Part shown: positions 1 to 64,000 of the stretch, piece after piece
Layout of the letters: every line of letters begins with the position of its first letter
How positions within the stretch are numbered: position 1 is the stretch's first letter
Assembly (NCBI GenBank): GCA_964036665.1
Contig: OZ038528.1
Location: forward strand, 8,004,501 to 8,068,500
From: Gordius sp. MW1
Lineage: Eukaryota > Nematomorpha > Gordioida > Gordea > Gordiidae
DNA: 64,000 nt
Direction of reading: 5' to 3'
Notes under the pieces: generated by a model
The model's database searches: none
Told to the model about the DNA's origin: nothing
The model's input: only the letters and a program-made list of their open reading frames with translations
Translations under genes and position numbers: made by a program

Positions 1-1816
1 GCTTCATCTGAGGGACTCGGGGCAGTACTTTCCCACGAAATTAAAGGTTATCAGCACCCTATTGCTTTTGCGTCCCGCACCCTTAATGCTGCTGAAAGAA
101 ATTATAGCCAGATTGAAAAAGAAGCTTTAGCCATCATTTATGCTTTTAATAAATTTAAATATTTATATGGCCTCCATTTTACATTACTTACAGATCACAA
201 ACCATTAATATCAATATTCAACCCGAATAAAAATGTATCACAAGGCATTTCAGCGAGACTTCAGAAATGGACCTTGTTAATATCACCTTATCAATATACC
301 ATAAAATACAAAATCGGCAAGGAAAATACACAAGCTAATATGTTATCCAGACTTCCGATACAATCTGAAGAAACGCTAGAACAAGTAGAAGAAGATGATA
401 TACACACCATTTACGAAGAACCATTCCAACATTTCCCCATTACATCCGCCGACATAGAGCGTCATACTCGCAAAGATCCTATCCTGGGACAAGTCTATAA
501 CTATGTACTCCATGGCTGGCCGAAGAAAGTTACTCCATATCCTCAAGGATTAAGGCAAACCATTTTGAAACTAATCCACTTAGGACACCCAGGCATGAGT
601 CGCTCAAAAATTTTGGCTCGTAAACATCTCTGGTATCCGGGTATTGATAAAGATATAGAAGGTTATGTTAAAAACTGTACGGATTGTCAACAATGGTTCA
701 CGGGTACAACCGAATTAGCTACGCAGAAATGGGAAAACCATGGTCTAGGTTACATGCAGATTTTTGCGGACCAATTAATGGGTATTATTATCTAATAGTA
801 ATTGACGCCTACAGTAAATGGCCCGAAGTGATCCCTATGACAACGATAACAACGTCAAGCATTATTAACGCTCTCGAAGCTATTTTCTCAAGGTTCGGAG
901 TACCTAGCACCCTGGCCACAGACAATGGGCCTCAATTCACAAGCGCCAAGTTTAAAACATACTGCAAAACAAATAATATTCGTAACGCATATTCCAGCCC
1001 GTATCATCTTCGATCCAACGGAGAAGCTGAACGTTTCGTCCGAACTTTATAGAGTTTTTGAACAAAACTAAGAATTTTAAAAACGCTAAATTATATAACT
1101 TTCTGTTTTCTTATAGGAATACCATTCACCCAACAACTGGATTAACTCCAGCCAATCTATTAATCAAAATACAACCAATCGGTCCATTAAATTTATTCAA
1201 ACCACATGTAACTGGTCTTGACAAAGACGAGTTGGCACCTTTCAAACGGAAATTTATAATTGGAGATAGAGTATGGGTTAGAACTTTCACAACTAATGAT
1301 AAATTATGGGTAACGGGAAAAATAGTAAAAATCTTAGGCCCAGTATCGTACATGGTAGAAATGGATAATGGGGCATTATGGAAGAGACAAGGTGATCATA
1401 TTAGAAAATCTTTAAATAACGTAGACACGCTAAACAATGAAGATCTATGGGCTGACATTTCGCACGCAACATCGGGTGATCTGTCACAAAATGAACCCAG
1501 TGATTTACTTGACGCCACCATTCCGCAACAGTTAAATCTACCACATGATGAAGCTAGCCATATGCCAGTTTCCAACACACCCCCGCTCTCACCTCTACCC
1601 CATCGTATGGACTCCCCTCATTCACCTATACCCTCACCCGAAACAACGGTCCAGCGATCTACACGAATCCGAAAACCTATAGAAAGATATGGAATAACTA
1701 AAGGGGTAGGAGATGTTATAGACTGCATACTGCCTGGTCGTATTCAAATTAGATGTTATAGACTAAATTCTACTTTAGCACGTATCACCCCACTATCACG
1801 CGGAGCAACAGCATAA
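1..1816 (+). pseudogene. Ty3/gypsy retrotransposon pol 3' half (RNase H, integrase), frameshifted
   Basis: Polyprotein remnant entering from the left edge. Frame 1 (1-795) encodes RNase H, with the TDHKPL motif and a NTQAN..LSRLP tail, then the HHCC zinc finger of integrase (HLGHPGMSR ... CTDC). The integrase core continues in frame 3 (about 684-1052), with the acidic triad visible as DFCGP, TDNGPQF and NGEAERF. A stop follows at 1050-1052. The C-terminal integrase region and a Pro/Ser-rich tail run in frame 2 (about 1053-1816). Two frame changes show that this copy cannot make a full Pol protein. The order RT/RNase H before integrase is that of Ty3/gypsy elements. The 5' part (gag, protease, most of RT) lies outside the window. 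Confidence 0.93.
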
Positions 1817-2420
1817 GACTGCACTACAAATTCTACTTTCGCGCGTATCATTCCACTATCACCCCATTATCACGTGTATCACCCCACTTTCACATATATA
1901 TACAAAATTGTATTACTTAAAAACAGTCTTGTTTCGTGTTTTTGTAATTGAAGACTCAACAGCATCCATCATGCAAATTGAGAGGCGAGGCGCATCGACA
2001 GGTTTATAAGGCTGGATTGTACACTGCATATCGTATATTTTTTTTCTTCTCTGTGTATTAGCCGCGATCTTAACCAGAGAGCCAAGATTCCCGGGATCCC
2101 ATACCTCCACCTACTCGTAGACGTCATTCTTGCTAGCCGATACATTTCAGGAAAATTACTCACGGCCATCGTCCAGATCATAGATCATTATTACCCGATC
2201 AATATTTTATTTATCTGAATTATAACGCACATTAGTCCAATATTGTTATACTATTTTTGGTACTAATAAAAGTTAGATTTCTGGATATTTTAACAATAAC
2301 AAGTCAAAAAAGGTAAATTATAAAATCCATAAGCTGTATATATGAAAATAATACAAATGCTATCTAAGAGCAGAATAAACCATTTTCACTTCACTTCATG
2401 TGTCCATCATGTTATTGAGC
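1714..2420 (+). repeat. probable 3' LTR of the gypsy element, right boundary uncertain
   Basis: A purine-rich run (about 1699-1713, core AAGGGGTAGGAGA) resembles a polypurine tract. It is followed at once by TGTTATAGACTG, a plausible LTR start with TG. The region contains the direct repeat TTATAGACT and several copies of TATCACCCCA(C/T)TATCAC, as well as AATAAA-like signals near 2266 and 2374. The 5' LTR is outside the window, so the ends cannot be confirmed by comparison. Confidence 0.45.
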
Positions 2421-2449
2421 ATTGCGAGATTGGGACAATCAGAAAATAA

Positions 2450-2568
2450 AATCCTTTAAAAAAGCATCATATCACGCGACAGATTATTATTCTGTTTAAA
2501 ATCCTTGAAAAAAGCATCAAATCACGCGACATATTATTCTGTTTAAAAATCCTTGAAAAAAGCATCAA
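2450..2568 (+). repeat. short tandem repeat, about 49 bp x 2.4
   Basis: The unit reads AATCCTTGAAAAAAGCATCA followed by ATCACGCGACA and an ATTATTCTGTTT tail. It occurs twice complete and once truncated, with small indels. It directly follows the putative LTR, so it may be subterminal element sequence. Confidence 0.7.
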
Positions 2569-2589
2569 GCAAAAAAAAAAAGAAAAAGG

Positions 2590-2793
2590 GTCTCGACTGT
2601 TTGGAGGGGGGGAGCCACATTAGGGTGGGCAGAGCCTAATGAGGGTGGGGCAGAGCAAAATTAGGGGGGGGGGCAAAACAAATTTTTTTTTAATTCTTGA
2701 GGGTTTTTGTATTGAAAAAATCTTATTTTTAAAATTAGGGGGGGGGGGGGCAGCCGCCCCCCCCCCCCCTGCGTACGCCCATGTCAAGTTGCC
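2590..2793. mobile_element. GGGCGTACGC-type MITE relic, 5' end degraded
   Basis: Poly-G blocks, then a T-rich core, then a long GC palindrome, then the terminal sequence GCGTACGCCCATG at 2781-2793. The same right terminus and core (TTGTATTGAAA after a T run) occur in intact copies at 25235-25416 and 17221-17527, which carry perfect 8-bp target duplications. The left terminus cannot be placed here. Confidence 0.6.
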
Positions 2794-3500
2794 TTCCGTT
2801 ACACAAAATACCCCTTTATATCTTATATTAAAATGTACCCTAAGCATGCTGTCATTACCTATTAAGATATTGGCATTAAAATAATAATGATTTGCTATTT
2901 ATATCTTTTTATGATTTCATCTTAATGCAAGATTATAATCTACGTTGTTTTAATTTTACGATTTTACCCAAGGCACCTCGTCAATGTTAATTTGCTAGTT
3001 TAGATTTTCTCACTTATTGCCCGGCTCAAGCCTTACTTTTTGAAAATCATCCGCACACCATAAATATTTTGTAAACTCGCCTTTTTATTAATGCGAAGTT
3101 GGAGATTATTCACAATAAAAAATTTTGGTGTACATTTATTCACGAATTGCATATTCGTTACTTCTGCGGAAATGATACACTTATAAAACTAGTATTAATA
3201 ATAAATAAAATACGTTAATTAAAGACAAATTTCATAAATTAATTGAAGCCAAAATAAAAGAATCAGTTCACAATTTGATAGCGTATTGAAGGGATTCCCG
3301 TCACTCATATCCCCTAACTTCGCCCTTCAAATCCCATTTCACATGATGTACGTCACAATATTCTAACAAAAAGGTCATCACAAATCTTAATGTCGCTAAA
3401 AAAGAGCTCAAGTATAGGTTAGAATTGGTAATTATTAAAAATTAATAGAGAAATTAAGCAACCCCGTTTAAGTCAGGCGATTAGATATCTTGCCGAGATT
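2794..3500. other. AT-rich intergenic stretch, nothing recognised
   Basis: I found no open frame with family similarity, no inverted termini and no clear tandem repeats. It lies between the MITE relic and the RT fragment. Confidence 0.5.
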
Positions 3501-3715
3501 ACCGAAGTTGGAAGATATCCCATCTCACATGTACTTGTCTTTGCCACCAATCCCAACAACTTAACCTTATTCTCCAAGTTAGACCTAGTAAGGGTCTACC
3601 ACCTTCCAGTATCACCAAACGATATATGTAAAACAGCCATCACAACACCATTTAGCTTGCAAAAATTTACAAGATTGCCTTGGATTAAAGAATGCAGCCC
3701 AGACATTTTAGCAAT
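3500..3715 (+). pseudogene. Ty3/gypsy reverse transcriptase fragment
   Basis: One frame reads through the conserved finger/palm region: RYPISH, then LTLFSKLDLVR.YH, then KTAITTPFSL. After a one-base frame change the block GLKNAAQTF follows, and then stops. These are hallmark gypsy RT blocks. The fragment lacks the catalytic YxDD region and is too short to belong intact to the element at the left edge. It is a separate decayed insertion. Confidence 0.85.
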
Positions 3716-3907
3716 TATAGGTAAGGTAATGCAGCCGAATCACTAACAATTTTATTATGTATATTACGACATTCTCAAAAATTTATCATTCATCGCGATA
3801 TCAGCGATAATAAAAATAGATAAAAACGCTAAGTAATAAAATACGCTGTATAAATTAAAAAATCGTAGGACGCAAAGGGGGGGGGGAATTTTGCAACAGG
3901 CTCATTC

Positions 3908-4517
3908 ATGACATCTTCCTCTTATTATAAAGTGTCGTCCGCCTCTTCATCATCATCAACACCAACCGAAAGAACATCTTCCTCCATCAGTATGTGCTGT
4001 TCCGAAGTTATTATGTTACTAGGCGTCGTATACTTGGGAGCTATACCTATAGCAGGAGTTAGACTCTCGAGAATGGATACCATTGTGCCCGAACTGATGC
4101 GCGCATTTGGAGCTACACGGCGTGTTGCATTAAACGACACGTTTGTCCCTTGCGAGAGCGCGCTCATCGCTTCAGTTGTAGCTCTCACTCGCTCAAACTC
4201 AACCAGCGGCAATCCTCAAGGCCAAACGATGTCTATTTGTGGCTTAGATTTGGGCACATCATGCTTTTCCCACGGACAGCTAGCATGTTCTCGCGTGAGT
4301 AAACCATCCTGTTTGTTTGTGTTGGCTAAAGATGGACTAACCAAAAATATTGTATACTCCATCGCATTATAGAATAATAGCTATCAAAAGATGTAATTAT
4401 TTGTGAAATTTATAAAAGATGAAATAAATAAATAATTTGTGTATATCGTCATTTTGGGCATCATTGCCACAACGCTCGGTACTATTTCAATCATAACCAC
4501 CTGTCGGGTCCACCAGT
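3908..4517 (+). mobile_element. Helitron 3' fragment with helicase C-terminus
   Basis: The reading frame at about 4210-4372 matches the end of Helitron PIF1-like helicases: GQTMSICGLDLGTSCFSHGQ, then ACSRVSKP, then a KNIVY terminus and stop. The preceding 300 bp of frame is low complexity and not convincing as helicase. The 3' flank (4373-4517) is homologous, in reverse complement, to 17836-18050, where it ends in the Helitron signature CTAG. Here the end is diverged (GGGTCCACCAG). Only the 3' end of the element survives. Confidence 0.8.
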
Positions 4518-4597
4518 TATCCCTATAATTTTCTCAAATAAATCTATTAAAAAGTTCTATATGAAAAATCGGGTCGGGCTCGGACTTGGGTCTTGTC

Positions 4598-5918
4598 TAG
4601 AGATGGGCATTTTCCCGGGAATTTTAATTGAGGGAATATTCCCGGGAAAATACGGGAATTTAGGGGGAAAAACGGGAATATAGGGGAAAAAACGGGAATT
4701 TAGGGGAATTAATGGGGAAAATAAACAATTCAATTAAAAATAAATGAAAAAACATGCTTATATACAAAACGAAATGCTAATTAAGTTTATTTGTCCAATA
4801 ATATACAATATTCTATCACAAATTAACATCACATTAAAAATTGTCAATATCTGAACTTTGACTATCGTCATTTTGAGTTTTCTGTGTGTGAAGTGGAATT
4901 GAAAAATGACAACTGACTAAATTGTAATGGTCCAAAAATCTAAATATAACTTTGATTAAATTGCTTATAAGAATTTACTTGAGTTTACTGTGTGTGAAGT
5001 GGAATTGAAAAATGACAACTGACTAATTGTAATGGTCCAAAAATCTAAATATAACTTTGTTTATATTGCTTATAAGAATTTACTTGAGTTTACTGTGTGT
5101 GTAAAGTGGAATGGAAAAATGACAACTGACTAAATTCAAATGGTCCAAAAATCTAAATACAACTTTGATTAAATTGCTTATTAGAATTTATTTGAGTTTA
5201 CTGTGTGTGAAGTGGAATTGAAAAATGACAACTGACTAAATTGTAATGGTCCAAAAATCTAAATATAACTTTGATTAAATTGCTTATAAGAATTTACTTG
5301 AGTTTACTGTGTGTGAAGTGGAATTGAAAAATGACAACTGACTAAATTGTAATGGTCCAAAAATCTAAATATAACTTTGTTTATATTGCTTATAAGAATT
5401 TACTTGAGTTTACTGTGTGTGTAAAGTGGAATGGAAAAATGACAACTGACTAAATTCAAATGGTCCAAAAATCTAAATACAACTTTGATTAAATTGCTTA
5501 TAAGAATTTACTTGAGTTTACTGTGTGTGAAGTGGAATTGAAAAATGACAACTGACTAAATTGTAATGGTCCAAAAATCTAAATATAACTTTGATTAAAT
5601 TGCTTATAAGAATTTACTTGAGTTTACTGTGTGTGTAAAGTGGAATTGAAAAATGACAACTGAAATTTTAAAGTTGAAAATAGTTTCAAGTAAAATAACA
5701 ACAGGCGGGAAAATGCAAAATATAGGTTACCACGAGGAAAATATAAAATTATATATGATTAAAATTAGTTAACAAATTAAATAATTCCTAAATTTTATCT
5801 TAAAAGCATTAATTTTTTTAGGGGAATTTATCGTAGGGAAGATTCATTGTTCCCGCGGGAATATTTCCGGGAAATAACGGGAATATTCCCGGGAATATTC
5901 CCCCTAGTGCCATCTCTA
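4598..5918. mobile_element. hAT-like non-autonomous element with TAGAGATGG termini
   Basis: The left end TAGAGATGGGCA, followed by TTCCCGGGAA motifs, is mirrored at the right end by TTCCCGGGAA ... TGCCATCTCTA. Terminal and subterminal CCCGGGAATATTCCCG motifs are numerous at both ends. The interior is mostly a tandem array (4870-5660). There is no coding capacity. I could not find a matching 8-bp target duplication (GTCTTGTC versus GAAAAATA), so the superfamily call rests on the terminus type. Confidence 0.65.
4868..5665 (+). repeat. tandem array, about 107-bp unit, about 7 copies with 3-unit higher order
   Basis: Units carry TTACTTGAGTTTACTGTGTG, AATGACAACTGACTAAATT and GGTCCAAAAATCTAAATA. 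Starts fall near 4871, 4981, 5085, 5193, 5300, 5405, 5512 and 5619. Variants (GTGAAGTGG versus GTGTAAAGTGG; TTGTAATGG versus TTCAAATGG) recur with a period of three units. The units at 4981-5299 and 5300-5618 therefore match each other better than their neighbours. Confidence 0.9.
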
Positions 5919-6019
5919 GAAAAATAAAAAAGTCGTTCAGGTCGGGGTCGGGCAAAATAAAAGCTGATATATCGGGCTGGGCTTGGGCCGAAAAAACTTC
6001 ATTTTGCAGTGCTCTAGAT

Positions 6020-7033
6020 TAGAGACCTGCAACGGGCCTGTTTAGGTCAGTCGGCTCGCCCGTAATAAAAATTTAAAAGCCCAGACCCGGTCCGCTACTT
6101 CAATACAAAGTCCGAGCCCGGCTCGAGTCCATAAATCTTTTTTATATTTTTTGTTTAATTTTTTTATCGATAAATTTGTTTTTAAATTTTTTAATGAAAG
6201 TTAGGATATAAATTTTGACCTTTGGCCGAGGTCAGATAAAGTAGAAGTAAGCAACGGTCTGCATTAATTTGCAGGGAATTATTGAGCCAGTTTCGTAATT
6301 ATCAAATATAAAGCAACAACTTAGACAAGTTGCCCAAAAAAATTGACTAATAAGGGCAATCAGTCGGGCACAAAAACAATAATGGAATTTGAGCTCGGGC
6401 GAGGTCTAAAAAAATAAAGTCAATCAGCTGTCATTAGCTAGTCTATTTGCAAAAGCAAAATAAAGTCATTAAAAACCCGTAAAAGTTTCCACGGCATACT
6501 GAAAAATTACAAGTTGAATAGGACAGAACGGACAATCAAAGGCGAGCCCATAAATTGCATAGGAATTAATATAAATAATCTTACATAATATTAAATTAAT
6601 TCACTTAATATTGCTAGAAAGCACAAATGGAGGATGGGCGGTTGCCCCCCTCCAAATCCAAAAATCTGGATCTAAAAAACATTTTTTGCCCTACCTAAAC
6701 TGCCCCCTCTAATTTAAATTGGCTACGCCCATGGGATTACGTGTATAATTATCTTTAACATTTATAATGCGGGTTGAGATATTGATGAATTGATGAACTA
6801 AGTAAGATAGAAATAAAATTTAACTTTCCAATATAATATAAATTAGACATTATAAAACACCATCTTTTATACTAAATCTAATTGAGGCTTTTAACGGGCC
6901 TTAAGTGTATCTAGGCCCGGCCCGAGCCCGTTAAGTTACATTACGGCCCGTCCAGCCCGGCCCGTTGTTTTATTTTTAAGCAGAAGCCCGTCCAAGCCCA
7001 GCCCGCGGGCCGGGAAGGCCGTGCAGGTCTCTA
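6020..7033. mobile_element. hAT-like element A, copy 1 (uninterrupted, 1.0 kb)
   Basis: The left terminus TAGAGACCTGCAACGGGCC mirrors the right terminus GTGCAGGTCTCTA. It is flanked by CTCTAGAT (6012-6019) and CTATAGAT (7034-7041), a 7/8 match as expected for the 8-bp hAT target duplication. The subterminal regions are rich in GGCCCG motifs. The interior includes an ACGGACAATCAAAGGCGAGC / GCATAGGAATTAAT block and a GGGCGGTTGCCCCCC ... GGCTACGCCCATG block shared with other repeats. There is no coding frame. The copy at 43818-51240 is the same element carrying insertions. Confidence 0.82.
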
Positions 7034-7041
7034 CTATAGAT

Positions 7042-8010
7042 ACAACAATCTTTTTTAAGTTTATGAACATTTTAGAGCAATGATCGATAAAATTTGTAAC
7101 ATGCAATATGTAACAAATCATATAATATGTTTTTTAAGTGCGTCTACTTGCCGAAAGCCATCTGGGCGAATTAAATGTTCCAGGGTTAACAAATGTCCCC
7201 CATTTTAATTTAATCAATTAGAGTTATAGAATAAATGCTTATTCTATAATATATACAAAGTAAGCATATGATGAATTAATTTAAGTCATATATGATTTTC
7301 CATCTTGTTTTTTAATTAAAATACATAAATTTACCTATATGGCAAATATAAAAATGTAATATATACAATTGATAATATAATGTAGGGCGCAGTATAAAAT
7401 GTTCTACCTATATATATTTTGTCTATATAAACAATTTTATAAGCAATTAGCCAATACAAACGGCTCTCAATAGATCTATTATACTTCTTGCACATAGTGT
7501 AAAGATTCGAAGGTTACTTAAAATTAAGTATGTTTTATTGATCTATAACTTAACTTCTCCTTCGAAAACCCTATCCCTGCATCTGTAACATTTTACCTCA
7601 CTTTTTGTTTGGTGGTGACTGGTGAGTGTATGATGCATTATTTTACACTATAATTTATTTAAAAAAAATAATTAGGTGTTAACATTTAAATGTAAGTCAC
7701 GCCCCTCCCCCCCCCCCCCCCCCCCCCATTATTTTTGTAATGGAATTTTAAATGGCTGATACATTGTTTTTATGTAAATTCTTTTCATTTTTGCTAATTT
7801 GTGTTACTTATTTCAAGGTGTGCTACTTTGACCCCCATTCATATCACAGGTTATAAAAATAACTCTAAAAAATCAACCGATTCACCTGACAAATTTAATT
7901 AATTACGTATGACATGTCCCAAAGTGTCGGCGAGTTAATTTACAGCAAGGTTTATTTAAACCATAGATTTAAACATACATACATATTTATTTTTCCCCTG
8001 CTTAGAATGA
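7042..8010. other. intergenic region upstream of NAA40, with C-homopolymer
   Basis: AT-rich sequence with no recognised element. A C homopolymer of about 21 bases lies near 7707-7727. A pyrimidine-rich stretch ending CTTAG at 8001-8005 resembles a 3' splice site, so an upstream non-coding exon may lie here. No promoter element can be assigned with confidence. Confidence 0.4.
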
Positions 8011-11000
8011 ATGAGGGCAAAATATGCAAATCTCAAGGATATTAGATCATTTGTTGATGTTCAAATTTTTACAAACCAAGGGTACATAAATAATTGATAG
8101 TTTTTTAAACTTAAATTTATATTATGCTATAAATCTTAGTATATATATTTGCTTACTATTTAGTGTTCAATCAAAACTATAATTATTTTTTCTATTGCTA
8201 GGCATTCTTTTGAAATCGTCCCTGATCATGCTAGATCACTCACAGAAGAGGAGAAAAATAAAATAATGCTTATATTTGAAGCAAATATGAAGAGGTTTTA
8301 TGAAAACTCTAATTGGGGATGGTCCCCAGAATATAAAAGACGAGAGTTATTTGATAAGCGATCTAAATATCTGCTAGTGTATATTGTGCATCAAAACAAA
8401 AGAAAACTCATTGGTTTTAGCCACTTCCGATTTGATGTTGATTATGGATATGAAGTTTTATATTGGTAATTTTATTAATAAATATTAAATGATTGGAATT
8501 GTAGGTATTTAGAATAAATATTTGATGAAATTAGGTATTTCAATATTTAAAATTAATAAATTCATAAAATATATACTTAAATTAAGTATAGGTAAACAAT
8601 TTGGAAGTTAATCTAACTATGATCTAATTGACAATCTCCTTGTTTTTCATATATTATGCATTTCACCATTAATATTTTAAAGATTTTTTGTATTTTCATT
8701 TAATCTCATAGGAGAACTTATAATGATATTTTAGTTAACCCGACAGGTACCACTAACGGTTCGGCCGAACCAATTTCTACAAAAATTTTTTGGGGCATTT
8801 GAATATGCTCTAGATGACTAAACAATTTAAAAATTCTGGAAATATTGCCTAGTTCCGGAGATAAAGGGGTGTCACCAAAAGGTTACACTGGGAGGCATAA
8901 AAATAGGCTAATTTTAAAATTTTATTAAATGACTAAGATAAGTGAAAAGTTTAGTTAATTATATTGGAACGATGATCAACAATGAATGTGTGCCGATATT
9001 GCAGTAATTATCGTTATTTAACTGCATACAGAGCAGCGCCGTTGAGGGCACTTTTTTCCTTGATAAGTGTTTTTCGCGACTCTGACCTTGAAAAATCTAT
9101 GATTTTTAGTTAATTTAGGAAGTCGGCCGTATTTTTAACAATAATTTTTGACAATTAATTTTTTAAAACTGCAGAGTTTATAAATTTCTTTGTTAAGACA
9201 ATAGAGCTGGCAGGCATTGTGGGGAGTGACATCCAATCCAAATAATGGGAAGCACCAATTTATGCCCGAAAAACTACTTTTGTGGTATCAACATTTAATC
9301 ATAGAATTCTAAGCCGCCCATAAAATTATTATAAAACCTTGGGCATTGAACTAATGTAATAGGTTTAACAATTAAAAAGTCTCATTGATTATCGTGCCAA
9401 TTTAGTACCATAAAAAAATTTCCTTTGCGGAATAAATCCTATCCTTTTTAGGGGTTTTATATTGATCAATAGACATTTGAGACGATTTAAACGCACTGTT
9501 TTCGTAGCTTCGATATTCACATTTGAAAGAGAATGAAATAATTAAGCGATTGTAAATAGCATATAATTAAAAGAGACATAACTAAAAGGTAGCTAAGTAA
9601 TTTATGACAGCTCCTCCTAATCCTATCTTATTTTGCTTGAACAACGATAATATATCCTCTTGGTACAAGATAGCCGGTTTTAGGGGCCTCACACCACATC
9701 CTGAAACAAAATCTAAAAGGCTTGCCTTTTATGAATTGCTTTGCTATGTGATGCCCATAAAAGGCACGTTTGATTTATTCATTGAAATATTGATTGTACT
9801 ATTTTTAATTGATTTTAAACCAATCATTTAAAATGTCCAGAAAACTCATACCTTGGAAAACTTGTGTGTTTGGACTGTTTAGAGTTGTCTGATTATGTCT
9901 TGAACCCGATTTCTACGCATACCATTGGATATTATTTGGTTCAAGAAATGACTTTTTAAAAAAAACATTTAGACATTTTTATCAGTTAAAAAAATTGTAA
10001 TATAAATTTCGAATTCGTTATTCGTTAATTTTAAATTAAGGGCGCGTTTTTTGCATATAAATTTAAGGTATAAAACAAAATAATAAAACTTTCAGAATAT
10101 TTGAATAAGAGTAACGACAGTCAAATTCTATTTTCGATCTCTTTTAACCTTTTATGAGTGCGGACTTATTGCTACAAACCTGAAAATGGGACCAAGTTTT
10201 AAAAAGTCCGCTATCTACTTTTAAATTATGAGTCTATAAAATGAGAAAGAATTATAAAAATGCAGACCTTTATCTTAGGCCGAATTAAAATTATCGATGT
10301 AACTAATTTTAGCCGTATTTGGCATATTAGGGGTACAATTCTATAAATATCATGTATCCGCCATATATCCTATCAAAAAATCAGAGAAAATTAAAATCAT
10401 CGTTTTACTAAGATTTTTATAACTTTAAAACGCAAAATTTTTGCTATTCTTGACTATTCCACTCCCACCCCCTTTTGTACTATCAACTTTTGCAAAGAAA
10501 AAAAGAATAAAATCATTATTAGATTCATAGTTTTATAATTAAATCATTGAAAAGGTTACGCTAGGCACATAAGCTCTGCCCAGTGTAACCTATAGGTGAC
10601 GTTTAACTTTAAGGCAAATTAGGGTCTTTAAAGTAGTACTCATATGTTGTAAAAATTATATAGATTTTAAATATGTAAGATAAGTTACAAAAACTTATTG
10701 TGTAGTGCACAAAAATATTAAATATAAGAAGGCAAGTCGGAATTGCGATTTTTACGATTTTTGAACGATTATAATCTAAGAACCAATAAATAATAAGTAA
10801 TAAAAATTTCTCAGATGATTTATCCCAATACAATCTTCTAAATTTAATTTAAAAAATGTAGTTTTTGAGAAAAATGGTTCTAAAGATGAGTCACCTAAAA
10901 GTTACAGATACCTGCTGGGTTAATAATGAATTGCTTCAAGAAAATGCTATGAGCATATTATTTTGCATCCAAAACCCTCTTTATTTTTGATTTTAGGCAA

Positions 11001-11403
11001 AAGGTTGTGATCTTTATCTCTCGCTATATATTAAATCATATTAATTAATGAATGTTTGACAACAAAGTTTTGAAAGCAAATTTCATTACAATAAATCTCA
11101 TGAACTTTACACCTCATTTAAAAACTATTTGAATGTGATTTCGAAATCTTTTTATTTTATATTAGTTATGAGGTGCAAATTCTACAAGAATTTTGCAAAA
11201 TGGGAATTGGAAAGAAATTGATGTCCATCTTAGAAGATATAGCCTTAAAGACTAAGATGGAAAAATTGGTTTTAACTGTCTTAAATGCTAATTATGCTTC
11301 CCTTATATTTTTTCAAGAAAAATGTGGGTTCGAAATTGATGATTCTTCACCTAGGCCATTGTCCAAATACGATTATACTATATTGAGCAAATCATTTTCC
11401 TGA
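8011..11403 (+). CDS. NAA40: N-alpha-acetyltransferase 40 (histone H4/H2A N-terminal), 3 coding exons
   Basis: Predicted exons are 8011-8081, 8202-8465 and 11166-11403 (stop TGA). Phases join cleanly (GG|G, then TG|T) to give 190 residues. Family landmarks appear in order: ENSNWGW (about 67-73), FSHFRFDV followed by EVLY, the acetyl-CoA loop region CKMGIGKKL, LTVLNANYASL.FF, and FEIDDSSP near the C-terminus. NAA40 acetylates the N-terminal serine of histones H4 and H2A. The protein is shorter than the roughly 237-residue human enzyme, mostly at the N-terminus. The start at 8011 is the first in-frame ATG after an in-frame TGA (8008-8010); an upstream exon cannot be excluded. Intron 1 is 120 bp. 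Intron 2 is 2.7 kb and contains a piggyBac-like insertion. Confidence 0.93.
8739..10919. mobile_element. piggyBac-like element in NAA40 intron 2
   Basis: Flanked by TTAA at 8735-8738 and 10920-10923. The left end CCCGACAGGTACC mirrors the right end GATACCTGCTGGG. A second inverted pair lies inside: GGTTACACTGGG near 8880 and the complement of CCCAGTGTAACC near 10578. TTAA duplication plus CCC termini is the piggyBac signature. Frames of about 75 codons at 9604-9831 (+) and 10609-10833 (-) show no recognisable transposase, so this is a decayed or non-autonomous copy. Confidence 0.72.
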
Positions 11404-12255
11404 TTATACTATTTTTAAATGCTATATATTGTATAAAACTGATATATGCTTGACATTTATTAAAATTAAAGGAGGTATATTTATGTGATCCCAAATTCAT
11501 TCAATCATTATTAAAAAAATAAGCCTTAAATTGATGTCATATTGATTAAAACAAATAAGGCAATATCTTATTATCACGGACAACTTTAAATTTCCTATAT
11601 TATTTAAAAGTGGAATGAGATAAAATTATTTCAAATGAAACTTTTTAATCTTTAATTATAATCCTAATAGGTCAAAAGATGGTAGTATTTGGTCTTTCTA
11701 CAAAATTTGGCAAGAAGGCTTAAAAATTTTATGTTATCACTGGCACAATCGCATATAAGTCATAAAATTTTAGTAGTTTAATTGCTAATACATTTTGGTA
11801 CAAACATGTTAGAACGTTTACAAATCATTTAGCAGCAAAATATTAATTGGATGCAGCCGATGTCCATGAAAATATTTATGTAGCTATTTTATAAATAATC
11901 TCACAATAAATTAGCCTCCCCTTTTGGATAATCCCGTTTATGCCCCCACCCTATAAATAAACCTTTTAATGAATAAATTAGTCAAATTCTGTGCTCTATT
12001 TATAATTACTTTTTTGATAAAAAACTAATTAATTTAAAAAAATTTATATTTAAAGCAAAAAATAAAACCTTGGGAAAGAATTATTATAAATAAGTAAAAG
12101 CTTAGCGAAAGCGACGAGTGATAGGGAATAAAAAAGGCGAATTGCGAATTTCTGAAGCTTTGTTAGACCAGATTTGATTTGTTAAAAAACTAAATAAAAT
12201 TGTACACTTGCATTCATTGTGTGAATTTGGGCATGACGTTTTTTATTGTCTAAAC
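11404..12255. other. AT-rich region downstream of NAA40
   Basis: Contains the NAA40 3' flank (possible ATTAAA signals near 11460) and otherwise unstructured AT-rich DNA. No second gene is recognised. Confidence 0.5.
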
Positions 12256-13228
12256 TAGAGATCTGCAACGGGCCGTTTTTAGAAGATCGGCTTGCCCGTA
12301 CACGTTTTCAAAACTTCAAGGCCCGTCCGAGCCCGCCCGTAATTTTTTTTCAACACTTCAGGCCCGTCTGTAAATTTTTTTATGCCCGTCCGTAAAATTT
12401 TGAGGCCCGTTCGTACCCGTTTAGAAAAAGGTCAGGCCCGTCAAAACCCGTTCAAATTTTTTAAAGAACTCCGCCCGGCCCCATCAAAAATTTCATAAAA
12501 TTTTATTTTATTTTTGGACATTTTTATAAAAAACATCATAATTATCATGTTAAAATAATAAATCATCAATTTATTTCTGAAGTTAATACACCTAAAAAAT
12601 TTCAATATTACTACCATTAAATTACATTAAAAAATTACATGAAAATATTCAATTTTCAATAAGCAGTTTACATTGATTTGATTAATTTATATCAGTTAAT
12701 ACACCTAAGTTTTAGATTATAAAAAAAATATTTATTAAATTAAATGGCCCTAATAATTATACCAGTAAAAGTTGTGATAAAATTAAAACAAAAAATTCTA
12801 ATTTTGGTGCATTGTAACTAAGTAATTAAACTTAATTATAAAAGAATATACGATGTATAATCTTAAATTATGTAAACGAAAATCTATAGCAAATAGAATA
12901 AAAATGTTTTAGAGCCAATTTAGCGCTTGAAAAAGGTATGAATGCTACAGGATATACAAAAATTAGAGGTTAAAAAATAGAACAATTAATAATTTATATT
13001 TTTAATAAAAATCATATATTTATATAATTGTCTGACTTTTAAGAACCTTTATAGTTCATGACCGTTTATATAATCTCTGGCCCGTTCAAGCCCGTTTATA
13101 AAATGTCAGGCCCGTTAAAAAAATCTCAGGCCCCTCGAGCCCGTTACATTAATTGTTAAGCCCGTCCGGGACCGGCCCGTTGAAATTCTTATAATAAAAA
13201 GCCCGTCTGTACCCGTTCGCGGGCCGGT
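12256..13228. mobile_element. hAT-like element A2, right terminus lost
   Basis: The left terminus TAGAGATCTGCAACGGGCCG is shared with the element at 27750. Many CCCGTCCG/AGGCCCGT motifs occur in both subterminal regions (12290-12480 and 13070-13228). At the right the sequence stops in CGCGGGCCGGTGTAGCG without the expected CAGGTCTCTA end, so this terminus has been deleted or overwritten. There is no coding frame. Confidence 0.65.
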
Positions 13229-13439
13229 GTAGCGTATGAGACGACGTAGCGTTTAAGATCGCGTAATCGTCAATCACGCCTCCACATTCGTTGAAAACAC
13301 GAAAAAAGTACTTGTTTTGTCAATCACGTGATTTTTTTGAGTAACATGATTGGTTCAAATGTCGGAAAAACATACATTTTATTTTACGTAATGACATTCA
13401 TTTGAGATCACGTAATTTGCAAACTTTTTTACCAATATA

Positions 13440-14075
13440 ATTTTGTATTTTGTAATAAGTAAGTTCCCTAAGATTATACATATAAACTAATGCAAAAGTT
13501 TGTTATTTTAGATGTATGCTTCTATAATTGTTGAAATAGTAGTAAACTTTGTATTTTGTAATAAGTAAGTTCCTAAGATTATAAATATAAGCTAATGCAA
13601 AAATTTGTGATTTACCTTTTTAGATGTATGCTTCTATAATTGTTAAAATTGTATTAAACTTTGTATTTTGTAATAAGTAAGTTCCTAAGATTGTAAATAT
13701 AAGCTAATGCAAAAATTTGTTATTTACCTTTTTATATGCTTTTATAATTGTTGAAATTGTAGTAAACTTTTTATTTTGTAATAAGTAAGTTCCTAAGATT
13801 ATAAATATAAGCTAATGCAAAAGTTTGTTATTTACCTTTTTAGATGTATGCCTTTATAATTGTTGAAATTGTAGTATTTTGTAATAAGTAAGTTCCTAAG
13901 ATTATAAATATAAGCTAATGCAAAAAGTTTGTTATTTACCTTTTTATATGTATGCCTTTATAATTGTTGAAATTGTAGTATTTTGTATTTTGTAATAAGT
14001 AAGTTCCTAAGATTATATATATATGCTAAGGCAAAAGTTTGTTATTTACCATTTTAGATTTATGCCTTTTAAGTC
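13440..14075 (+). repeat. tandem repeat, 95-120 bp unit, 6 copies
   Basis: The unit core is TAATAAGTAAGTTCCTAAGA, then ATATAAGCTAATGCAAAA, then TTGTTATTTACCTTTTTAGA and TATAATTGTTGAAATTGTAG. Copies start near 13453, 13559, 13671, 13779, 13873 and 13993. Length differences come from gain or loss of the TAAACTTTGTATTTTG segment. Confidence 0.9.
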
Positions 14076-14129
14076 CCTAATATAATAAATATTAAATACT
14101 TAATTTATACTATGATTAATTTAGCATTT

Positions 14130-14200
14130 ATTAATTGCTATGCAATTTATGGGCTCGTTTTTGGTTGTCCGTTGATGTCCGTCCGTTTACCCTCCAATGT
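14130..14200 (+). repeat. SINE head fragment (GCTATGCAATTTATGGGC core)
   Basis: TTAATTGCTATGCAATTTAT, then GGGCTCGTTTTTGGTTGTCC and a GTCCGTCCG run. The same head occurs at 24913-24970 (+), 53850-53893 (+) and, inverted, at 24300-24352. In the last two cases it is followed by tRNA-like promoter sequence. Here only the head remains. Confidence 0.75.
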
Positions 14201-14230
14201 ATATATTTAATTAAATTAATATTTAATAGA

Positions 14231-14362
14231 ATGGAAGAATATGGTTTTGCTGAGATTATGGATTATATGAAAAATGGGACTATTCCTATATATTTGATAG
14301 TTGTTTATAAAATATTATTAATTGTTACTATACTATTTTTACTTTATATTTACTTTAAATAA
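14231..14362 (+). CDS. possible small membrane protein (43 aa), uncertain
   Basis: An ATG directly after a splice-acceptor-like TTTAATAG opens a 43-codon frame ending in TAA at 14360-14362, which overlaps AATAAA. Residues 1-18 are polar and acidic (MEEYGF.EIMDYMKNG). Residues 20-42 form one strongly hydrophobic segment (IYLIVVYKILLIVTILFLLY) ending in a single Lys, a C-tail or single-span layout. No family is recognised. In AT-rich DNA such a frame can arise by chance, so this is a candidate only. Confidence 0.25.
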   Translation: MEEYGFAEIMDYMKNGTIPIYLIVVYKILLIVTILFLLYIYFK

Positions 14363-14921
14363 AATGTATTATTCTTATTTCAATGTCTAATGATATTTGA
14401 CAAAACATGGTTTTAATATGCCTTTTTCCAATAAAGATGATATGTAATGGCTAAAAATATATATTTATTAAAATAATAATATCTATATCATTATTTTATA
14501 TTATAACAGCTTTATCAGATGCAAAATAAATTTAATAAGTTAAATTTATATAGATTGGATCACTTATAAAAGAATTAAAACCAAATATATGACACCTAAG
14601 ATCATCAGGGATTATAAGATCCTTTATATAAAATAATTATTTAAGTTCCCCACTTTTTATAATAGTTTAAAAACTTTATACATATTAATTGAATTTGTTT
14701 ATAATGGTTAAAATTAAATATTTAATGAAGCTTAATTTATATGTTAAACCTTTATTAAAAAAATATTAAATGAAGCTTAATTTATATTATGTTAAACCTT
14801 TATTAAAAAATCTTAACAAAATTATTGTATAACAAACCACAATTTTTGATTGACATTTATACCAGCCTATAATAATCTTTTTTGCAATTATAGTGCAGAA
14901 ATACATGATTGACGTGTTTGA
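14363..14921. other. AT-rich spacer
   Basis: No gene or element is recognised. A direct repeat of AATGAAGCTTAATTTATA with TATGTTAAACCTTTATT occurs near 14725-14815. Confidence 0.5.
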
Positions 14922-14961
14922 TTGACTTCCGCGATATCAAACGATACGCGAATTGAACATT

Positions 14962-15310
14962 ACACCGGTGTTCTCGCCATCAGTAGCCGAGAGTCGCGCA
15001 CGATAAGCGAGTTTTTTGGCAGCCTCGCCTGTGTTCTCACTATCAGTAGCCGAGCGGCGGGCACGATAAGCGCGTTTTTTGGCAGCCTCGTCGGTGTTCT
15101 CGCCATCAGTAGCCGAGCGAAGGGCACGATAAGCGCGTTTTTTGGCAGCCTCGCCTGTGTTCTCGCCATCAGTAGCCGAGCGGCGGGCACTATAAGCGCG
15201 TTTTTTATCAGCCTCGCCTGTGTTCTCGCCATCAGTAGCAGAGCGGCGGGCACGATAAGGGCGTTTTTTGGCAGCCTCGCCGGTGTTCTCGCCAGCAGTA
15301 GCCGAGCGGC
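14962..15310 (-). repeat. 63-bp tandem repeat, 6 copies, open in frame on the minus strand
   Basis: The unit contains CAGTAGCCGAG (near 14980, 15043, 15106, 15169, 15232 and 15295). It is an exact multiple of three, and on the minus strand it encodes a 21-residue repeat of the type ATDGENTGEAAKKRAYRARR plus one Ser. The repeat is GC-rich compared with its surroundings. It sits just beyond the end of a Helitron helicase fragment. Basic, ARR-rich repeats are known from N-terminal regions of some Helitron proteins, so the repeat may belong to a Helitron rather than to host DNA. Confidence 0.85.
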
Positions 15311-15414
15311 GCGCTTATCGTACGCGCCTCTCGGCTGCCGGTAAGAAAGGCCGCAGTAATGATATATTGGCCGGACGGGTGATCATCGCAATGCGAGAGG
15401 ATATACGATATGGT

Positions 15415-15942
15415 TTATCCATCAGGTGCGAAAATGAACAGATTCCTCGGTGTGCCAACTCTGGAGCAAGCAACATATAATTGACCATGTGAAAAACATG
15501 GTTTTTCCAAATTCAATCCAGCAACGCTCAGTGATTGTCCTTGGGCTTTATTGATTGTAAATGCAAAAGCTAAGCGCACAGGGAACTGTAGGCGCTTTAA
15601 TTCGAAGGGCAAATCGGTTGGAAGCATTAGAATGCGCGAAATCAGAACATCTTCTCCTTTACTTTTGCCGTTGATGATTGTCGCTTCAATGACGTTTGGC
15701 AGTAGTTGTTTTACGACAAGTCTGGTTCCGTTACACAGCTTAGGTGGATTTAAATTGCGTAGGATCATTATAGGTGAGCCAATTTTCAGAGTCAATTTGT
15801 GAGGTGGCATTCCCGATGGTTCCAATGAATTTAGAAATTCAGTTGGATAATTCACCGCCTGATCTGCATCGATAACTGTGTCAACAGATGTGTAAGTAAA
15901 TGGTTCACCGGGAATGTTCAATAGGATGCGAATGGGTATCAA
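15415..15942 (-). pseudogene. Helitron PIF1-like helicase, C-terminal 175 codons
   Basis: The frame covers the last helicase motifs: GEPFTYTSVDTV, EFLNSLEPSGMPPH, LKIGSPIMILRNLNPPKLCN, LPTDLPFELKRLQFPV, NKAQGQSL (motif VI region) and CFSHGQLYVACSRVG, ending APDG followed by TAA. Related copies continue several residues further to a KNIVY end, so the stop is premature. Walker A and B, the Rep nuclease and everything N-terminal are missing. Confidence 0.9.
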
Positions 15943-17220
15943 TGCGAAAATTTTACCTTTACTTAAAAATAGTCATATAAGCATGGGTATCAATGCGAAA
16001 ATTGTTAAAATGTAAAATAAAAAATTATTAATTTTATTAATATTCACTTTTTTTGTAGCGTTGTTGGATAAGGGAATATATAAGGGAATTAGGTAAATTT
16101 AGTTGTTGGAAAATAACTGTTCATAGAGGATGGCATACAGGCATAGACATGGATGGGTATCAATGCGGAAATTGTACCTACTTAGAAATAGTCATATAAA
16201 CATGGGTATCAATGCGAAAATTGTTAAAATGTAAAAAAAAAATTATTAATTTTATTAATGTTTACTTTTTTTGTAGCGTTGTTGGCAAATCGGTCCAGTA
16301 GTTTTCGATCGAGTTTGTTTTATACGTCTTGACGTTTAATAGAATGTGGCTAAATAAATTAAAAAAATCTAATTTTGTCATTTTTTGCGCGTTAAATAAG
16401 GAGAAAAATGAAAATACTATTAACAAAGTGGCAATAAAACTTTTATCGGATTTAAAAAAAACATAAAGGAGTGCGGGAGGCGGGGCCAGTTAGTTATTAT
16501 TAGGTAAATTTCTTTCTTTGACCCTCATTCTATTAATGTCCCTAAAGGAGGGAAGAATGAAGGGACCTTTAAAAAGTGTAATAAATATAAAAACTTGGCT
16601 TACAATAGATTAAGAGGAAGTCCTCCTTAGCATTAGAATCGTTCGATAAATCTCTTTTTGTTAACTAATTATAATGGTGCCATCGAAATAATATTATTTT
16701 AATGTAAAATTTAATAAGGATTTGAATATATTTTTTCATAGTTAAAATCAACTTTTTTAGTTTTGACATAATTATCGTTTGTGGATCAGTTATAAATCAC
16801 TTAAAGAGATACGCAGTACGTCATGAGGTTGCGTTTGATTGACATTTTACGTTTGATTGACATTCTATTAAACGTCAAAACGTATAAAACAAACTCGATC
16901 GAAAACTACTGGACCGATTTGGCTCGAACACATCTTAAAACATGCTCCGGAGTGTGGGGAATAAACTTCGAAATTTTGAGCCAAATCGGTCTGATAGTTT
17001 TCCAAAATTGGTGGCGGCATATATACACACATACACACACACACATAGTTTGATTTTTATATATAAGATTACAAAGCTAAAAGTAATCCAAAATCATACA
17101 TATTAAAAGGTAAAATTACACACCAAGCTAACCGTTCTAGTTTTGAACATTAAGATAGCAGTTTATATACTGATCTCAACAATTATACCTGATACATAAA
17201 TAAAAAGGGATAAGTTATTA

Positions 17221-17527
17221 CATGGGCGTAGCCAGGTTTTGAAGTAGGGGGGGGGGCAGATTAAAAAAAAGACTAAACAAAAAAAATTTTCTCAGAGCAA
17301 AAAAAAAATTACTATCCAAAAATTTTCCTGGGAGCAAAAAAAACAAAAAGGTACGACTAAAAATTAGGGGGGGGGGCAGCTGCGCCCCCTGCCCCCGCGC
17401 CTAACTAATTAGAGGGGAGCAAAACATAATTTTTTTTAATTTTTAAGGGTTTTTGTATTGAAATCCTTCCTTTTTTTTAAATTAGGGGGGGGGGACCACG
17501 CCCGCCCCCCCCCCGGCTACGCCCATG
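17221..17527. mobile_element. GGGCGTAGCC MITE with perfect target duplication
   Basis: The left end CATGGGCGTAGCCAGG mirrors the right end CCGGCTACGCCCATG. The flanks AGTTATTA (17213-17220) and AGTTATTA (17528-17535) are identical 8-bp duplications, the hAT length. Inside are alternating G-homopolymer and A/T-homopolymer blocks and no coding frame. Confidence 0.88.
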
Positions 17528-17539
17528 AGTTATTATATA

Positions 17540-18255
17540 GAAAATAACACGGTTCAACAAGAAAAATCAACCGGAAAACTATTTGCAATTTTGGTAGAGT
17601 TTTTTGCTGTGAACACGAATATATTTTAATCTATAAGCACGTTTTTTAAATATTTGTTGTCGTTGCTAATAACAGCGATTTTGGCGTTTTTTAAATGCTA
17701 TTAACTTGCAAATTAATGTTTAAATTTTAATTTAATAAATTATTTATTAATAAAGCGGTTAGGAATTCATTTAATCCACTTTTAGCGGGTCTTACCTATA
17801 TCTAGGTTCGGCACTAGCCCGTTATATTATACTAGCTGACCCGACAAACGCTCTTTTGCAAAAACAGGGATGTGGTTATTATTGAAAAAGTAATGTGGTT
17901 ATGATTGAAATAGTAATCCAGCGTTGTGACAATGATGCCCTATAAAATGACAATACACAAATTATTTATTTATTTCATCCTTTATAATTTATTAAATTCA
18001 CAAATATATTTTAAATTACATTTTTTGATGGCTATTAATCTGTAAGTGCGATATACAATATTTTAGGTTATTCCAACATTAGCCAACACAAACAAACGGG
18101 ATAGAATCGCTGTTTTTAGCAACTTTGACTAACTCAAAAACTTGAAGTATAGGCAAAAACTCAAAATATGTTTGTATTCACCATAAAAAACTCTGCCAGA
18201 ATCTGCGAACAGTTTGCCGGTTAGTTTTATCAATTTATTATTTGTTGACCAGAGT
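17540..18255. mobile_element. foldback element arms split by a Helitron fragment
   Basis: The left arm (17540-17831) carries AACACGGTTCAACAAG, AAATCAACCGG, GTAGAGTTTTTTGCTGTGAA and ACTTGCAAATTA. The right arm (18112-18255) carries the complementary end TTCACCATAAAAAACTCTGC ... GTTTGCCGGTTAG ... TTGTTGACCAG. The same arms form the intact palindrome at 42506-43325. Between them, 17832-18111 is a minus-strand Helitron 3' end. Confidence 0.7.
17832..18111 (-). mobile_element. Helitron 3' end with terminal CTAG, minus strand
   Basis: On the minus strand the sequence ends CGTTTGTCGGGTCAGCTAG at 17832, followed by T, as expected for Helitron insertion. Further upstream it aligns with 4300-4517 (helicase C-terminus plus 3' UTR). 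It interrupts a foldback element, so it inserted later. Confidence 0.78.
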
Positions 18256-19124
18256 ACGCTCATCATAGACGCCTGGCTAAACGTACCAAAACTTTAAACT
18301 TAGGGAATCGTGAAAATAAACTTTTTAACCCCAAATTTTTTTTTATAGATATTTTAAGTTTTTCTATTTTATTACTTACAGCTTATAAATCGCATGAATT
18401 ATGTCTATTAATACTAAAAAAGGGTGTCGTTAATCTATAGCTTTTGGTCAGTGATGTGGTTACCTAGAAGGTGGACAGTGGCGTGGGTAAAATTGCTTAA
18501 GGGGGGGGGGCGGTGAATTTTGCTTAATAAACAAGATTTAATTGTATACGTTCAAAATCTATTATGAAATACATTAATAATATCTTCAATATTATGTTAG
18601 CACGCAGAAAATTAACAATTAGATTATTTAAATTTTGTGAGCCAATTTTGCCTATGGTCTTCCATCCAAGGATGCAATTTGCAACGCGCTCTTTTCAATT
18701 TTTCTGAATATGCCAACCAAGACCATTGTTTGAACTAGAGATATACACGGGCCTTTTAGGCTTTTTGCCCACCAGTTGAAAACCAGCTGAAATTGATTAT
18801 AGGCCCGAGCCTGGTCCGCCAATCTTCCGCAAAGCAGGGGCCCAGCCTTCCCGAAAAAATATTTTATTTTGCTGCTTTTAAATGGGAATTTTTTTTCAAT
18901 ATTTAGAAAATCAATTATTTATATGTTCAAAGTTTTCAATAGAATCATTTTAAAAAATCGTCAGTCTCAAACGGGTTTTTATTTCTTCCAACGAGATATA
19001 ATTGGAAACTTTGTTAAAGGTTAGTTTTATTTAACAATTACTAGTTTTGTTAATTTTTATATTAATTAAAAGTAAATCTTTTGGGAAAATCAGTTTAGTG
19101 ATTAAAACCTTATAAAAATTAAAT

Positions 19125-19287
19125 CATGGGCGTAGCCAAGGGGGAGGCAGGGAGGGTCGGCTACTCCTTTCTAAACCCAATAATTTGTTGAAATCGAAAT
19201 TATAGCTAAATTTTTAAAAATGTTCACTTTGCCTCTCCCTAAATCATTATTGCTCCCCCTCTAATTCCAATGCTGGGTAGGCCCGTG
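19125..19287. mobile_element. nested GGGCGTAGCC MITE
   Basis: CATGGGCGTAGCCAAGGGGG at the left, GGTAGGCCCGTG at the right. The flanks AATTAAAT and ATTTAAAT match at 7 of 8. It lies inside the 18476-20576 element. Confidence 0.7.
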
Positions 19288-19877
19288 ATTTAAATAATTA
19301 TAAAATTTTATATACGTCATAAAAAACAACCATTTTTTGTACATTAAAATAAAATAAACATTAAATAATTTTGCTAGCAGGAGCCGGACATAATTATAGC
19401 TAAGCCCGAACATAGCTTCACCCACCCAGAGCCCGTTTGATAAGCTCAAATTTTGTCCGAGCTCGGCCAGGAATTTTTTTAAACTAAAAGTCCATCCATG
19501 CCCCGCGCATTCATAGGGCATTCGGTTTCCGGAGGCTGCAATGTAAATTTAACCTTTATTTGCCTTAATGAGGATGGCTATGTCTCATGTAAAAGTGTTG
19601 TATATTGGTGATTCATTCTTTAAGGGGAAAGATGTTATATGTGTTATATATGATGTTGTATATGTGTTGTTATATATTGGTATATCATTGTATACAGATT
19701 ATATGATTGAATATTGTAAGCCAAATCCGAGTTAATAAAAAACATATGTTTTTAACTACTTAATTAACTTTTATATTTCTTTTGTTCATATATAGTTGTT
19801 CCCCCCCCGGCCCTAGTGATAAATAAAATGATATTATTTCTATTCCTATTATTAGTTTATTATTAGTAGGGAATCTG

Positions 19878-20129
19878 GTGCATTTCGTAATATGTGCATT
19901 TCGTAATAAGTAATACATATTATCAAATAAATCACTAAATCTCACCCTAACCCTTGCCTATATTACATTTTGCCTAGATTACATTAAATTTACAAAATAA
20001 ACGATAATAATATTTACAAAATAAAAGATAATAATATTTGAAAACTTACCAAACGCGGAGGGTTATAACTGCGCATGCGCATAAGCAATTCTTGCCTGTA
20101 TTACGAAATGCACATATTACGATTTGCAC
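19878..20129. mobile_element. 252-bp inverted-repeat MITE
   Basis: The left end has two copies of GTGCATTTCGTAATA (19878 and 19893). The right end carries the inverse, TATTACGAAATGCAC and ATATTACGATTTGCAC (ending 20129). A CCCTAACCCTTGCCTATATT block inside is also found near 26740. No clear target duplication. Confidence 0.7.
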
Positions 20130-20576
20130 AGAAGTGTTAGTAGGTCAACATTGATAAAAAGTAACATTAAAAATTTATATACTAAATTATAAGGGGTATT
20201 AAATTAAAAAACAATATTTATGAAGTAAGCTTTAATAATTATGTTAAAACACTTAAAAATATTAAATTATTAATTTTATTTTTGAATTTGGCTCGCATTA
20301 GTATCCTCCACCTTTTTTAGAATTTGTGGTTATGTTTTTAAGAAATATTTTTTCATTTTTGAACACGCACTCGGGCCGGAAAATTTTTGTATAATTGGTC
20401 TTAAAATTATTTGATTTTCGTATAAAATTAAATCTTAAATTAATAAAAGAAGTAAATTATTTTTATCCCCACAAAACTAACAAGGTCGCTTAAAATCATT
20501 AAGTTTTTCCATATAATTCTAGCAAAAAATATTTTTTTTTGTCATGAGCCCCCCCCCCCCCCCGCCTACGCCACTG

Positions 20577-20778
20577 AAAGTGGGAACACTCTATATATGA
20601 ATACGACATTATAAATTTTTTCTACCATATTTTGGTTGCGATTTGAGGATCTATCAACCAAATTGAATGAGCTAATAAATCTGGGACATTGCGCGTTTTT
20701 TACAAATTGTCTCGGAAAAATTTTCAAAAATTAAATACAATATACAATTAAAACTTAAAAATTTATGTCAGGAATCTT
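20577..20778 (+). promoter_or_regulatory. CDK5 upstream flank (candidate promoter or 5' UTR)
   Basis: Only about 200 bp separate the hAT-like element from the CDK5 ATG. A TATATATGAATA stretch lies at about 20592. No other element is assignable, and a transcription start cannot be read from sequence. Confidence 0.3.
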
Positions 20779-21346
<568 letters not shown>

Positions 21347-23051
21347 TAGGAAATTTTATTATGTTATTAACTATTCACTAGTTTTTAGTTTTAGGCCTAG
21401 GACAAATTGTTAAAATTTTATAATTAATCTTATATTCAGCTTTTTGACTTGTTTTATTAGAAGGTTTAGTTTACAGGCTTTTTATATATTACAAATTTAA
21501 ATCAGTCTAAAGATTATTTATTATCCATTTTTTTACATCCTTATAACTTTTTATTTTTTGGTATTATAGAAATTGTTTTATCAGATAGAAAGGTTTATTG
21601 AAAATTCTGTCGGTTATAGTAAAATAAGGAATATTATTGCTTGCTTAACATATAGTCTAGCACATTGGATCTTAACTCCCATGTCCATTGCCCTTTTATG
21701 CACCAAATAAATTTATGTCATTACAGAAACAACTAAATTCCCTCAATTCAATGTCCTTACCAGGGGTATAAAATAAGAAAATCCTTTTGGTTAATACATA
21801 AAGACTATAAATTTAAATTTATAGTTGTTAATATATTAATTCCACAATTCCGGAGCATGACCAAAGGGGTGGGCAAAATTGTGAAAATTTTACTTTGTTT
21901 AAAAATATATTAATAAATGAATTGAAAATATGTATAGGCTCATAAAAGACTATAATACACTTATAAATCCAATTAAATATGTTTTTTCTTTTGAAATAAA
22001 TTTTTAACATGCTTTAAACCAATATTTTCCTTCTTCCAAATTTACTCGATAAATGGCTATCAAAATTAAAGTTAATTGAGCACTTTCTATACAAACTACA
22101 TGGTCCTCCCAAGAGATAGTTTTCTTCAGCTTTTATGTCAATAGCTATACATTATATAAATTGTATAATAAACAAGAAAAAACATGATAATGGCTAAGTA
22201 AAGAAAATACAATATGATACATTTGTACAATCATAACTTAAACCAAATATATATTTCTATTTCTGATGGACTGGCTTATATTTAAAGGAACATACTGTTA
22301 AAGCATGAAAAAATTTGAGTTGCATTGTAAACAAATATTTATCCCTGCCCCCCCCCCTGGCATAGCTAGGGGGAACCAAGGGGACCAAGCCTCCTCCTCC
22401 CAAAGAGCAAAATTCTGGTCCCTTTGGACCCCCTCCCCCTTTATTTAATATATCGTAATTTAATTAATAATTATTATTTATATTAGTTTTTAAATATGTA
22501 AATCTATTAACTGAGTAGTGACTTCTTTATATTAAATTCCCGCTTTGATTTTTTAAGGCAATTAAAGAATATTTGGATTCGGGTAATACGAAATTGTTAT
22601 AAATAAAGTCGCTATATAGTTTTACCAATTGTATCATTTAAAAAAATTTAAATTATTCTTGTTAATGTACCCGTTTATTTTGGGCTTTAATTAATTTTTA
22701 CAAACTTACTATATGCCATGTAATTTTATGTAGTGGTGGGAAAATAGGTGGGGCGGACCTTAGGTTCGCCCAAGGTCAGGTTTTAGGTTTAACCTGGGTT
22801 TTGCATCCACCCCAAACTAAAATTTTGGGCTAGATTCAAACTCTAGCCCAAAACCTTAGGTCGGAACGAAATGCAAAACCCTCACTAAGGTTGGGTCAGG
22901 TCACCCTGGGGTTTCCAAACATAAGGTATATTTTTTATATCCTAATATTTAGACTAATAACGGTCCCTAAGCAATTTTTTAAACTAAATAATTAATGATC
23001 ATTTTTTTAGATAAAAAAAATTAAAATAATATTGTATCCTAATATCAATAT

Positions 23052-23250
23052 ATAAAATAAACTCGGGCCTTCGGCCCTCGTGGGAAGGGGGAGGAGGGGA
23101 AGGTAAGGGAGAACGAAACTCATCTATACTCCGTATAGAAGTAGCATATTTGCTATGCAATTTATGGGCGAGAAAGGTGGGAAGGGGAGAGAATGCCTAT
23201 AGGGGGTATTAAATGCAAAATGATTAGTTAATTATTTATACAAATTTTCC
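23052..23250 (+). repeat. GGGCCTTCGGCCC / GCTATGCAATTTATGGGC repeat, copy 1
   Basis: Short GC hairpin GGGCCTTCGGCCC, purine-rich GGGAAGGGGGAGGAGGGG, then CTCATCTATACTCCGTATAG, TTTGCTATGCAATTTATGGG and CGAGAAAGGTGGGAAGGGG, ending near GGGGGTATTAAATGC. Other copies: 26820-27000 (inverted), 38165-38450 (direct, hairpin array expanded) and 54700-54870 (inverted). Confidence 0.8.
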
Positions 23251-23289
23251 ATCACTTTGGCCAGTGGTGATCTTTTCTAATGGTTAGCA

Positions 23290-24352
23290 GATAACCAAAT
23301 AACTAGCCTGTAAGTATAGTCAAGAAAAAAAAATCGATTTTAATCTCACTTTGGCCAATGGTAATTTTTTTCCATTGGTCAGCAGCCAGCGGACGGCCAA
23401 TAAGCCATATTATCAACGGTATTAACAAAAACAATATACTAATTTGAAAAAAACGAAAAAAAATTTCGAATCACAATTTGGCCAATGGTGATTTTTTTCA
23501 TTGGTCAGTAGCCAGGACATGGTTAAAAAGTCATATTATCAAGGGTATTAACAAAAACAATATATTAATTTAATATAAAAAAAATAAAAATTTTGCCCTC
23601 TCCGAGGGGCAGCAGCCAGCGGACGGCCAAAAAGTCATATTATCAATGGTATTAACATAAACAATATATTAATTTGAAAAAAAAAACGAAAAAAAATTCC
23701 GATTCACAATTTGGCCAATGATTTTTTTCCATTGGTCAGTAGTCAGGGCACGGTTAAAAAGTCATGTTATCAAGGGTATTAACAAGAACAATATATTAAT
23801 TTAATTTAAAAAAAATAGAAATTTTGCCCTCTCAGGGATTGAACTCGAACCTCCTGTTTACAAGCTGTTCTCTATAACCACTCACACCATGCTGGTATTA
23901 AATTGGTAGAAGTTATTTATATAGATAATGAAATATTAAAGTTGTGTTTTATGTTTATTATATAATAAAATGAAACAATAATAGAAAATCAGTATATTAT
24001 AGATAATTTAACGAATATAAATTATTATGAAAAAAATGGGGGGCCGCAAAAAATTATAAAATATTTGAATTGTCAATGTTAACCTAATATACCCAATTCA
24101 AAAACGTTTCGATTTATTTGGCCAATGGTCATTTTTTTTATTGGTCAGTAGTCAGCGGACGGTCAAAAATTCATATTATCAATGGTATTAACAAGAACAA
24201 AATATTAATTTAATTTAAAAAAAATAAAAATAATTTGTCCTCTCCTGGGATTGAACACTAACCTCCTGGTCACAAAGCTGGCGCCAATAACTTGGTGGAC
24301 GGACGGACAACGGACACCAAAAAACGAGCCCATAAATTGCATAGCAATTAAT
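23290..24352 (-). repeat. tRNA-derived SINE copies and tail units, mostly minus strand
   Basis: On the minus strand a head (TTAATTGCTATGCAATTTAT ... GTCCGTCCGTCC, up to 24352) precedes AGTTATTGGCGCCAGCTTTG and a B-box-like GTTCAATCC (24240-24300). A T-rich linker follows, then the tail ending GGCCGTCCGCTGGCTACTGA / CCAATG. A second tRNA-like segment (23836-23893) and several tail-only units (near 23380, 23500, 23610, 23730 and 24150) follow. Confidence 0.75.
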
Positions 24353-24912
24353 AATATCATATAAATACACGACTATATTGTAATAATAAATGTAAATGTA
24401 TTATTTAGATTATCGCCATCTGTAAACTATTTTAAGTTAGATGAACACATTATATCCCGCACGCACCATATTTATTAACAATCTCTCTTAATTTCATAGC
24501 ATATGCATAGCTTGTAGCAGCTCGCACTCTCCCCTACCCCCCCGCCTCCCTCTCTTAACTTATGCAATGCGTCATAGCATAGTAGCGCATCGCCTCCCAT
24601 ACAAAATAATATTTAGGTGATGTGGGGTTGGAGCGGGGTGGAACAGGGATGGCCCGGAGTGGAGCAGGGTTGGAACAAGGCGATTTGGGTGTGAATATTT
24701 TGGAGCAAGGGTATCCCCATGCTCTCATTATAAGCTGGGTTGTGTGAGAAGGAGGGGGAGTTATATGCATGTTATATGGTGCTGTGCTACTACTACACAC
24801 ACCACACACAATAACTTATATATAAAGGGCAATCCGTAAAAGGATATAATGTGGTTATCTAAATTAAAATCGTTTACAGAGGGCGAATACCTAATTTGAT
24901 ATATTATTTTTA
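24353..24912. other. AT-rich to G-rich spacer inside the hAT-like element
   Basis: Nothing recognised. A GTGGGGTTGGAGCGGGGTGG-like stretch (24615-24680) with short direct repeats and an ACACACCACACACA run near 24790 are the only structure. Confidence 0.4.
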
Positions 24913-25080
24913 ATTGCTATGCAATTTATGGGCTCGTTTTTGGTTGTCCGTTGTCCGTCCGTTGTCCTCCCTATCTATTTGCATTGGGTATATTAGGTTA
25001 TCGCTTTTTTAAATTAATGCATGAGAAAGAGGTGCCCCACCCCTCATCTCTATCTCCCTCGGTGTGTTATATATAAGATT

Positions 25081-25520
25081 TGTTAAATTATCTATTATAT
25101 AATAAACACAAATAAAAGTTGTTTACTTTTAATTGCTATGCAATTTAACTAGTTATATAATAAACATAAATAAAAGTTGTTTACTTTTAATTGCTATGCA
25201 ATTTAACTAGTTTTTGTTATATAATAAACATAGACATGGGCGTACGCAGGTTTTGAATTAGGGGGGGGCAAAACGCTTAAAAGTTCATTTAGAGGGGGGC
25301 AAAACATAATTTTTTTTAATTTTTCAATGTTTTTGCATTGAACAAATTTTTTTTTCATAAATTAGGGGGGGGGGCAGCCGCCCCCCCCCCCTGCCCCCCC
25401 CCTGCGTACGCCCATGAACATAGATAAAAGTTGTTTACTTTTAATGCTATGCAATTTAACTAGTTATATCATAAACATAAATAAAAGTTGTTTACTTTTT
25501 AATTGCTATGCAATTTAACT
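25081..25520 (+). repeat. about 60-bp tandem repeat (AAAAGTTGTTTACTTTTAAT unit)
   Basis: The unit is TATATAATAAACATAAAT, AAAAGTTGTTTACTTTTAAT, TGCTATGCAATTTAACTAGT. Copies lie near 25095, 25153, 25214 (interrupted by the MITE at 25235-25416) and 25455, with another at 25742-25803. Two inverted copies are at 38043-38170. It shares the GCTATGCAATTTA core with the SINE heads. Confidence 0.82.
25235..25416. mobile_element. 182-bp GGGCGTACGC MITE, perfect target duplication
   Basis: CATGGGCGTACGCAGG at the left, CCTGCGTACGCCCATG at the right. Flanks AACATAGA (25227-25234) and AACATAGA (25417-25424) are identical. It sits inside one unit of the 60-bp tandem repeat, so the empty site can be read from the neighbouring units. 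Confidence 0.92.
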
Positions 25521-25529
25521 AGTTTTGGG

Positions 25530-26610
25530 GTTAGAATCCCGCAGTTTTTTTTGACTCTTGTTACTATCATTGATAATATGAATTTTTGGCCGTCCGCTGG
25601 CTGCTGACCAATGAAAAAAATGACCATTGGCCAAAATGTGAATCGAAATTATTTTTTTCGTTTTTTTTTTGACTATTATGATTGTTCCTGTTTCTACCAT
25701 TTGTATTATGACTTTTTGGCCGTCCGCTGGCTGCTGACCAATGTTATATAATAAACATAAATAAAAGTTGTTTACTTTTAATTGCTATGCAATTTAACTA
25801 GTTTTTGGGTTAGAATCCCGGAGTTTTTTTGACTCTTATGATTGTTCTTGTTACTATCATTGATAATAAGACTTTTTGGCCGTCCGTTGGCTGCTGACCA
25901 ATGAAAAAAATGACCATTGGCCAAAATGTGAATCCTAGTTTATTTTTTCGTTTTTTTTTGACTATTATGATTGTTCCTGTTACTACCATTGCTATTATGA
26001 CTTTTTGGCCGTCCGCTGGCTCCTGACCGATGGAAAAAATGACCATTGGCCAAAATGTGATTCGAAAACTTTTTTTTCATTTTTTTTTAACTATTATGAA
26101 TTTATATCCACTTTTACCGTGTCCTGGTTGCTGACCAATGGAAAAGATGACCATTGGCCAAAATGTGAATCAAAATTTTTTTTTTCGTTTTTTTTTGACT
26201 ATTATGATTGTTCCTGTTCCTACCATTGCTATTATGACTTTTTGGCCGTCCGCTGGCTGCTGACCAATGGAATAAAATGACCATTGGCCAAAATGTGATT
26301 CGAAAACTTTTTTCGTTTTTTTTGACTATATGAATTTATATCCACTTTTAACGTGTCCTGGCTGCTGACCAATAGAAAAAAATGACCATTGGCCAAAATG
26401 TGATTCGAATTTTTTTTTCGTTTTTTTACTCTTATGAATTTATATCCACTTTTACCGTATGCTGGCTGCTGACCAATGGAAAAAAATGACCATTGGCCAA
26501 AATGAGCATCAAAATTTTTTTTTCCTTTATTTTGGCTATCATTGACTTATAGAGTATCTGTTGGTACTGACCAATAGAGAAAAAGTGACCATTGGCCAAA
26601 TTTTTAAAAA
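25530..26610 (+). repeat. satellite array, 105-135 bp unit (SINE-tail derived)
   Basis: The unit is TTTTTGGCCGTCCGCTGGCT, GCTGACCAATG, AAAAAATGACCATTGGCCAA, AATGTGAATCGAAA, a T run with one CG, then GACTATTATGATTGTTCCTG and TACTACCATTG. TGACCATTGGCCAAA occurs near 25621, 25911, 26041, 26148, 26279, 26385, 26487 and 26587. Units near 25517 and 25805 start with GGTTAGAATCCCG, a B-box-like tRNA sequence. The apparent short ORFs in this array are repeat artefacts. Confidence 0.88.
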
Positions 26611-26734
26611 ATTTCTCCCAACAATTCTGCAAATTCTTAACATTGTGTTGTTTTATAATATAATGTTTGTTAGACCCATAATCACTAAAGGCCATAAAAA
26701 CTAATGTAATACGCAACTAGATGCAAACACTAAA

Positions 26735-27120
26735 TCTAACCCTAACCCTTGCCTATATTACATTTTGCCTTTATTACATTTTGCCTATAATTGAAAATTT
26801 GTATAAATAATTAATTAATCATTAGGCATTTAATACCCCCTATAGGCATTCTCGCCCCTTCCCACCTTTCTCGCCCATAAATTGCATAGCAAATATGATA
26901 CATTTATACGAAGTACAGATGAGTCGTCCCCCCTTCCCTTCCCCTCTTCCCTTCCCTTCTCCCCCTTCCCACGAGGGCCGAAGGCCCGAGTTTTTTATGT
27001 ATTGATATTAGGATACAATATTATTTTAATTTCTTTTTTAAATCTAAATAAATCATAATTATTAATTTAATAAAAGAAATTGCTATAGACCGTATTCAGT
27101 CTAAATATTACCATAGATAA
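26735..27120 (-). repeat. GGGCCTTCGGCCC / GCTATGCAATTTATGGGC repeat, inverted copy
   Basis: Reverse complement of the block at 23052-23250, including GCCCATAAATTGCATAGCAA and GGGCCGAAGGCCC. It forms the inner part of the inverted arm of the hAT-like element. A TCTAACCCTAACCCTTGCC segment precedes it (also at 19940). Confidence 0.75.
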
Positions 27121-28089
27121 AAACCATAACTTATGAGTTGAAACCGTGACCTGACCTTGGCGTTTGTCAGGGTTTTGGGATTCGTTCCGACCTAAGGTTT
27201 TGGGCTAGAGTTTGAATCTAGCCCCAAAATTTTAGTTTGGGATCTTGGGGAACCCTTAGGTGGATGCAAAACCCAGGCTAAATCTAAAAGGTTTTAGGGT
27301 AGGTTGTTTTAAAACCAGTTTGAATCTGACCCCAAAATTTTAGTTTGGGATCTTGGGGAACCCTTAGGTGGATGCAAAACCTAGGCTAAACCTAAAAGGT
27401 TTTAGGTTAGGTTGTTTTAAAATGACCTTACCTAAAATCTCAGGCTTGGGTTTATAAAGCCCCGGGTTTTCCCATCACTAATTTTATGTAGCCTTAATAT
27501 AATCTTTTTAATTACATAATTTTGTTGTTATTTAACTCATTATAAATATATATTTTATTGCGGGTAATTTCGCTTAAAGACCTTCCACAAGATTACTATA
27601 AACTAACGGGCTCGGGCCCGCAGATCCCGTTACAAAATAATATAGATTTTTTTCTATTATAAAGTCAAAATGTGTTTTAATGTTTTATATTAAATTATAA
27701 TTATGTAATATTTATTAAATTAATTGAAATAAAATTTTATTATTCTAGTTAGAGATCTGCAACGGGCCGTTTTTAGAAGTTCTGCCCGTCCGTAAATTTT
27801 TCAGGCCCGTCCGTACCCGTTTAGAAAAACGTCAGGCCCGTCCAAGCCCGTTCAAATTTTTATAAAAGAACTCCGCGCCCGGCCCAATTCATTTAAAGTT
27901 TCATAAAAAACACCAATAATTATAATGTAAAAATAATAAATCATCAACGAGAGGTGTCTTTGAGGCCTCTAAAAGAACTGAAAAATTTCCTATTAGACAA
28001 ACCCTTCTTGCTCTATACTATAATATCTCTATTATCCTGATATTTATCTAATTTTCAGTTATCATTTTCATTTGTCTAAATTTTGAATG

Positions 28090-28900
28090 CAAGACCGAGG
28101 CTATTTTATGATAACGATGAAGTACAAGTTTGTCTCTTAAAGCTTCTTTTAAACGATTCTTTATAATGTTGATTTGTCCGCCGAATAAATCGCAATCCGA
28201 TATTGCATTAATTAATTTAATCTTCCATATATATTATTGGAGAGAAGCCTCTTTAGCCGCAAAACTTCTATTAAATATTTTAACATTTTATCTATATATT
28301 CCAAGTATGAAAGTTCATTCCATTGTTCTCATTTCATCTTGGTCATAAACTTTACAATTTGACATTTTGATGCAAGGTCGGGGACAGCTTGCTATTAAAT
28401 CCACTTTGTTTGAATTGCCTGACTAATTCTTAGAGGCATTCATGAGCTTATAAACAACCGTGGCTTCTTGATTTAGGAATGAAACATTAAACGCCATTTT
28501 TATTATCTTGTTTTAAGGTGTGTTGCGCAATTTAATCTTTGATAATTGTCTAAAGCCTTGAAAATATTAGCACCCTGATCAGTGACAAATATTGATTTCA
28601 GGGCTTATTCATTAGTAATGCCGAAAGTCATTAATTTATTCAATATTTCGTTTCTAATATTGTCTCCTGAATGCATAAAGAGGTTGTAAACAATATTTTT
28701 CTCTAAGGATAACATTGATATAATGAATACCTAAAGTAGAAAACTGATTTTTGTGTAATCAGATGTCCACCCACATGTCCGTTGCAGCCGCGCAAAGTCC
28801 GTTCTGGTGTAATGTTTAATTTTTACAATTATATAAAATCGTAGTCTTGCAGCCTCATCTTTCACGTCAAATAATTTGTCCTCAATCATATATGGTTATG
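28090..28900 (-). pseudogene. hAT transposase fragment, minus strand, multiply stopped
   Basis: Reading the minus strand from about 28800: a TDMW box, then NQFST, ILNKLMTFGIT, FVTDQGANIFKAL (central hAT catalytic-region motif), then a LNCATH block and scattered later residues (WNELSYLEYIDKMLKYL). At least ten in-frame stops and several frame changes occur. The C-terminal hAT dimerisation domain is not recognised. Confidence 0.75.
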
Positions 28901-28949
28901 AAAAAATAGTAAAGCTTGGGAACAATACGATCTCTTAATGGATGTTAAT

Positions 28950-29490
28950 GGTGAATCTGTTAGTGCCTGCATCTGAAAAAATTGCCAAGAAATTCTTTCC
29001 TATAAATCAGTAGACGGGACATCACATTTGAAACGCCACAAATTATATCCCGAAAACAAAATAGCTTAACACTTGATCATTATATCTATAGAATAAACCC
29101 TTTAAAAGAAGAGAAATTAAAAAATCAGGCTATGATCTTTTGCGCTAAAGATTTACGTCCATTTGAAACTTTAGCAGGAGAAGGATTTATTGGGTTTTGC
29201 CAGAAATCATGCCGCATTCATCAAATCATCCTGAAAGACTCCGACTTTCTATAATTCCAGAATTTAAACATTATATTCAGAATGGACTTTGTGGGGCCAC
29301 AACGGACATGTGGACATCTGATTATAAAAATCAGTTTTCTCACTTTAAGTATTCATCTTATCAATGTTATCCTGAGGAAAAAATATTATTTACAACCCCT
29401 TGCATGAAAAAAATCAGGGGACAATATTAGAAATGAAATATTAAATAAATTAATGACTTTTGGCATTACTAATAAAGTTTCAACCCGATG
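28950..29490 (+). pseudogene. hAT transposase fragment, plus strand, BED finger to TDMW box
   Basis: Plus-strand frames give GTSHLKRHKLYPENK (second half of a BED zinc finger), then after a frame change CAKDLRPFETLAGEGFIGF, then a third frame with CGATTDMWTSDYKNQFSHFK. These are consecutive hAT blocks. The last roughly 200 bp are homologous, in opposite orientation, to 28640-28800, so two transposase pieces sit head to head inside one element. Confidence 0.82.
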
Positions 29491-29918
29491 TTGGGTACGG
29501 TCGGGTTTCGGGTCGCCCGTACAGGTCTCTCTACATAGTGGCTATTTGAACGAAGTACATATTTAAAATAGCTTATCTATTTAAACTAGTAAATTTTTTT
29601 TTTTTTTAATAGTCTAAAAGTTTTATTCAGAAACAAATAATTATAATTATGATATACACGAATAACTTTATTAATTGCCATGCAATTTATGAGCTCAATT
29701 TTTTATAAAGATAGGCTTTTACATCAAAATAATTAGTTGATTAAACGATAGCAAGAGAAATTTTTGATTCTTTATTCCAAACTCATCCTTGTTTTAAACC
29801 ACGAATAATAACAACCTAATTTATTTTATAATTGCATGGTGAAATAATTTTCAAATTTAATATTTATTTAATCGTTTTTAATAATAAATACACTCCCTGG
29901 CCGAATCCATTTGTATGG

Positions 29919-30614
29919 TAGGGCTGCACCGATATCAAATTTTTAACCGATACCGATACTACCGATATTTAAATAAATATACCGATACCGATATTTTACA
30001 TCTTATAAAAATGACACCTGTTAATATTTATAAAGCTTTATTTAAAATATTCCAAATTTTTTTTTCATATTTATTGCAGTTATCAATTGTACAGGCTGCA
30101 ATATGTGCTGAGTTCTCATCAATTATAAAATAATTCCAAATTAATGACTTGCTTTTAGACCTAAATATAATTTAATTTAAATAAAGTCAATATAAGGCCA
30201 TTTGAATTAATAATACACAACATAGAATGTTATTCTAATTTAAAATATTTTAAATGCTTTGTTGATAAATATTATATAATATATATATTAAAAATCGTAT
30301 ATACAATATATAATATAAAAATAAATACATTATATTATAAATTTTAAATATAAACTAACTTACATAATAATATAAATAAGTGGTGGTAGAAATTTGAATG
30401 AATAAATCAATGAAAAAATAAATTAGATTTAACAGCAATTAAGTAAAATTTAATTTAAAAAGTATATAGATATACAGCTCTAACAAATATAAAATATTTG
30501 TAAAAAAAGTTTCAAGTATCGGTATCGGTATCGGTCGATTAATAACCGATACCGATATCGTTAAAAAATCGTGATATCGGTACCGATACCGATACCGATA
30601 TCGGTGCAGCCCTA
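29919..30614. mobile_element. hAT-like MITE, TAGGGCTGCACCGATA termini
   Basis: Left TAGGGCTGCACCGATATC mirrors right GATATCGGTGCAGCCCTA. Both ends carry runs of ACCGAT / ATCGGT: near 29935-29995, and at 30515-30605 as a GGTATC microsatellite. The interior is AT-rich with no coding capacity. A matching 8-bp duplication is not evident. Confidence 0.8.
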
Positions 30615-30874
30615 TAACCATAATTGAATTCATTTTGATAAAAAACATAGTTTATAATAAATATGCCTTTATCATTAAAAATAATTTCTCTAGACTCTAT
30701 TTTTGAAAAAATTCTTGCGCTATAAATGTTTTTTATAAAATAATATTTATTATATTACGAAATTTTTCTAATTATAAGTTATAGTCAAGTTACATTATAA
30801 GTCATCACCTTATAGGATACATATTTGAGTTTTGAAATTCGTAGGCATTTTTACCTTACTTTTCAATTTTATAG

Positions 30875-31442
30875 AATGGGGAATTAAAATTAGCAGATTT
30901 TGGTTTGGCTAGAGCCTTTGGAATTCCTGTAAAATGTTACTCATCAGAGGTAATTTTGCTTATCATACCCTAATGTTATCTAGGTGGTCACATTATGGTA
31001 TAGACCTCCTGATGTTCTGTTTGGTGCCAAAATATATTCAACTTCTATTGATATGTGGTCTGCTGGTTGTATTTTTGCTGGTATTAATAATTAACATCTA
31101 TAGATTATGGATTTTTAAAGAATTGGCAAATGCTGGAAAACCTTTGTTTCCTGGTTCAGACATTGAGGATCAATTGCGGAGAATATTTAAATATCCTTTT
31201 TCTTTTTTAGTTGCTTTTGATAAAAATTTAAAAATAAATTTACTTAACTCGTCTGCTTTTACATTATTGGGTACACCAAGTGAAGAAGAATGGCCTGATA
31301 TGACTCACCTACCAGAATACAAGGTAAAATTAAATTGGAAGTTATTTATTATTTTACCTAGCCATACCCTCCCTACCCACCATCAGTCAATTTTGATTTT
31401 ATTGTACCAACTTTGTCTCAAAAAGGAGTTGAGCTTTTAAAG
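30875..31442 (+). CDS. CDK5: cyclin-dependent kinase 5, exons 6-10 (last exon not found)
   Basis: Exons are 30875-30949, 30984-31080, 31121-31190, 31263-31323 and 31362-31442. They encode [73 protein letters not shown] and the [11 protein letters not shown] region. Introns are 34 bp (GT-AG), 40 bp (GT-AG), 72 bp (AT-AC, U12-type) and 38 bp (GT-AG). Together with exons 1-5 this gives 264 codons. Human CDK5 is 292 residues, so one final exon of about 28 codons (the NP..R.SA.EAL.H.YF region) should follow the donor at 31443. I did not locate it in the downstream sequence. Confidence 0.93.
31191..31262 (+). other. U12-type AT-AC intron in CDK5, 72 bp
   Basis: The sequence starts ATATCCTTTT (consensus U12 donor ATATCCTT), carries TACTTAACTC 13-22 bp before its end (branch consensus TCCTTAAC) and ends TTTTAC. 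Removing it joins AA|A and restores the conserved [14 protein letters not shown] run. No GT-AG alternative does. It is a multiple of three and has no stop codon. Confidence 0.92.
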
Positions 31443-32480
31443 GTAATCATTAATAATATTAGTTGAGTAATTATAATTAATATATTTTTTTCGATAGAAT
31501 TAAATTATATTATTTTATTTTTTTATGCAATTTGAGGTTTCCAGTATTAGTTTAAATAATTTAAATCACCTTATGTGAAGTAATTGTTATTAAGTTAATT
31601 GAAAATTTATTTGTAGAAAATAATTAGTTATTCATTTAACATTTAGAGTCAGTGTCAAAAAAATTTTTATTTTGCCCTTTTTTTGTTTAATTTGAATTTA
31701 AATTATTCAAATTTTTACAAACCTTTACCACAAAAGATTTGTGCCTTTTTAAATAATTATTGATACGCCATCTGCTAAAGGAAAAATGTTTTTCACTAAA
31801 GACCTTTAGTACTTTTTCTAAAAATCTAAACATCTCCATGCTGTCTAACGATGATTTTTCAATATGTTTGCGCGTTGGAAGAAATAATACTGTATGGGCT
31901 TTGAAGGATATAATTTATACGAAAAAATTAGAAATTTATTTAGGTTAAGTGCCATACTATTTTAAAATAAATAAATATCAGCGACCGACTAAAGTAAGAA
32001 GAATAACATTCCCCCCTAAATATTTTTTTTTGATTTCCTCAACTTTAAATTTATTTTTTCTAAAGATAGGCCCCCAGGCCCGATATATCAAATTTTTTCC
32101 TCTATTCATTTCAACAACTACCTTACCATTTACTAACATTGAAAATATATACGCACATTTATCTTTTGGTATAAAGATATAATATATAGATCAGAATTTA
32201 TTAATCGAGAATTAGATTAAAAGTTATTGAAAATTATAACGAAATTTCTGCTATAAGTATAACTACTCAACCATTAGGGCTTGGCAGCTCTAATGTTTGA
32301 GGAGTGTCAGGGCGGACTTTTAAAAAGTTCGTGCCGGTGTAAGGTTAAATTTGTGCGTTAAGTAGGAAATACGCTTATACACGTCAATCACGTTCTAATG
32401 ACAGATACACTTTGAAATTTTTACACACGGCAATTACGTTTACATGACATCCATATAATTCAGTTGCATATATAATTACA
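31443..32480. other. region downstream of CDK5 exon 10
   Basis: Starts with a GTAATC donor and is AT-rich. A last CDK5 exon is expected somewhere beyond but is not recognised here. No repeats of note. Confidence 0.45.
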
Positions 32481-33095
32481 CTAGTCTACAAGAAAAATCA
32501 ACCGGGAAACGGTCAACATATTCTGATAGAGTTTTTGTGGTGAACACAAATATGTTTTTCGTTTTTTTCCTATACGTCAAGTTTTTTAGATATTTGGATT
32601 CAAAGTTGCGCAAATGACCGTTTTAGACCCTTTTCGATGCTCAATAGAGCGATAGTGAATGGCTAAAAAAAAATTTAAACTTCTAAGGGGTAGAACCAAC
32701 TTAGGGTAAAACATTGAAAAATGATTTTTTCCCCTATTGTTTTTACTTTTTCCAATATATCAAATTTCAATTAGTCCCTACGCGAAGCGGCATCCTTTGA
32801 GCCTCCCTCTCTAATTAATTGGGTTTATAACACTATACTCTTGGTGCATGTGAGTGATTGATGGATGATGTGGGGGTGGGGGTGTGTAAAAGTAGTGGCG
32901 TAATACGAGCTATTCCTCTAGTAGAGAGGGAGGATGACAGGCGTAGTAGTAGGAATAGTTCGTATTAACCCACTACTCTTGCACCCACCACACTCATCAA
33001 TCACTTACATGCATTAAGGGTATAGTGTTATATAAGCATATAAGCCAATTAGATAGAGAGGGAGGGAGGGTCAAAGGATGCCGCGATTTTGAAAA
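32480..33095. mobile_element. foldback (long-palindrome) element, copy 2
   Basis: The left end has AGAAAAATCAACCGG and GTGGTGAACACAAATATG, like the 42506 element. The palindromic part is 32778-33092: CGGCATCCTTTGAGCCTCCC at the left, GGGAGGGTCAAAGGATGCCG at the right, and matching inner blocks (CACTATACTCTTGG.GCATG; CAATCACTTACATGC). The centre is near 32930. Arms are about 150 bp and imperfect. The loop holds CTATTCCTCTAGTAGAG. Confidence 0.8.
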
Positions 33096-33129
33096 ACAAT
33101 ATCTATATTATGAAAAATATTGCAAAATA

Positions 33130-33835
33130 AGTTTTATTTAATAAATAATACTGGTTATAAATTAAGTGAGTTATTAAAGTATAATATTTTACCTATTAAG
33201 TTCCTATGAAAGTATAAGTGGATAATGGATACTTGGCAAAATTTAGTTTTTCTAATATTTGGCTTTTAAGTTACTATAAAAGAATAATTACATCAAAGTT
33301 ATTAAGTTAAATGGTTACTTGGTAAAAATTGGTAGTGTATTTAGTTAGTAATACTGGTTATAAATTAAGTGAGTTGTTATTAAAGATAATATTTTACCTA
33401 TTAAGTTCCTATGAAAGTATAAGTGGGTAATGGATACTTGGCAAAATTTAGTTTTTCTAATATTTGGCTTTTAAGTAACTATTAAAGTATAATTACATCA
33501 AAGTTATTAAGTTAAATGGTTACTTGGTAAGAATTGGTAGTGTACAAATATCCTGGAAAAATGTGATGGATATTTGGCAAAATTTAGTTTTTCTAGTATT
33601 TGGCTTTTAAGTTACTATTGAAGTATAATTACATCAAAGTTATTAAGTTAAATGGTTACTTGATAAGAATTGGTAGTGTACAAATATCCTGGAAAAATGT
33701 GATGGATATTTTGCAAAATTTAGTTTTTCTAATATTTGGCTTTTAAGTTACTATTGAAGTATAATTACATCAAAGTTATTAAGTTAAATGGTTACTTGGT
33801 AAGAATTAGTAGTGTACAAATATCCTGAATGCCTT
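33130..33835 (+). repeat. tandem repeat, 205-bp and 136-bp unit forms
   Basis: The core TTGGCAAAATTTAGTTTTTC recurs near 33235, 33440, 33576 and 33711. The first two units contain GGTTATAAATTAAGTGAGTT and CCTATTAAGTTCCTATGAAA. The later ones replace this with ACAAATATCCTGGAAAAATG. All share ACATCAAAGTTATTAAGTTA. Confidence 0.88.
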
Positions 33836-33912
33836 TCGATTGAAAACGCGATAGGAAACCAATTGAAATACGCTCCACTCCACGTGTAATGAACATTCAC
33901 GCTAATCATATT

Positions 33913-35483
33913 TAGTGTTTCGATCTCGTCTCGGTCTCGAAAACAAAATCTCGTCTCGTCTCGGGAGCGATTATTAAAATCTCGTCTCGTCTAAAAAAAT
34001 CTCGGTCTCGTCTCGACGAGAATTCTCGTCTCGTCTCGACTTTTTTAAAAAAAAATATATACGAAATAAAAATTTCTCTTGATTTATTAAAAATGTTAAA
34101 TAAGTGTCAAAAAATTCAAATGGCAAACCTTAATATTTTTTGAAAAACTTTAATACACAAACTTTTTAAAGATTCAGCGGGACACGACATCTCACTGACA
34201 ATATAAAGAAATGAATTAATTCATAAAGATAACATTTTCTATAAAAAGTGCAGACTACAAAAACTATAAAGAATTTGAAATATATTTAGAAAATTAAATT
34301 TTATTGTTTTAGCAAATTATAACATTTGTATCAATTCACAGTGTCTGTCAATATAAATAGACTTAGAAAATTATAAGTTCGCTTATAGTTGACTTAGTTG
34401 CATAATTGAGCAAATTGAGACCCTTTCCCTTGCTAAAGTTTCAAAGTAGACTTAACATATTGGCAAACGTTTAATAGCCCATAGTTTTTATTGCATGTTT
34501 ACAATAGCGCTATAAACCACAAAGGAATGACTTTTAATGATATTATTATTATTTACAGAATTGATTACTAGTAGCACAAATTCAAACGTTGTAAAAACAA
34601 CAATAAAAGCAGCATTATTATAGGATTAAGAACATTTAAACTTTAAATTAAAGTGCAGTTATTTCAATGTATGACAAAAATCATTATAATCAAGTTTCTA
34701 TTCCAAATAATTACCTTACAATTCCAATTAACTTTGCCATTTATCGAATAGAGTATAGGTTCGCGTATTTATTTTATATTGCACAATTATAGAAATTTTA
34801 GTAAATTTGAATGGACTTAATTGAAGCATAAAAACTTCTAAGAGACTTATGATTTAATATTTAATCTATTACGGTTTCGTTAAATACTCTTACTTTTGAA
34901 ATCGTTAGGCGGGTGCTCAAAAGTCTTGAGCCATTTTAGCTCAACTTTTATAATTATTCAAACTGATTGACTACCAATTTATAATTAACGCATCATGCAG
35001 GATGAGTAACTGCGAAATACAAATATGCTTTAGTAATATTTACTATTCCTTCAGAAATCATTCTAAGCCAAAAATCTTGTAATATTTAATAATGCTATGA
35101 ATAATTATATGTGAGAAATATATAATAAAATTGTTCACATACCCTTAGGGTTAACCATATAATTAAAATAAATGATTGATAAATTTTAAATCTTTTGCAA
35201 AAATGTATAATATTTACTACACTTAGGAATTTTTTTAATGTAAAAAATATTCCTTACATATTGATATACACTTAATACCTTAAATGTAAATCATGTAAAT
35301 TAAAACACACAATAATTTACTAAAATCTAACGATCAATAAAAGTCGAGATCTCGCCGAAAAAATCTCGTATCGTCTCGTCTCGACATCAAAATTCTCGTC
35401 TCGATCTCGACTCCATTTTTCAAATTCTCGTCTCGGTTTTTCGAGACGAGACCGAGATTTTTCTCGGTTTTTCCGCATCATTA
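33913..35483. mobile_element. hAT-like element with CTCGTCTCG subterminal repeats
   Basis: The left end TAGTGTTTCGATCTCGTCTC and the right end CTCGGTTTTTCCGCATCATTA are inversely related. Flanks ATCATATT (33905-33912) and ATTATATT (35484-35491) match at 7 of 8. Both subterminal regions are packed with CTCGTCTCG / CGAGACGAG repeats (33925-34045 and 35343-35470). The 1.3 kb interior is AT-rich with no transposase frame. Confidence 0.82.
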
Positions 35484-36685
35484 ATTATATTTATCAAATT
35501 TGATTATAACCAATCAAATTGCGGCGCACAAATATCCTGGCGTATTTTTAACCTGCTACATCGGCAATTTGGTTATAAAATTGCATCGGGCCGGGTTTGT
35601 CAGAAATGTTTGAACAAATCTGACCTCTGATACTTTTGGGATTGGTGATTTTTTGTCTGACTTTAAACATAAGAATTTATAATTTGAATTTTACCGTGGT
35701 AATCTAAGTGAGAGGTGCAATTGGTGCACCAACATTTTTTCATATTCCCTGTTAGCTAATTAAATTTTTTTTTTATTTAGCCGGTGTTAAAATACTTTCT
35801 AACTACTGCAATCCATATTAATTGTAAGACTTGAATCCTTAAATTATGATCCTTTGTTAAACAAGTCGAGGCATTGTCCAATGGCCCAGGAATAGTTTGG
35901 CTAATTTTAAGCGTCGTTGAGACCGATTCTTTATTTTCTGGCTTCTTTGGCGGCCTACCTTTGGTTTACTAATTTGATCTCCGACACCTAACAAATAAAC
36001 CTATCTTTGTCTCATGTTTTTGCATTTTGACGTGGAATTTAATATTAGCCGTTTATTGCAATACTACCACGTCCCAACGTGTCAATTTTTTAATAAAGTT
36101 TCTCCTGTACACATAATAATTAAAAAAAATTGATGTCTGTGAGATATTAAAATATAACACGCGCAATTACGCCAATAACAACTGATTGATTTACCTATAC
36201 ATACGTTTTTTTCATATTATAAATTATTTTGATTAGAGATGTGAAATTTTTTTATACTAGTTTTAATCCGTATTAATAAAATACACTTAATTTATATTTA
36301 GCATTTGCTCGTGTGCAATCCTTCCAAAAGAATATCAGCCGAGACCGCCCTTAAAAGAGATTATTTTTTAAATAATAATCTATAACATGCATTAAATTTG
36401 TAATCACGTAAAATTTGTCATTAATTTGCCTTTTGATAAATTGGTCTTTTAATGGGTGAGTATAATTATACTTACTTAAGCTTATTTTTATATGCTTGTA
36501 AAAAATATTTATATTCATTCGCATTTTTTATCTACTACATGTCAAAACACTATTTTTTGGCTTTGTTTATAAAAATTCAATAAATTAAGAATCAAATGTT
36601 AATATGATATCAATAAATTGAAAAATAGCATGAAGTTTATATAAATATATTCACATAATTTTATTTTTATTTTAAAGTGGCATTA
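35484..36685. other. AT-rich region, no gene recognised
   Basis: A weak minus-strand stretch (about 36010-35860) reads KGRPPKKPENK before and after stops and may be a transposon relic. Otherwise featureless. Confidence 0.4.
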
Positions 36686-37106
36686 GGGGAGGCCGGGGCT
36701 TTACGTGTCTCGGGGCTATCCTTATCTTCTCAAATAATTTTCATGTTATTAATTTGTACCCAGTGAAATTTATATTTTAAATGTACTTTATATAGGCACA
36801 TCCCAGGTATAAAATATTTTGTGAGAAAACTATTAGAAAAAAAATTAAAGTAAAAATAAGAATTTTGGGGGCTAAAAGCTCCTTTTTTAAATTTTTCTAT
36901 TTTGCTAATATCTTTAAAACTCTATAATCTTGCTGCTCCAACATAATTTTAGGTAAAAACATATGAATTTTTTTATAATAATTAACTATAACCAAATAAT
37001 TTATTTTAAGATGACTATCTCAAAACAATTCGCAAAAAAAATTTTTAATCATGGGGCTATTTAAAGCGGGGTTATAAATATCTCTAATTCATTCATAAAC
37101 TAAAAA

Positions 37107-37555
37107 TGATGCGAACTTACAAACGTAAAACAAAGATGTACAAGATAATGAAGTGAAGAATGAAGTATTTAAAGCTATGACAGAGAAGATTAGCCTGAAA
37201 GATTTAGCCTTACAAGCAAACTTTAGCTATTCTACCATAAAAAAATATCACAATAAATTTAAAAAAAAACAATCATGTGTTAAGGAACTTAAAACAAGAA
37301 TAATATTTAATAAGAAGCAGGAGGAGAAATTAGTATCATATTCAATTAACGGGGTTCAAACTTTATTCAGCTGTGACCATTAAACAAGTATTTAATATAT
37401 GGCCAATAGGTTAGGTATTTGGCTTATCAAATGGCAGTACAATTTAATTTATCGATTCCTAATTCATTGGTAAAATACGAATCTGCAGGCGCTGATTGGT
37501 TTTCATCTTTTATTAAAAGACCTGACATTAAGGACTCCAGAACCAACATGATTTT
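37107..37555 (+). pseudogene. pogo/Tigger-type transposase N-terminal relic
   Basis: The start MMRTYKRKT is typical of psq-HTH transposases. A stop and frame change follow. Then EVFKAMTEKISLKDLALQA and NFSYSTIKKYHNKFKKK form the HTH. RIIFNKKQEEKLVSYSING starts the CENPB-type domain. Later ESAGADWFSSFIKRP (37483-37527) gives the AG.DW...F..R motif. Multiple frame breaks; no DDE catalytic core is seen. Confidence 0.78.
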
Positions 37556-37865
37556 TATTTATATGCAATAAATTTAAACTTTAATTCCATTTCATGATTG
37601 TCAATTTTATGTGACACTTTTATATTCATTTAAATTAATGATTTCAACATAACAATCTTTGCAAAATTTACCTTATAAATTTGTTTATGAAGCTTTATAA
37701 GCTATAAAAGACAAACTTTGAATTTAACAATATTATAAATTATCATATGAAACTTTATAAGCTATAAAAGATAAACTTTTAATATCTAGCAATATTATAA
37801 ATAGCAATATTTAAAATTCTTATATGAAACTTTATAGCTTTAATAGACAAACTTATAATATTACA

Positions 37866-38165
37866 ATGGTAGAAACAGGAACAATCATAATAGTCAAAAA
37901 AAAACGAAAAAAATAATTTCGATTCACATTTTGGCCAATAGTCATTTTTTTCATTGGTCAGCAGCCAGCGGACGGCCAAAAATTCTTATTATCAATGATA
38001 GTAACAAGAACAATCATAAGAGTCAAAAAAAACTCCGGGATTCTAACCCCAAAACTAGTTAAATTGCATAGCAATTAAAAAGTAAACAACTTTTATTTAT
38101 GTTTATTATATAACTAGTTAAATTGCATAGCATTAAAAGTAAACAACTTTTATCTATGTTTATTA
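37866..38165 (-). repeat. satellite/SINE-tail unit and two 60-bp units, inverted
   Basis: Reverse complement of the 25515-25800 arrangement: GGTCAGCAGCCAGCGGACGG, CGGGATTCTAACCCC, then two copies of TAAATTGCATAGCAATTAAA with GTAAACAACTTTTAT. Confidence 0.8.
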
Positions 38166-38450
38166 TATAATATAAATTACGCCCTTCGGGCGTAACTGGG
38201 GGCTTCGCCCCCAGACCCCCTTGGGGGCTTCGCCCCCAAACCCCCTGCTGGGGGCTCCGCCCCCAGTCCCCCGTTGGGGGCTCTGCCCCCAAACCCCCAT
38301 CTCCTGGGGGCTCCGCCCCCAGACCCCCGGAGAAGGGAAGAGGGGACGACTCATCTATTCTACGTATAAATGTAGCTTATTTGCTATGCAATTTATGGGC
38401 GAGAAAGGTGAGAAGGGGCTAGAATCCCTATAGGGGGTAGGATAATTACT
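38165..38450 (+). repeat. GGGGGCTTCGCCCCC hairpin array plus GCTATGCAATTTATGGGC repeat
   Basis: Five or six consecutive short perfect palindromes of the form TGGGGGCTTCGCCCCCA or TGGGGGCTCCGCCCCCA (38198-38325), each separated by ACCCCC-type linkers. CTCATCTATTCTACGTATAA, TTTGCTATGCAATTTATGGG and CGAGAAAGGTG follow, as in the copies at 23052, 26820 and 54700. Frames across it encode Gly/Pro-rich low-complexity peptides and are not genes. Confidence 0.88.
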
Positions 38451-39865
38451 AGGGTTTCCCCCTTGGCTAAGACAGCCAACTATGTAATGTATTTTTAACC
38501 TTATAAAAGTATATATATTTTTTTACTGGGTTAATATATTTCATTTAATTAGATTGTGATTTCCTAGAAAACCTAAAAAGAAAGTTAAAAAGAAAAAATA
38601 TATACCTTAATTTATAAATAATTATAAATAAATGAGTTTAAATATTATTTTTACTTTTAAATGTTTTGCCCCCCCCCCAATCCAAAACCTGGCTTCGCCC
38701 ATGTATAGAGATAATAAGCCTAATATCTATCGACCTTGAAGGTACAAATAAACATCGGCGTAGCGAGTGGATGGCAAAGAGGGGCAGTTGCCCCCTTTAA
38801 ATCCATAATTAATTTGAAATTTATTAAAACTTTGGCTAAAATTTTTAGGAGAGAGCGTTGTGCTAAATAACAATTTTATTTGCATGACGTAAGCAGGATT
38901 AGAATTATAAGGGGCTCTACTGTTTCTCCCCTTTCCCCTCCCCTATCTCCCCTTTATAATAAATTAATCGATAATGTGATGTGATGCACAGATGCGCGAC
39001 GCCGTCAAGTGAATTTAAAAACTTACTTTTGTTCACTGTCATAGGCGTATCTAGGAAATATGATCAGAAAAAAGCTAATAAAAAATTTAGACCCTAAAAT
39101 GTACTTGATGTCTTATGAGGTGTATGCCGCATAGCAAATTTGAAAATAAAATTTAAATATATGAAAATGGGTTAGATATTCAAAAATATGACTTTTAAAT
39201 ATAAGATGTAATCATAATTAGATTAATTAATAAGATATCTAAAAATAAAATAGTATAGATATTCAAAAATGCTATAAAAAATGGGATATTCAAAAATGAT
39301 CTATTAGCTTTTTTTTGAGCCCCGAAGCCTATTACAACATCTCGTTGTTGTATAATGCCTTTTTGAATTAGGTTTAGCTGAAATAGATGAACGATTAACT
39401 AAGAAAGATATAACAAATACTTAATCTTTCTTTTTATATGGAAATAGATTCTAGAATCTATTTATATTTAGCTTATATTATAACCCTGATCCTGCCTGAT
39501 CTCGATGTTACCCTTCTTCTCCTACTGAATTAGTACTAACATTTTCTAAATTAAATTCTAGAATCTCGAGTGATTTATAATAATTTGTAAATTACCCTGG
39601 CTACTACTTTTCTACTACTTTTCTCCATTGAAAAGTTATTTTTTTAGGGAAGTAGTTATAAATGGAAGAATATTGTTGGAATTTCATATTAAAATTTCGG
39701 AAATGGGATTAGAGCTATTTATCTAAAATTTAAATTTCGAGTAAAATTTATAAATTTTGAACATATAAAAATAGAAAAAGCAACGAAAAACGTAATAAAA
39801 TCAATTAAAAATTTAGAAACCCAGACAATATAATTAATAAAACTTAATAACAAACATAAAAAGTT
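38451..39865. other. interior of the pogo-like element: MITE scraps and AT-rich DNA
   Basis: CCTGGCTTCGCCCATG (38689-38704) and CGGCGTAGCGAG...GGCAGTTGCCCCC (38757-38803) are degraded GGGCGTAGCC-type termini. The rest is AT-rich with no gene. Confidence 0.5.
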
Positions 39866-39867
39866 AC

Positions 39868-40990
39868 CTAAGGTCATTTTTTTCCATTGGTCAGCAGCCA
39901 GCACACGGTAAAAGTGGATATAAATTCATAATAGTCAAAAAAACGAAAAAATAATTTTCGAATCACATTTTGGTCAATGGTCATTTTTTTCATTGGTCAG
40001 CAGCCAGGACACGGTAAAAGTGGATATAAATTTATAATAGTCAAATCAAAAACGAAAAAAAAATTTTCGAATCACATTTTGGCCAATGGGCATTTTTTTT
40101 AATTGGTCAGTACCAACAGATGGTCTATAAATCAATGTTAGCGAAAAAAAGGAGAAAAAAAATTTCGTTTCACATTTTGGCCAATGGTCATTTTTTTCCA
40201 TCGGACAGCAGCCAGCGGACGGCCAAAAAGTCATATTATCAATGATAGTAACAGGAACAATCATAAGAGTCAAAAAAAACGCAAAAAAAAAATTTCGTTT
40301 CACATTTTGGCCAAATGGTCATTTTTTTCCATCGGACAGCAGCCAACGGACGGCCAAAAAGTCCTATTATCAATGGTAGTAACATGAACAATCATAATAG
40401 TCGAAAAAAAACGAAAAAATAAACTTAGATTCACATTTTGGCCAATGGTCATTTTTTTCATTGGTCAGCACCCAACGGACGGCCAAAAAGTCTTATTATC
40501 AATGGTAGTAACATAAACAATCATAATAGTCGAAAAAAAACGAAAAAATAAACTTAGATTCACATTTTGGCCAATGGTCATTTTTTTCATTGGTCAGCAC
40601 CCAACGGACGGCCAAAAAGTCGTAATAGCAATGGTAGTAACAGTTACAATAATAATATTCAAAAAAAAACCCGAGATTCGAACCCAAAAACTGGTTAAAT
40701 TAACAAAAATTAAAAGTGCGTATCCACGTTCGGTTCGGTGCGTGACATCCACGATTCCATTGGTCAGCAGCCAACGGACGGCCAAAAAGTCTTATTATCA
40801 ATGGTAGGAACAAGAACAATCATAAGAGTCAAAAAAAACGCAAAAAAATTTCGCTTCACATTTTGGCCAATGGTCATTTTTTTCCATCGGTCAGCACCCA
40901 ACGGACGGCCAAAAAGTCATAATAACATTGGTAGTAACAGGAACAATCATAATAGTCAAAAAAAAACCCGGGATTCGAACCCAAAAACTG
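39868..40990 (-). repeat. satellite array, inverted relative to 25530-26610
   Basis: About eight units of TTGGCCAATGGTCATTTTTT, CATTGGTCAGCA, CCAACGGACGGCCAAAAAGT and TATTATCAATGGTAGTAACA. Two units end with a good B-box complement, GGGATTCGAACCC (40668-40684 and 40971-40984), followed by AAAAACTGGTTAAATT. Apparent ORFs across the array are artefacts. Confidence 0.87.
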
Positions 40991-41019
40991 GTTAAATTAA
41001 CAAAAATTAAAAGTAAACA

Positions 41020-41076
41020 AAACAAGACACCGAATGCAAGACAAGACACCGAATGCAAGACACCGAATAGGCGGAC
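41020..41076 (+). repeat. minisatellite AAGACACCGAATGC
   Basis: AAGACACCGAATGC / AAGACACCGAAT occurs three times in about 50 bp at the edge of the satellite block, before a GCATAGCAATTAATA end. Confidence 0.7.
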
Positions 41077-41503
41077 AAACAAAATGGAAAGTGATCCCAT
41101 AAATTGCATAGCAATTAATAGCAATTATAAATTATTGTATGAAACTATATTAGTTTTGAAAGATAAACTTTTACTATTTTAGCAATCAAGACAAACTTTT
41201 AATATTTGAGCAATTTAAGCACATGCACTTAAGTTATTTATACTTTTTAAACTTTAAATTAAAAAGGACGCCTTAGCCCCTTTCAGAGGTCATCTTAATC
41301 CCGGTCATTTTTCGAAGTTATATGAGTAGTCTTTTTTTGAAACCTTCCTATAAAAAATCTATTGCTGTATTGCCATAATATTTTTTCCTGTAATAAACAT
41401 TGTGGACAAGAACATTTTTTTGAAAAAATTATATGAAAATCCGTTGAATATTTTTGTCCAGGCCTGTTTGATTTTTTATGGCTACGATAGCCCCGGTCTC
41501 CCC

Positions 41504-42505
41504 TACTGTTTGTTCCGCTTTAATCTTCATTTCAGATGTGCATTTATGGTTTTTAGCTCGATTTTGATAGACAGAATTATAGAATTGAGGTAATTTTAAA
41601 CCAGATAATGAGGGTATTTAATAGTTTTAGAGCGATTTTATTAAGATCCTTGTGTTCTCGCCAAGTGCCGGTCTGCGTGGCAACGTGAACCACTTAATAG
41701 AACGCCTCTGGATTTCGTATTGAACATTTTTTGAATTCAAAATTAAAAAATTTCGATTCGATATTCGTCAAATATTGGCCAAAATTAAATGTTGATCAAA
41801 TTGAAATTTGCATACATTAAAAAGCGTATCCCTTTATATGCGCTAGTAGAGGGATTTAGAGTCACTTTTTACAACCTGATCCTGCCCGAAACCGTTTTAA
41901 AATTTCCAGCCCGAACCTGACCTGAAAATAAGGAAAAATTGTGGCATGTTAAATTTAGATAATCAACTAATTAATAAAGAAACATCAATAAACTATTTGG
42001 TGCCACAAATTTTGAGCATGAAAAATATTTGAGCGGTCTTTTATAAGAATAAATAAAAATCGTTGAATCCAAAATTTCAGGTCTAATTTGCCCTTCTCGC
42101 TGTTGTGCCAAAGTATAAACCTATACTAGTTGTATTTAAGATGAGCTTTAATAATACCTCTCCTATATATACAATCAAGCGCATAGTCAGGATTTTGTCA
42201 ACAGAATTTTTTTTATAATTTTTTGTTATAAAATTATAAAAATTAAAAACCAGAAAAGTCCGGCTTGCTGCCGGGCGCCCTTGGCCTACGGGACATGCAG
42301 GCAACTGCCCTAAATTTAATTTTTCGGGTAGGCACGGGCGGGCACCATAACAAGATTTAGGCAATTCGCTCTTATTGAGATTTATTATATAAGGTAATAT
42401 TTTGTTTTCGTGAATTATTTCGTCACTTTTTTACTTTAATTCTATAATAATAATAGCACAGGTATACAAAAAACCCTACTGCAATTGGACCGATTTTGCG
42501 ATGAG
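41504..42505. other. AT-rich region with a scrap of hAT-like GC terminus
   Basis: At 42250-42365 a GC-rich segment (GGCGGGCACC..., GGGACATGCAGG) resembles hAT-A subterminal DNA. No gene is recognised. Confidence 0.4.
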
Positions 42506-43325
42506 TAATAACACGGTTCAACAAGAAAAATCAACCGGCAAACTGTTTGCAGATTCTAGTAGAGTTTTTTACGGTGAACACAAATGTGTTTTTAGTTTTT
42601 CCCCTATACGTCAAGTTTTTTAATATTCGCTGTCAAAGTTGCCAAAAACGTGATTTTAGCGTTTTTCAAACGTCAATGACTTGCAAATTAGTCGGTAAAA
42701 ATTTTATTTAAAAGATTTAATACGTAGATATAGGGGAGAGGAATGTATTTACAATTTTTTTTTTATCCTAGCATTTTTACTTTTTAAATTATATACAAAA
42801 TTAATTATCCCTATCTTTTACATTGACAATTACACCAGACTTGAGGGCGCCCTCCCTTTTCTTCAACACTAGGAATTAAGTACGTGTTGTTGTTTTGGTA
42901 ATAGTAGTAGTAGAGTAGATAAACAACAACACAAACAACAATACGCCCTTAATTCCTAGTGTTGAAGAGAAGGGAGGGCGCCCTCAAGTCTGGTGTAATT
43001 TTTCAATGTGAAAGATAGGGATAATTAATTTTGTATATAATTTAAAAAGTAAAAATGCTAGGAAAAAAAATTGTAAATACATTCTCTCCCCTATATCTAC
43101 GAATTAAATCTATTAAACAAAATTTTTACCGACTAATTTGCAAGTTATTGACGTTTGAAAAACGCAAAAATCGCCTTTTTGCCAACTTTGACAGCGAATA
43201 TTTAAAAAACTTGACGTATCGGGAAAAATTTAAAGACATATTTGTGTTCACCGTGAAAAACTCTACCAGAATCTGCAAACAGTTTGCCGGTTGATTTCAC
43301 AAGTCCATTATTTGTTGACCAGTGT
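42506..43325. mobile_element. foldback element, near-perfect palindrome with about 400-bp arms
   Basis: Left AACCGGCAAACTGTTTGCAG versus right CTGCAAACAGTTTGCCGGTT. GGGCGCCCTCCCTT (42847) versus AAGGGAGGGCGCCC (42969). CCTAGCATTTTTACTTTTTA versus TAAAAAGTAAAAATGCTAGG. The centre is near 42915 in a GTTGTTGTTTT...AAACAACAAC segment. The arm ends match the elements at 17540 and 32480. Short ORFs inside are mirror artefacts. Confidence 0.93.
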
Positions 43326-43817
43326 AATTTGTATTTATTTAGTTTTCTCCAAAAACTTCTAGGTTTTATAGGCAATTATCTGCATCGGCAATTACAACAT
43401 GCAATATACCATTGAAAGTTGCAATTTTATGTTCAAATACCTTACACATGTGTTTACGATTATCATACTATTAGTTTTTAAGCTTATAAATAGACAAAAG
43501 TATTAAAAATTGGAATGCGGGAAAAGAGCCAAAATAAAATGAGAGAGTGGTGAAGAATAAAAGCTTGAAAAGGATTCTGACAACTTAAGCTAGATTTTTG
43601 CTTTTTTAAACTGTTAGTTAGGGGTAGGCAATATGAGGAAATTAGAATCCTAAAGGGGGTCTTTATCGAATAAAAAAAGGATTCCCCCATATTGTCAACT
43701 ACTTCACTCATGGACTTTTAAATCAAACAATAGAAAATTAAAAATAAGTCACGCACATCTCTACCATCTCAAAGTGACTATATTATAGTTTAAGCGTTTG
43801 AAGTGGATATGCCCTAT
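43326..43817. other. AT-rich spacer
   Basis: No gene or element recognised between the foldback and the hAT-A copy 2. Confidence 0.5.
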
Positions 43818-44059
43818 TAGAGACCTGCAACGGGCCTGATTAGGTCAGTCGGCCCGCCCCAATAAAAATTTCAAAGCCCCGGCCCGGCCCGCTAATTCTA
43901 TACAAAGCCCGGCCCGGGCCCGTAAATTTTTATTATTTTTATTTTTTTTTGTTTAATTTTTTTTTGATATGGTAATCAGTATGTATGTGTTTAAAATGTT
44001 GATAAATTACTGTAAAAATAATATTTCCAGTCAGTCGAGTTGTTCAATCTTATAAGAAA

Positions 44060-44404
44060 CTAGATGAACCCGGCATACGTTGTTTTGCCATTTACCCTGG
44101 TGTCTTGAATTATGCTGGAATTTTAGGGCATATATGATGATAAAGCGGTTATTGAAGTAAAAATAAAGTTTGATGGCTATATGTTCTACTTCTATTGTTC
44201 TATTTCCGTATACAGTGCAACGCGTACGAATACACGAAAACTACTGGACCGATTTGGCTCGAACAAATCTTAAAACATGCTCCGGAGTGTCAGGAATAAA
44301 CTGTGAAATTTTGAACCATATCGGTTTGATAGTTTTCCAAAATTGGTGGCGGCATATATACATTATACATACACACACATATAGTTTCATTTTTATATAT
44401 AAGA
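44060..44404 (-). mobile_element. short non-autonomous Helitron, complete (345 bp)
   Basis: On the minus strand it begins TCTTATATATAAAAATG (44404 downward) and ends GCCGGGTTCATCTAG at 44060, followed by T. The 5' segment contains the family block GTGGCGGC...GACCGATTTGG in complement. There is no coding capacity. Its 5' end abuts the CTAG of the next Helitron with no spacer. Confidence 0.87.
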
Positions 44405-45752
44405 CTAGATGAACCCGGCAAACGTTGTTTTGACCCGGGTTCCCGATGCTGGTTCCGTTACACAACTTAGGTGGATTTAAATTGCGAAGGATCATTATAG
44501 GTGAACCAATTTTCAGAATCAATTTGTGAGGTGGCATTCCCGATGGTTCCAATGAATTTAGCACCGCCTGATCTGCATCGATAACTGTGTCAACAGATGT
44601 GTTAGTAAATGGTTCACCGGGAATGTTCAATAGAATGCGATTATTTATTTTGTTCACGTCGTCATTCTTCGGAGCCAAGATAGCCCGTTCATAAAGCCAG
44701 TCGTTATTTGTGAAGTTAATAAGAATTTCCGGGAACACCATATTTACGACATCTTCAATTGATGACTGTATTTTGCAAAAGTGCGATTGAAATGATATTT
44801 CGTGCGTTGTAGGTTCAATTGGAAATTTACCGTCTCCCAAGTCCAACAGTTGGTTAGCAAATGGTTGCGCCGAATCATCTTGAAGTAAATGAACACGCAT
44901 GTTGGTGGTTAGCGTGATTATCTTCACACTTCTCCAAAGATATGACGCTTTCAGGCAAGCATTAAGCTCATCTGAGGTGTTGACTTTGGGATGACTGGCA
45001 AGGTTTGACAAAAGTCACCGGTTAGCAGCAAGAGAGCTCCTCCCATAGGACGTGCAATCTGTCTCAAATCTCGGAGTATACAATCCAGCGCCTCGAGTGC
45101 TTCTTTATGTGCCATCGTACATTCATCTCAAATGATGATTGTGCATATTTTTATCGCATTCCAGAGTGTCAGGAATGAAGTGTGAAATTTTGAACCAAAT
45201 CGGTCTGGTAGATTTCCAAAATTGTTGGCGTCTCCGATTATTTGTAGATTGTCGGGATGGAAAAAAAGGCTCCGATTATTTGTAGATTATCGGGATGGAA
45301 AATTTTTTTTTCGCATTCCGGAGTGTCAGGAAAATAGGTCTAGGAGTTTTCCAAAATTTGGCGGCTCCGATTATTTGTAGATTGTCGGGATGGAAAAAAG
45401 GCTCCGATTATTTGTAGATTATCGGGATGGAAAAAATTTACCTTTAAAACAATTCTGATTATTTGTATTGTTTCTGAATAAAAATAAACGTCTTATCATT
45501 ATTAAATTTAATTGTTGTCACAAAATGACGTCATATGACGTCTTTATTAAGTGCCAAAACTTATAAAACAAAAATAACTTGACCTCTCGAAAACTACTGG
45601 ACCGATTAGGCTGGAACAAACCTTAAAACATGCTCCGGAGTGTGGGGAATAAACTGTGAAATTTTGAGCTAAATCGGTCTGCTAGTTTTACAAAATTGGT
45701 GGCGGCATACACACATAGACATACACACATAGTTTTATTTTTATATATAAGA
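44405..45752 (-). mobile_element. Helitron with decayed helicase, 1.35 kb
   Basis: 5' TC at 45752-45751 (flanked by A); 3' CTAG at 44408-44405 after GTTTGCCGGGTTCAT. The helicase relic occupies 44460-45135. Its 5' side also holds short direct repeats of CTCCGATTATTTGTAGATTG with TCGGGATGG (45229-45430). It stands in tandem with the 44060-44404 element. Confidence 0.85.
44455..45135 (-). pseudogene. Helitron helicase relic, minus strand
   Basis: Reads DECTMAHKEALEALD (Walker B region; the preceding Trp codon is TGA), GALLLLTGDFCQTLPVIPKS, a frame change, ADELNACLKASYLWRSVK, TTNMRVHLLQDD, NEVFPEILIN-type sequence, RAILAPKNDDVNKINN, GEPFTNTSVDTV and LKIGSPIMILRNLNPPKLCN. There it breaks off. 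Walker A and the last motifs (NKAQGQS, CSRV) are missing. Confidence 0.85.
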
Positions 45753-46298
45753 TTACAAGTGGCACTTCAGGATACATAATACCATATAAGCCAAATAAAC
45801 TTTTAAACGCCTTATTTAAGGTTATTTTATTATCTATATATATAAAAATCTAAGTCCCGTTTTTTTGTACGCTAATAACTTTTAGAGTTCTCAACCGATT
45901 GCCACCAAATTTGGCCAGATTATTGCCTTAGCATTGTAGATGGTTTATAGATACTTTTTATCAACCTGCGACAGCGGGAACCATGTTTTTTAATTTGGTT
46001 ACCGCCATCTAGCGGACGTCAGCTACAACGCTTATCTCGATTATTATTTTATGTTAGAGTTGTGCTCATAGTTTTAAATGTTTTTCTACTAATTTTTTGT
46101 CACATATTTCACTATTTTTATTCACCTTTGGGTTATTTTTTACATTATATATATATCTGTTACAACTAAATAATTAAAAACCGTAAAACATCAAAAATTT
46201 TATAATATAAAAAAGACGCGTGCTCTGTTAAAGGTTTACGTATCTAAACGTTTGACGTGAAAATATTGTTATAATAATCAAAGCGCGCATCAAGAGTA

Positions 46299-47275
46299 CA
46301 AAGTTTCATTTAATAAAAACAGCCCACTTCAAGATATTACAAATAATTTCTCCATATGTTGGCTTATATTTCTGAAAAGTCTAAACCCAAGAACACAACA
46401 CATCATGCATTAGAAACAACTGAAATCACTGCTGTTAAGTAACCTCAATTTTATTACACTACATTTTTACTTTAATTTTTAGCATACAAAGTTTCATTTA
46501 ATAAAAACAGCCCACTTCAAGATATTACAAATAATTTCTCCATATGTTGCCTTATATTTCTGAAAAGTCTAAACCCAAGAACACAACACATCATGCATTA
46601 GAAACATCTGAAATCACTGCTGTTTAAGTAACCTCAATTTTATTACACTACATTTTTGCTTTAATAATTTTTTAAGCCCACTTCAAGATATTACAAATAA
46701 TTTCTCCATATGTTGCCTTATATTTCTGAAAAGTCTAAACCCTAGAACACAACACATCATGCATTAGAAACAACTGAAATCACTGCTGTTTAAGTAACCT
46801 CAATTTTATTACACTACATCCCAAGAACACAACACATCATGCATTAGAAACAACTGAAAGCACTGCTGTTTAAGTAACCTCAATTTTATTACACTACATT
46901 TTTACTTAAATAATTTTTTAGCATACAAAGTTTCATTTAATAAAAACAGCCCACTTCAAGATATTACAAATAATTTCTCCATATGTTGCCTTATATTTCT
47001 GAAAAGTCTAAACCCAAGAACACAACACATCATGCATTAGAAACAACTGAAATCACTGCTGTTTAAGTTACCTCAATTTTATTACACTACATTTTTGCTT
47101 TAATAATATTTTAAGCCCACTTCAAGATATTACAAATAATTTCTCCATATGTTGCCTTATATTTCTGAAAAGTCTAAACCCAAGAACACAACACATCATG
47201 CATTAGAAACAACTGAAATCACTGCTGTTTAAGTAACCTCAATTTTATTACACTACATTTTTACTTTAATAAACT
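46299..47275 (+). repeat. tandem array inside Helitron, 165-190 bp unit
   Basis: GCCCACTTCAAGATATTACA recurs near 46322, 46510, 46675, 46950 and 47116; a partial unit at 46820 lacks it. Each unit continues TTTCTCCATATGTTG, CACAACACATCATGCATTAG and ACCTCAATTTTATTACACTA. Short units (about 165 bp) lack the GCATACAAAGTTTCATTTAA start. Confidence 0.9.
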
Positions 47276-47297
47276 TAATTATAACCAAGAAGATCTT

Positions 47298-48640
47298 TTG
47301 TTTTATGGCTCTAATGTTTCAAGGCTAACACTCCAACAAAAAGCCATTTATGATACAATATTATTAGCTGTTAATAAAGGTTCTGGAGATATTTTTTTCT
47401 TAGATGCTCCTGGCGGAACTGGTAAAACATTTTTACTGCCTTTACTTCTTGCAACTGTTCGATCCCAAAATGAAATAGCCGTGGCTCTTGCATCTTCCGG
47501 AATAGCTGCGACATTGTTGCCTGGTGGTAAAACTGCTCATTCAGCATTAAAATTGCCTTTAAACATTCATTATAGCGAAACTCCCATGTGCAACATTTCC
47601 CGAGCATCTGGAATGGGTAAAGTATTAAAAAGGTGCAAACTTATCGTTTGGGATGATTGCACAATGGCCCATAAAAAATCGCTCGAAGCTCTAGATCGTT
47701 CTTTGCAAGATTTGCGGCGAGATTCCAGACCATTTGGTGGCGCATTTTTATTGCTTGCAGGAGATTTCAGGCAAACTTTACCAGTGCTTCCTCGATCAAC
47801 CCCTGCTGATGAGCTCAATGCTTGCCTAAAATATTCTATTTTGTGGCCTTAGGTCAAAACCTTAAATTTAACTACTAATATGCGTGTAATGTTACAAAAT
47901 GAGCAAGCATGTGAGATTGGAAATGGAACCGTGCCCGTCGATATAAACACAGGACGGATTTCATTTCCTACCAACTTCTGCCATTTTGTGTCGTCCAAAA
48001 CAGCTTTGGTAGAAAAGGTTTTTCCAAATATTAACACCCATTATCAGGATCGAATATGGCTCCGTCAACGGGCTATTCTTGCCCCAAAGAATAAAGACGT
48101 CCAAGAACTTAACAATCTCATTCCATCTACAATTGACGGCACTCCAGTTACCTACAAACCGGTTGACACTGTTGTTACTGCTGATGACGCTGTTAATTAT
48201 CCGCTCGAATTTTTAAATTCGCTAGATCTCCCAGGCATACCACCACACGTTTTGCATTTGAAAATTGGCGTGCCGATTATGATGTTGCGCAATGTTAATC
48301 AGCCAAAACTTTGCAACGGCACACGTCTTGCTATTAAACGCTTAATGTGCAACGTTGTTGAGGCCACGATTTTGACTGGACCTTGAGAAGATGTCCTCAT
48401 ACCACGGATCCCTTTGATTCCAACAGATTTACCATTTGAATTCAAAAGATTGCAATTTCCTTTTAAACTCGCATTTGCTATTACCATTAACAAAGCTCAA
48501 GGCCAGTCTCTAGAAATTTGTGGTATAGATTTAGAAACAGATTGTTTTTCACTCGCGCGTCGGCAATCCACAAAATTTGTATATCTACACAGATAATAAC
48601 ATGACCAAAAATATCGTCTATCCCCAAGCATTATAGCAAT
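47298..48640 (+). pseudogene. Helitron PIF1-like helicase with two in-frame stops
   Basis: One frame runs throughout: DAPGGTGKTF (Walker A), ASSGIAATLLPGGKTAHSAL, IVWDDCTMAHK (Walker B), GGAFLLLAGDFRQTLPVLPR, then a TAG stop (47850-47852) within LW..VKTLNLTTNMRV. It continues RAILAPKNKDVQELN and LKIGVPIMMLRN, then TGA (48384-48386), then PTDLPFEFKRLQFP and NKAQGQSL. Just after CFS, a short deletion shifts the CSRV block out of frame. Similar elements have a Rep domain upstream; here its place is taken by tandem repeats. Confidence 0.92.
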
Positions 48641-49784
48641 TTCTTCCTTTCTAAGGAAGAAGTTAAGCTGCGAAGCATCTCTTACCCTAACCTACAACCC
48701 TCTTTATAACGCCTCACTACTTTTCTGCATGAATAATTAAAGTTAGTATTATTTCTATTTATCCACTCATAACTTTTAGCAATTACCATTCAAGCCCATT
48801 GATTTTACTCGCGTATAATCTTTAAATTCTATAATTATATATTTCTTTTAGCATTTCTCCCCTTTTTATTAGATTTTGACTGGACCTTCACTGGAGAAGA
48901 TGTTTTCATACCACGGATCCTGCCGTTTTTTTGTGCGCTAATAACTTTTGAAGTTCTCAACCGATTGCCACCAAATTTGGCCAGATTTAGCATTGTAGAT
49001 GTATTAATAAATATTTTATATCGCTCTTCAATAAATATTATGGATATTTATTTGCATTAGCATTAGGACCTTTTACATTATAAATTATTTCATATATGAC
49101 CTTATTTTAGATAAGTCTTATTAATAAGTTATACTTATTTAACCACTTAAGGACTGAGCCATAGCAACGCTTGGCCGGGCACAGCTAGTGTTTTTAATAA
49201 AGTTACTTAGCTTCTTTGCTTTTCCACCATTTTAAGTAATTAGGTTTGATAACGAGTATATAAATTTTATCGTTTGGCCGGGGCCAGATAAAGTAGAGGT
49301 TAGCAACGGTCAGCATTAATTTGCAGGGAATTATTTAGCCAGTTTCGCAATCAACCGTTATAAATTAACAGCCTATACAAATTGCCAAAAGAAATTCACA
49401 AAATGGCCATAAGATGTAAGCCACGGTCAGCGTTAATTTGCAGGGAATTATAGCCAGTTTTGCAATTATCCAATATATAGCAACAACCTAAACAAGTTGG
49501 CCAAAGAAATTCATTAATAAAGGTACAGTCGGGCACAAAAACAATAATGAATTTAAGCTCGGGCGAGGTCGAAAAAAGTAAAGCTAATCAGCGGTCATTA
49601 ACTAGTCTATTTGCAAAAGCCAGAGTTATAAAACGCACTTCAAAAACCGGTGCCGCACTCGCACATTGAGGAAAATCGGGTGCGCGCACTCGCACCAGTA
49701 TTAAAGGTGCGCGCACTCGCACCAGCATTAAAGGTGCGCGCACTCGCACCAGTATTAAAGGTGCGCGCACTCGCACCCGCACAT

Positions 49785-50002
49785 AAATTCTTTTCTTCTT
49801 TGATTTTAGCAATTAACTTATTGAACCTACAAGTGATTCTAGATGTCAATGTCTGTCGACACATGACATCAACAGGAGATTTTAAGAAAGCTCTTAGTAG
49901 CTTTCTAAAGGATGGATTATCCACAATTGAAAGAGGCTGAATTGTGTCTTTGACATAATTCACCAAGGCTTCTTCCCGACTTACCTCTTTAGTAAAGTTC
50001 AC
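49785..50002 (-). pseudogene. hAT transposase N-terminal fragment
   Basis: The minus-strand frame reads VNYVKDTIQPLSIVDNPSFR, KLLRAFLKSP and RQTLTSRI, the conserved hAT block in which I/V..PLS.V....F..L and R.T...R.. recur. It then runs into the GCGCGCAC repeats, where the remaining frame (AGASARTFN) is repeat-derived. Only about 70 genuine codons remain. Confidence 0.7.
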
Positions 50003-50108
50003 AATATTCTGGCTAGATTTATCTAAGACTTTCTTTTTCTTATTGTCATTTGTAAGCTTTTGTAATGTACTATATTATAAAATCTCTATAAATTTTTTAT
50101 TTACTTAA

Positions 50109-50325
50109 TCTTATATATAAAAATGAAACTATGTGTGTGTATATATGCCGCCACCAATTTTGGAAAACTACCAGACCGATTTGGCTCAAAATTTTACAGT
50201 TTATTCCTGACACTCCGGAGCATGTTTTAAGATTTGTTCGAGCCAAATCGGTCCAGTAGTTTGTATACGGAATAGAACAATAGAAGTAGAACATATAGAC
50301 ATCAAACTTTATTTTTATTAAGCGA
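50109..50325 (+). mobile_element. Helitron 5' end fragment, plus strand
   Basis: Starts TCTTATATATAAAAATGAAA at 50109 after A. It contains GCCGCCACCAATTTTGGAAA, CAGTTTATTCCTGACACTCC and CGGTCCAGTAGTTTG, and ends near AAACTTTATTTTTATTAAGC. It resembles the 44060-44404 element but has no CTAG end. It is nested in the 49621-50667 hAT element. Confidence 0.75.
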
Positions 50326-51240
50326 CGAGTTCAAAAGTGTAAAGATTAATCGTTGATTGATAAAGTAAATACGTGAATAATGTGAAACATTGCGGTTAGA
50401 TTATTTTTATTGTCTATCGATAGTAACCAATTTCCAGCCTTGTTATCTTCTCCACCAGGAACATAGATGTATGTTATATATAATAAGTCAGTAGAAATTT
50501 AATTTGTGAAATATGCGATATAATACAATTTCGAATAAATTAATAAATTGTAAAACTCTTAATGCGCGAAACAGGAGCGCAATTGCGCACCCGCACCGAC
50601 ATAATCAGGTGCGCGCACCCGCACTCGCTCTTCGTTATAAAAAAGAGCGCGCACCTTAACAACTCTGGCAAAAGCAAAATAAAAGTCTTTTACAGAAGCA
50701 TAAGTCCACAGCCGTTAAAAGCCCGCATAAGTTTTCACGGCAATTCTTGAAAAATTATTAGTTGGACAGGACAGGACGGACAACCAAAAGAGAGCCCAAA
50801 AATTGCATAGCAATTAATAAATAATCTTAAATAATATTTAGTTAATTTACTAAATATTGCTAGAGAGTATAAACAAGGACGCAAAGATGGACAGCTGCAC
50901 CCCTCCAAATCCAAAAATTCTTGATGTAAAAAACATTTTCTGCCCTATCTAAACTGCCCCCCTCTAATTAAAATTGGCTCCGCCAATAGGATCACATGTA
51001 CAAATTATCTTTAACATTTATAATGCGGGTTGAAATATTGATGAATTAATGGACTAGGATAGAAATAAAATTTAAATTGTTAATTAATGTACATAAAATA
51101 ATTTTAAATTAGAACATAATAAAACACCTTCTTTTATGCTAAATCTAATTGATTTTGTAACGGGCCTTAAGTATAATTAAGTCCAGCCCGAGTCCGTTAA
51201 GTTATATAATTTTTAAGAAGCCCGGGCGTGCAGGTCTCTA

Positions 51241-51948
51241 CTAAGCCTTATAGCTCGGGCGCTTCATAATGACTATGCGATACTTTTGTGTCTTGATAGG
51301 TGTAGTGAAGTGGCAAGGGTAGGATCAAACTAAGAGACTCGTTTATTCAATAAAAACGACTTTATATCAATGACTGCGAGTAATTATATACAGACGAAAA
51401 ATTTATATATTCAAAATAGGTAATTTGTATAAGGTGTATTTTCAAGTATTGCAAATAACGAAGCGTGTATTCAAATAACTAAATAACTGTCACTACAATA
51501 AGCTAGCGCTCACTTCTCCGGTGCTTTACTTTATATATCTCTTTTTTATTTTTAACACCCGCTTCTATTTGAACGGCATATTGGTAAATCTGCTAAAAAA
51601 GGTATTTTCCCAAAATACCATGGGACAAAATACAAATAGCTTGAAACGGTTTCAAGATCTTATAATGCGCATGCGTATGCATTTAACAGACCGATCAGAT
51701 AGCTGCGCATTTTAATAATGCGCATACGTATGCATTTAACAATTATTGCTGCACCTTAAAACTTTAAGGGACAGGGTTAAGGTTCAGGGGTAGGTTTTAG
51801 GTCAGCGTTTTAGGTTAGGGTTAGGATTAGATGCACATCAAATTCCCTCCCCATTTGAGATTTAATTTTCCGTGATATTGAGTGTGGCATTTTGAACTGT
51901 AACCATTATATTTTGTCTCATTGAATTTTGGGCATGATTCGCTAAAAA
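51241..51948. other. spacer with telomere-like TTAGGG stretch
   Basis: 51775-51835 holds irregular GGTTAAGGTTCAGGGGTAGG and TTTTAGGTTAGGGTTAGGAT, short and degenerate. GCGCATGCGTATGCATTTAAC is nearly duplicated at 51666-51740. The block before the ATG at 51949 may contain the 5' flank of the next gene. Confidence 0.5.
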
Positions 51949-52456
51949 ATGGCAAATTATCTAATTGATCATAATAATTCTATAAAATCCAACTTAATTG
52001 AAGAATTGAATCAGTATTTTAATTTAAAAACCTATTTATACTATGCTGAAAACCAATTAAATAATTCTTACAAGTAAAAGCTTAATTTTTAAATACAAAT
52101 TAAAATAGTCTTTATTCTTCATTGGAAATTGCAAATGATGCCTGCCTAGATGTAAGTTTTGCAAATTTTATCTCTGTTTAACAATTAACTATAAAGATGA
52201 TGAGGGAAAAAGATATTGACAATTTGAGGTTAAATGAAGAAATCAAAATTAGAAAACTGAAAAATAAATGTGTACAAGCATATAAAAAATCCCCTCAAGT
52301 ATATTATTTTTGTGTTAATTTTTAGTATTATAGGCTTATCAAAAATACAAATATTATAGCATGAATTTACTTCCTCTCAGTTGCCATAGATATCCTGAAA
52401 AATTCATTTATAAAGATGATGTTGTTCAAGGTGTTATATTATTTAAAATATTTTAA
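51949..52456 (+). CDS. unrecognised multi-exon gene with 35-45 bp introns
   Basis: Exons are 51949-52073, 52109-52151, 52197-52298 and 52334 onward, joined in phase. Introns are 35, 45 and 35 bp (GTAAAAG...ATAG, GTAAGTT...AAAG, GTATATT...ATAG). The product starts MANYLIDHNNSIKSN, is rich in Leu, Asn and Lys, and has a likely helical charged segment (REKDIDNLRLNEEIKIRKLK). It continues NLLPLSCHRYPEKFIYKDDV. If not spliced further, it stops at 52454-52456, giving about 130 residues. The intron sizes match CDK5 and GALNT, which argues for a real gene. I do not recognise the family. Another frame at 52519-52620 (MEKFSLCPRLLEK...) might be a later exon. Confidence 0.55.
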
Positions 52457-53118
52457 ATGTATTAACGGTTCTAACACTCTTAAATTATTATTTTATTTTG
52501 TTTTTGTGTAAATTAATAATGGAAAAATTTTCACTCTGCCCAAGATTACTTGAAAAAACTAATATTAAAGATTTGGTATTAACTATTTTTATTGGATTAG
52601 TTCATAATACTTTATATTAAAGATTAGATTACCATTAAGCAATCTGAGCTCTATTATATTAATCCCTTGCTTAATTTAATCTAAGTTATAATATATTTAT
52701 AAAATACCCTTTATGAGCATTGTTTAAATTATTAGTCATAAACTAATTTAAAAGACAGAATATTATGCAATATAAGAATCTTTTTGGTGCTAAAAAAGCC
52801 ATTTGCAAGACTCATTAGCAAAATTTAGTATAAGTTTGAATTTAGATATATAGGTAAAACTTTAAAATCTTGTTCTTGTTAAGGGTCAATTATTTCAATG
52901 TCTACACTAATGTACCAATTTTTATTTGCATGCTAAAAGGCCCTTTTTCATTAACAACAAATTTATTAACTTTTTACGTTTAGGAGTTTATTGTTTATAT
53001 TTATCTATTTAAATAGTTTTAATTATTAAAAACAAATAAATATTTGTTTGCAATTAATTAGCTGAAAGCTATTGATTGACTTTGAATCACTTTAAAAATG
53101 TTTATAATTAAATGTACC
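52457..53118. other. AT-rich region, possible further exon
   Basis: Apart from the 34-codon frame at 52519-52620 there is nothing recognisable. Confidence 0.4.
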
Positions 53119-53832
53119 CAAGGGCGTACCCAGGATTGCCTCAAGGGGGGGGGGGGGTTTCAAAAAAACTTATTTAATAATACTTTTAAAAAATTGATGG
53201 GGGTCTGGGGGCGGAGCCCTCAGCCGGGGGTTTGGGGGCGGAGCTCCCAACGGGGGTCTGGGGGCGAAGCCCCCAGCATTTTTTCAGTATATATGATTGG
53301 TTTATGGTAAAAAATGCATTAATAATATCTTAAGCGACGCAAATTGCAAATAGCTCCTTCCAATTTTTCTGTTTGCGCTAATTAGGGCCATTGTTTGAAC
53401 TAAACACTTGCATTAGCCTTTTAGGCTTAAATCTTTCACCAGAACCAATAATTGTCCTGCCCGGGACCGTTTAAATTAAATTATTAGCCCAAGTTCGCCC
53501 CGCTGCTAAAATTTGGCTTGTATCAGCATCTTCCTCGTTTAATTTAAAGGTTGAGATAGTTTTTTAGAGAAATAATTAAAAATTAAATTTCTTCTTATTA
53601 GAAAACACGCACTCGGGACATTAATTTCTTGTATAAATAATGTTATAATTAGTAGATTTTATCAAAAATTAAATATCAAATTAATTAAGATAATATATTA
53701 TTTCTATATGCGCAACACACACAAGACTCTATTAATATTTTTTCCGTATAATTTGAAAAAAAAATGCATTTTTTTGTCAATGAGGGGGGGGGGTCGTAAC
53801 CCGAAAACCCCCCCCCCTTCCGTACGCGCCTG
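53119..53832. mobile_element. GGGCGTACCC element with perfect target duplication, 714 bp
   Basis: Left CAAGGGCGTACCCAGG mirrors right CCGTACGCGCCTG. Flanks AATGTACC (53111-53118) and AATGTACC (53833-53840) are identical. Inside the left end, three GGGGGCGGAGCCC / GGGGGCGAAGCCCCC hairpins (53205-53277) resemble the array at 38198-38325. Confidence 0.9.
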
Positions 53833-53845
53833 AATGTACCTCATA

Positions 53846-54660
53846 TTTTAATTGCTATGCAATTTATGGGCTCGTTTTTGATTGTCCGTTGTCCGATACC
53901 CTTCAAGTTATTGGCGCCAGCTTTGTGACTCGGGTTCAAGCCAGGGAGGGGACGAATTTTTTTTTAATTTTTTTAAATTAAATTAATATTTTGTTCTTGT
54001 TAATACCATTGATAATATGACTTTTTGACCGTCCGCTGGCTACTGACCGATGAAATATATTGATTTTCTAAACATAAAACACAACTTTTAATTGCTATGC
54101 AATTTATGTTATTTCATTATCTATATAAATAACATAAAAACTTCTACTATTTTAAAACCAGCATGGTGTGACGGGTTATAGCGCCGGCTTGTAAACAGAT
54201 GCCTTTACTGATGTGGGTTCGAATCCCGGAGAGGGCCAAATTTTTTATTTTTTTTTTAAATTAAATTAATATATTGTTCCTGTTAATAACATTGATGATA
54301 TGACTTTTTGGCCATCCGCTGGCTACTGACCAATGAAAAAAATGACCATTGGCCAAATAAATCGAACTTTTTTTCCGTTTTGAATTGGTTAACATTGATA
54401 ATTACCCTATGCCCTCCCCCACAAGGGCCTATGCCTCTATTGATATGGGTCCTATCCCTCTACTGATGTGGGTTCGAATCCCGGAGAGGGCAAAATTTTT
54501 ATTTTTTTTTTTAATTAAATTAATATTTTGTTCTTGTTAATACCATTGATAATATGACTTTTTGATCGTCCGCAGGCTACTGACCAATGGAAACAATGAC
54601 CACTGGCCAAATAAATCAAAAAATTTTTTTCGTTTTTAAATTGGTTAACATTAATAATTA
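53846..54660 (+). repeat. tRNA-derived SINE copies with tail units
   Basis: Copy 1: head TTAATTGCTATGCAATTTAT (53851), GGCGCCAGCTTTGTGACTCG, GGGTTCAAGCC, T-rich linker, then GTTCTTGTTAATACCATTGA and GACCGTCCGCTGGCTACTGA. Copies 2 and 3 (54160-54350 and 54440-54640) have GTGGGTTCGAATCCCGGAGA, again followed by the linker and tail. The head-tRNA-linker-tail order defines the family. Confidence 0.83.
54160..54236 (+). repeat. tRNA-like promoter segment (A and B boxes) of the SINE
   Basis: GCATGGTGTGACGGGTTATA (A-box-like), GCGCCGGCTTGTAAAC and GGTTCGAATCC (a perfect B box, 54216-54226). The acceptor and anticodon stems do not pair as a full tRNA, so it is a SINE promoter and not a tRNA gene. 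Confidence 0.75.
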
Positions 54661-54699
54661 CCCTATGCCCTCCCCTACAAGGGCCTATAACTAATTAAC

Positions 54700-54885
54700 T
54701 AATTATTTTGCATTTAATACCCCCCTATAGGCATTCTCGCCCCTTCCCACCTTTCTCGCCCTTAAATTGCATAGCAAATATGCTACGTTTATACGGAGTA
54801 TAGAAGAGTTCCCCCTTCCCTTGCCCCCTTCCCTTCCCCTACTCCCCTTCCCACGAGGGCTGAAGGCCCGAGTTTGTTTAAAATG
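54700..54885 (-). repeat. GGGCCTTCAGCCC / GCTATGCAATTTATGGGC-type repeat, inverted copy
   Basis: Inverted copy of 23052-23250: TTAATACCCCCCTATAGGCA, TTAAATTGCATAGCAAATAT and CGAGGGCTGAAGGCCCGAG. Confidence 0.78.
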
Positions 54886-55509
54886 ATCTATTTTAGATAT
54901 ATGCACATAATTTCTTTTTTATTATATTATAACAAATAATTTATAATAAAGTTAAATTAATGAATTGAAGGCGATTTAAGAATGATATGTGAAACCCAAA
55001 ACCTTTTGTTTGCAGGCTTTTAATCACACCTTTCAAATTTTTAAAACATTCCACCCCTAATCAATTTTTTTAAACAACCCCTTTGTCTGAATTATTTTTA
55101 AAATGTAGGTTAATGATACATTGGTTGAATTGATTAAAAATAAATTATAATAATTTAATATGAAATATAAAATTTTGTCGTTTTAAATTTCAAAGCGTTT
55201 GAAAATTGGTTTTTAACATAGGCAACCTGATCTGATGCCTTTATCAGCTTTTATCAAATATATTTTTTTTATTTAAGATAGGAAAAGGGCACTAATCTCA
55301 AGGGTCTTAAGCTTATCTCTTATTAAATCGTTTAGTTCACCTAAAATTAATACAATTAATCTACATTTTGACCAGAGACATCATTTTTCAACATTGCTCC
55401 TTTAAAACGTTTGTTCTCTGCATTTTGTTTAAATCGCAATGGATTATTGGTGTTGTATGAGTTCAATGATATTATTTTATTTATTTTTTAATGATGTATT
55501 TGACTATAG
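54886..55509. other. AT-rich stretch upstream of the DBINO-like exons
   Basis: Earlier exons of the next gene are probably here or further left, but I cannot place them. A few acceptor-like sites (TTTGTTTGCAG near 55014; AAAATGTAG near 55108) are followed by short open frames. Confidence 0.35.
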
Positions 55510-56398
55510 CGGCCTTAGAAAAACTGTCAAAGAGAGCTTCGCCTTTTACGGAAACTTATAATGACACCGTAAATGTTATTGGTTTTTGTTAGTCATATAT
55601 TTTTAGGAAACATCTCTCAAGCCTTTATTAAATCCCTCTTTAAACAACACCAATAAAAGTTGGAGCAAAAAGTGTATGAAACGGCGGAGAATATTTACTG
55701 CTATCGCGAAAAAAGAGGTTCCAAAATTATATAAAAGTCGAATGATAAATAAAACCACCAAATTACGCCAGCTAAAAAAGGTATGTTTTCATGCTCGATT
55801 ATCTCCGGCATAATTTGTTTATGTACTTTTAAATATTTTGGTCATTGTTCTGTAAAATCGAATTTTAGCAACCCGACTCTATAATTAATTTAAAATATAC
55901 CCAAGCCGACAATTGCTTTTTCTTGCTGGACTTGATCTAAAAATAATTAATTTTCTAATATGGCCAATGTGAAATGCAACGTTGTTACTTGAAATTTGAC
56001 CCAAGTATATAAGATTTAAATTACTTATTAAAGTTCAATAGTATAGTAACGACAAAATTCTTCAACACACATATGTTTTTACCCTTAGGTTCACTTAAAA
56101 ATTGACTTTTAAGACTTGGTTAGCTTATTAATTGCCAACCTAAACCCTTACAGTACTAATTTTTAACTGGGCCTCAACTCTCATTTTTTACTGAATTCAA
56201 TCTTATCCTTTCAAGGTGGCTTACGAATGCGCTAGACAGTACAAAGATTTTCGCAATCAGCTTACACCGGATGATAATAATTTGACATTTGACACCACCG
56301 AATTTTCATGCGCCTTATCAATTACTATTGAAGATCCTCAAGAATCGCTTCTCCTCAAAGAAACTCGCCTAACTTGTCTACAAACCTCTAGCGATTAA
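55510..56398 (+). CDS. gene with INO80 DBINO-like segment, three visible exons
   Basis: Exons are 55510-55568, 55607-55780 and 56216-56398 (stop TAA). Introns are 38 bp and 435 bp, both GT-AG, and phases are consistent. The segment KKCMKRRRIFTAIAKKEVPK, LYKSR, KKVAYECARQYKDF resembles the DBINO region of INO80-type chromatin remodellers, in which a basic run is followed by IAKKEIPK. The SNF2 ATPase expected after DBINO is absent: the frame ends about 45 residues later in an acidic tail. This may be a truncated paralogue, a distinct small protein with this motif, or a mis-assigned family. Its stop is 83 bp from the opposing GALNT stop. The first exon's 5' limit is a TATAG acceptor, so the start is missing. 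Confidence 0.5.
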
Positions 56399-56439
56399 AA
56401 ATAGTCAGATTTATATCGCATATATATTATTGAGCACAA

Positions 56440-56445
56440 TTTATT
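56440..56445 (-). terminator. GALNT polyadenylation signal AATAAA
   Basis: AATAAA on the minus strand 37 bp beyond the GALNT stop, within the 83 bp that separate it from the opposing gene's stop codon. The two 3' UTRs must be very short or overlap. Confidence 0.6.
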
Positions 56446-56481
56446 TTTATACCAAAAATATGGAGGCAAAATACATATCAT

Positions 56482-59400
56482 TCAATTTTGTACGATCCAC
56501 GATTCATTGGAAAATAACCAACGTTGTTGCTTTTCGTTTGTTGAACATTTATCCATTTTCAAGTTACTTTGTTCCCTCCGCTTATTTATGTCAACTATGC
56601 GGTCGACTGATAAACACAAGTTTGTCCACGTATTTTTGAAAAGTTTGGTCTAAAAAGTTGCCGATAAAAATGGGATTTAATTTACTTTACCTTTGGTTCA
56701 TAAATCCATTTTTGAGATTGCTTCTTAACATTGCACAACCTTAGCACTACGTTATATTTATTTTGAGGGTTTTTTGCCCTAAATTGAAGCGGGTAATTAT
56801 CGAGGCACATGGCTTCGTCTGTCATAATCATTAAATTTTTCTTATACACGAAGTGCTAAGATAATTTTATTATACAATTTGTTGCATCATCTAAAATTAC
56901 TTGCGAGATATCTATGTATTTGTATATACATGGCTTTAAGGTCAGCTTTGAATATAAACCATTAATGCCTGCTTTAGCGTGTATGCAGGTTTTACTACTG
57001 AAATGTTGAATCTATAAAATATTAATATAAACCCTCCATTTTTCATATTTATTTATTAAGGAACAAAGTAATTTATTTTGAAATATGTAACTAAGTCACT
57101 GTATTAAAACAATTATTTCCGTTAGAAATATGCTTCTCGTGTAGCATGCAAAAAGTATTTTGGGGATGATTTTTATTATTTATTTAAAAAAATCAATATA
57201 AATTTTTTTTAAATATTTTTTCAACCATATTTATCTTATAAATTCACGCAAACTAAATTGTGAGCAACATTTGTTGTATTAACTCTTAAGGGAAGCTATA
57301 ATACCTCATCTGAAAGATTCCTTGTTGTGCTATGCTATTTTTATTTTAAGGGCTTTTATACGTATCGTAAATTAATATCTATTAGCGCCAAATCTTTATC
57401 AAGTTTAAATAAATTAACGAATACCACTAGTGTTAATATGTGTAAAAGTATGAAATGACAAATAAACTGTTACAGAAGATTTTAGCTTCATATTTTTCCC
57501 TCTACTAAATCTTTTTCGTTAGTCATGTGTGCACTTAGATTAGAGCGAAAACAATTGAATATTAATAAAAAAATGAAATGTTTTAGGACGCATTGCATAT
57601 AACCTTTCTTGATGAGGTCAAATTAAAGAGGCTATACGATCTTAATTTAGAGGAACCATGCATGCATCGATTGTGAAAATGGGTTAGGTTACAAATGTTT
57701 ATATTGATAGATAATTGTGATCGTATTTTTAATAAATTACCTTTCCAAAAAATTCATAATCTGACGGAAAATAATTTGAGGGATACACATTTTGTAGATA
57801 CCAATCAAAATTTTGGCATTTTAGTGTTTGTCGAATATTTATACGTTCGGTAACGTTTGTTATAGATCGATACTTTTTAATATCTATGAGAATATGGAAA
57901 GCAAATTAATATAGACATTAGCATAATAAATAAATTTAAGCACTAAGAAGGCTTTTGTTTAATTTTCACTTAGCGCATAATTTGGAGGTCTGGGTCATAT
58001 AAAAAGAATTACAATGCTTGATGCGTGTAACCGTGTTACTTTTAAATTAACTAAAGTGGGAAAATAAAAATGCAAGCGGTAGCAGGATATACCAGTTGTC
58101 AAGATGAGGTATTGTTATATATCAGTGTTGTAAATAGGGATGGGGTTTGTTTGGTCGATCTTTGGTTTTAGTCGACTAAACATAAACAGACCAAACAAAG
58201 GTTTTTTGGCGTATTTCCTTTAGTCTCATAAACAGCAGACTAAAGATTTTTTGGTCAAACCTATAGTCTGTTTATGTTTAGCCTACCAAAACCAAAGGTC
58301 GACCAAACAAATCCCAGCCGTTTTTACAACACTGTCATATATATAATAAATAATCTTTACATACAATTCTGCAAATATTCGTGGTATCCCACACGCAATT
58401 ACCCTCACATATCTTTACCAAATTGTTGGGATACATGCGCGCGCTTCCCCATCCCTTTAGCCCGCATTGATTGTTCTAATTACCTTTGATATGTTTATAA
58501 TATTTTAAGGCATATCTCTTTAAGATCAAAGACTTTAGTTTCAGGCCAAACAAGGGTACACGCAGATGGTGCGCTTGTAGTGTTGTAAAAACGGCTGGGT
58601 TTTGTATGGTCGTCAAAAATTTACTGGTCTGTTTTTCTTAGTCGCTTAAATAGACCAAATGTTTGGTCAATAATAATAATAAATTTAAATAGCATGCCTT
58701 TTTTAATTGTTGTACTTCAAGACTACAATCAGTAAGTGACATCAGAATTATTTACTACGTTTCCAATTTTTTAACGAATAAGGCTATTTAACAATATAAA
58801 TAAACATAGCCGAACCAATTTGGATTTCGTAAAATGAGCTCATAGTTAAATATTATAGGGAACCCTTTTTACACGTATTTGAAAAAGTTTAAATACAAAT
58901 CAAAAAGTTATTGATTTTAATTATTGGTGTAAATATTTGCGCCTATTACTATTTACAAAGTTTAATGTTAAAAACAAATTACAAAAATGCCTTGCCAATT
59001 ATACCCTACTTTAATCATGCACTAATTTTCTTATACTTACCTTTAAAGCCTATTCCTAGCTAATTTATCATGACAATTTTACCAGGGGATATAAAGTAAA
59101 CAAAATCTTTGTAGTTATCCATCCAAACTTCGGCGACCCTGGCTAAATTTCTGTTTAAGTTTAGCAATACACCACCTGGAAAAGTGTACGGTGAATTTTG
59201 CCGGAAAACATGTCCAACATGTGAGCAGGGATTAATTAAAATGGATCCTCCACATTGCCAAATCTTAAAGCATTAATCATGGTATTAAACTATTTTTAAT
59301 ATTGGTTAAAGTACCCGAAAAGATAGTTCCAAATTTTCGCCTCCCCAAATTTTCATCTCTTCATCATAAGAACCAATTTCGCTAAAATATTGTTTGTTGA

Positions 59401-62400
59401 CTGCAAATAAACCACCAGCCATAACGGGAGTCCTAAATTTGCATCAATAATAATTAAATTAAATCTCTGTGATAAGTTGTTATCTGAAATTTGGACAGAA
59501 TTAAACAAAAAAGTCCTAACTTGTATACATTATTAGCGTTAATAATGTCCTGCCCGGGGTGTTTGCCTATAGTGTTGTACCATCTAAATTGTAGCTTCCA
59601 TGTAAATCCACCCCAGGTGTAAGGCAATCCTTGAGCATATTCAAAAGTATCATCCTTAATTATATCTATAACGGGACATACGACCGATTTCCTAGTGATA
59701 ATTTAAAAATATATAATAAGGCAAATAAAAGGTTTAATATTACTTATTTAAACTTAGTGTGTCTAATAATGGCTCCAACCAACCTTTGGTGCATTCGCAA
59801 TGTGAATCCAAAAATATTAAAATATCATTTTTGGCCATCCTGGCCCCCATCAATCTAGAGGCAACGAGTCCGGATCTTTTTCCCATCCTATATATACGTG
59901 TGGGCACCTCCAATGTTTTAGCATAGCTTTCAAGTGGTTTTCTCAGAAAATCTGCATTATAATATTTCTATATGTTTGGAGGAGATTTAATTAAACTAAG
60001 TTCAGTTAAAAAAAATTCATCGTCTATTTTGTAATAAATTGAAATGCAGCCTAGAAACCTGTAGGGACAAACAAGAAATGTGCAACTTGGCGCAAATATT
60101 GTATTTTTCGAGTTTTTTTTAAAAGCATTTGTAGTATAAAATGTAGACTTAATAAAGTGCTAATCGTGTTTTTTATTTAAGTTTTAATTTTTCGGAGGGG
60201 TTCAAATCTAAGTTAGGTAATAATATTTATTTTTAGAGCTCTCTATATAACTAGAGACCTGCATGGGCGGCAGAAATATTGCATTTGTAATAATAATTTT
60301 GCGTTAAAATCTTTTTTATTAAATAGGTTTATTTTATTTTTTACTTGTTATCGCCCCAATTTCCAAGGTTAACTAATGATTTTAAATTATATTTTACATT
60401 TTGGGTAGGCTTAAAAACAAATTCTGAAAACTTTGTTCGATTCGGTTAAAGGCAACGTCATTTTATATTTCGGATAATTTGGGGATTTAATTTCGATGAT
60501 ATTTTTTCCACAAAACATTGACCTAAAATCAATAACATGAATTCTACTTTATTAACATTTTAAAACATTTTGCCATCATTTTTTAATAAGCTCTAGGACT
60601 ATTAGTGTCGCCGAAAGTAAACTCCTTTTTGAGATTTTTGGAAAAAATTGAATAAATTATCGCGCCTTACCTCGTGTACTAGCGTCATCTACTAAAACGA
60701 TTTCGAGATTGATATTACCCGGTGACCTATTAATGACGCTCCGTATAGTTCGAATGAGAGTAGACCAAGCTTCGTTGTGAAAGATAACAATAATGCTTGC
60801 TGATGCAAATTCTGTATAATTGTATTCCATATCTTTGCACCTACAATTAAAATATAAATATATTTGGGTCTCTTTATTCTAAAATTAGATTTAATAAACA
60901 AATTTATTGATTTTGACAAAGAAAGTCATGGGCGTAGCCAAGGTGGGGGGGGAGGGGGGCGGCTACCCCCTCTAAATCCGTGAAATTATAATAAAAATGG
61001 CTAAAATATCAAAAAATGATAATTTTGCCCCTCCTTTAATCATTATTGCCCCCCTCTAGTTCCAATTCTGGCTATACCCATGTAAATAGTCTTTGATTTA
61101 GATTTTGGTTATCTACCTCTTCCTTAAACAAAGTACTGATTGTGGCAATTATATTATGATAATCCAATTTCTACTTTATAACGTCAAAATTATTTCTTCT
61201 AAAATTCAAGATAAAAATTACTAATTTATTAATATTTCATGTTTAACCCCTAATAAAAGTTAACTTGTATTTAATTTTACCCAAAACTCTAAGCATATTT
61301 AATTTTAAAAATGGTTTTGCTTCTTAGCCGACATAATTTTAAAATATAAATTGTTATATACGTTATAATAACGTCTGTTTCGTCACGTGCAAAGCCCTGC
61401 TTTTTTTAGGATAGGGCAATTCTTAGCTAATTTTTTTTTATCATTTACAATTATTTTTTAAAAGCTTTTCATGTATTATTAGCTCGCGGATTTCCTGGGA
61501 GCTGTAGACAGAGTAAAGTAAACCAAAAAATATTTTGGCCAAGCTGGGTTTGGGCCTTAAATTTGGAAAATGTCACTATTTACAAGGATAGACCAAATAT
61601 AGAGTGGAATATCGAAAACTGTTCTAGGTTGGGAAAAACTCCTAATTATATTTTTTCTATGCCGAATCTTATGAAGCAAGCAATTAATTAAGAAAATTGA
61701 TGTAAACAAAATACTTTAAATTGATATTCAATTTATGGGCTCGCTTTTAATTGTCCTGTCCGTCCTGTCCAATTTATTTTAGAATAAATGCCGTGGTTAT
61801 CATTGTTTTTATATTTTTTCAACTTTTAGAGTCGTTTCAAAAGTTGTTTAAAAGTAACTTGTGTTTTACTCATAAAAATGTGTTAGCATTTTTTCTAAAT
61901 ATTTAAATATAAAAATTGCGCCTATAGAACAATATAAGCATTTAACTTTAAGATAAGGCAGTTAAGCGATGCAGAACACCATAAAATGTATTGATGTCGT
62001 TGTTATAATTAACATAATGATTTTCAAAGTTTCCTATATATATCTGATTTCGAGAGTTGAAAGATAATATTGGAAACTTTATTACCCCAAAGATAGGGGG
62101 CCTAATAGTTTAAAAGATAATTTTAAAAGCGGGCACTTTTGATTTATACGCTTTATGCTATTATAACTATAACATAAGGTTTTTGAGAAATGGTTGTCAT
62201 TTTTCAAACATTTAAAAAATTTATTACGCCTATTATGAAAAAAGTGGGCAACTAACTTTGCAGGTCTTACGTCAGTCAAATTCCTATCAACTGATATCAC
62301 GTCGCTGGCCAATAAATTAAATTGATTGATTTGCCAATATTTATTGAGCGTGTATCTGTATTTAAATGGTACTATAACAGGTTTCCCCAATTCTCCTTCA

Positions 62401-63617
62401 TTTTGAATTGGTGAATAGTTATTGTGATTGATTTCATCTATATATGGTTTAAAAAACTTGATGAAACTATTGTTTAAGACTTTATATATAAGCAAAGTAT
62501 GATTGTTGCTACCCTGGAAAATATTTTTATGTTTTGAAGAATTGGGATCGTTTTATAATAACTTAATGCTACTAGGATTTAATATTATCGAAGAAAAATA
62601 AAAAATTTGCGGAACAATTATTACTCAGAATAAAACAGATAAAATATTTTGAGATTACTAAAGGAAAAAACTCATTTTAGCATCATACCATTGTTTAGGT
62701 CAATTGGTTTTTGATTTTCCCAAGACGTGTCATGTTTATTAAAATAACCGATTATAACTTTTATCGTTGATAATTTGAGATTATGACCCATTGCGCGAGT
62801 TCGAGGTAACAGCTGACCATTCAGTTTTACCTTTATATAGGTAACATAAATTAAAGTTTATAAAATTGATTAAATATATTCATAAATAAGAGTTCTGCTA
62901 GCGCCAAAATTTAAGATCCGAATTTGGCTTTTTTTGTCTTTATTTTATCATCTTTTCCCTTTGCCATCTTAAATTTTATAAACACAAAACAACAATTAGC
63001 ATATTATTCATAATACATTATTCAAAAATAATCAATTATAAGGGCCAAATATTTCCTTTTTCAAGTGGCCTTCTAAAGTAACCCGCCCTTTTTGTTATAA
63101 AGCATTCAGGGGCCACCTATTTTGATTAGTTTTCAATATTAGAATTTTATAATAAATGTTTATTTCTGAACAATCTTTTTAAAATTAAAAAGGCCCTGAT
63201 TCAAACGAGGATAATATTCGCTAATTTACTGACTTTTTTATAATACAAGCAATAAAAAGTTGTTGTTTAAAATATATATTCGCGTTTTCATTAGCTAGCA
63301 TTTAATATACTTACTTCTCTCTTGGGATTAAACTCCACAATATTTTGTATTTTATTGTTTATATTGATATTATTGCTGAATGATAAATACACAATGTTCT
63401 CCACGTTTTTGCCCCAATAGGTCAATATAAATACGGTGGAAAATATAGAAATCACGATTAAAAGGTAAAAGTAGGAATGAAATTTCCTTAGCCACCCATA
63501 AAATGCCTGATTAATTCTTCTCGTGTGTTTAGAAATCCATGTTTTTGAGTGGTTGTTTGACAAAAATAAAATGGAATTTCCCCGATTTAACGCAATGAAT
63601 TCTTTGGAGTAATGCAT
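56482..63617 (-). CDS. polypeptide N-acetylgalactosaminyltransferase, 12 exons, about 667 aa
   Basis: Exons in coding order: 63315-63617, 62257-62513, 60671-60840, 59744-59951, 59521-59691, 59315-59432, 59083-59263, 59041-59049 (possible 9-nt microexon), 57741-57883, 56901-57011, 56691-56855, 56482-56649. The total of 2004 nt is in frame throughout. Type II membrane anchor at about 49-68. [10 protein letters not shown] and [10 protein letters not shown], then [19 protein letters not shown], the metal-binding DSH (292-294), [42 protein letters not shown] and WYLQNVYP. A ricin-type lectin domain runs from about 521, with CLD and QKW/QRW motifs. It starts mucin-type O-glycosylation in the Golgi by adding GalNAc to Ser/Thr. 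AATAAA lies about 37 bp after the stop. Which GALNT paralogue is unclear. Confidence 0.95.
58123..58334. mobile_element. 212-bp hAT-type MITE in a GALNT intron
   Basis: CAGTGTTGTAAATAGGGATG mirrors CCAGCCGTTTTTACAACACTG (last 20 bases counted). Flanks TTATATAT (58115-58122) and TCATATAT (58335-58342) match at 7 of 8. Inside, GTTTGGTCGA and GGTCGACCAAAC form further inverted pairs. Confidence 0.85.
58577..58680. mobile_element. partial copy of the CAGTGTTG MITE
   Basis: GTAGTGTTGTAAAAACGGCT and GGGTTTTGTATGGTCG match the terminus of the 58123-58334 element. Only one end plus an internal TAGACCAAATGTTTGGTC segment is left. Confidence 0.65.
60927..61082. mobile_element. GGGCGTAGCC MITE in GALNT intron 2
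   Basis: CATGGGCGTAGCCAAGG at the left, TCTGGCTATACCCATG at the right. Flanks AAGAAAGT and TAAATAGT match at only 5 of 8, so this is an older copy. The core TTTTGCCCCTCC...CCCCCCTCTAG matches the copy at 19125. Confidence 0.7.
61722..61790 (+). repeat. SINE head relic in GALNT intron 2
   Basis: ATTCAATTTATGGGCTCGCT, then TTTAATTGTCCTGTCCGTCC. Degraded version of the head at 24913 and 53850. Confidence 0.6.
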
Positions 63618-64000
63618 AGCTGTAATCCTGGATTATTGTTCAGTTTTTATCTCGTTTTCAGTGTGCTAAAACAATAATTCATTTCAAATTAAATGATATA
63701 CTATTAATATTCAAAAATATAATTCATAATTTAGCTATCTAAGTTTGTTTTAGTTAGTACTACAAATACAAAATACTATAAAAACAAATTTACTTTGTTT
63801 AAAAATGTAATTTTATGATGGATCTACCTAAACTCGAACTTAAATAAAGTTGGCCATGACATTTTAACCTAGAGAAAACATGGACAATTAATTATTTGTA
63901 ATTTATTAAGCCTGAAAGTGAAACCCATTTTCAACCTTATAACTATGAGGCAAGGCAGTCATTGTTTGTAGGCGACAAATTTTTGGCTTTAATTCAAAAC
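63618..64000 (-). promoter_or_regulatory. GALNT 5' flank
   Basis: AT-rich sequence upstream of the GALNT start on the minus strand. No promoter element can be named, and no other gene is seen to the window edge. Confidence 0.3.

What the first reader, a model, noticed from the sequence alone, without database searches (positions are those of the whole stretch)
31191..31262. AT-AC (U12-type) intron preserved in CDK5 of a genome with ultra-short introns
Donor ATATCCTT is an exact match to the minor-spliceosome consensus, the branch-like CTTAAC lies close to the 3' end, and the ends are AT and AC. Only this excision restores the conserved RIFKLLGTP run. My recollection is that mammalian CDK5 also has an AT-AC intron; if the position is the same, this is an ancient minor intron that survived severe intron shortening. 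It predicts that this organism keeps U11, U12, U4atac and U6atac.
Basis: partly seen in the sequence, partly recalled or inferred. Interest (0 to 1): 0.75.

Follow-up and report, generated by a model that had tools for sequence, protein, structure and literature searches.

The report
Rare-class intron in animal CDK5 gene
A 72-base stretch in a probable animal's CDK5 kinase gene very probably is an intron of the rare AT-AC (minor, U12) class, apparently at or near the place where mice also have one, so it looks like an old feature kept in a gene most of whose other introns are tiny; a sound but not startling example.

Summary
Window 31191-31262 is a 72-nt phase-2 interval in a complete 11-exon CDK5 gene (20779-36385; 291 aa, 76% identical to human CDK5). 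Removing exactly these 72 nt gives a match to human CDK5 without a gap over residues 1-287. Of 6,048 in-frame excisions tested within 31121-31323, only three registers of this same deletion tie for best, and only AT-AC is a known splice pair. The donor ATATCCTT is the full U12 consensus, TTACTTAAC resembles the U12 branch site, and the end is AC. The other 17 introns that I modelled in the window (CDK5, GALNT-like, NAA40-like) are GT-AG. Mouse Cdk5 has a published U12 intron downstream of the same IFAELA peptide, so common descent is likely; exact position and termini were not seen.

Qualifications: the 72 nt is a multiple of three without a stop, so retention would add 24 residues; composition argues against that. 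The motif is not rarer than chance window-wide; its location is the evidence. 'Ultra-short introns' is half right: 9 of 18 are 34-52 nt, 7 of 18 are 0.7-9.5 kb. No genome or RNA data were available, so the minor spliceosome is untested. Verdict: convincing, ordinary U12 AT-AC intron.

The parts
31191..31262 (+). CDK5 intron 8, candidate U12-type AT-AC intron, 72 nt, phase 2, between RIF and LLGTP
31191..31198 (+). 5' splice site ATATCCTT, 8 of 8 to the consensus quoted in PMC2831892
31240..31248 (+). branch site candidate TTACTTAAC: 8 of 9 to TTCCTTAAC (recalled consensus), 7 of 8 to the TCCTTAAC quoted in PMC2831892; A's at 31246 and 31247
31261..31262 (+). 3' splice site AC
31121..31190 (+). 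CDK5 exon 8 ([23 protein letters not shown])
31263..31323 (+). CDK5 exon 9 ([20 protein letters not shown])
20779..36385 (+). CDK5 coding gene from start to stop codon, 11 exons, 291 aa
20816..20849 (+). CDK5 intron 1, GT-AG, 34 nt
20939..20972 (+). CDK5 intron 2, GT-AG, 34 nt
21041..21075 (+). CDK5 intron 3, GT-AG, 35 nt
21194..21244 (+). CDK5 intron 4, GT-AG, 51 nt
21341..30874 (+). CDK5 intron 5, GT-AG, 9,534 nt, rich in repeats by eye
30950..30983 (+). CDK5 intron 6, GT-AG, 34 nt
31081..31120 (+). CDK5 intron 7, GT-AG, 40 nt
31324..31361 (+). CDK5 intron 9, GT-AG, 38 nt
31443..36301 (+). CDK5 intron 10, GT-AG, 4,859 nt

Best explanation
31191-31262 is a U12-type AT-AC spliceosomal intron in a probable animal's CDK5 gene. 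By established knowledge of the class, U11 and the U11/U12-48K protein would recognise AUAUCCUU and U12 would pair with UUACUUAAC; U6atac/U4atac with U5 would then carry out splicing at the AC end, joining RIF and LLGTP in phase 2. It most likely descends from the minor intron that mammalian Cdk5 also carries. Shown here: the sequence signals, the exact restoration of CDK5, and intron-like base composition. Inferred: actual splicing, presence of the minor spliceosome, and common descent.
For: Removing the 72 nt aligns the protein to human CDK5 without a gap over residues 1-287 and is the best of 6,048 in-frame excisions, tied only by two other registers of the same deletion. Donor 8 of 8; its +3..+8 bases match 6 of 6, against 1-3 of 6 in the other nine CDK5 introns and 0-3 of 6 in eight introns of two other genes. 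Branch site 8 of 9, A's 15-16 nt from the end, against 5-7 of 9 in the other nine CDK5 introns. AC terminus. GC 21% against 37% and 41% in the flanking exons (range over the 11 exons 27-41%), and a coding-versus-intron score of -2.4 bits against +4.1 to +17.4 per 72 nt for the 11 exons (exon scores are trained on the same exons). PMC2831892 (passage) gives ATATCCTT, TCCTTAAC and AC as the original class signature. PMC12332006 (passages) lists a Cdk5_U12_intron primer pair in work on mouse cells; the forward primer encodes IFAELA, and the reverse primer encodes no stretch of human CDK5 in any frame, so the mouse minor intron probably lies downstream of IFAELA. In the window the first intron downstream of that peptide is this one (intron 7 splits the peptide itself).
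Against: No RNA evidence. The 72 nt is stop-free and a multiple of three (about 10% by chance), as an in-frame insertion would be. Its -2.4 bits lies near the top of the short-intron readings (3 of 21 are higher). The branch site discriminates weakly: the GT-AG intron 2 has the same CTTAAC 10 nt from its end, intron 10 has CTTAAT, introns 3 and 7 have TTAAC. The 17 GT-AG introns were modelled by hand with GT-AG ends in mind. Minor-spliceosome genes could not be searched. Exact mammalian position and termini were seen in no source.
Confidence: 0.92

Rival explanations
1. The 72 nt is exonic: a 24-residue in-frame insertion in CDK5 between RIFK and LLGTP, and the splice-like motif is accidental.
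For: No stop, multiple of three, one ORF 30913-31440 runs through it; a phmmer search of the read-through ORF still finds CDK5 on both sides, and a retained segment still matches Pkinase (42.6 bits).
Against: Insertion exactly where a perfect U12 donor and an AC end coincide has a chance of about 3e-6 under the base-frequency model. Composition is intron-like. It would interrupt a run that is otherwise gap-free against human CDK5.
Confidence: 0.05
2. A true AT-AC intron removed by the major spliceosome (U2-type AT-AC, or a spliceosome changed to accept non-canonical ends).
For: U2-type AT-AC introns exist (title of Wu and Krainer 1997 in a reference list; fractions of 0.01-0.05% in a table passage of PMC7367187). 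The CTTAAC branch site would also fit U2, and GT-AG intron 2 carries the same hexamer.
Against: The donor is the full ATATCCTT, the U12 signature; U2-type AT-AC donors resemble ATAAG (recalled). A passage of PMC7367187 says AT-AC introns are poorly recognised by the U2-type spliceosome. The 17 other modelled introns are GT-AG.
Confidence: 0.03
3. A GT-AG or GC-AG intron overlaps the site and the AT-AC reading is wrong.
For: An AG follows a T-rich tract at 31209-31210 and GT dinucleotides lie nearby.
Against: Of 12 in-frame GT-AG and 7 GC-AG excisions none scores above retention (best 1156 and 1141 against 1178; AT-AC 1212); of 386 excisions of any length with GT/GC/AT donors and AG/AC acceptors, 31191-31262 is best. 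Only excisions of at least 15 nt inside 31121-31323 were tested.
Confidence: 0.01

Closest known systems
U12-type (minor) AT-AC introns of animals
   Same: ATATCCTT donor, CTTAAC branch site close to the 3' end, AC end, one minor intron among several major ones
   Different: At 72 nt it is short, though not a record: PMC10639083 gives a median of 39 bp for Blastocystis minor introns (section 24)
Mouse Cdk5 U12 intron (PMC12332006)
   Same: Same gene, and probably downstream of the same IFAELA peptide
U2-type AT-AC introns
   Same: AT and AC termini
   Different: Donor here is the full U12 signature, not a U1-like one (the U1-like form is recalled)

Membership tests
U12-type introns | Extended 5' splice site RTATCCTT | tested here: met
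   ATATCCTT 31191-31198, 8 of 8
U12-type introns | Branch site like TTCCTTAAC close to the 3' splice site | tested here: met
   TTACTTAAC 31240-31248, 8 of 9, A's 15-16 nt from the end; but CTTAAC also occurs in GT-AG intron 2; the usual 10-20 nt spacing is recalled
U12-type introns | AT-AC or GT-AG termini that restore the reading frame and protein | tested here: met
   AT-AC; best of 6,048 in-frame excisions, tied by two registers of the same deletion
U12-type introns | No polypyrimidine tract of the U2 type | tested here: inconclusive
   TCGTCTGCTTTTAC follows CTTAAC; pyrimidine-rich but short; no control was run
U12-type introns | Removed from RNA by the minor spliceosome | not testable with these tools
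   No RNA data and no genome held
U12-type introns | Genome encodes U11, U12, U4atac, U6atac and specific proteins | not testable with these tools
   Genome not held; no Rfam match in the 64 kb window at gathering thresholds
Conserved animal CDK5 minor intron | Same position and phase as in mammals | tested here: inconclusive
   Mouse U12 intron probably lies downstream of IFAELA; exact junction not available
CDK5 | Kinase with the PSSALRE helix, best match CDK5 rather than other CDKs | tested here: met
   PSSALRE present; five PDB CDK5 sequences at E of 1.3e-155 or lower against 5e-111 for the next kinase, CDK3

The most novel reading that the evidence does not exclude
The organism belongs to an animal lineage reported to have lost the minor spliceosome (nematodes, myxozoa, oikopleurids and tardigrades are named in a passage of PMC10639083), and this intron is either a survivor that contradicts the loss or is now removed by an adapted major spliceosome.
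Probability: 0.04. Interest if true: 0.65.

Novelty: new member of a known kind. Interest (0 to 1): 0.3.

Why it matters
It is a clean, testable marker that this lineage keeps the minor spliceosome although half of its modelled introns (9 of 18) are only 34-52 nt. Short minor introns help to show how small a U12 intron can be in an animal. Because the 72 nt is frame-neutral and stop-free, an annotation pipeline that allows only GT-AG would probably call a 24-residue insertion in CDK5 (my inference), a plausible source of error in gene models.

Tried and rejected
Own-genome search for U12 snRNAs: no genome is held. CDK5 relatives with genomic DNA were sought in viral contigs (4, 203 and 14 pattern matches, none confirmed) and genome contigs (34 matches, none confirmed; 87 matches, 1 confirmed); that one, a kinase fragment in a bacterial MAG (L001, 52% over 27 residues), was not pursued. 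Literature for the exact mammalian CDK5 intron: searches. Of the papers these listed with CDK5, I opened PMC12332006 (direct evidence), PMC8324491 and PMC5560066 (passages; CDK5 there is not discussed for a U12 intron of its own); the other papers listed with CDK5, PMC12595767 among them, were not opened. Two older papers were not held. A GT-AG alternative was rejected. The 72 nt as a repeat copy: rejected; blastn against the window gives, besides itself, only short matches, the best covering 21 nt. My first boundaries for one GALNT-like intron broke the frame and were moved. Identity of the organism: unresolved; an animal is likely from 76% identity to human CDK5; a flatworm-like lineage was considered from the mix of tiny and kb-size introns and AT-rich repeats (recall only). 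Searches and passages of PMC11410931 did not settle it.

Full report
Site.

Gene. The assembled model has 11 exons from the start codon at 20779 to the stop codon at 36383-36385 and encodes 291 aa, 76% identical to human CDK5. Its best solved relatives are CDK5 chains (best E=2e-156), far ahead of the next kinase (5e-111, CDK3), and the PSSALRE helix is present. Pfam gives a full Pkinase domain. The ten introns are 34, 34, 35, 51, 9534, 34, 40, 72, 38 and 4859 nt; nine are GT-AG and one, intron 8, is AT-AC. It is in phase 2, splitting the K codon of RIF-K-LLGTP.

Uniqueness of the excision. All 6,048 in-frame deletions of 15 nt or more inside 31121-31323 (donor starts up to 31309) were scored against human CDK5. 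The best score, 1212, is reached by three registers of the same 72-nt deletion: AT-AC, TA-CA and AT-AT. Retention scores 1178. The best of 12 in-frame GT-AG deletions scores 1156 and the best of 7 GC-AG deletions 1141. The best in-frame GT-AC (39 nt, 1191) and AT-AG (18 nt, 1184) deletions exceed retention but not AT-AC. Among 386 deletions of any length with a GT/GC/AT donor and an AG/AC acceptor, 31191-31262 is first.

U12 signals. PMC2831892 (passage seen) describes the class by ATATCCTT at +1 to +8, branch site TCCTTAAC and an AC acceptor. Here the donor is 8 of 8; the branch site TTACTTAAC is 8 of 9 to TTCCTTAAC (recalled longer form; 7 of 8 to the published octamer) with A's 15-16 nt from the end; the acceptor is AC. 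At +3 to +8 the other nine CDK5 donors match 1-3 of 6, and seven GALNT-like and one NAA40-like donors 0-3 of 6. Against this, the branch site discriminates weakly: intron 2, GT-AG, has the same CTTAAC 10 nt from its end, intron 10 has CTTAAT, and introns 3 and 7 have TTAAC. The GT-AG introns were also modelled by hand with GT-AG ends in mind, so their uniformity is not independent evidence.

Chance. ATATCCTT occurs 4 times in the window on both strands, against 5.1 expected in shuffles; GTATCCTT occurs 0 times (1.8 expected). The triple ATATCCTT...TTAAC...AC occurs once, here; 8 of 100 shuffles hold at least one. So the motif is not rare window-wide. What is unusual is its coincidence with the 72-nt deletion that best restores CDK5: about 1e-4 for the octamer in three registers, about 3e-6 with the AC end too, under base frequencies of the seven short GT-AG CDK5 introns. 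This is a post hoc estimate from a simple model.

Result against the reading. The 72 nt has no in-frame stop and is a multiple of three, so it lies within one open frame, 30913-31440. Such a run has about a 10% chance in intron-like sequence. Retention would add 24 residues. Base composition favours an intron: GC 21% against 37% and 41% in the flanking exons (27-41% over the 11 exons); coding-versus-intron score -2.4 bits, against +4.1 to +17.4 bits per 72 nt for the 11 exons. The seven short introns give 20 of 21 negative frame readings, but only 3 of those 21 are higher than -2.4, so the 72 nt sits at the upper edge of the introns, below every exon. The exon and short-intron scores were trained on those same sequences, and the last exon was scored with its stop codon and five further bases; the 72 nt was in neither training set.

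Ancestry. PMC12332006 (passages seen) includes Cdk5 among transcripts tested for minor-intron retention in AML cells with a disrupted Rnpc3 locus and gives a Cdk5_U12_intron primer pair (mouse by context). The forward primer encodes IFAELA of CDK5; the reverse complement of the other primer encodes no stretch of human CDK5 in any frame, as expected inside an intron. The mouse minor intron therefore probably lies downstream of IFAELA. In the window intron 7 splits that peptide and the first intron downstream of it is the AT-AC one. The exact mammalian junction, phase and termini were not seen; that it is AT-AC at RIFR|LLGTP is recalled.

Surroundings. A GALNT-like gene on the minus strand (63617 to about 57.7 kb) has seven GT-AG introns of 801, 1416, 719, 52, 88, 51 and 1199 nt, and an NAA40-like gene has one of 2,700 nt at 8466-11165 (further upstream exons not sought). 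Both gene names are recalled; the NAA40-like protein has Pfam acetyltransferase matches, and the GALNT-like one was not scanned. Of 18 introns in these three genes, 9 are 34-52 nt, 2 are 72 and 88 nt, and 7 are 719-9,534 nt. The window is thus mixed, repeat-rich with many tiny introns, not uniformly shortened. No Rfam family reaches its gathering score in the window and the organism's genome is not held.

Literature context. PMC10639083 (sections 24, 25, 26 and 32 read; other passages) names nematodes, myxozoa, oikopleuridae and tardigrades as animals that lost the minor spliceosome, reports minor introns in Schistosoma, and finds that minor intron length follows major intron length across species, with the exception that some species with heavy minor-intron loss keep long minor introns; Blastocystis minor introns have a median of 39 bp. 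A 72-nt minor intron beside 34-51-nt major introns fits the general pattern.

Conclusion. A convincing, ordinary U12-type AT-AC intron at a probably ancient CDK5 position. Splicing and the minor spliceosome itself are inferred.

Noticed in passing
20770-20779: An AG (ttatgtcag) lies 7 nt before the CDK5 start codon, as for a 5' UTR intron or a spliced-leader acceptor.
   Followed up: no
57730-63617 (minus strand): GALNT-like gene (name recalled), 8 exons, 520 aa to the first stop, ending shortly after the NVYP motif, so without an obvious ricin-type lectin tail; it may continue in further exons.
   Followed up: partly
8202-11403: NAA40-like acetyltransferase (name recalled; Pfam Acetyltransf_1) in two exons separated by a 2.7 kb GT-AG intron; upstream exons not sought.
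   Followed up: partly
21341-30874: CDK5 intron 5 (9.5 kb) looks packed with repeats by eye: ggccgtccgctggctgctgaccaatg-like units in both orientations, apparent inverted copies around 22.7-23.2 and 26.8-27.5 kb, and hAT-like fragments near 29 kb (label recalled); no repeat tool was run.
   Followed up: no
15415-15972 (-), 44241-45014 (-), 47217-48386 (+): ORFs that look like fragments of PIF1/Helitron-like helicases (family recalled, not scanned).
   Followed up: no
672-1816: Two overlapping ORFs that look like a Gypsy-type integrase (family recalled, not scanned).
   Followed up: no
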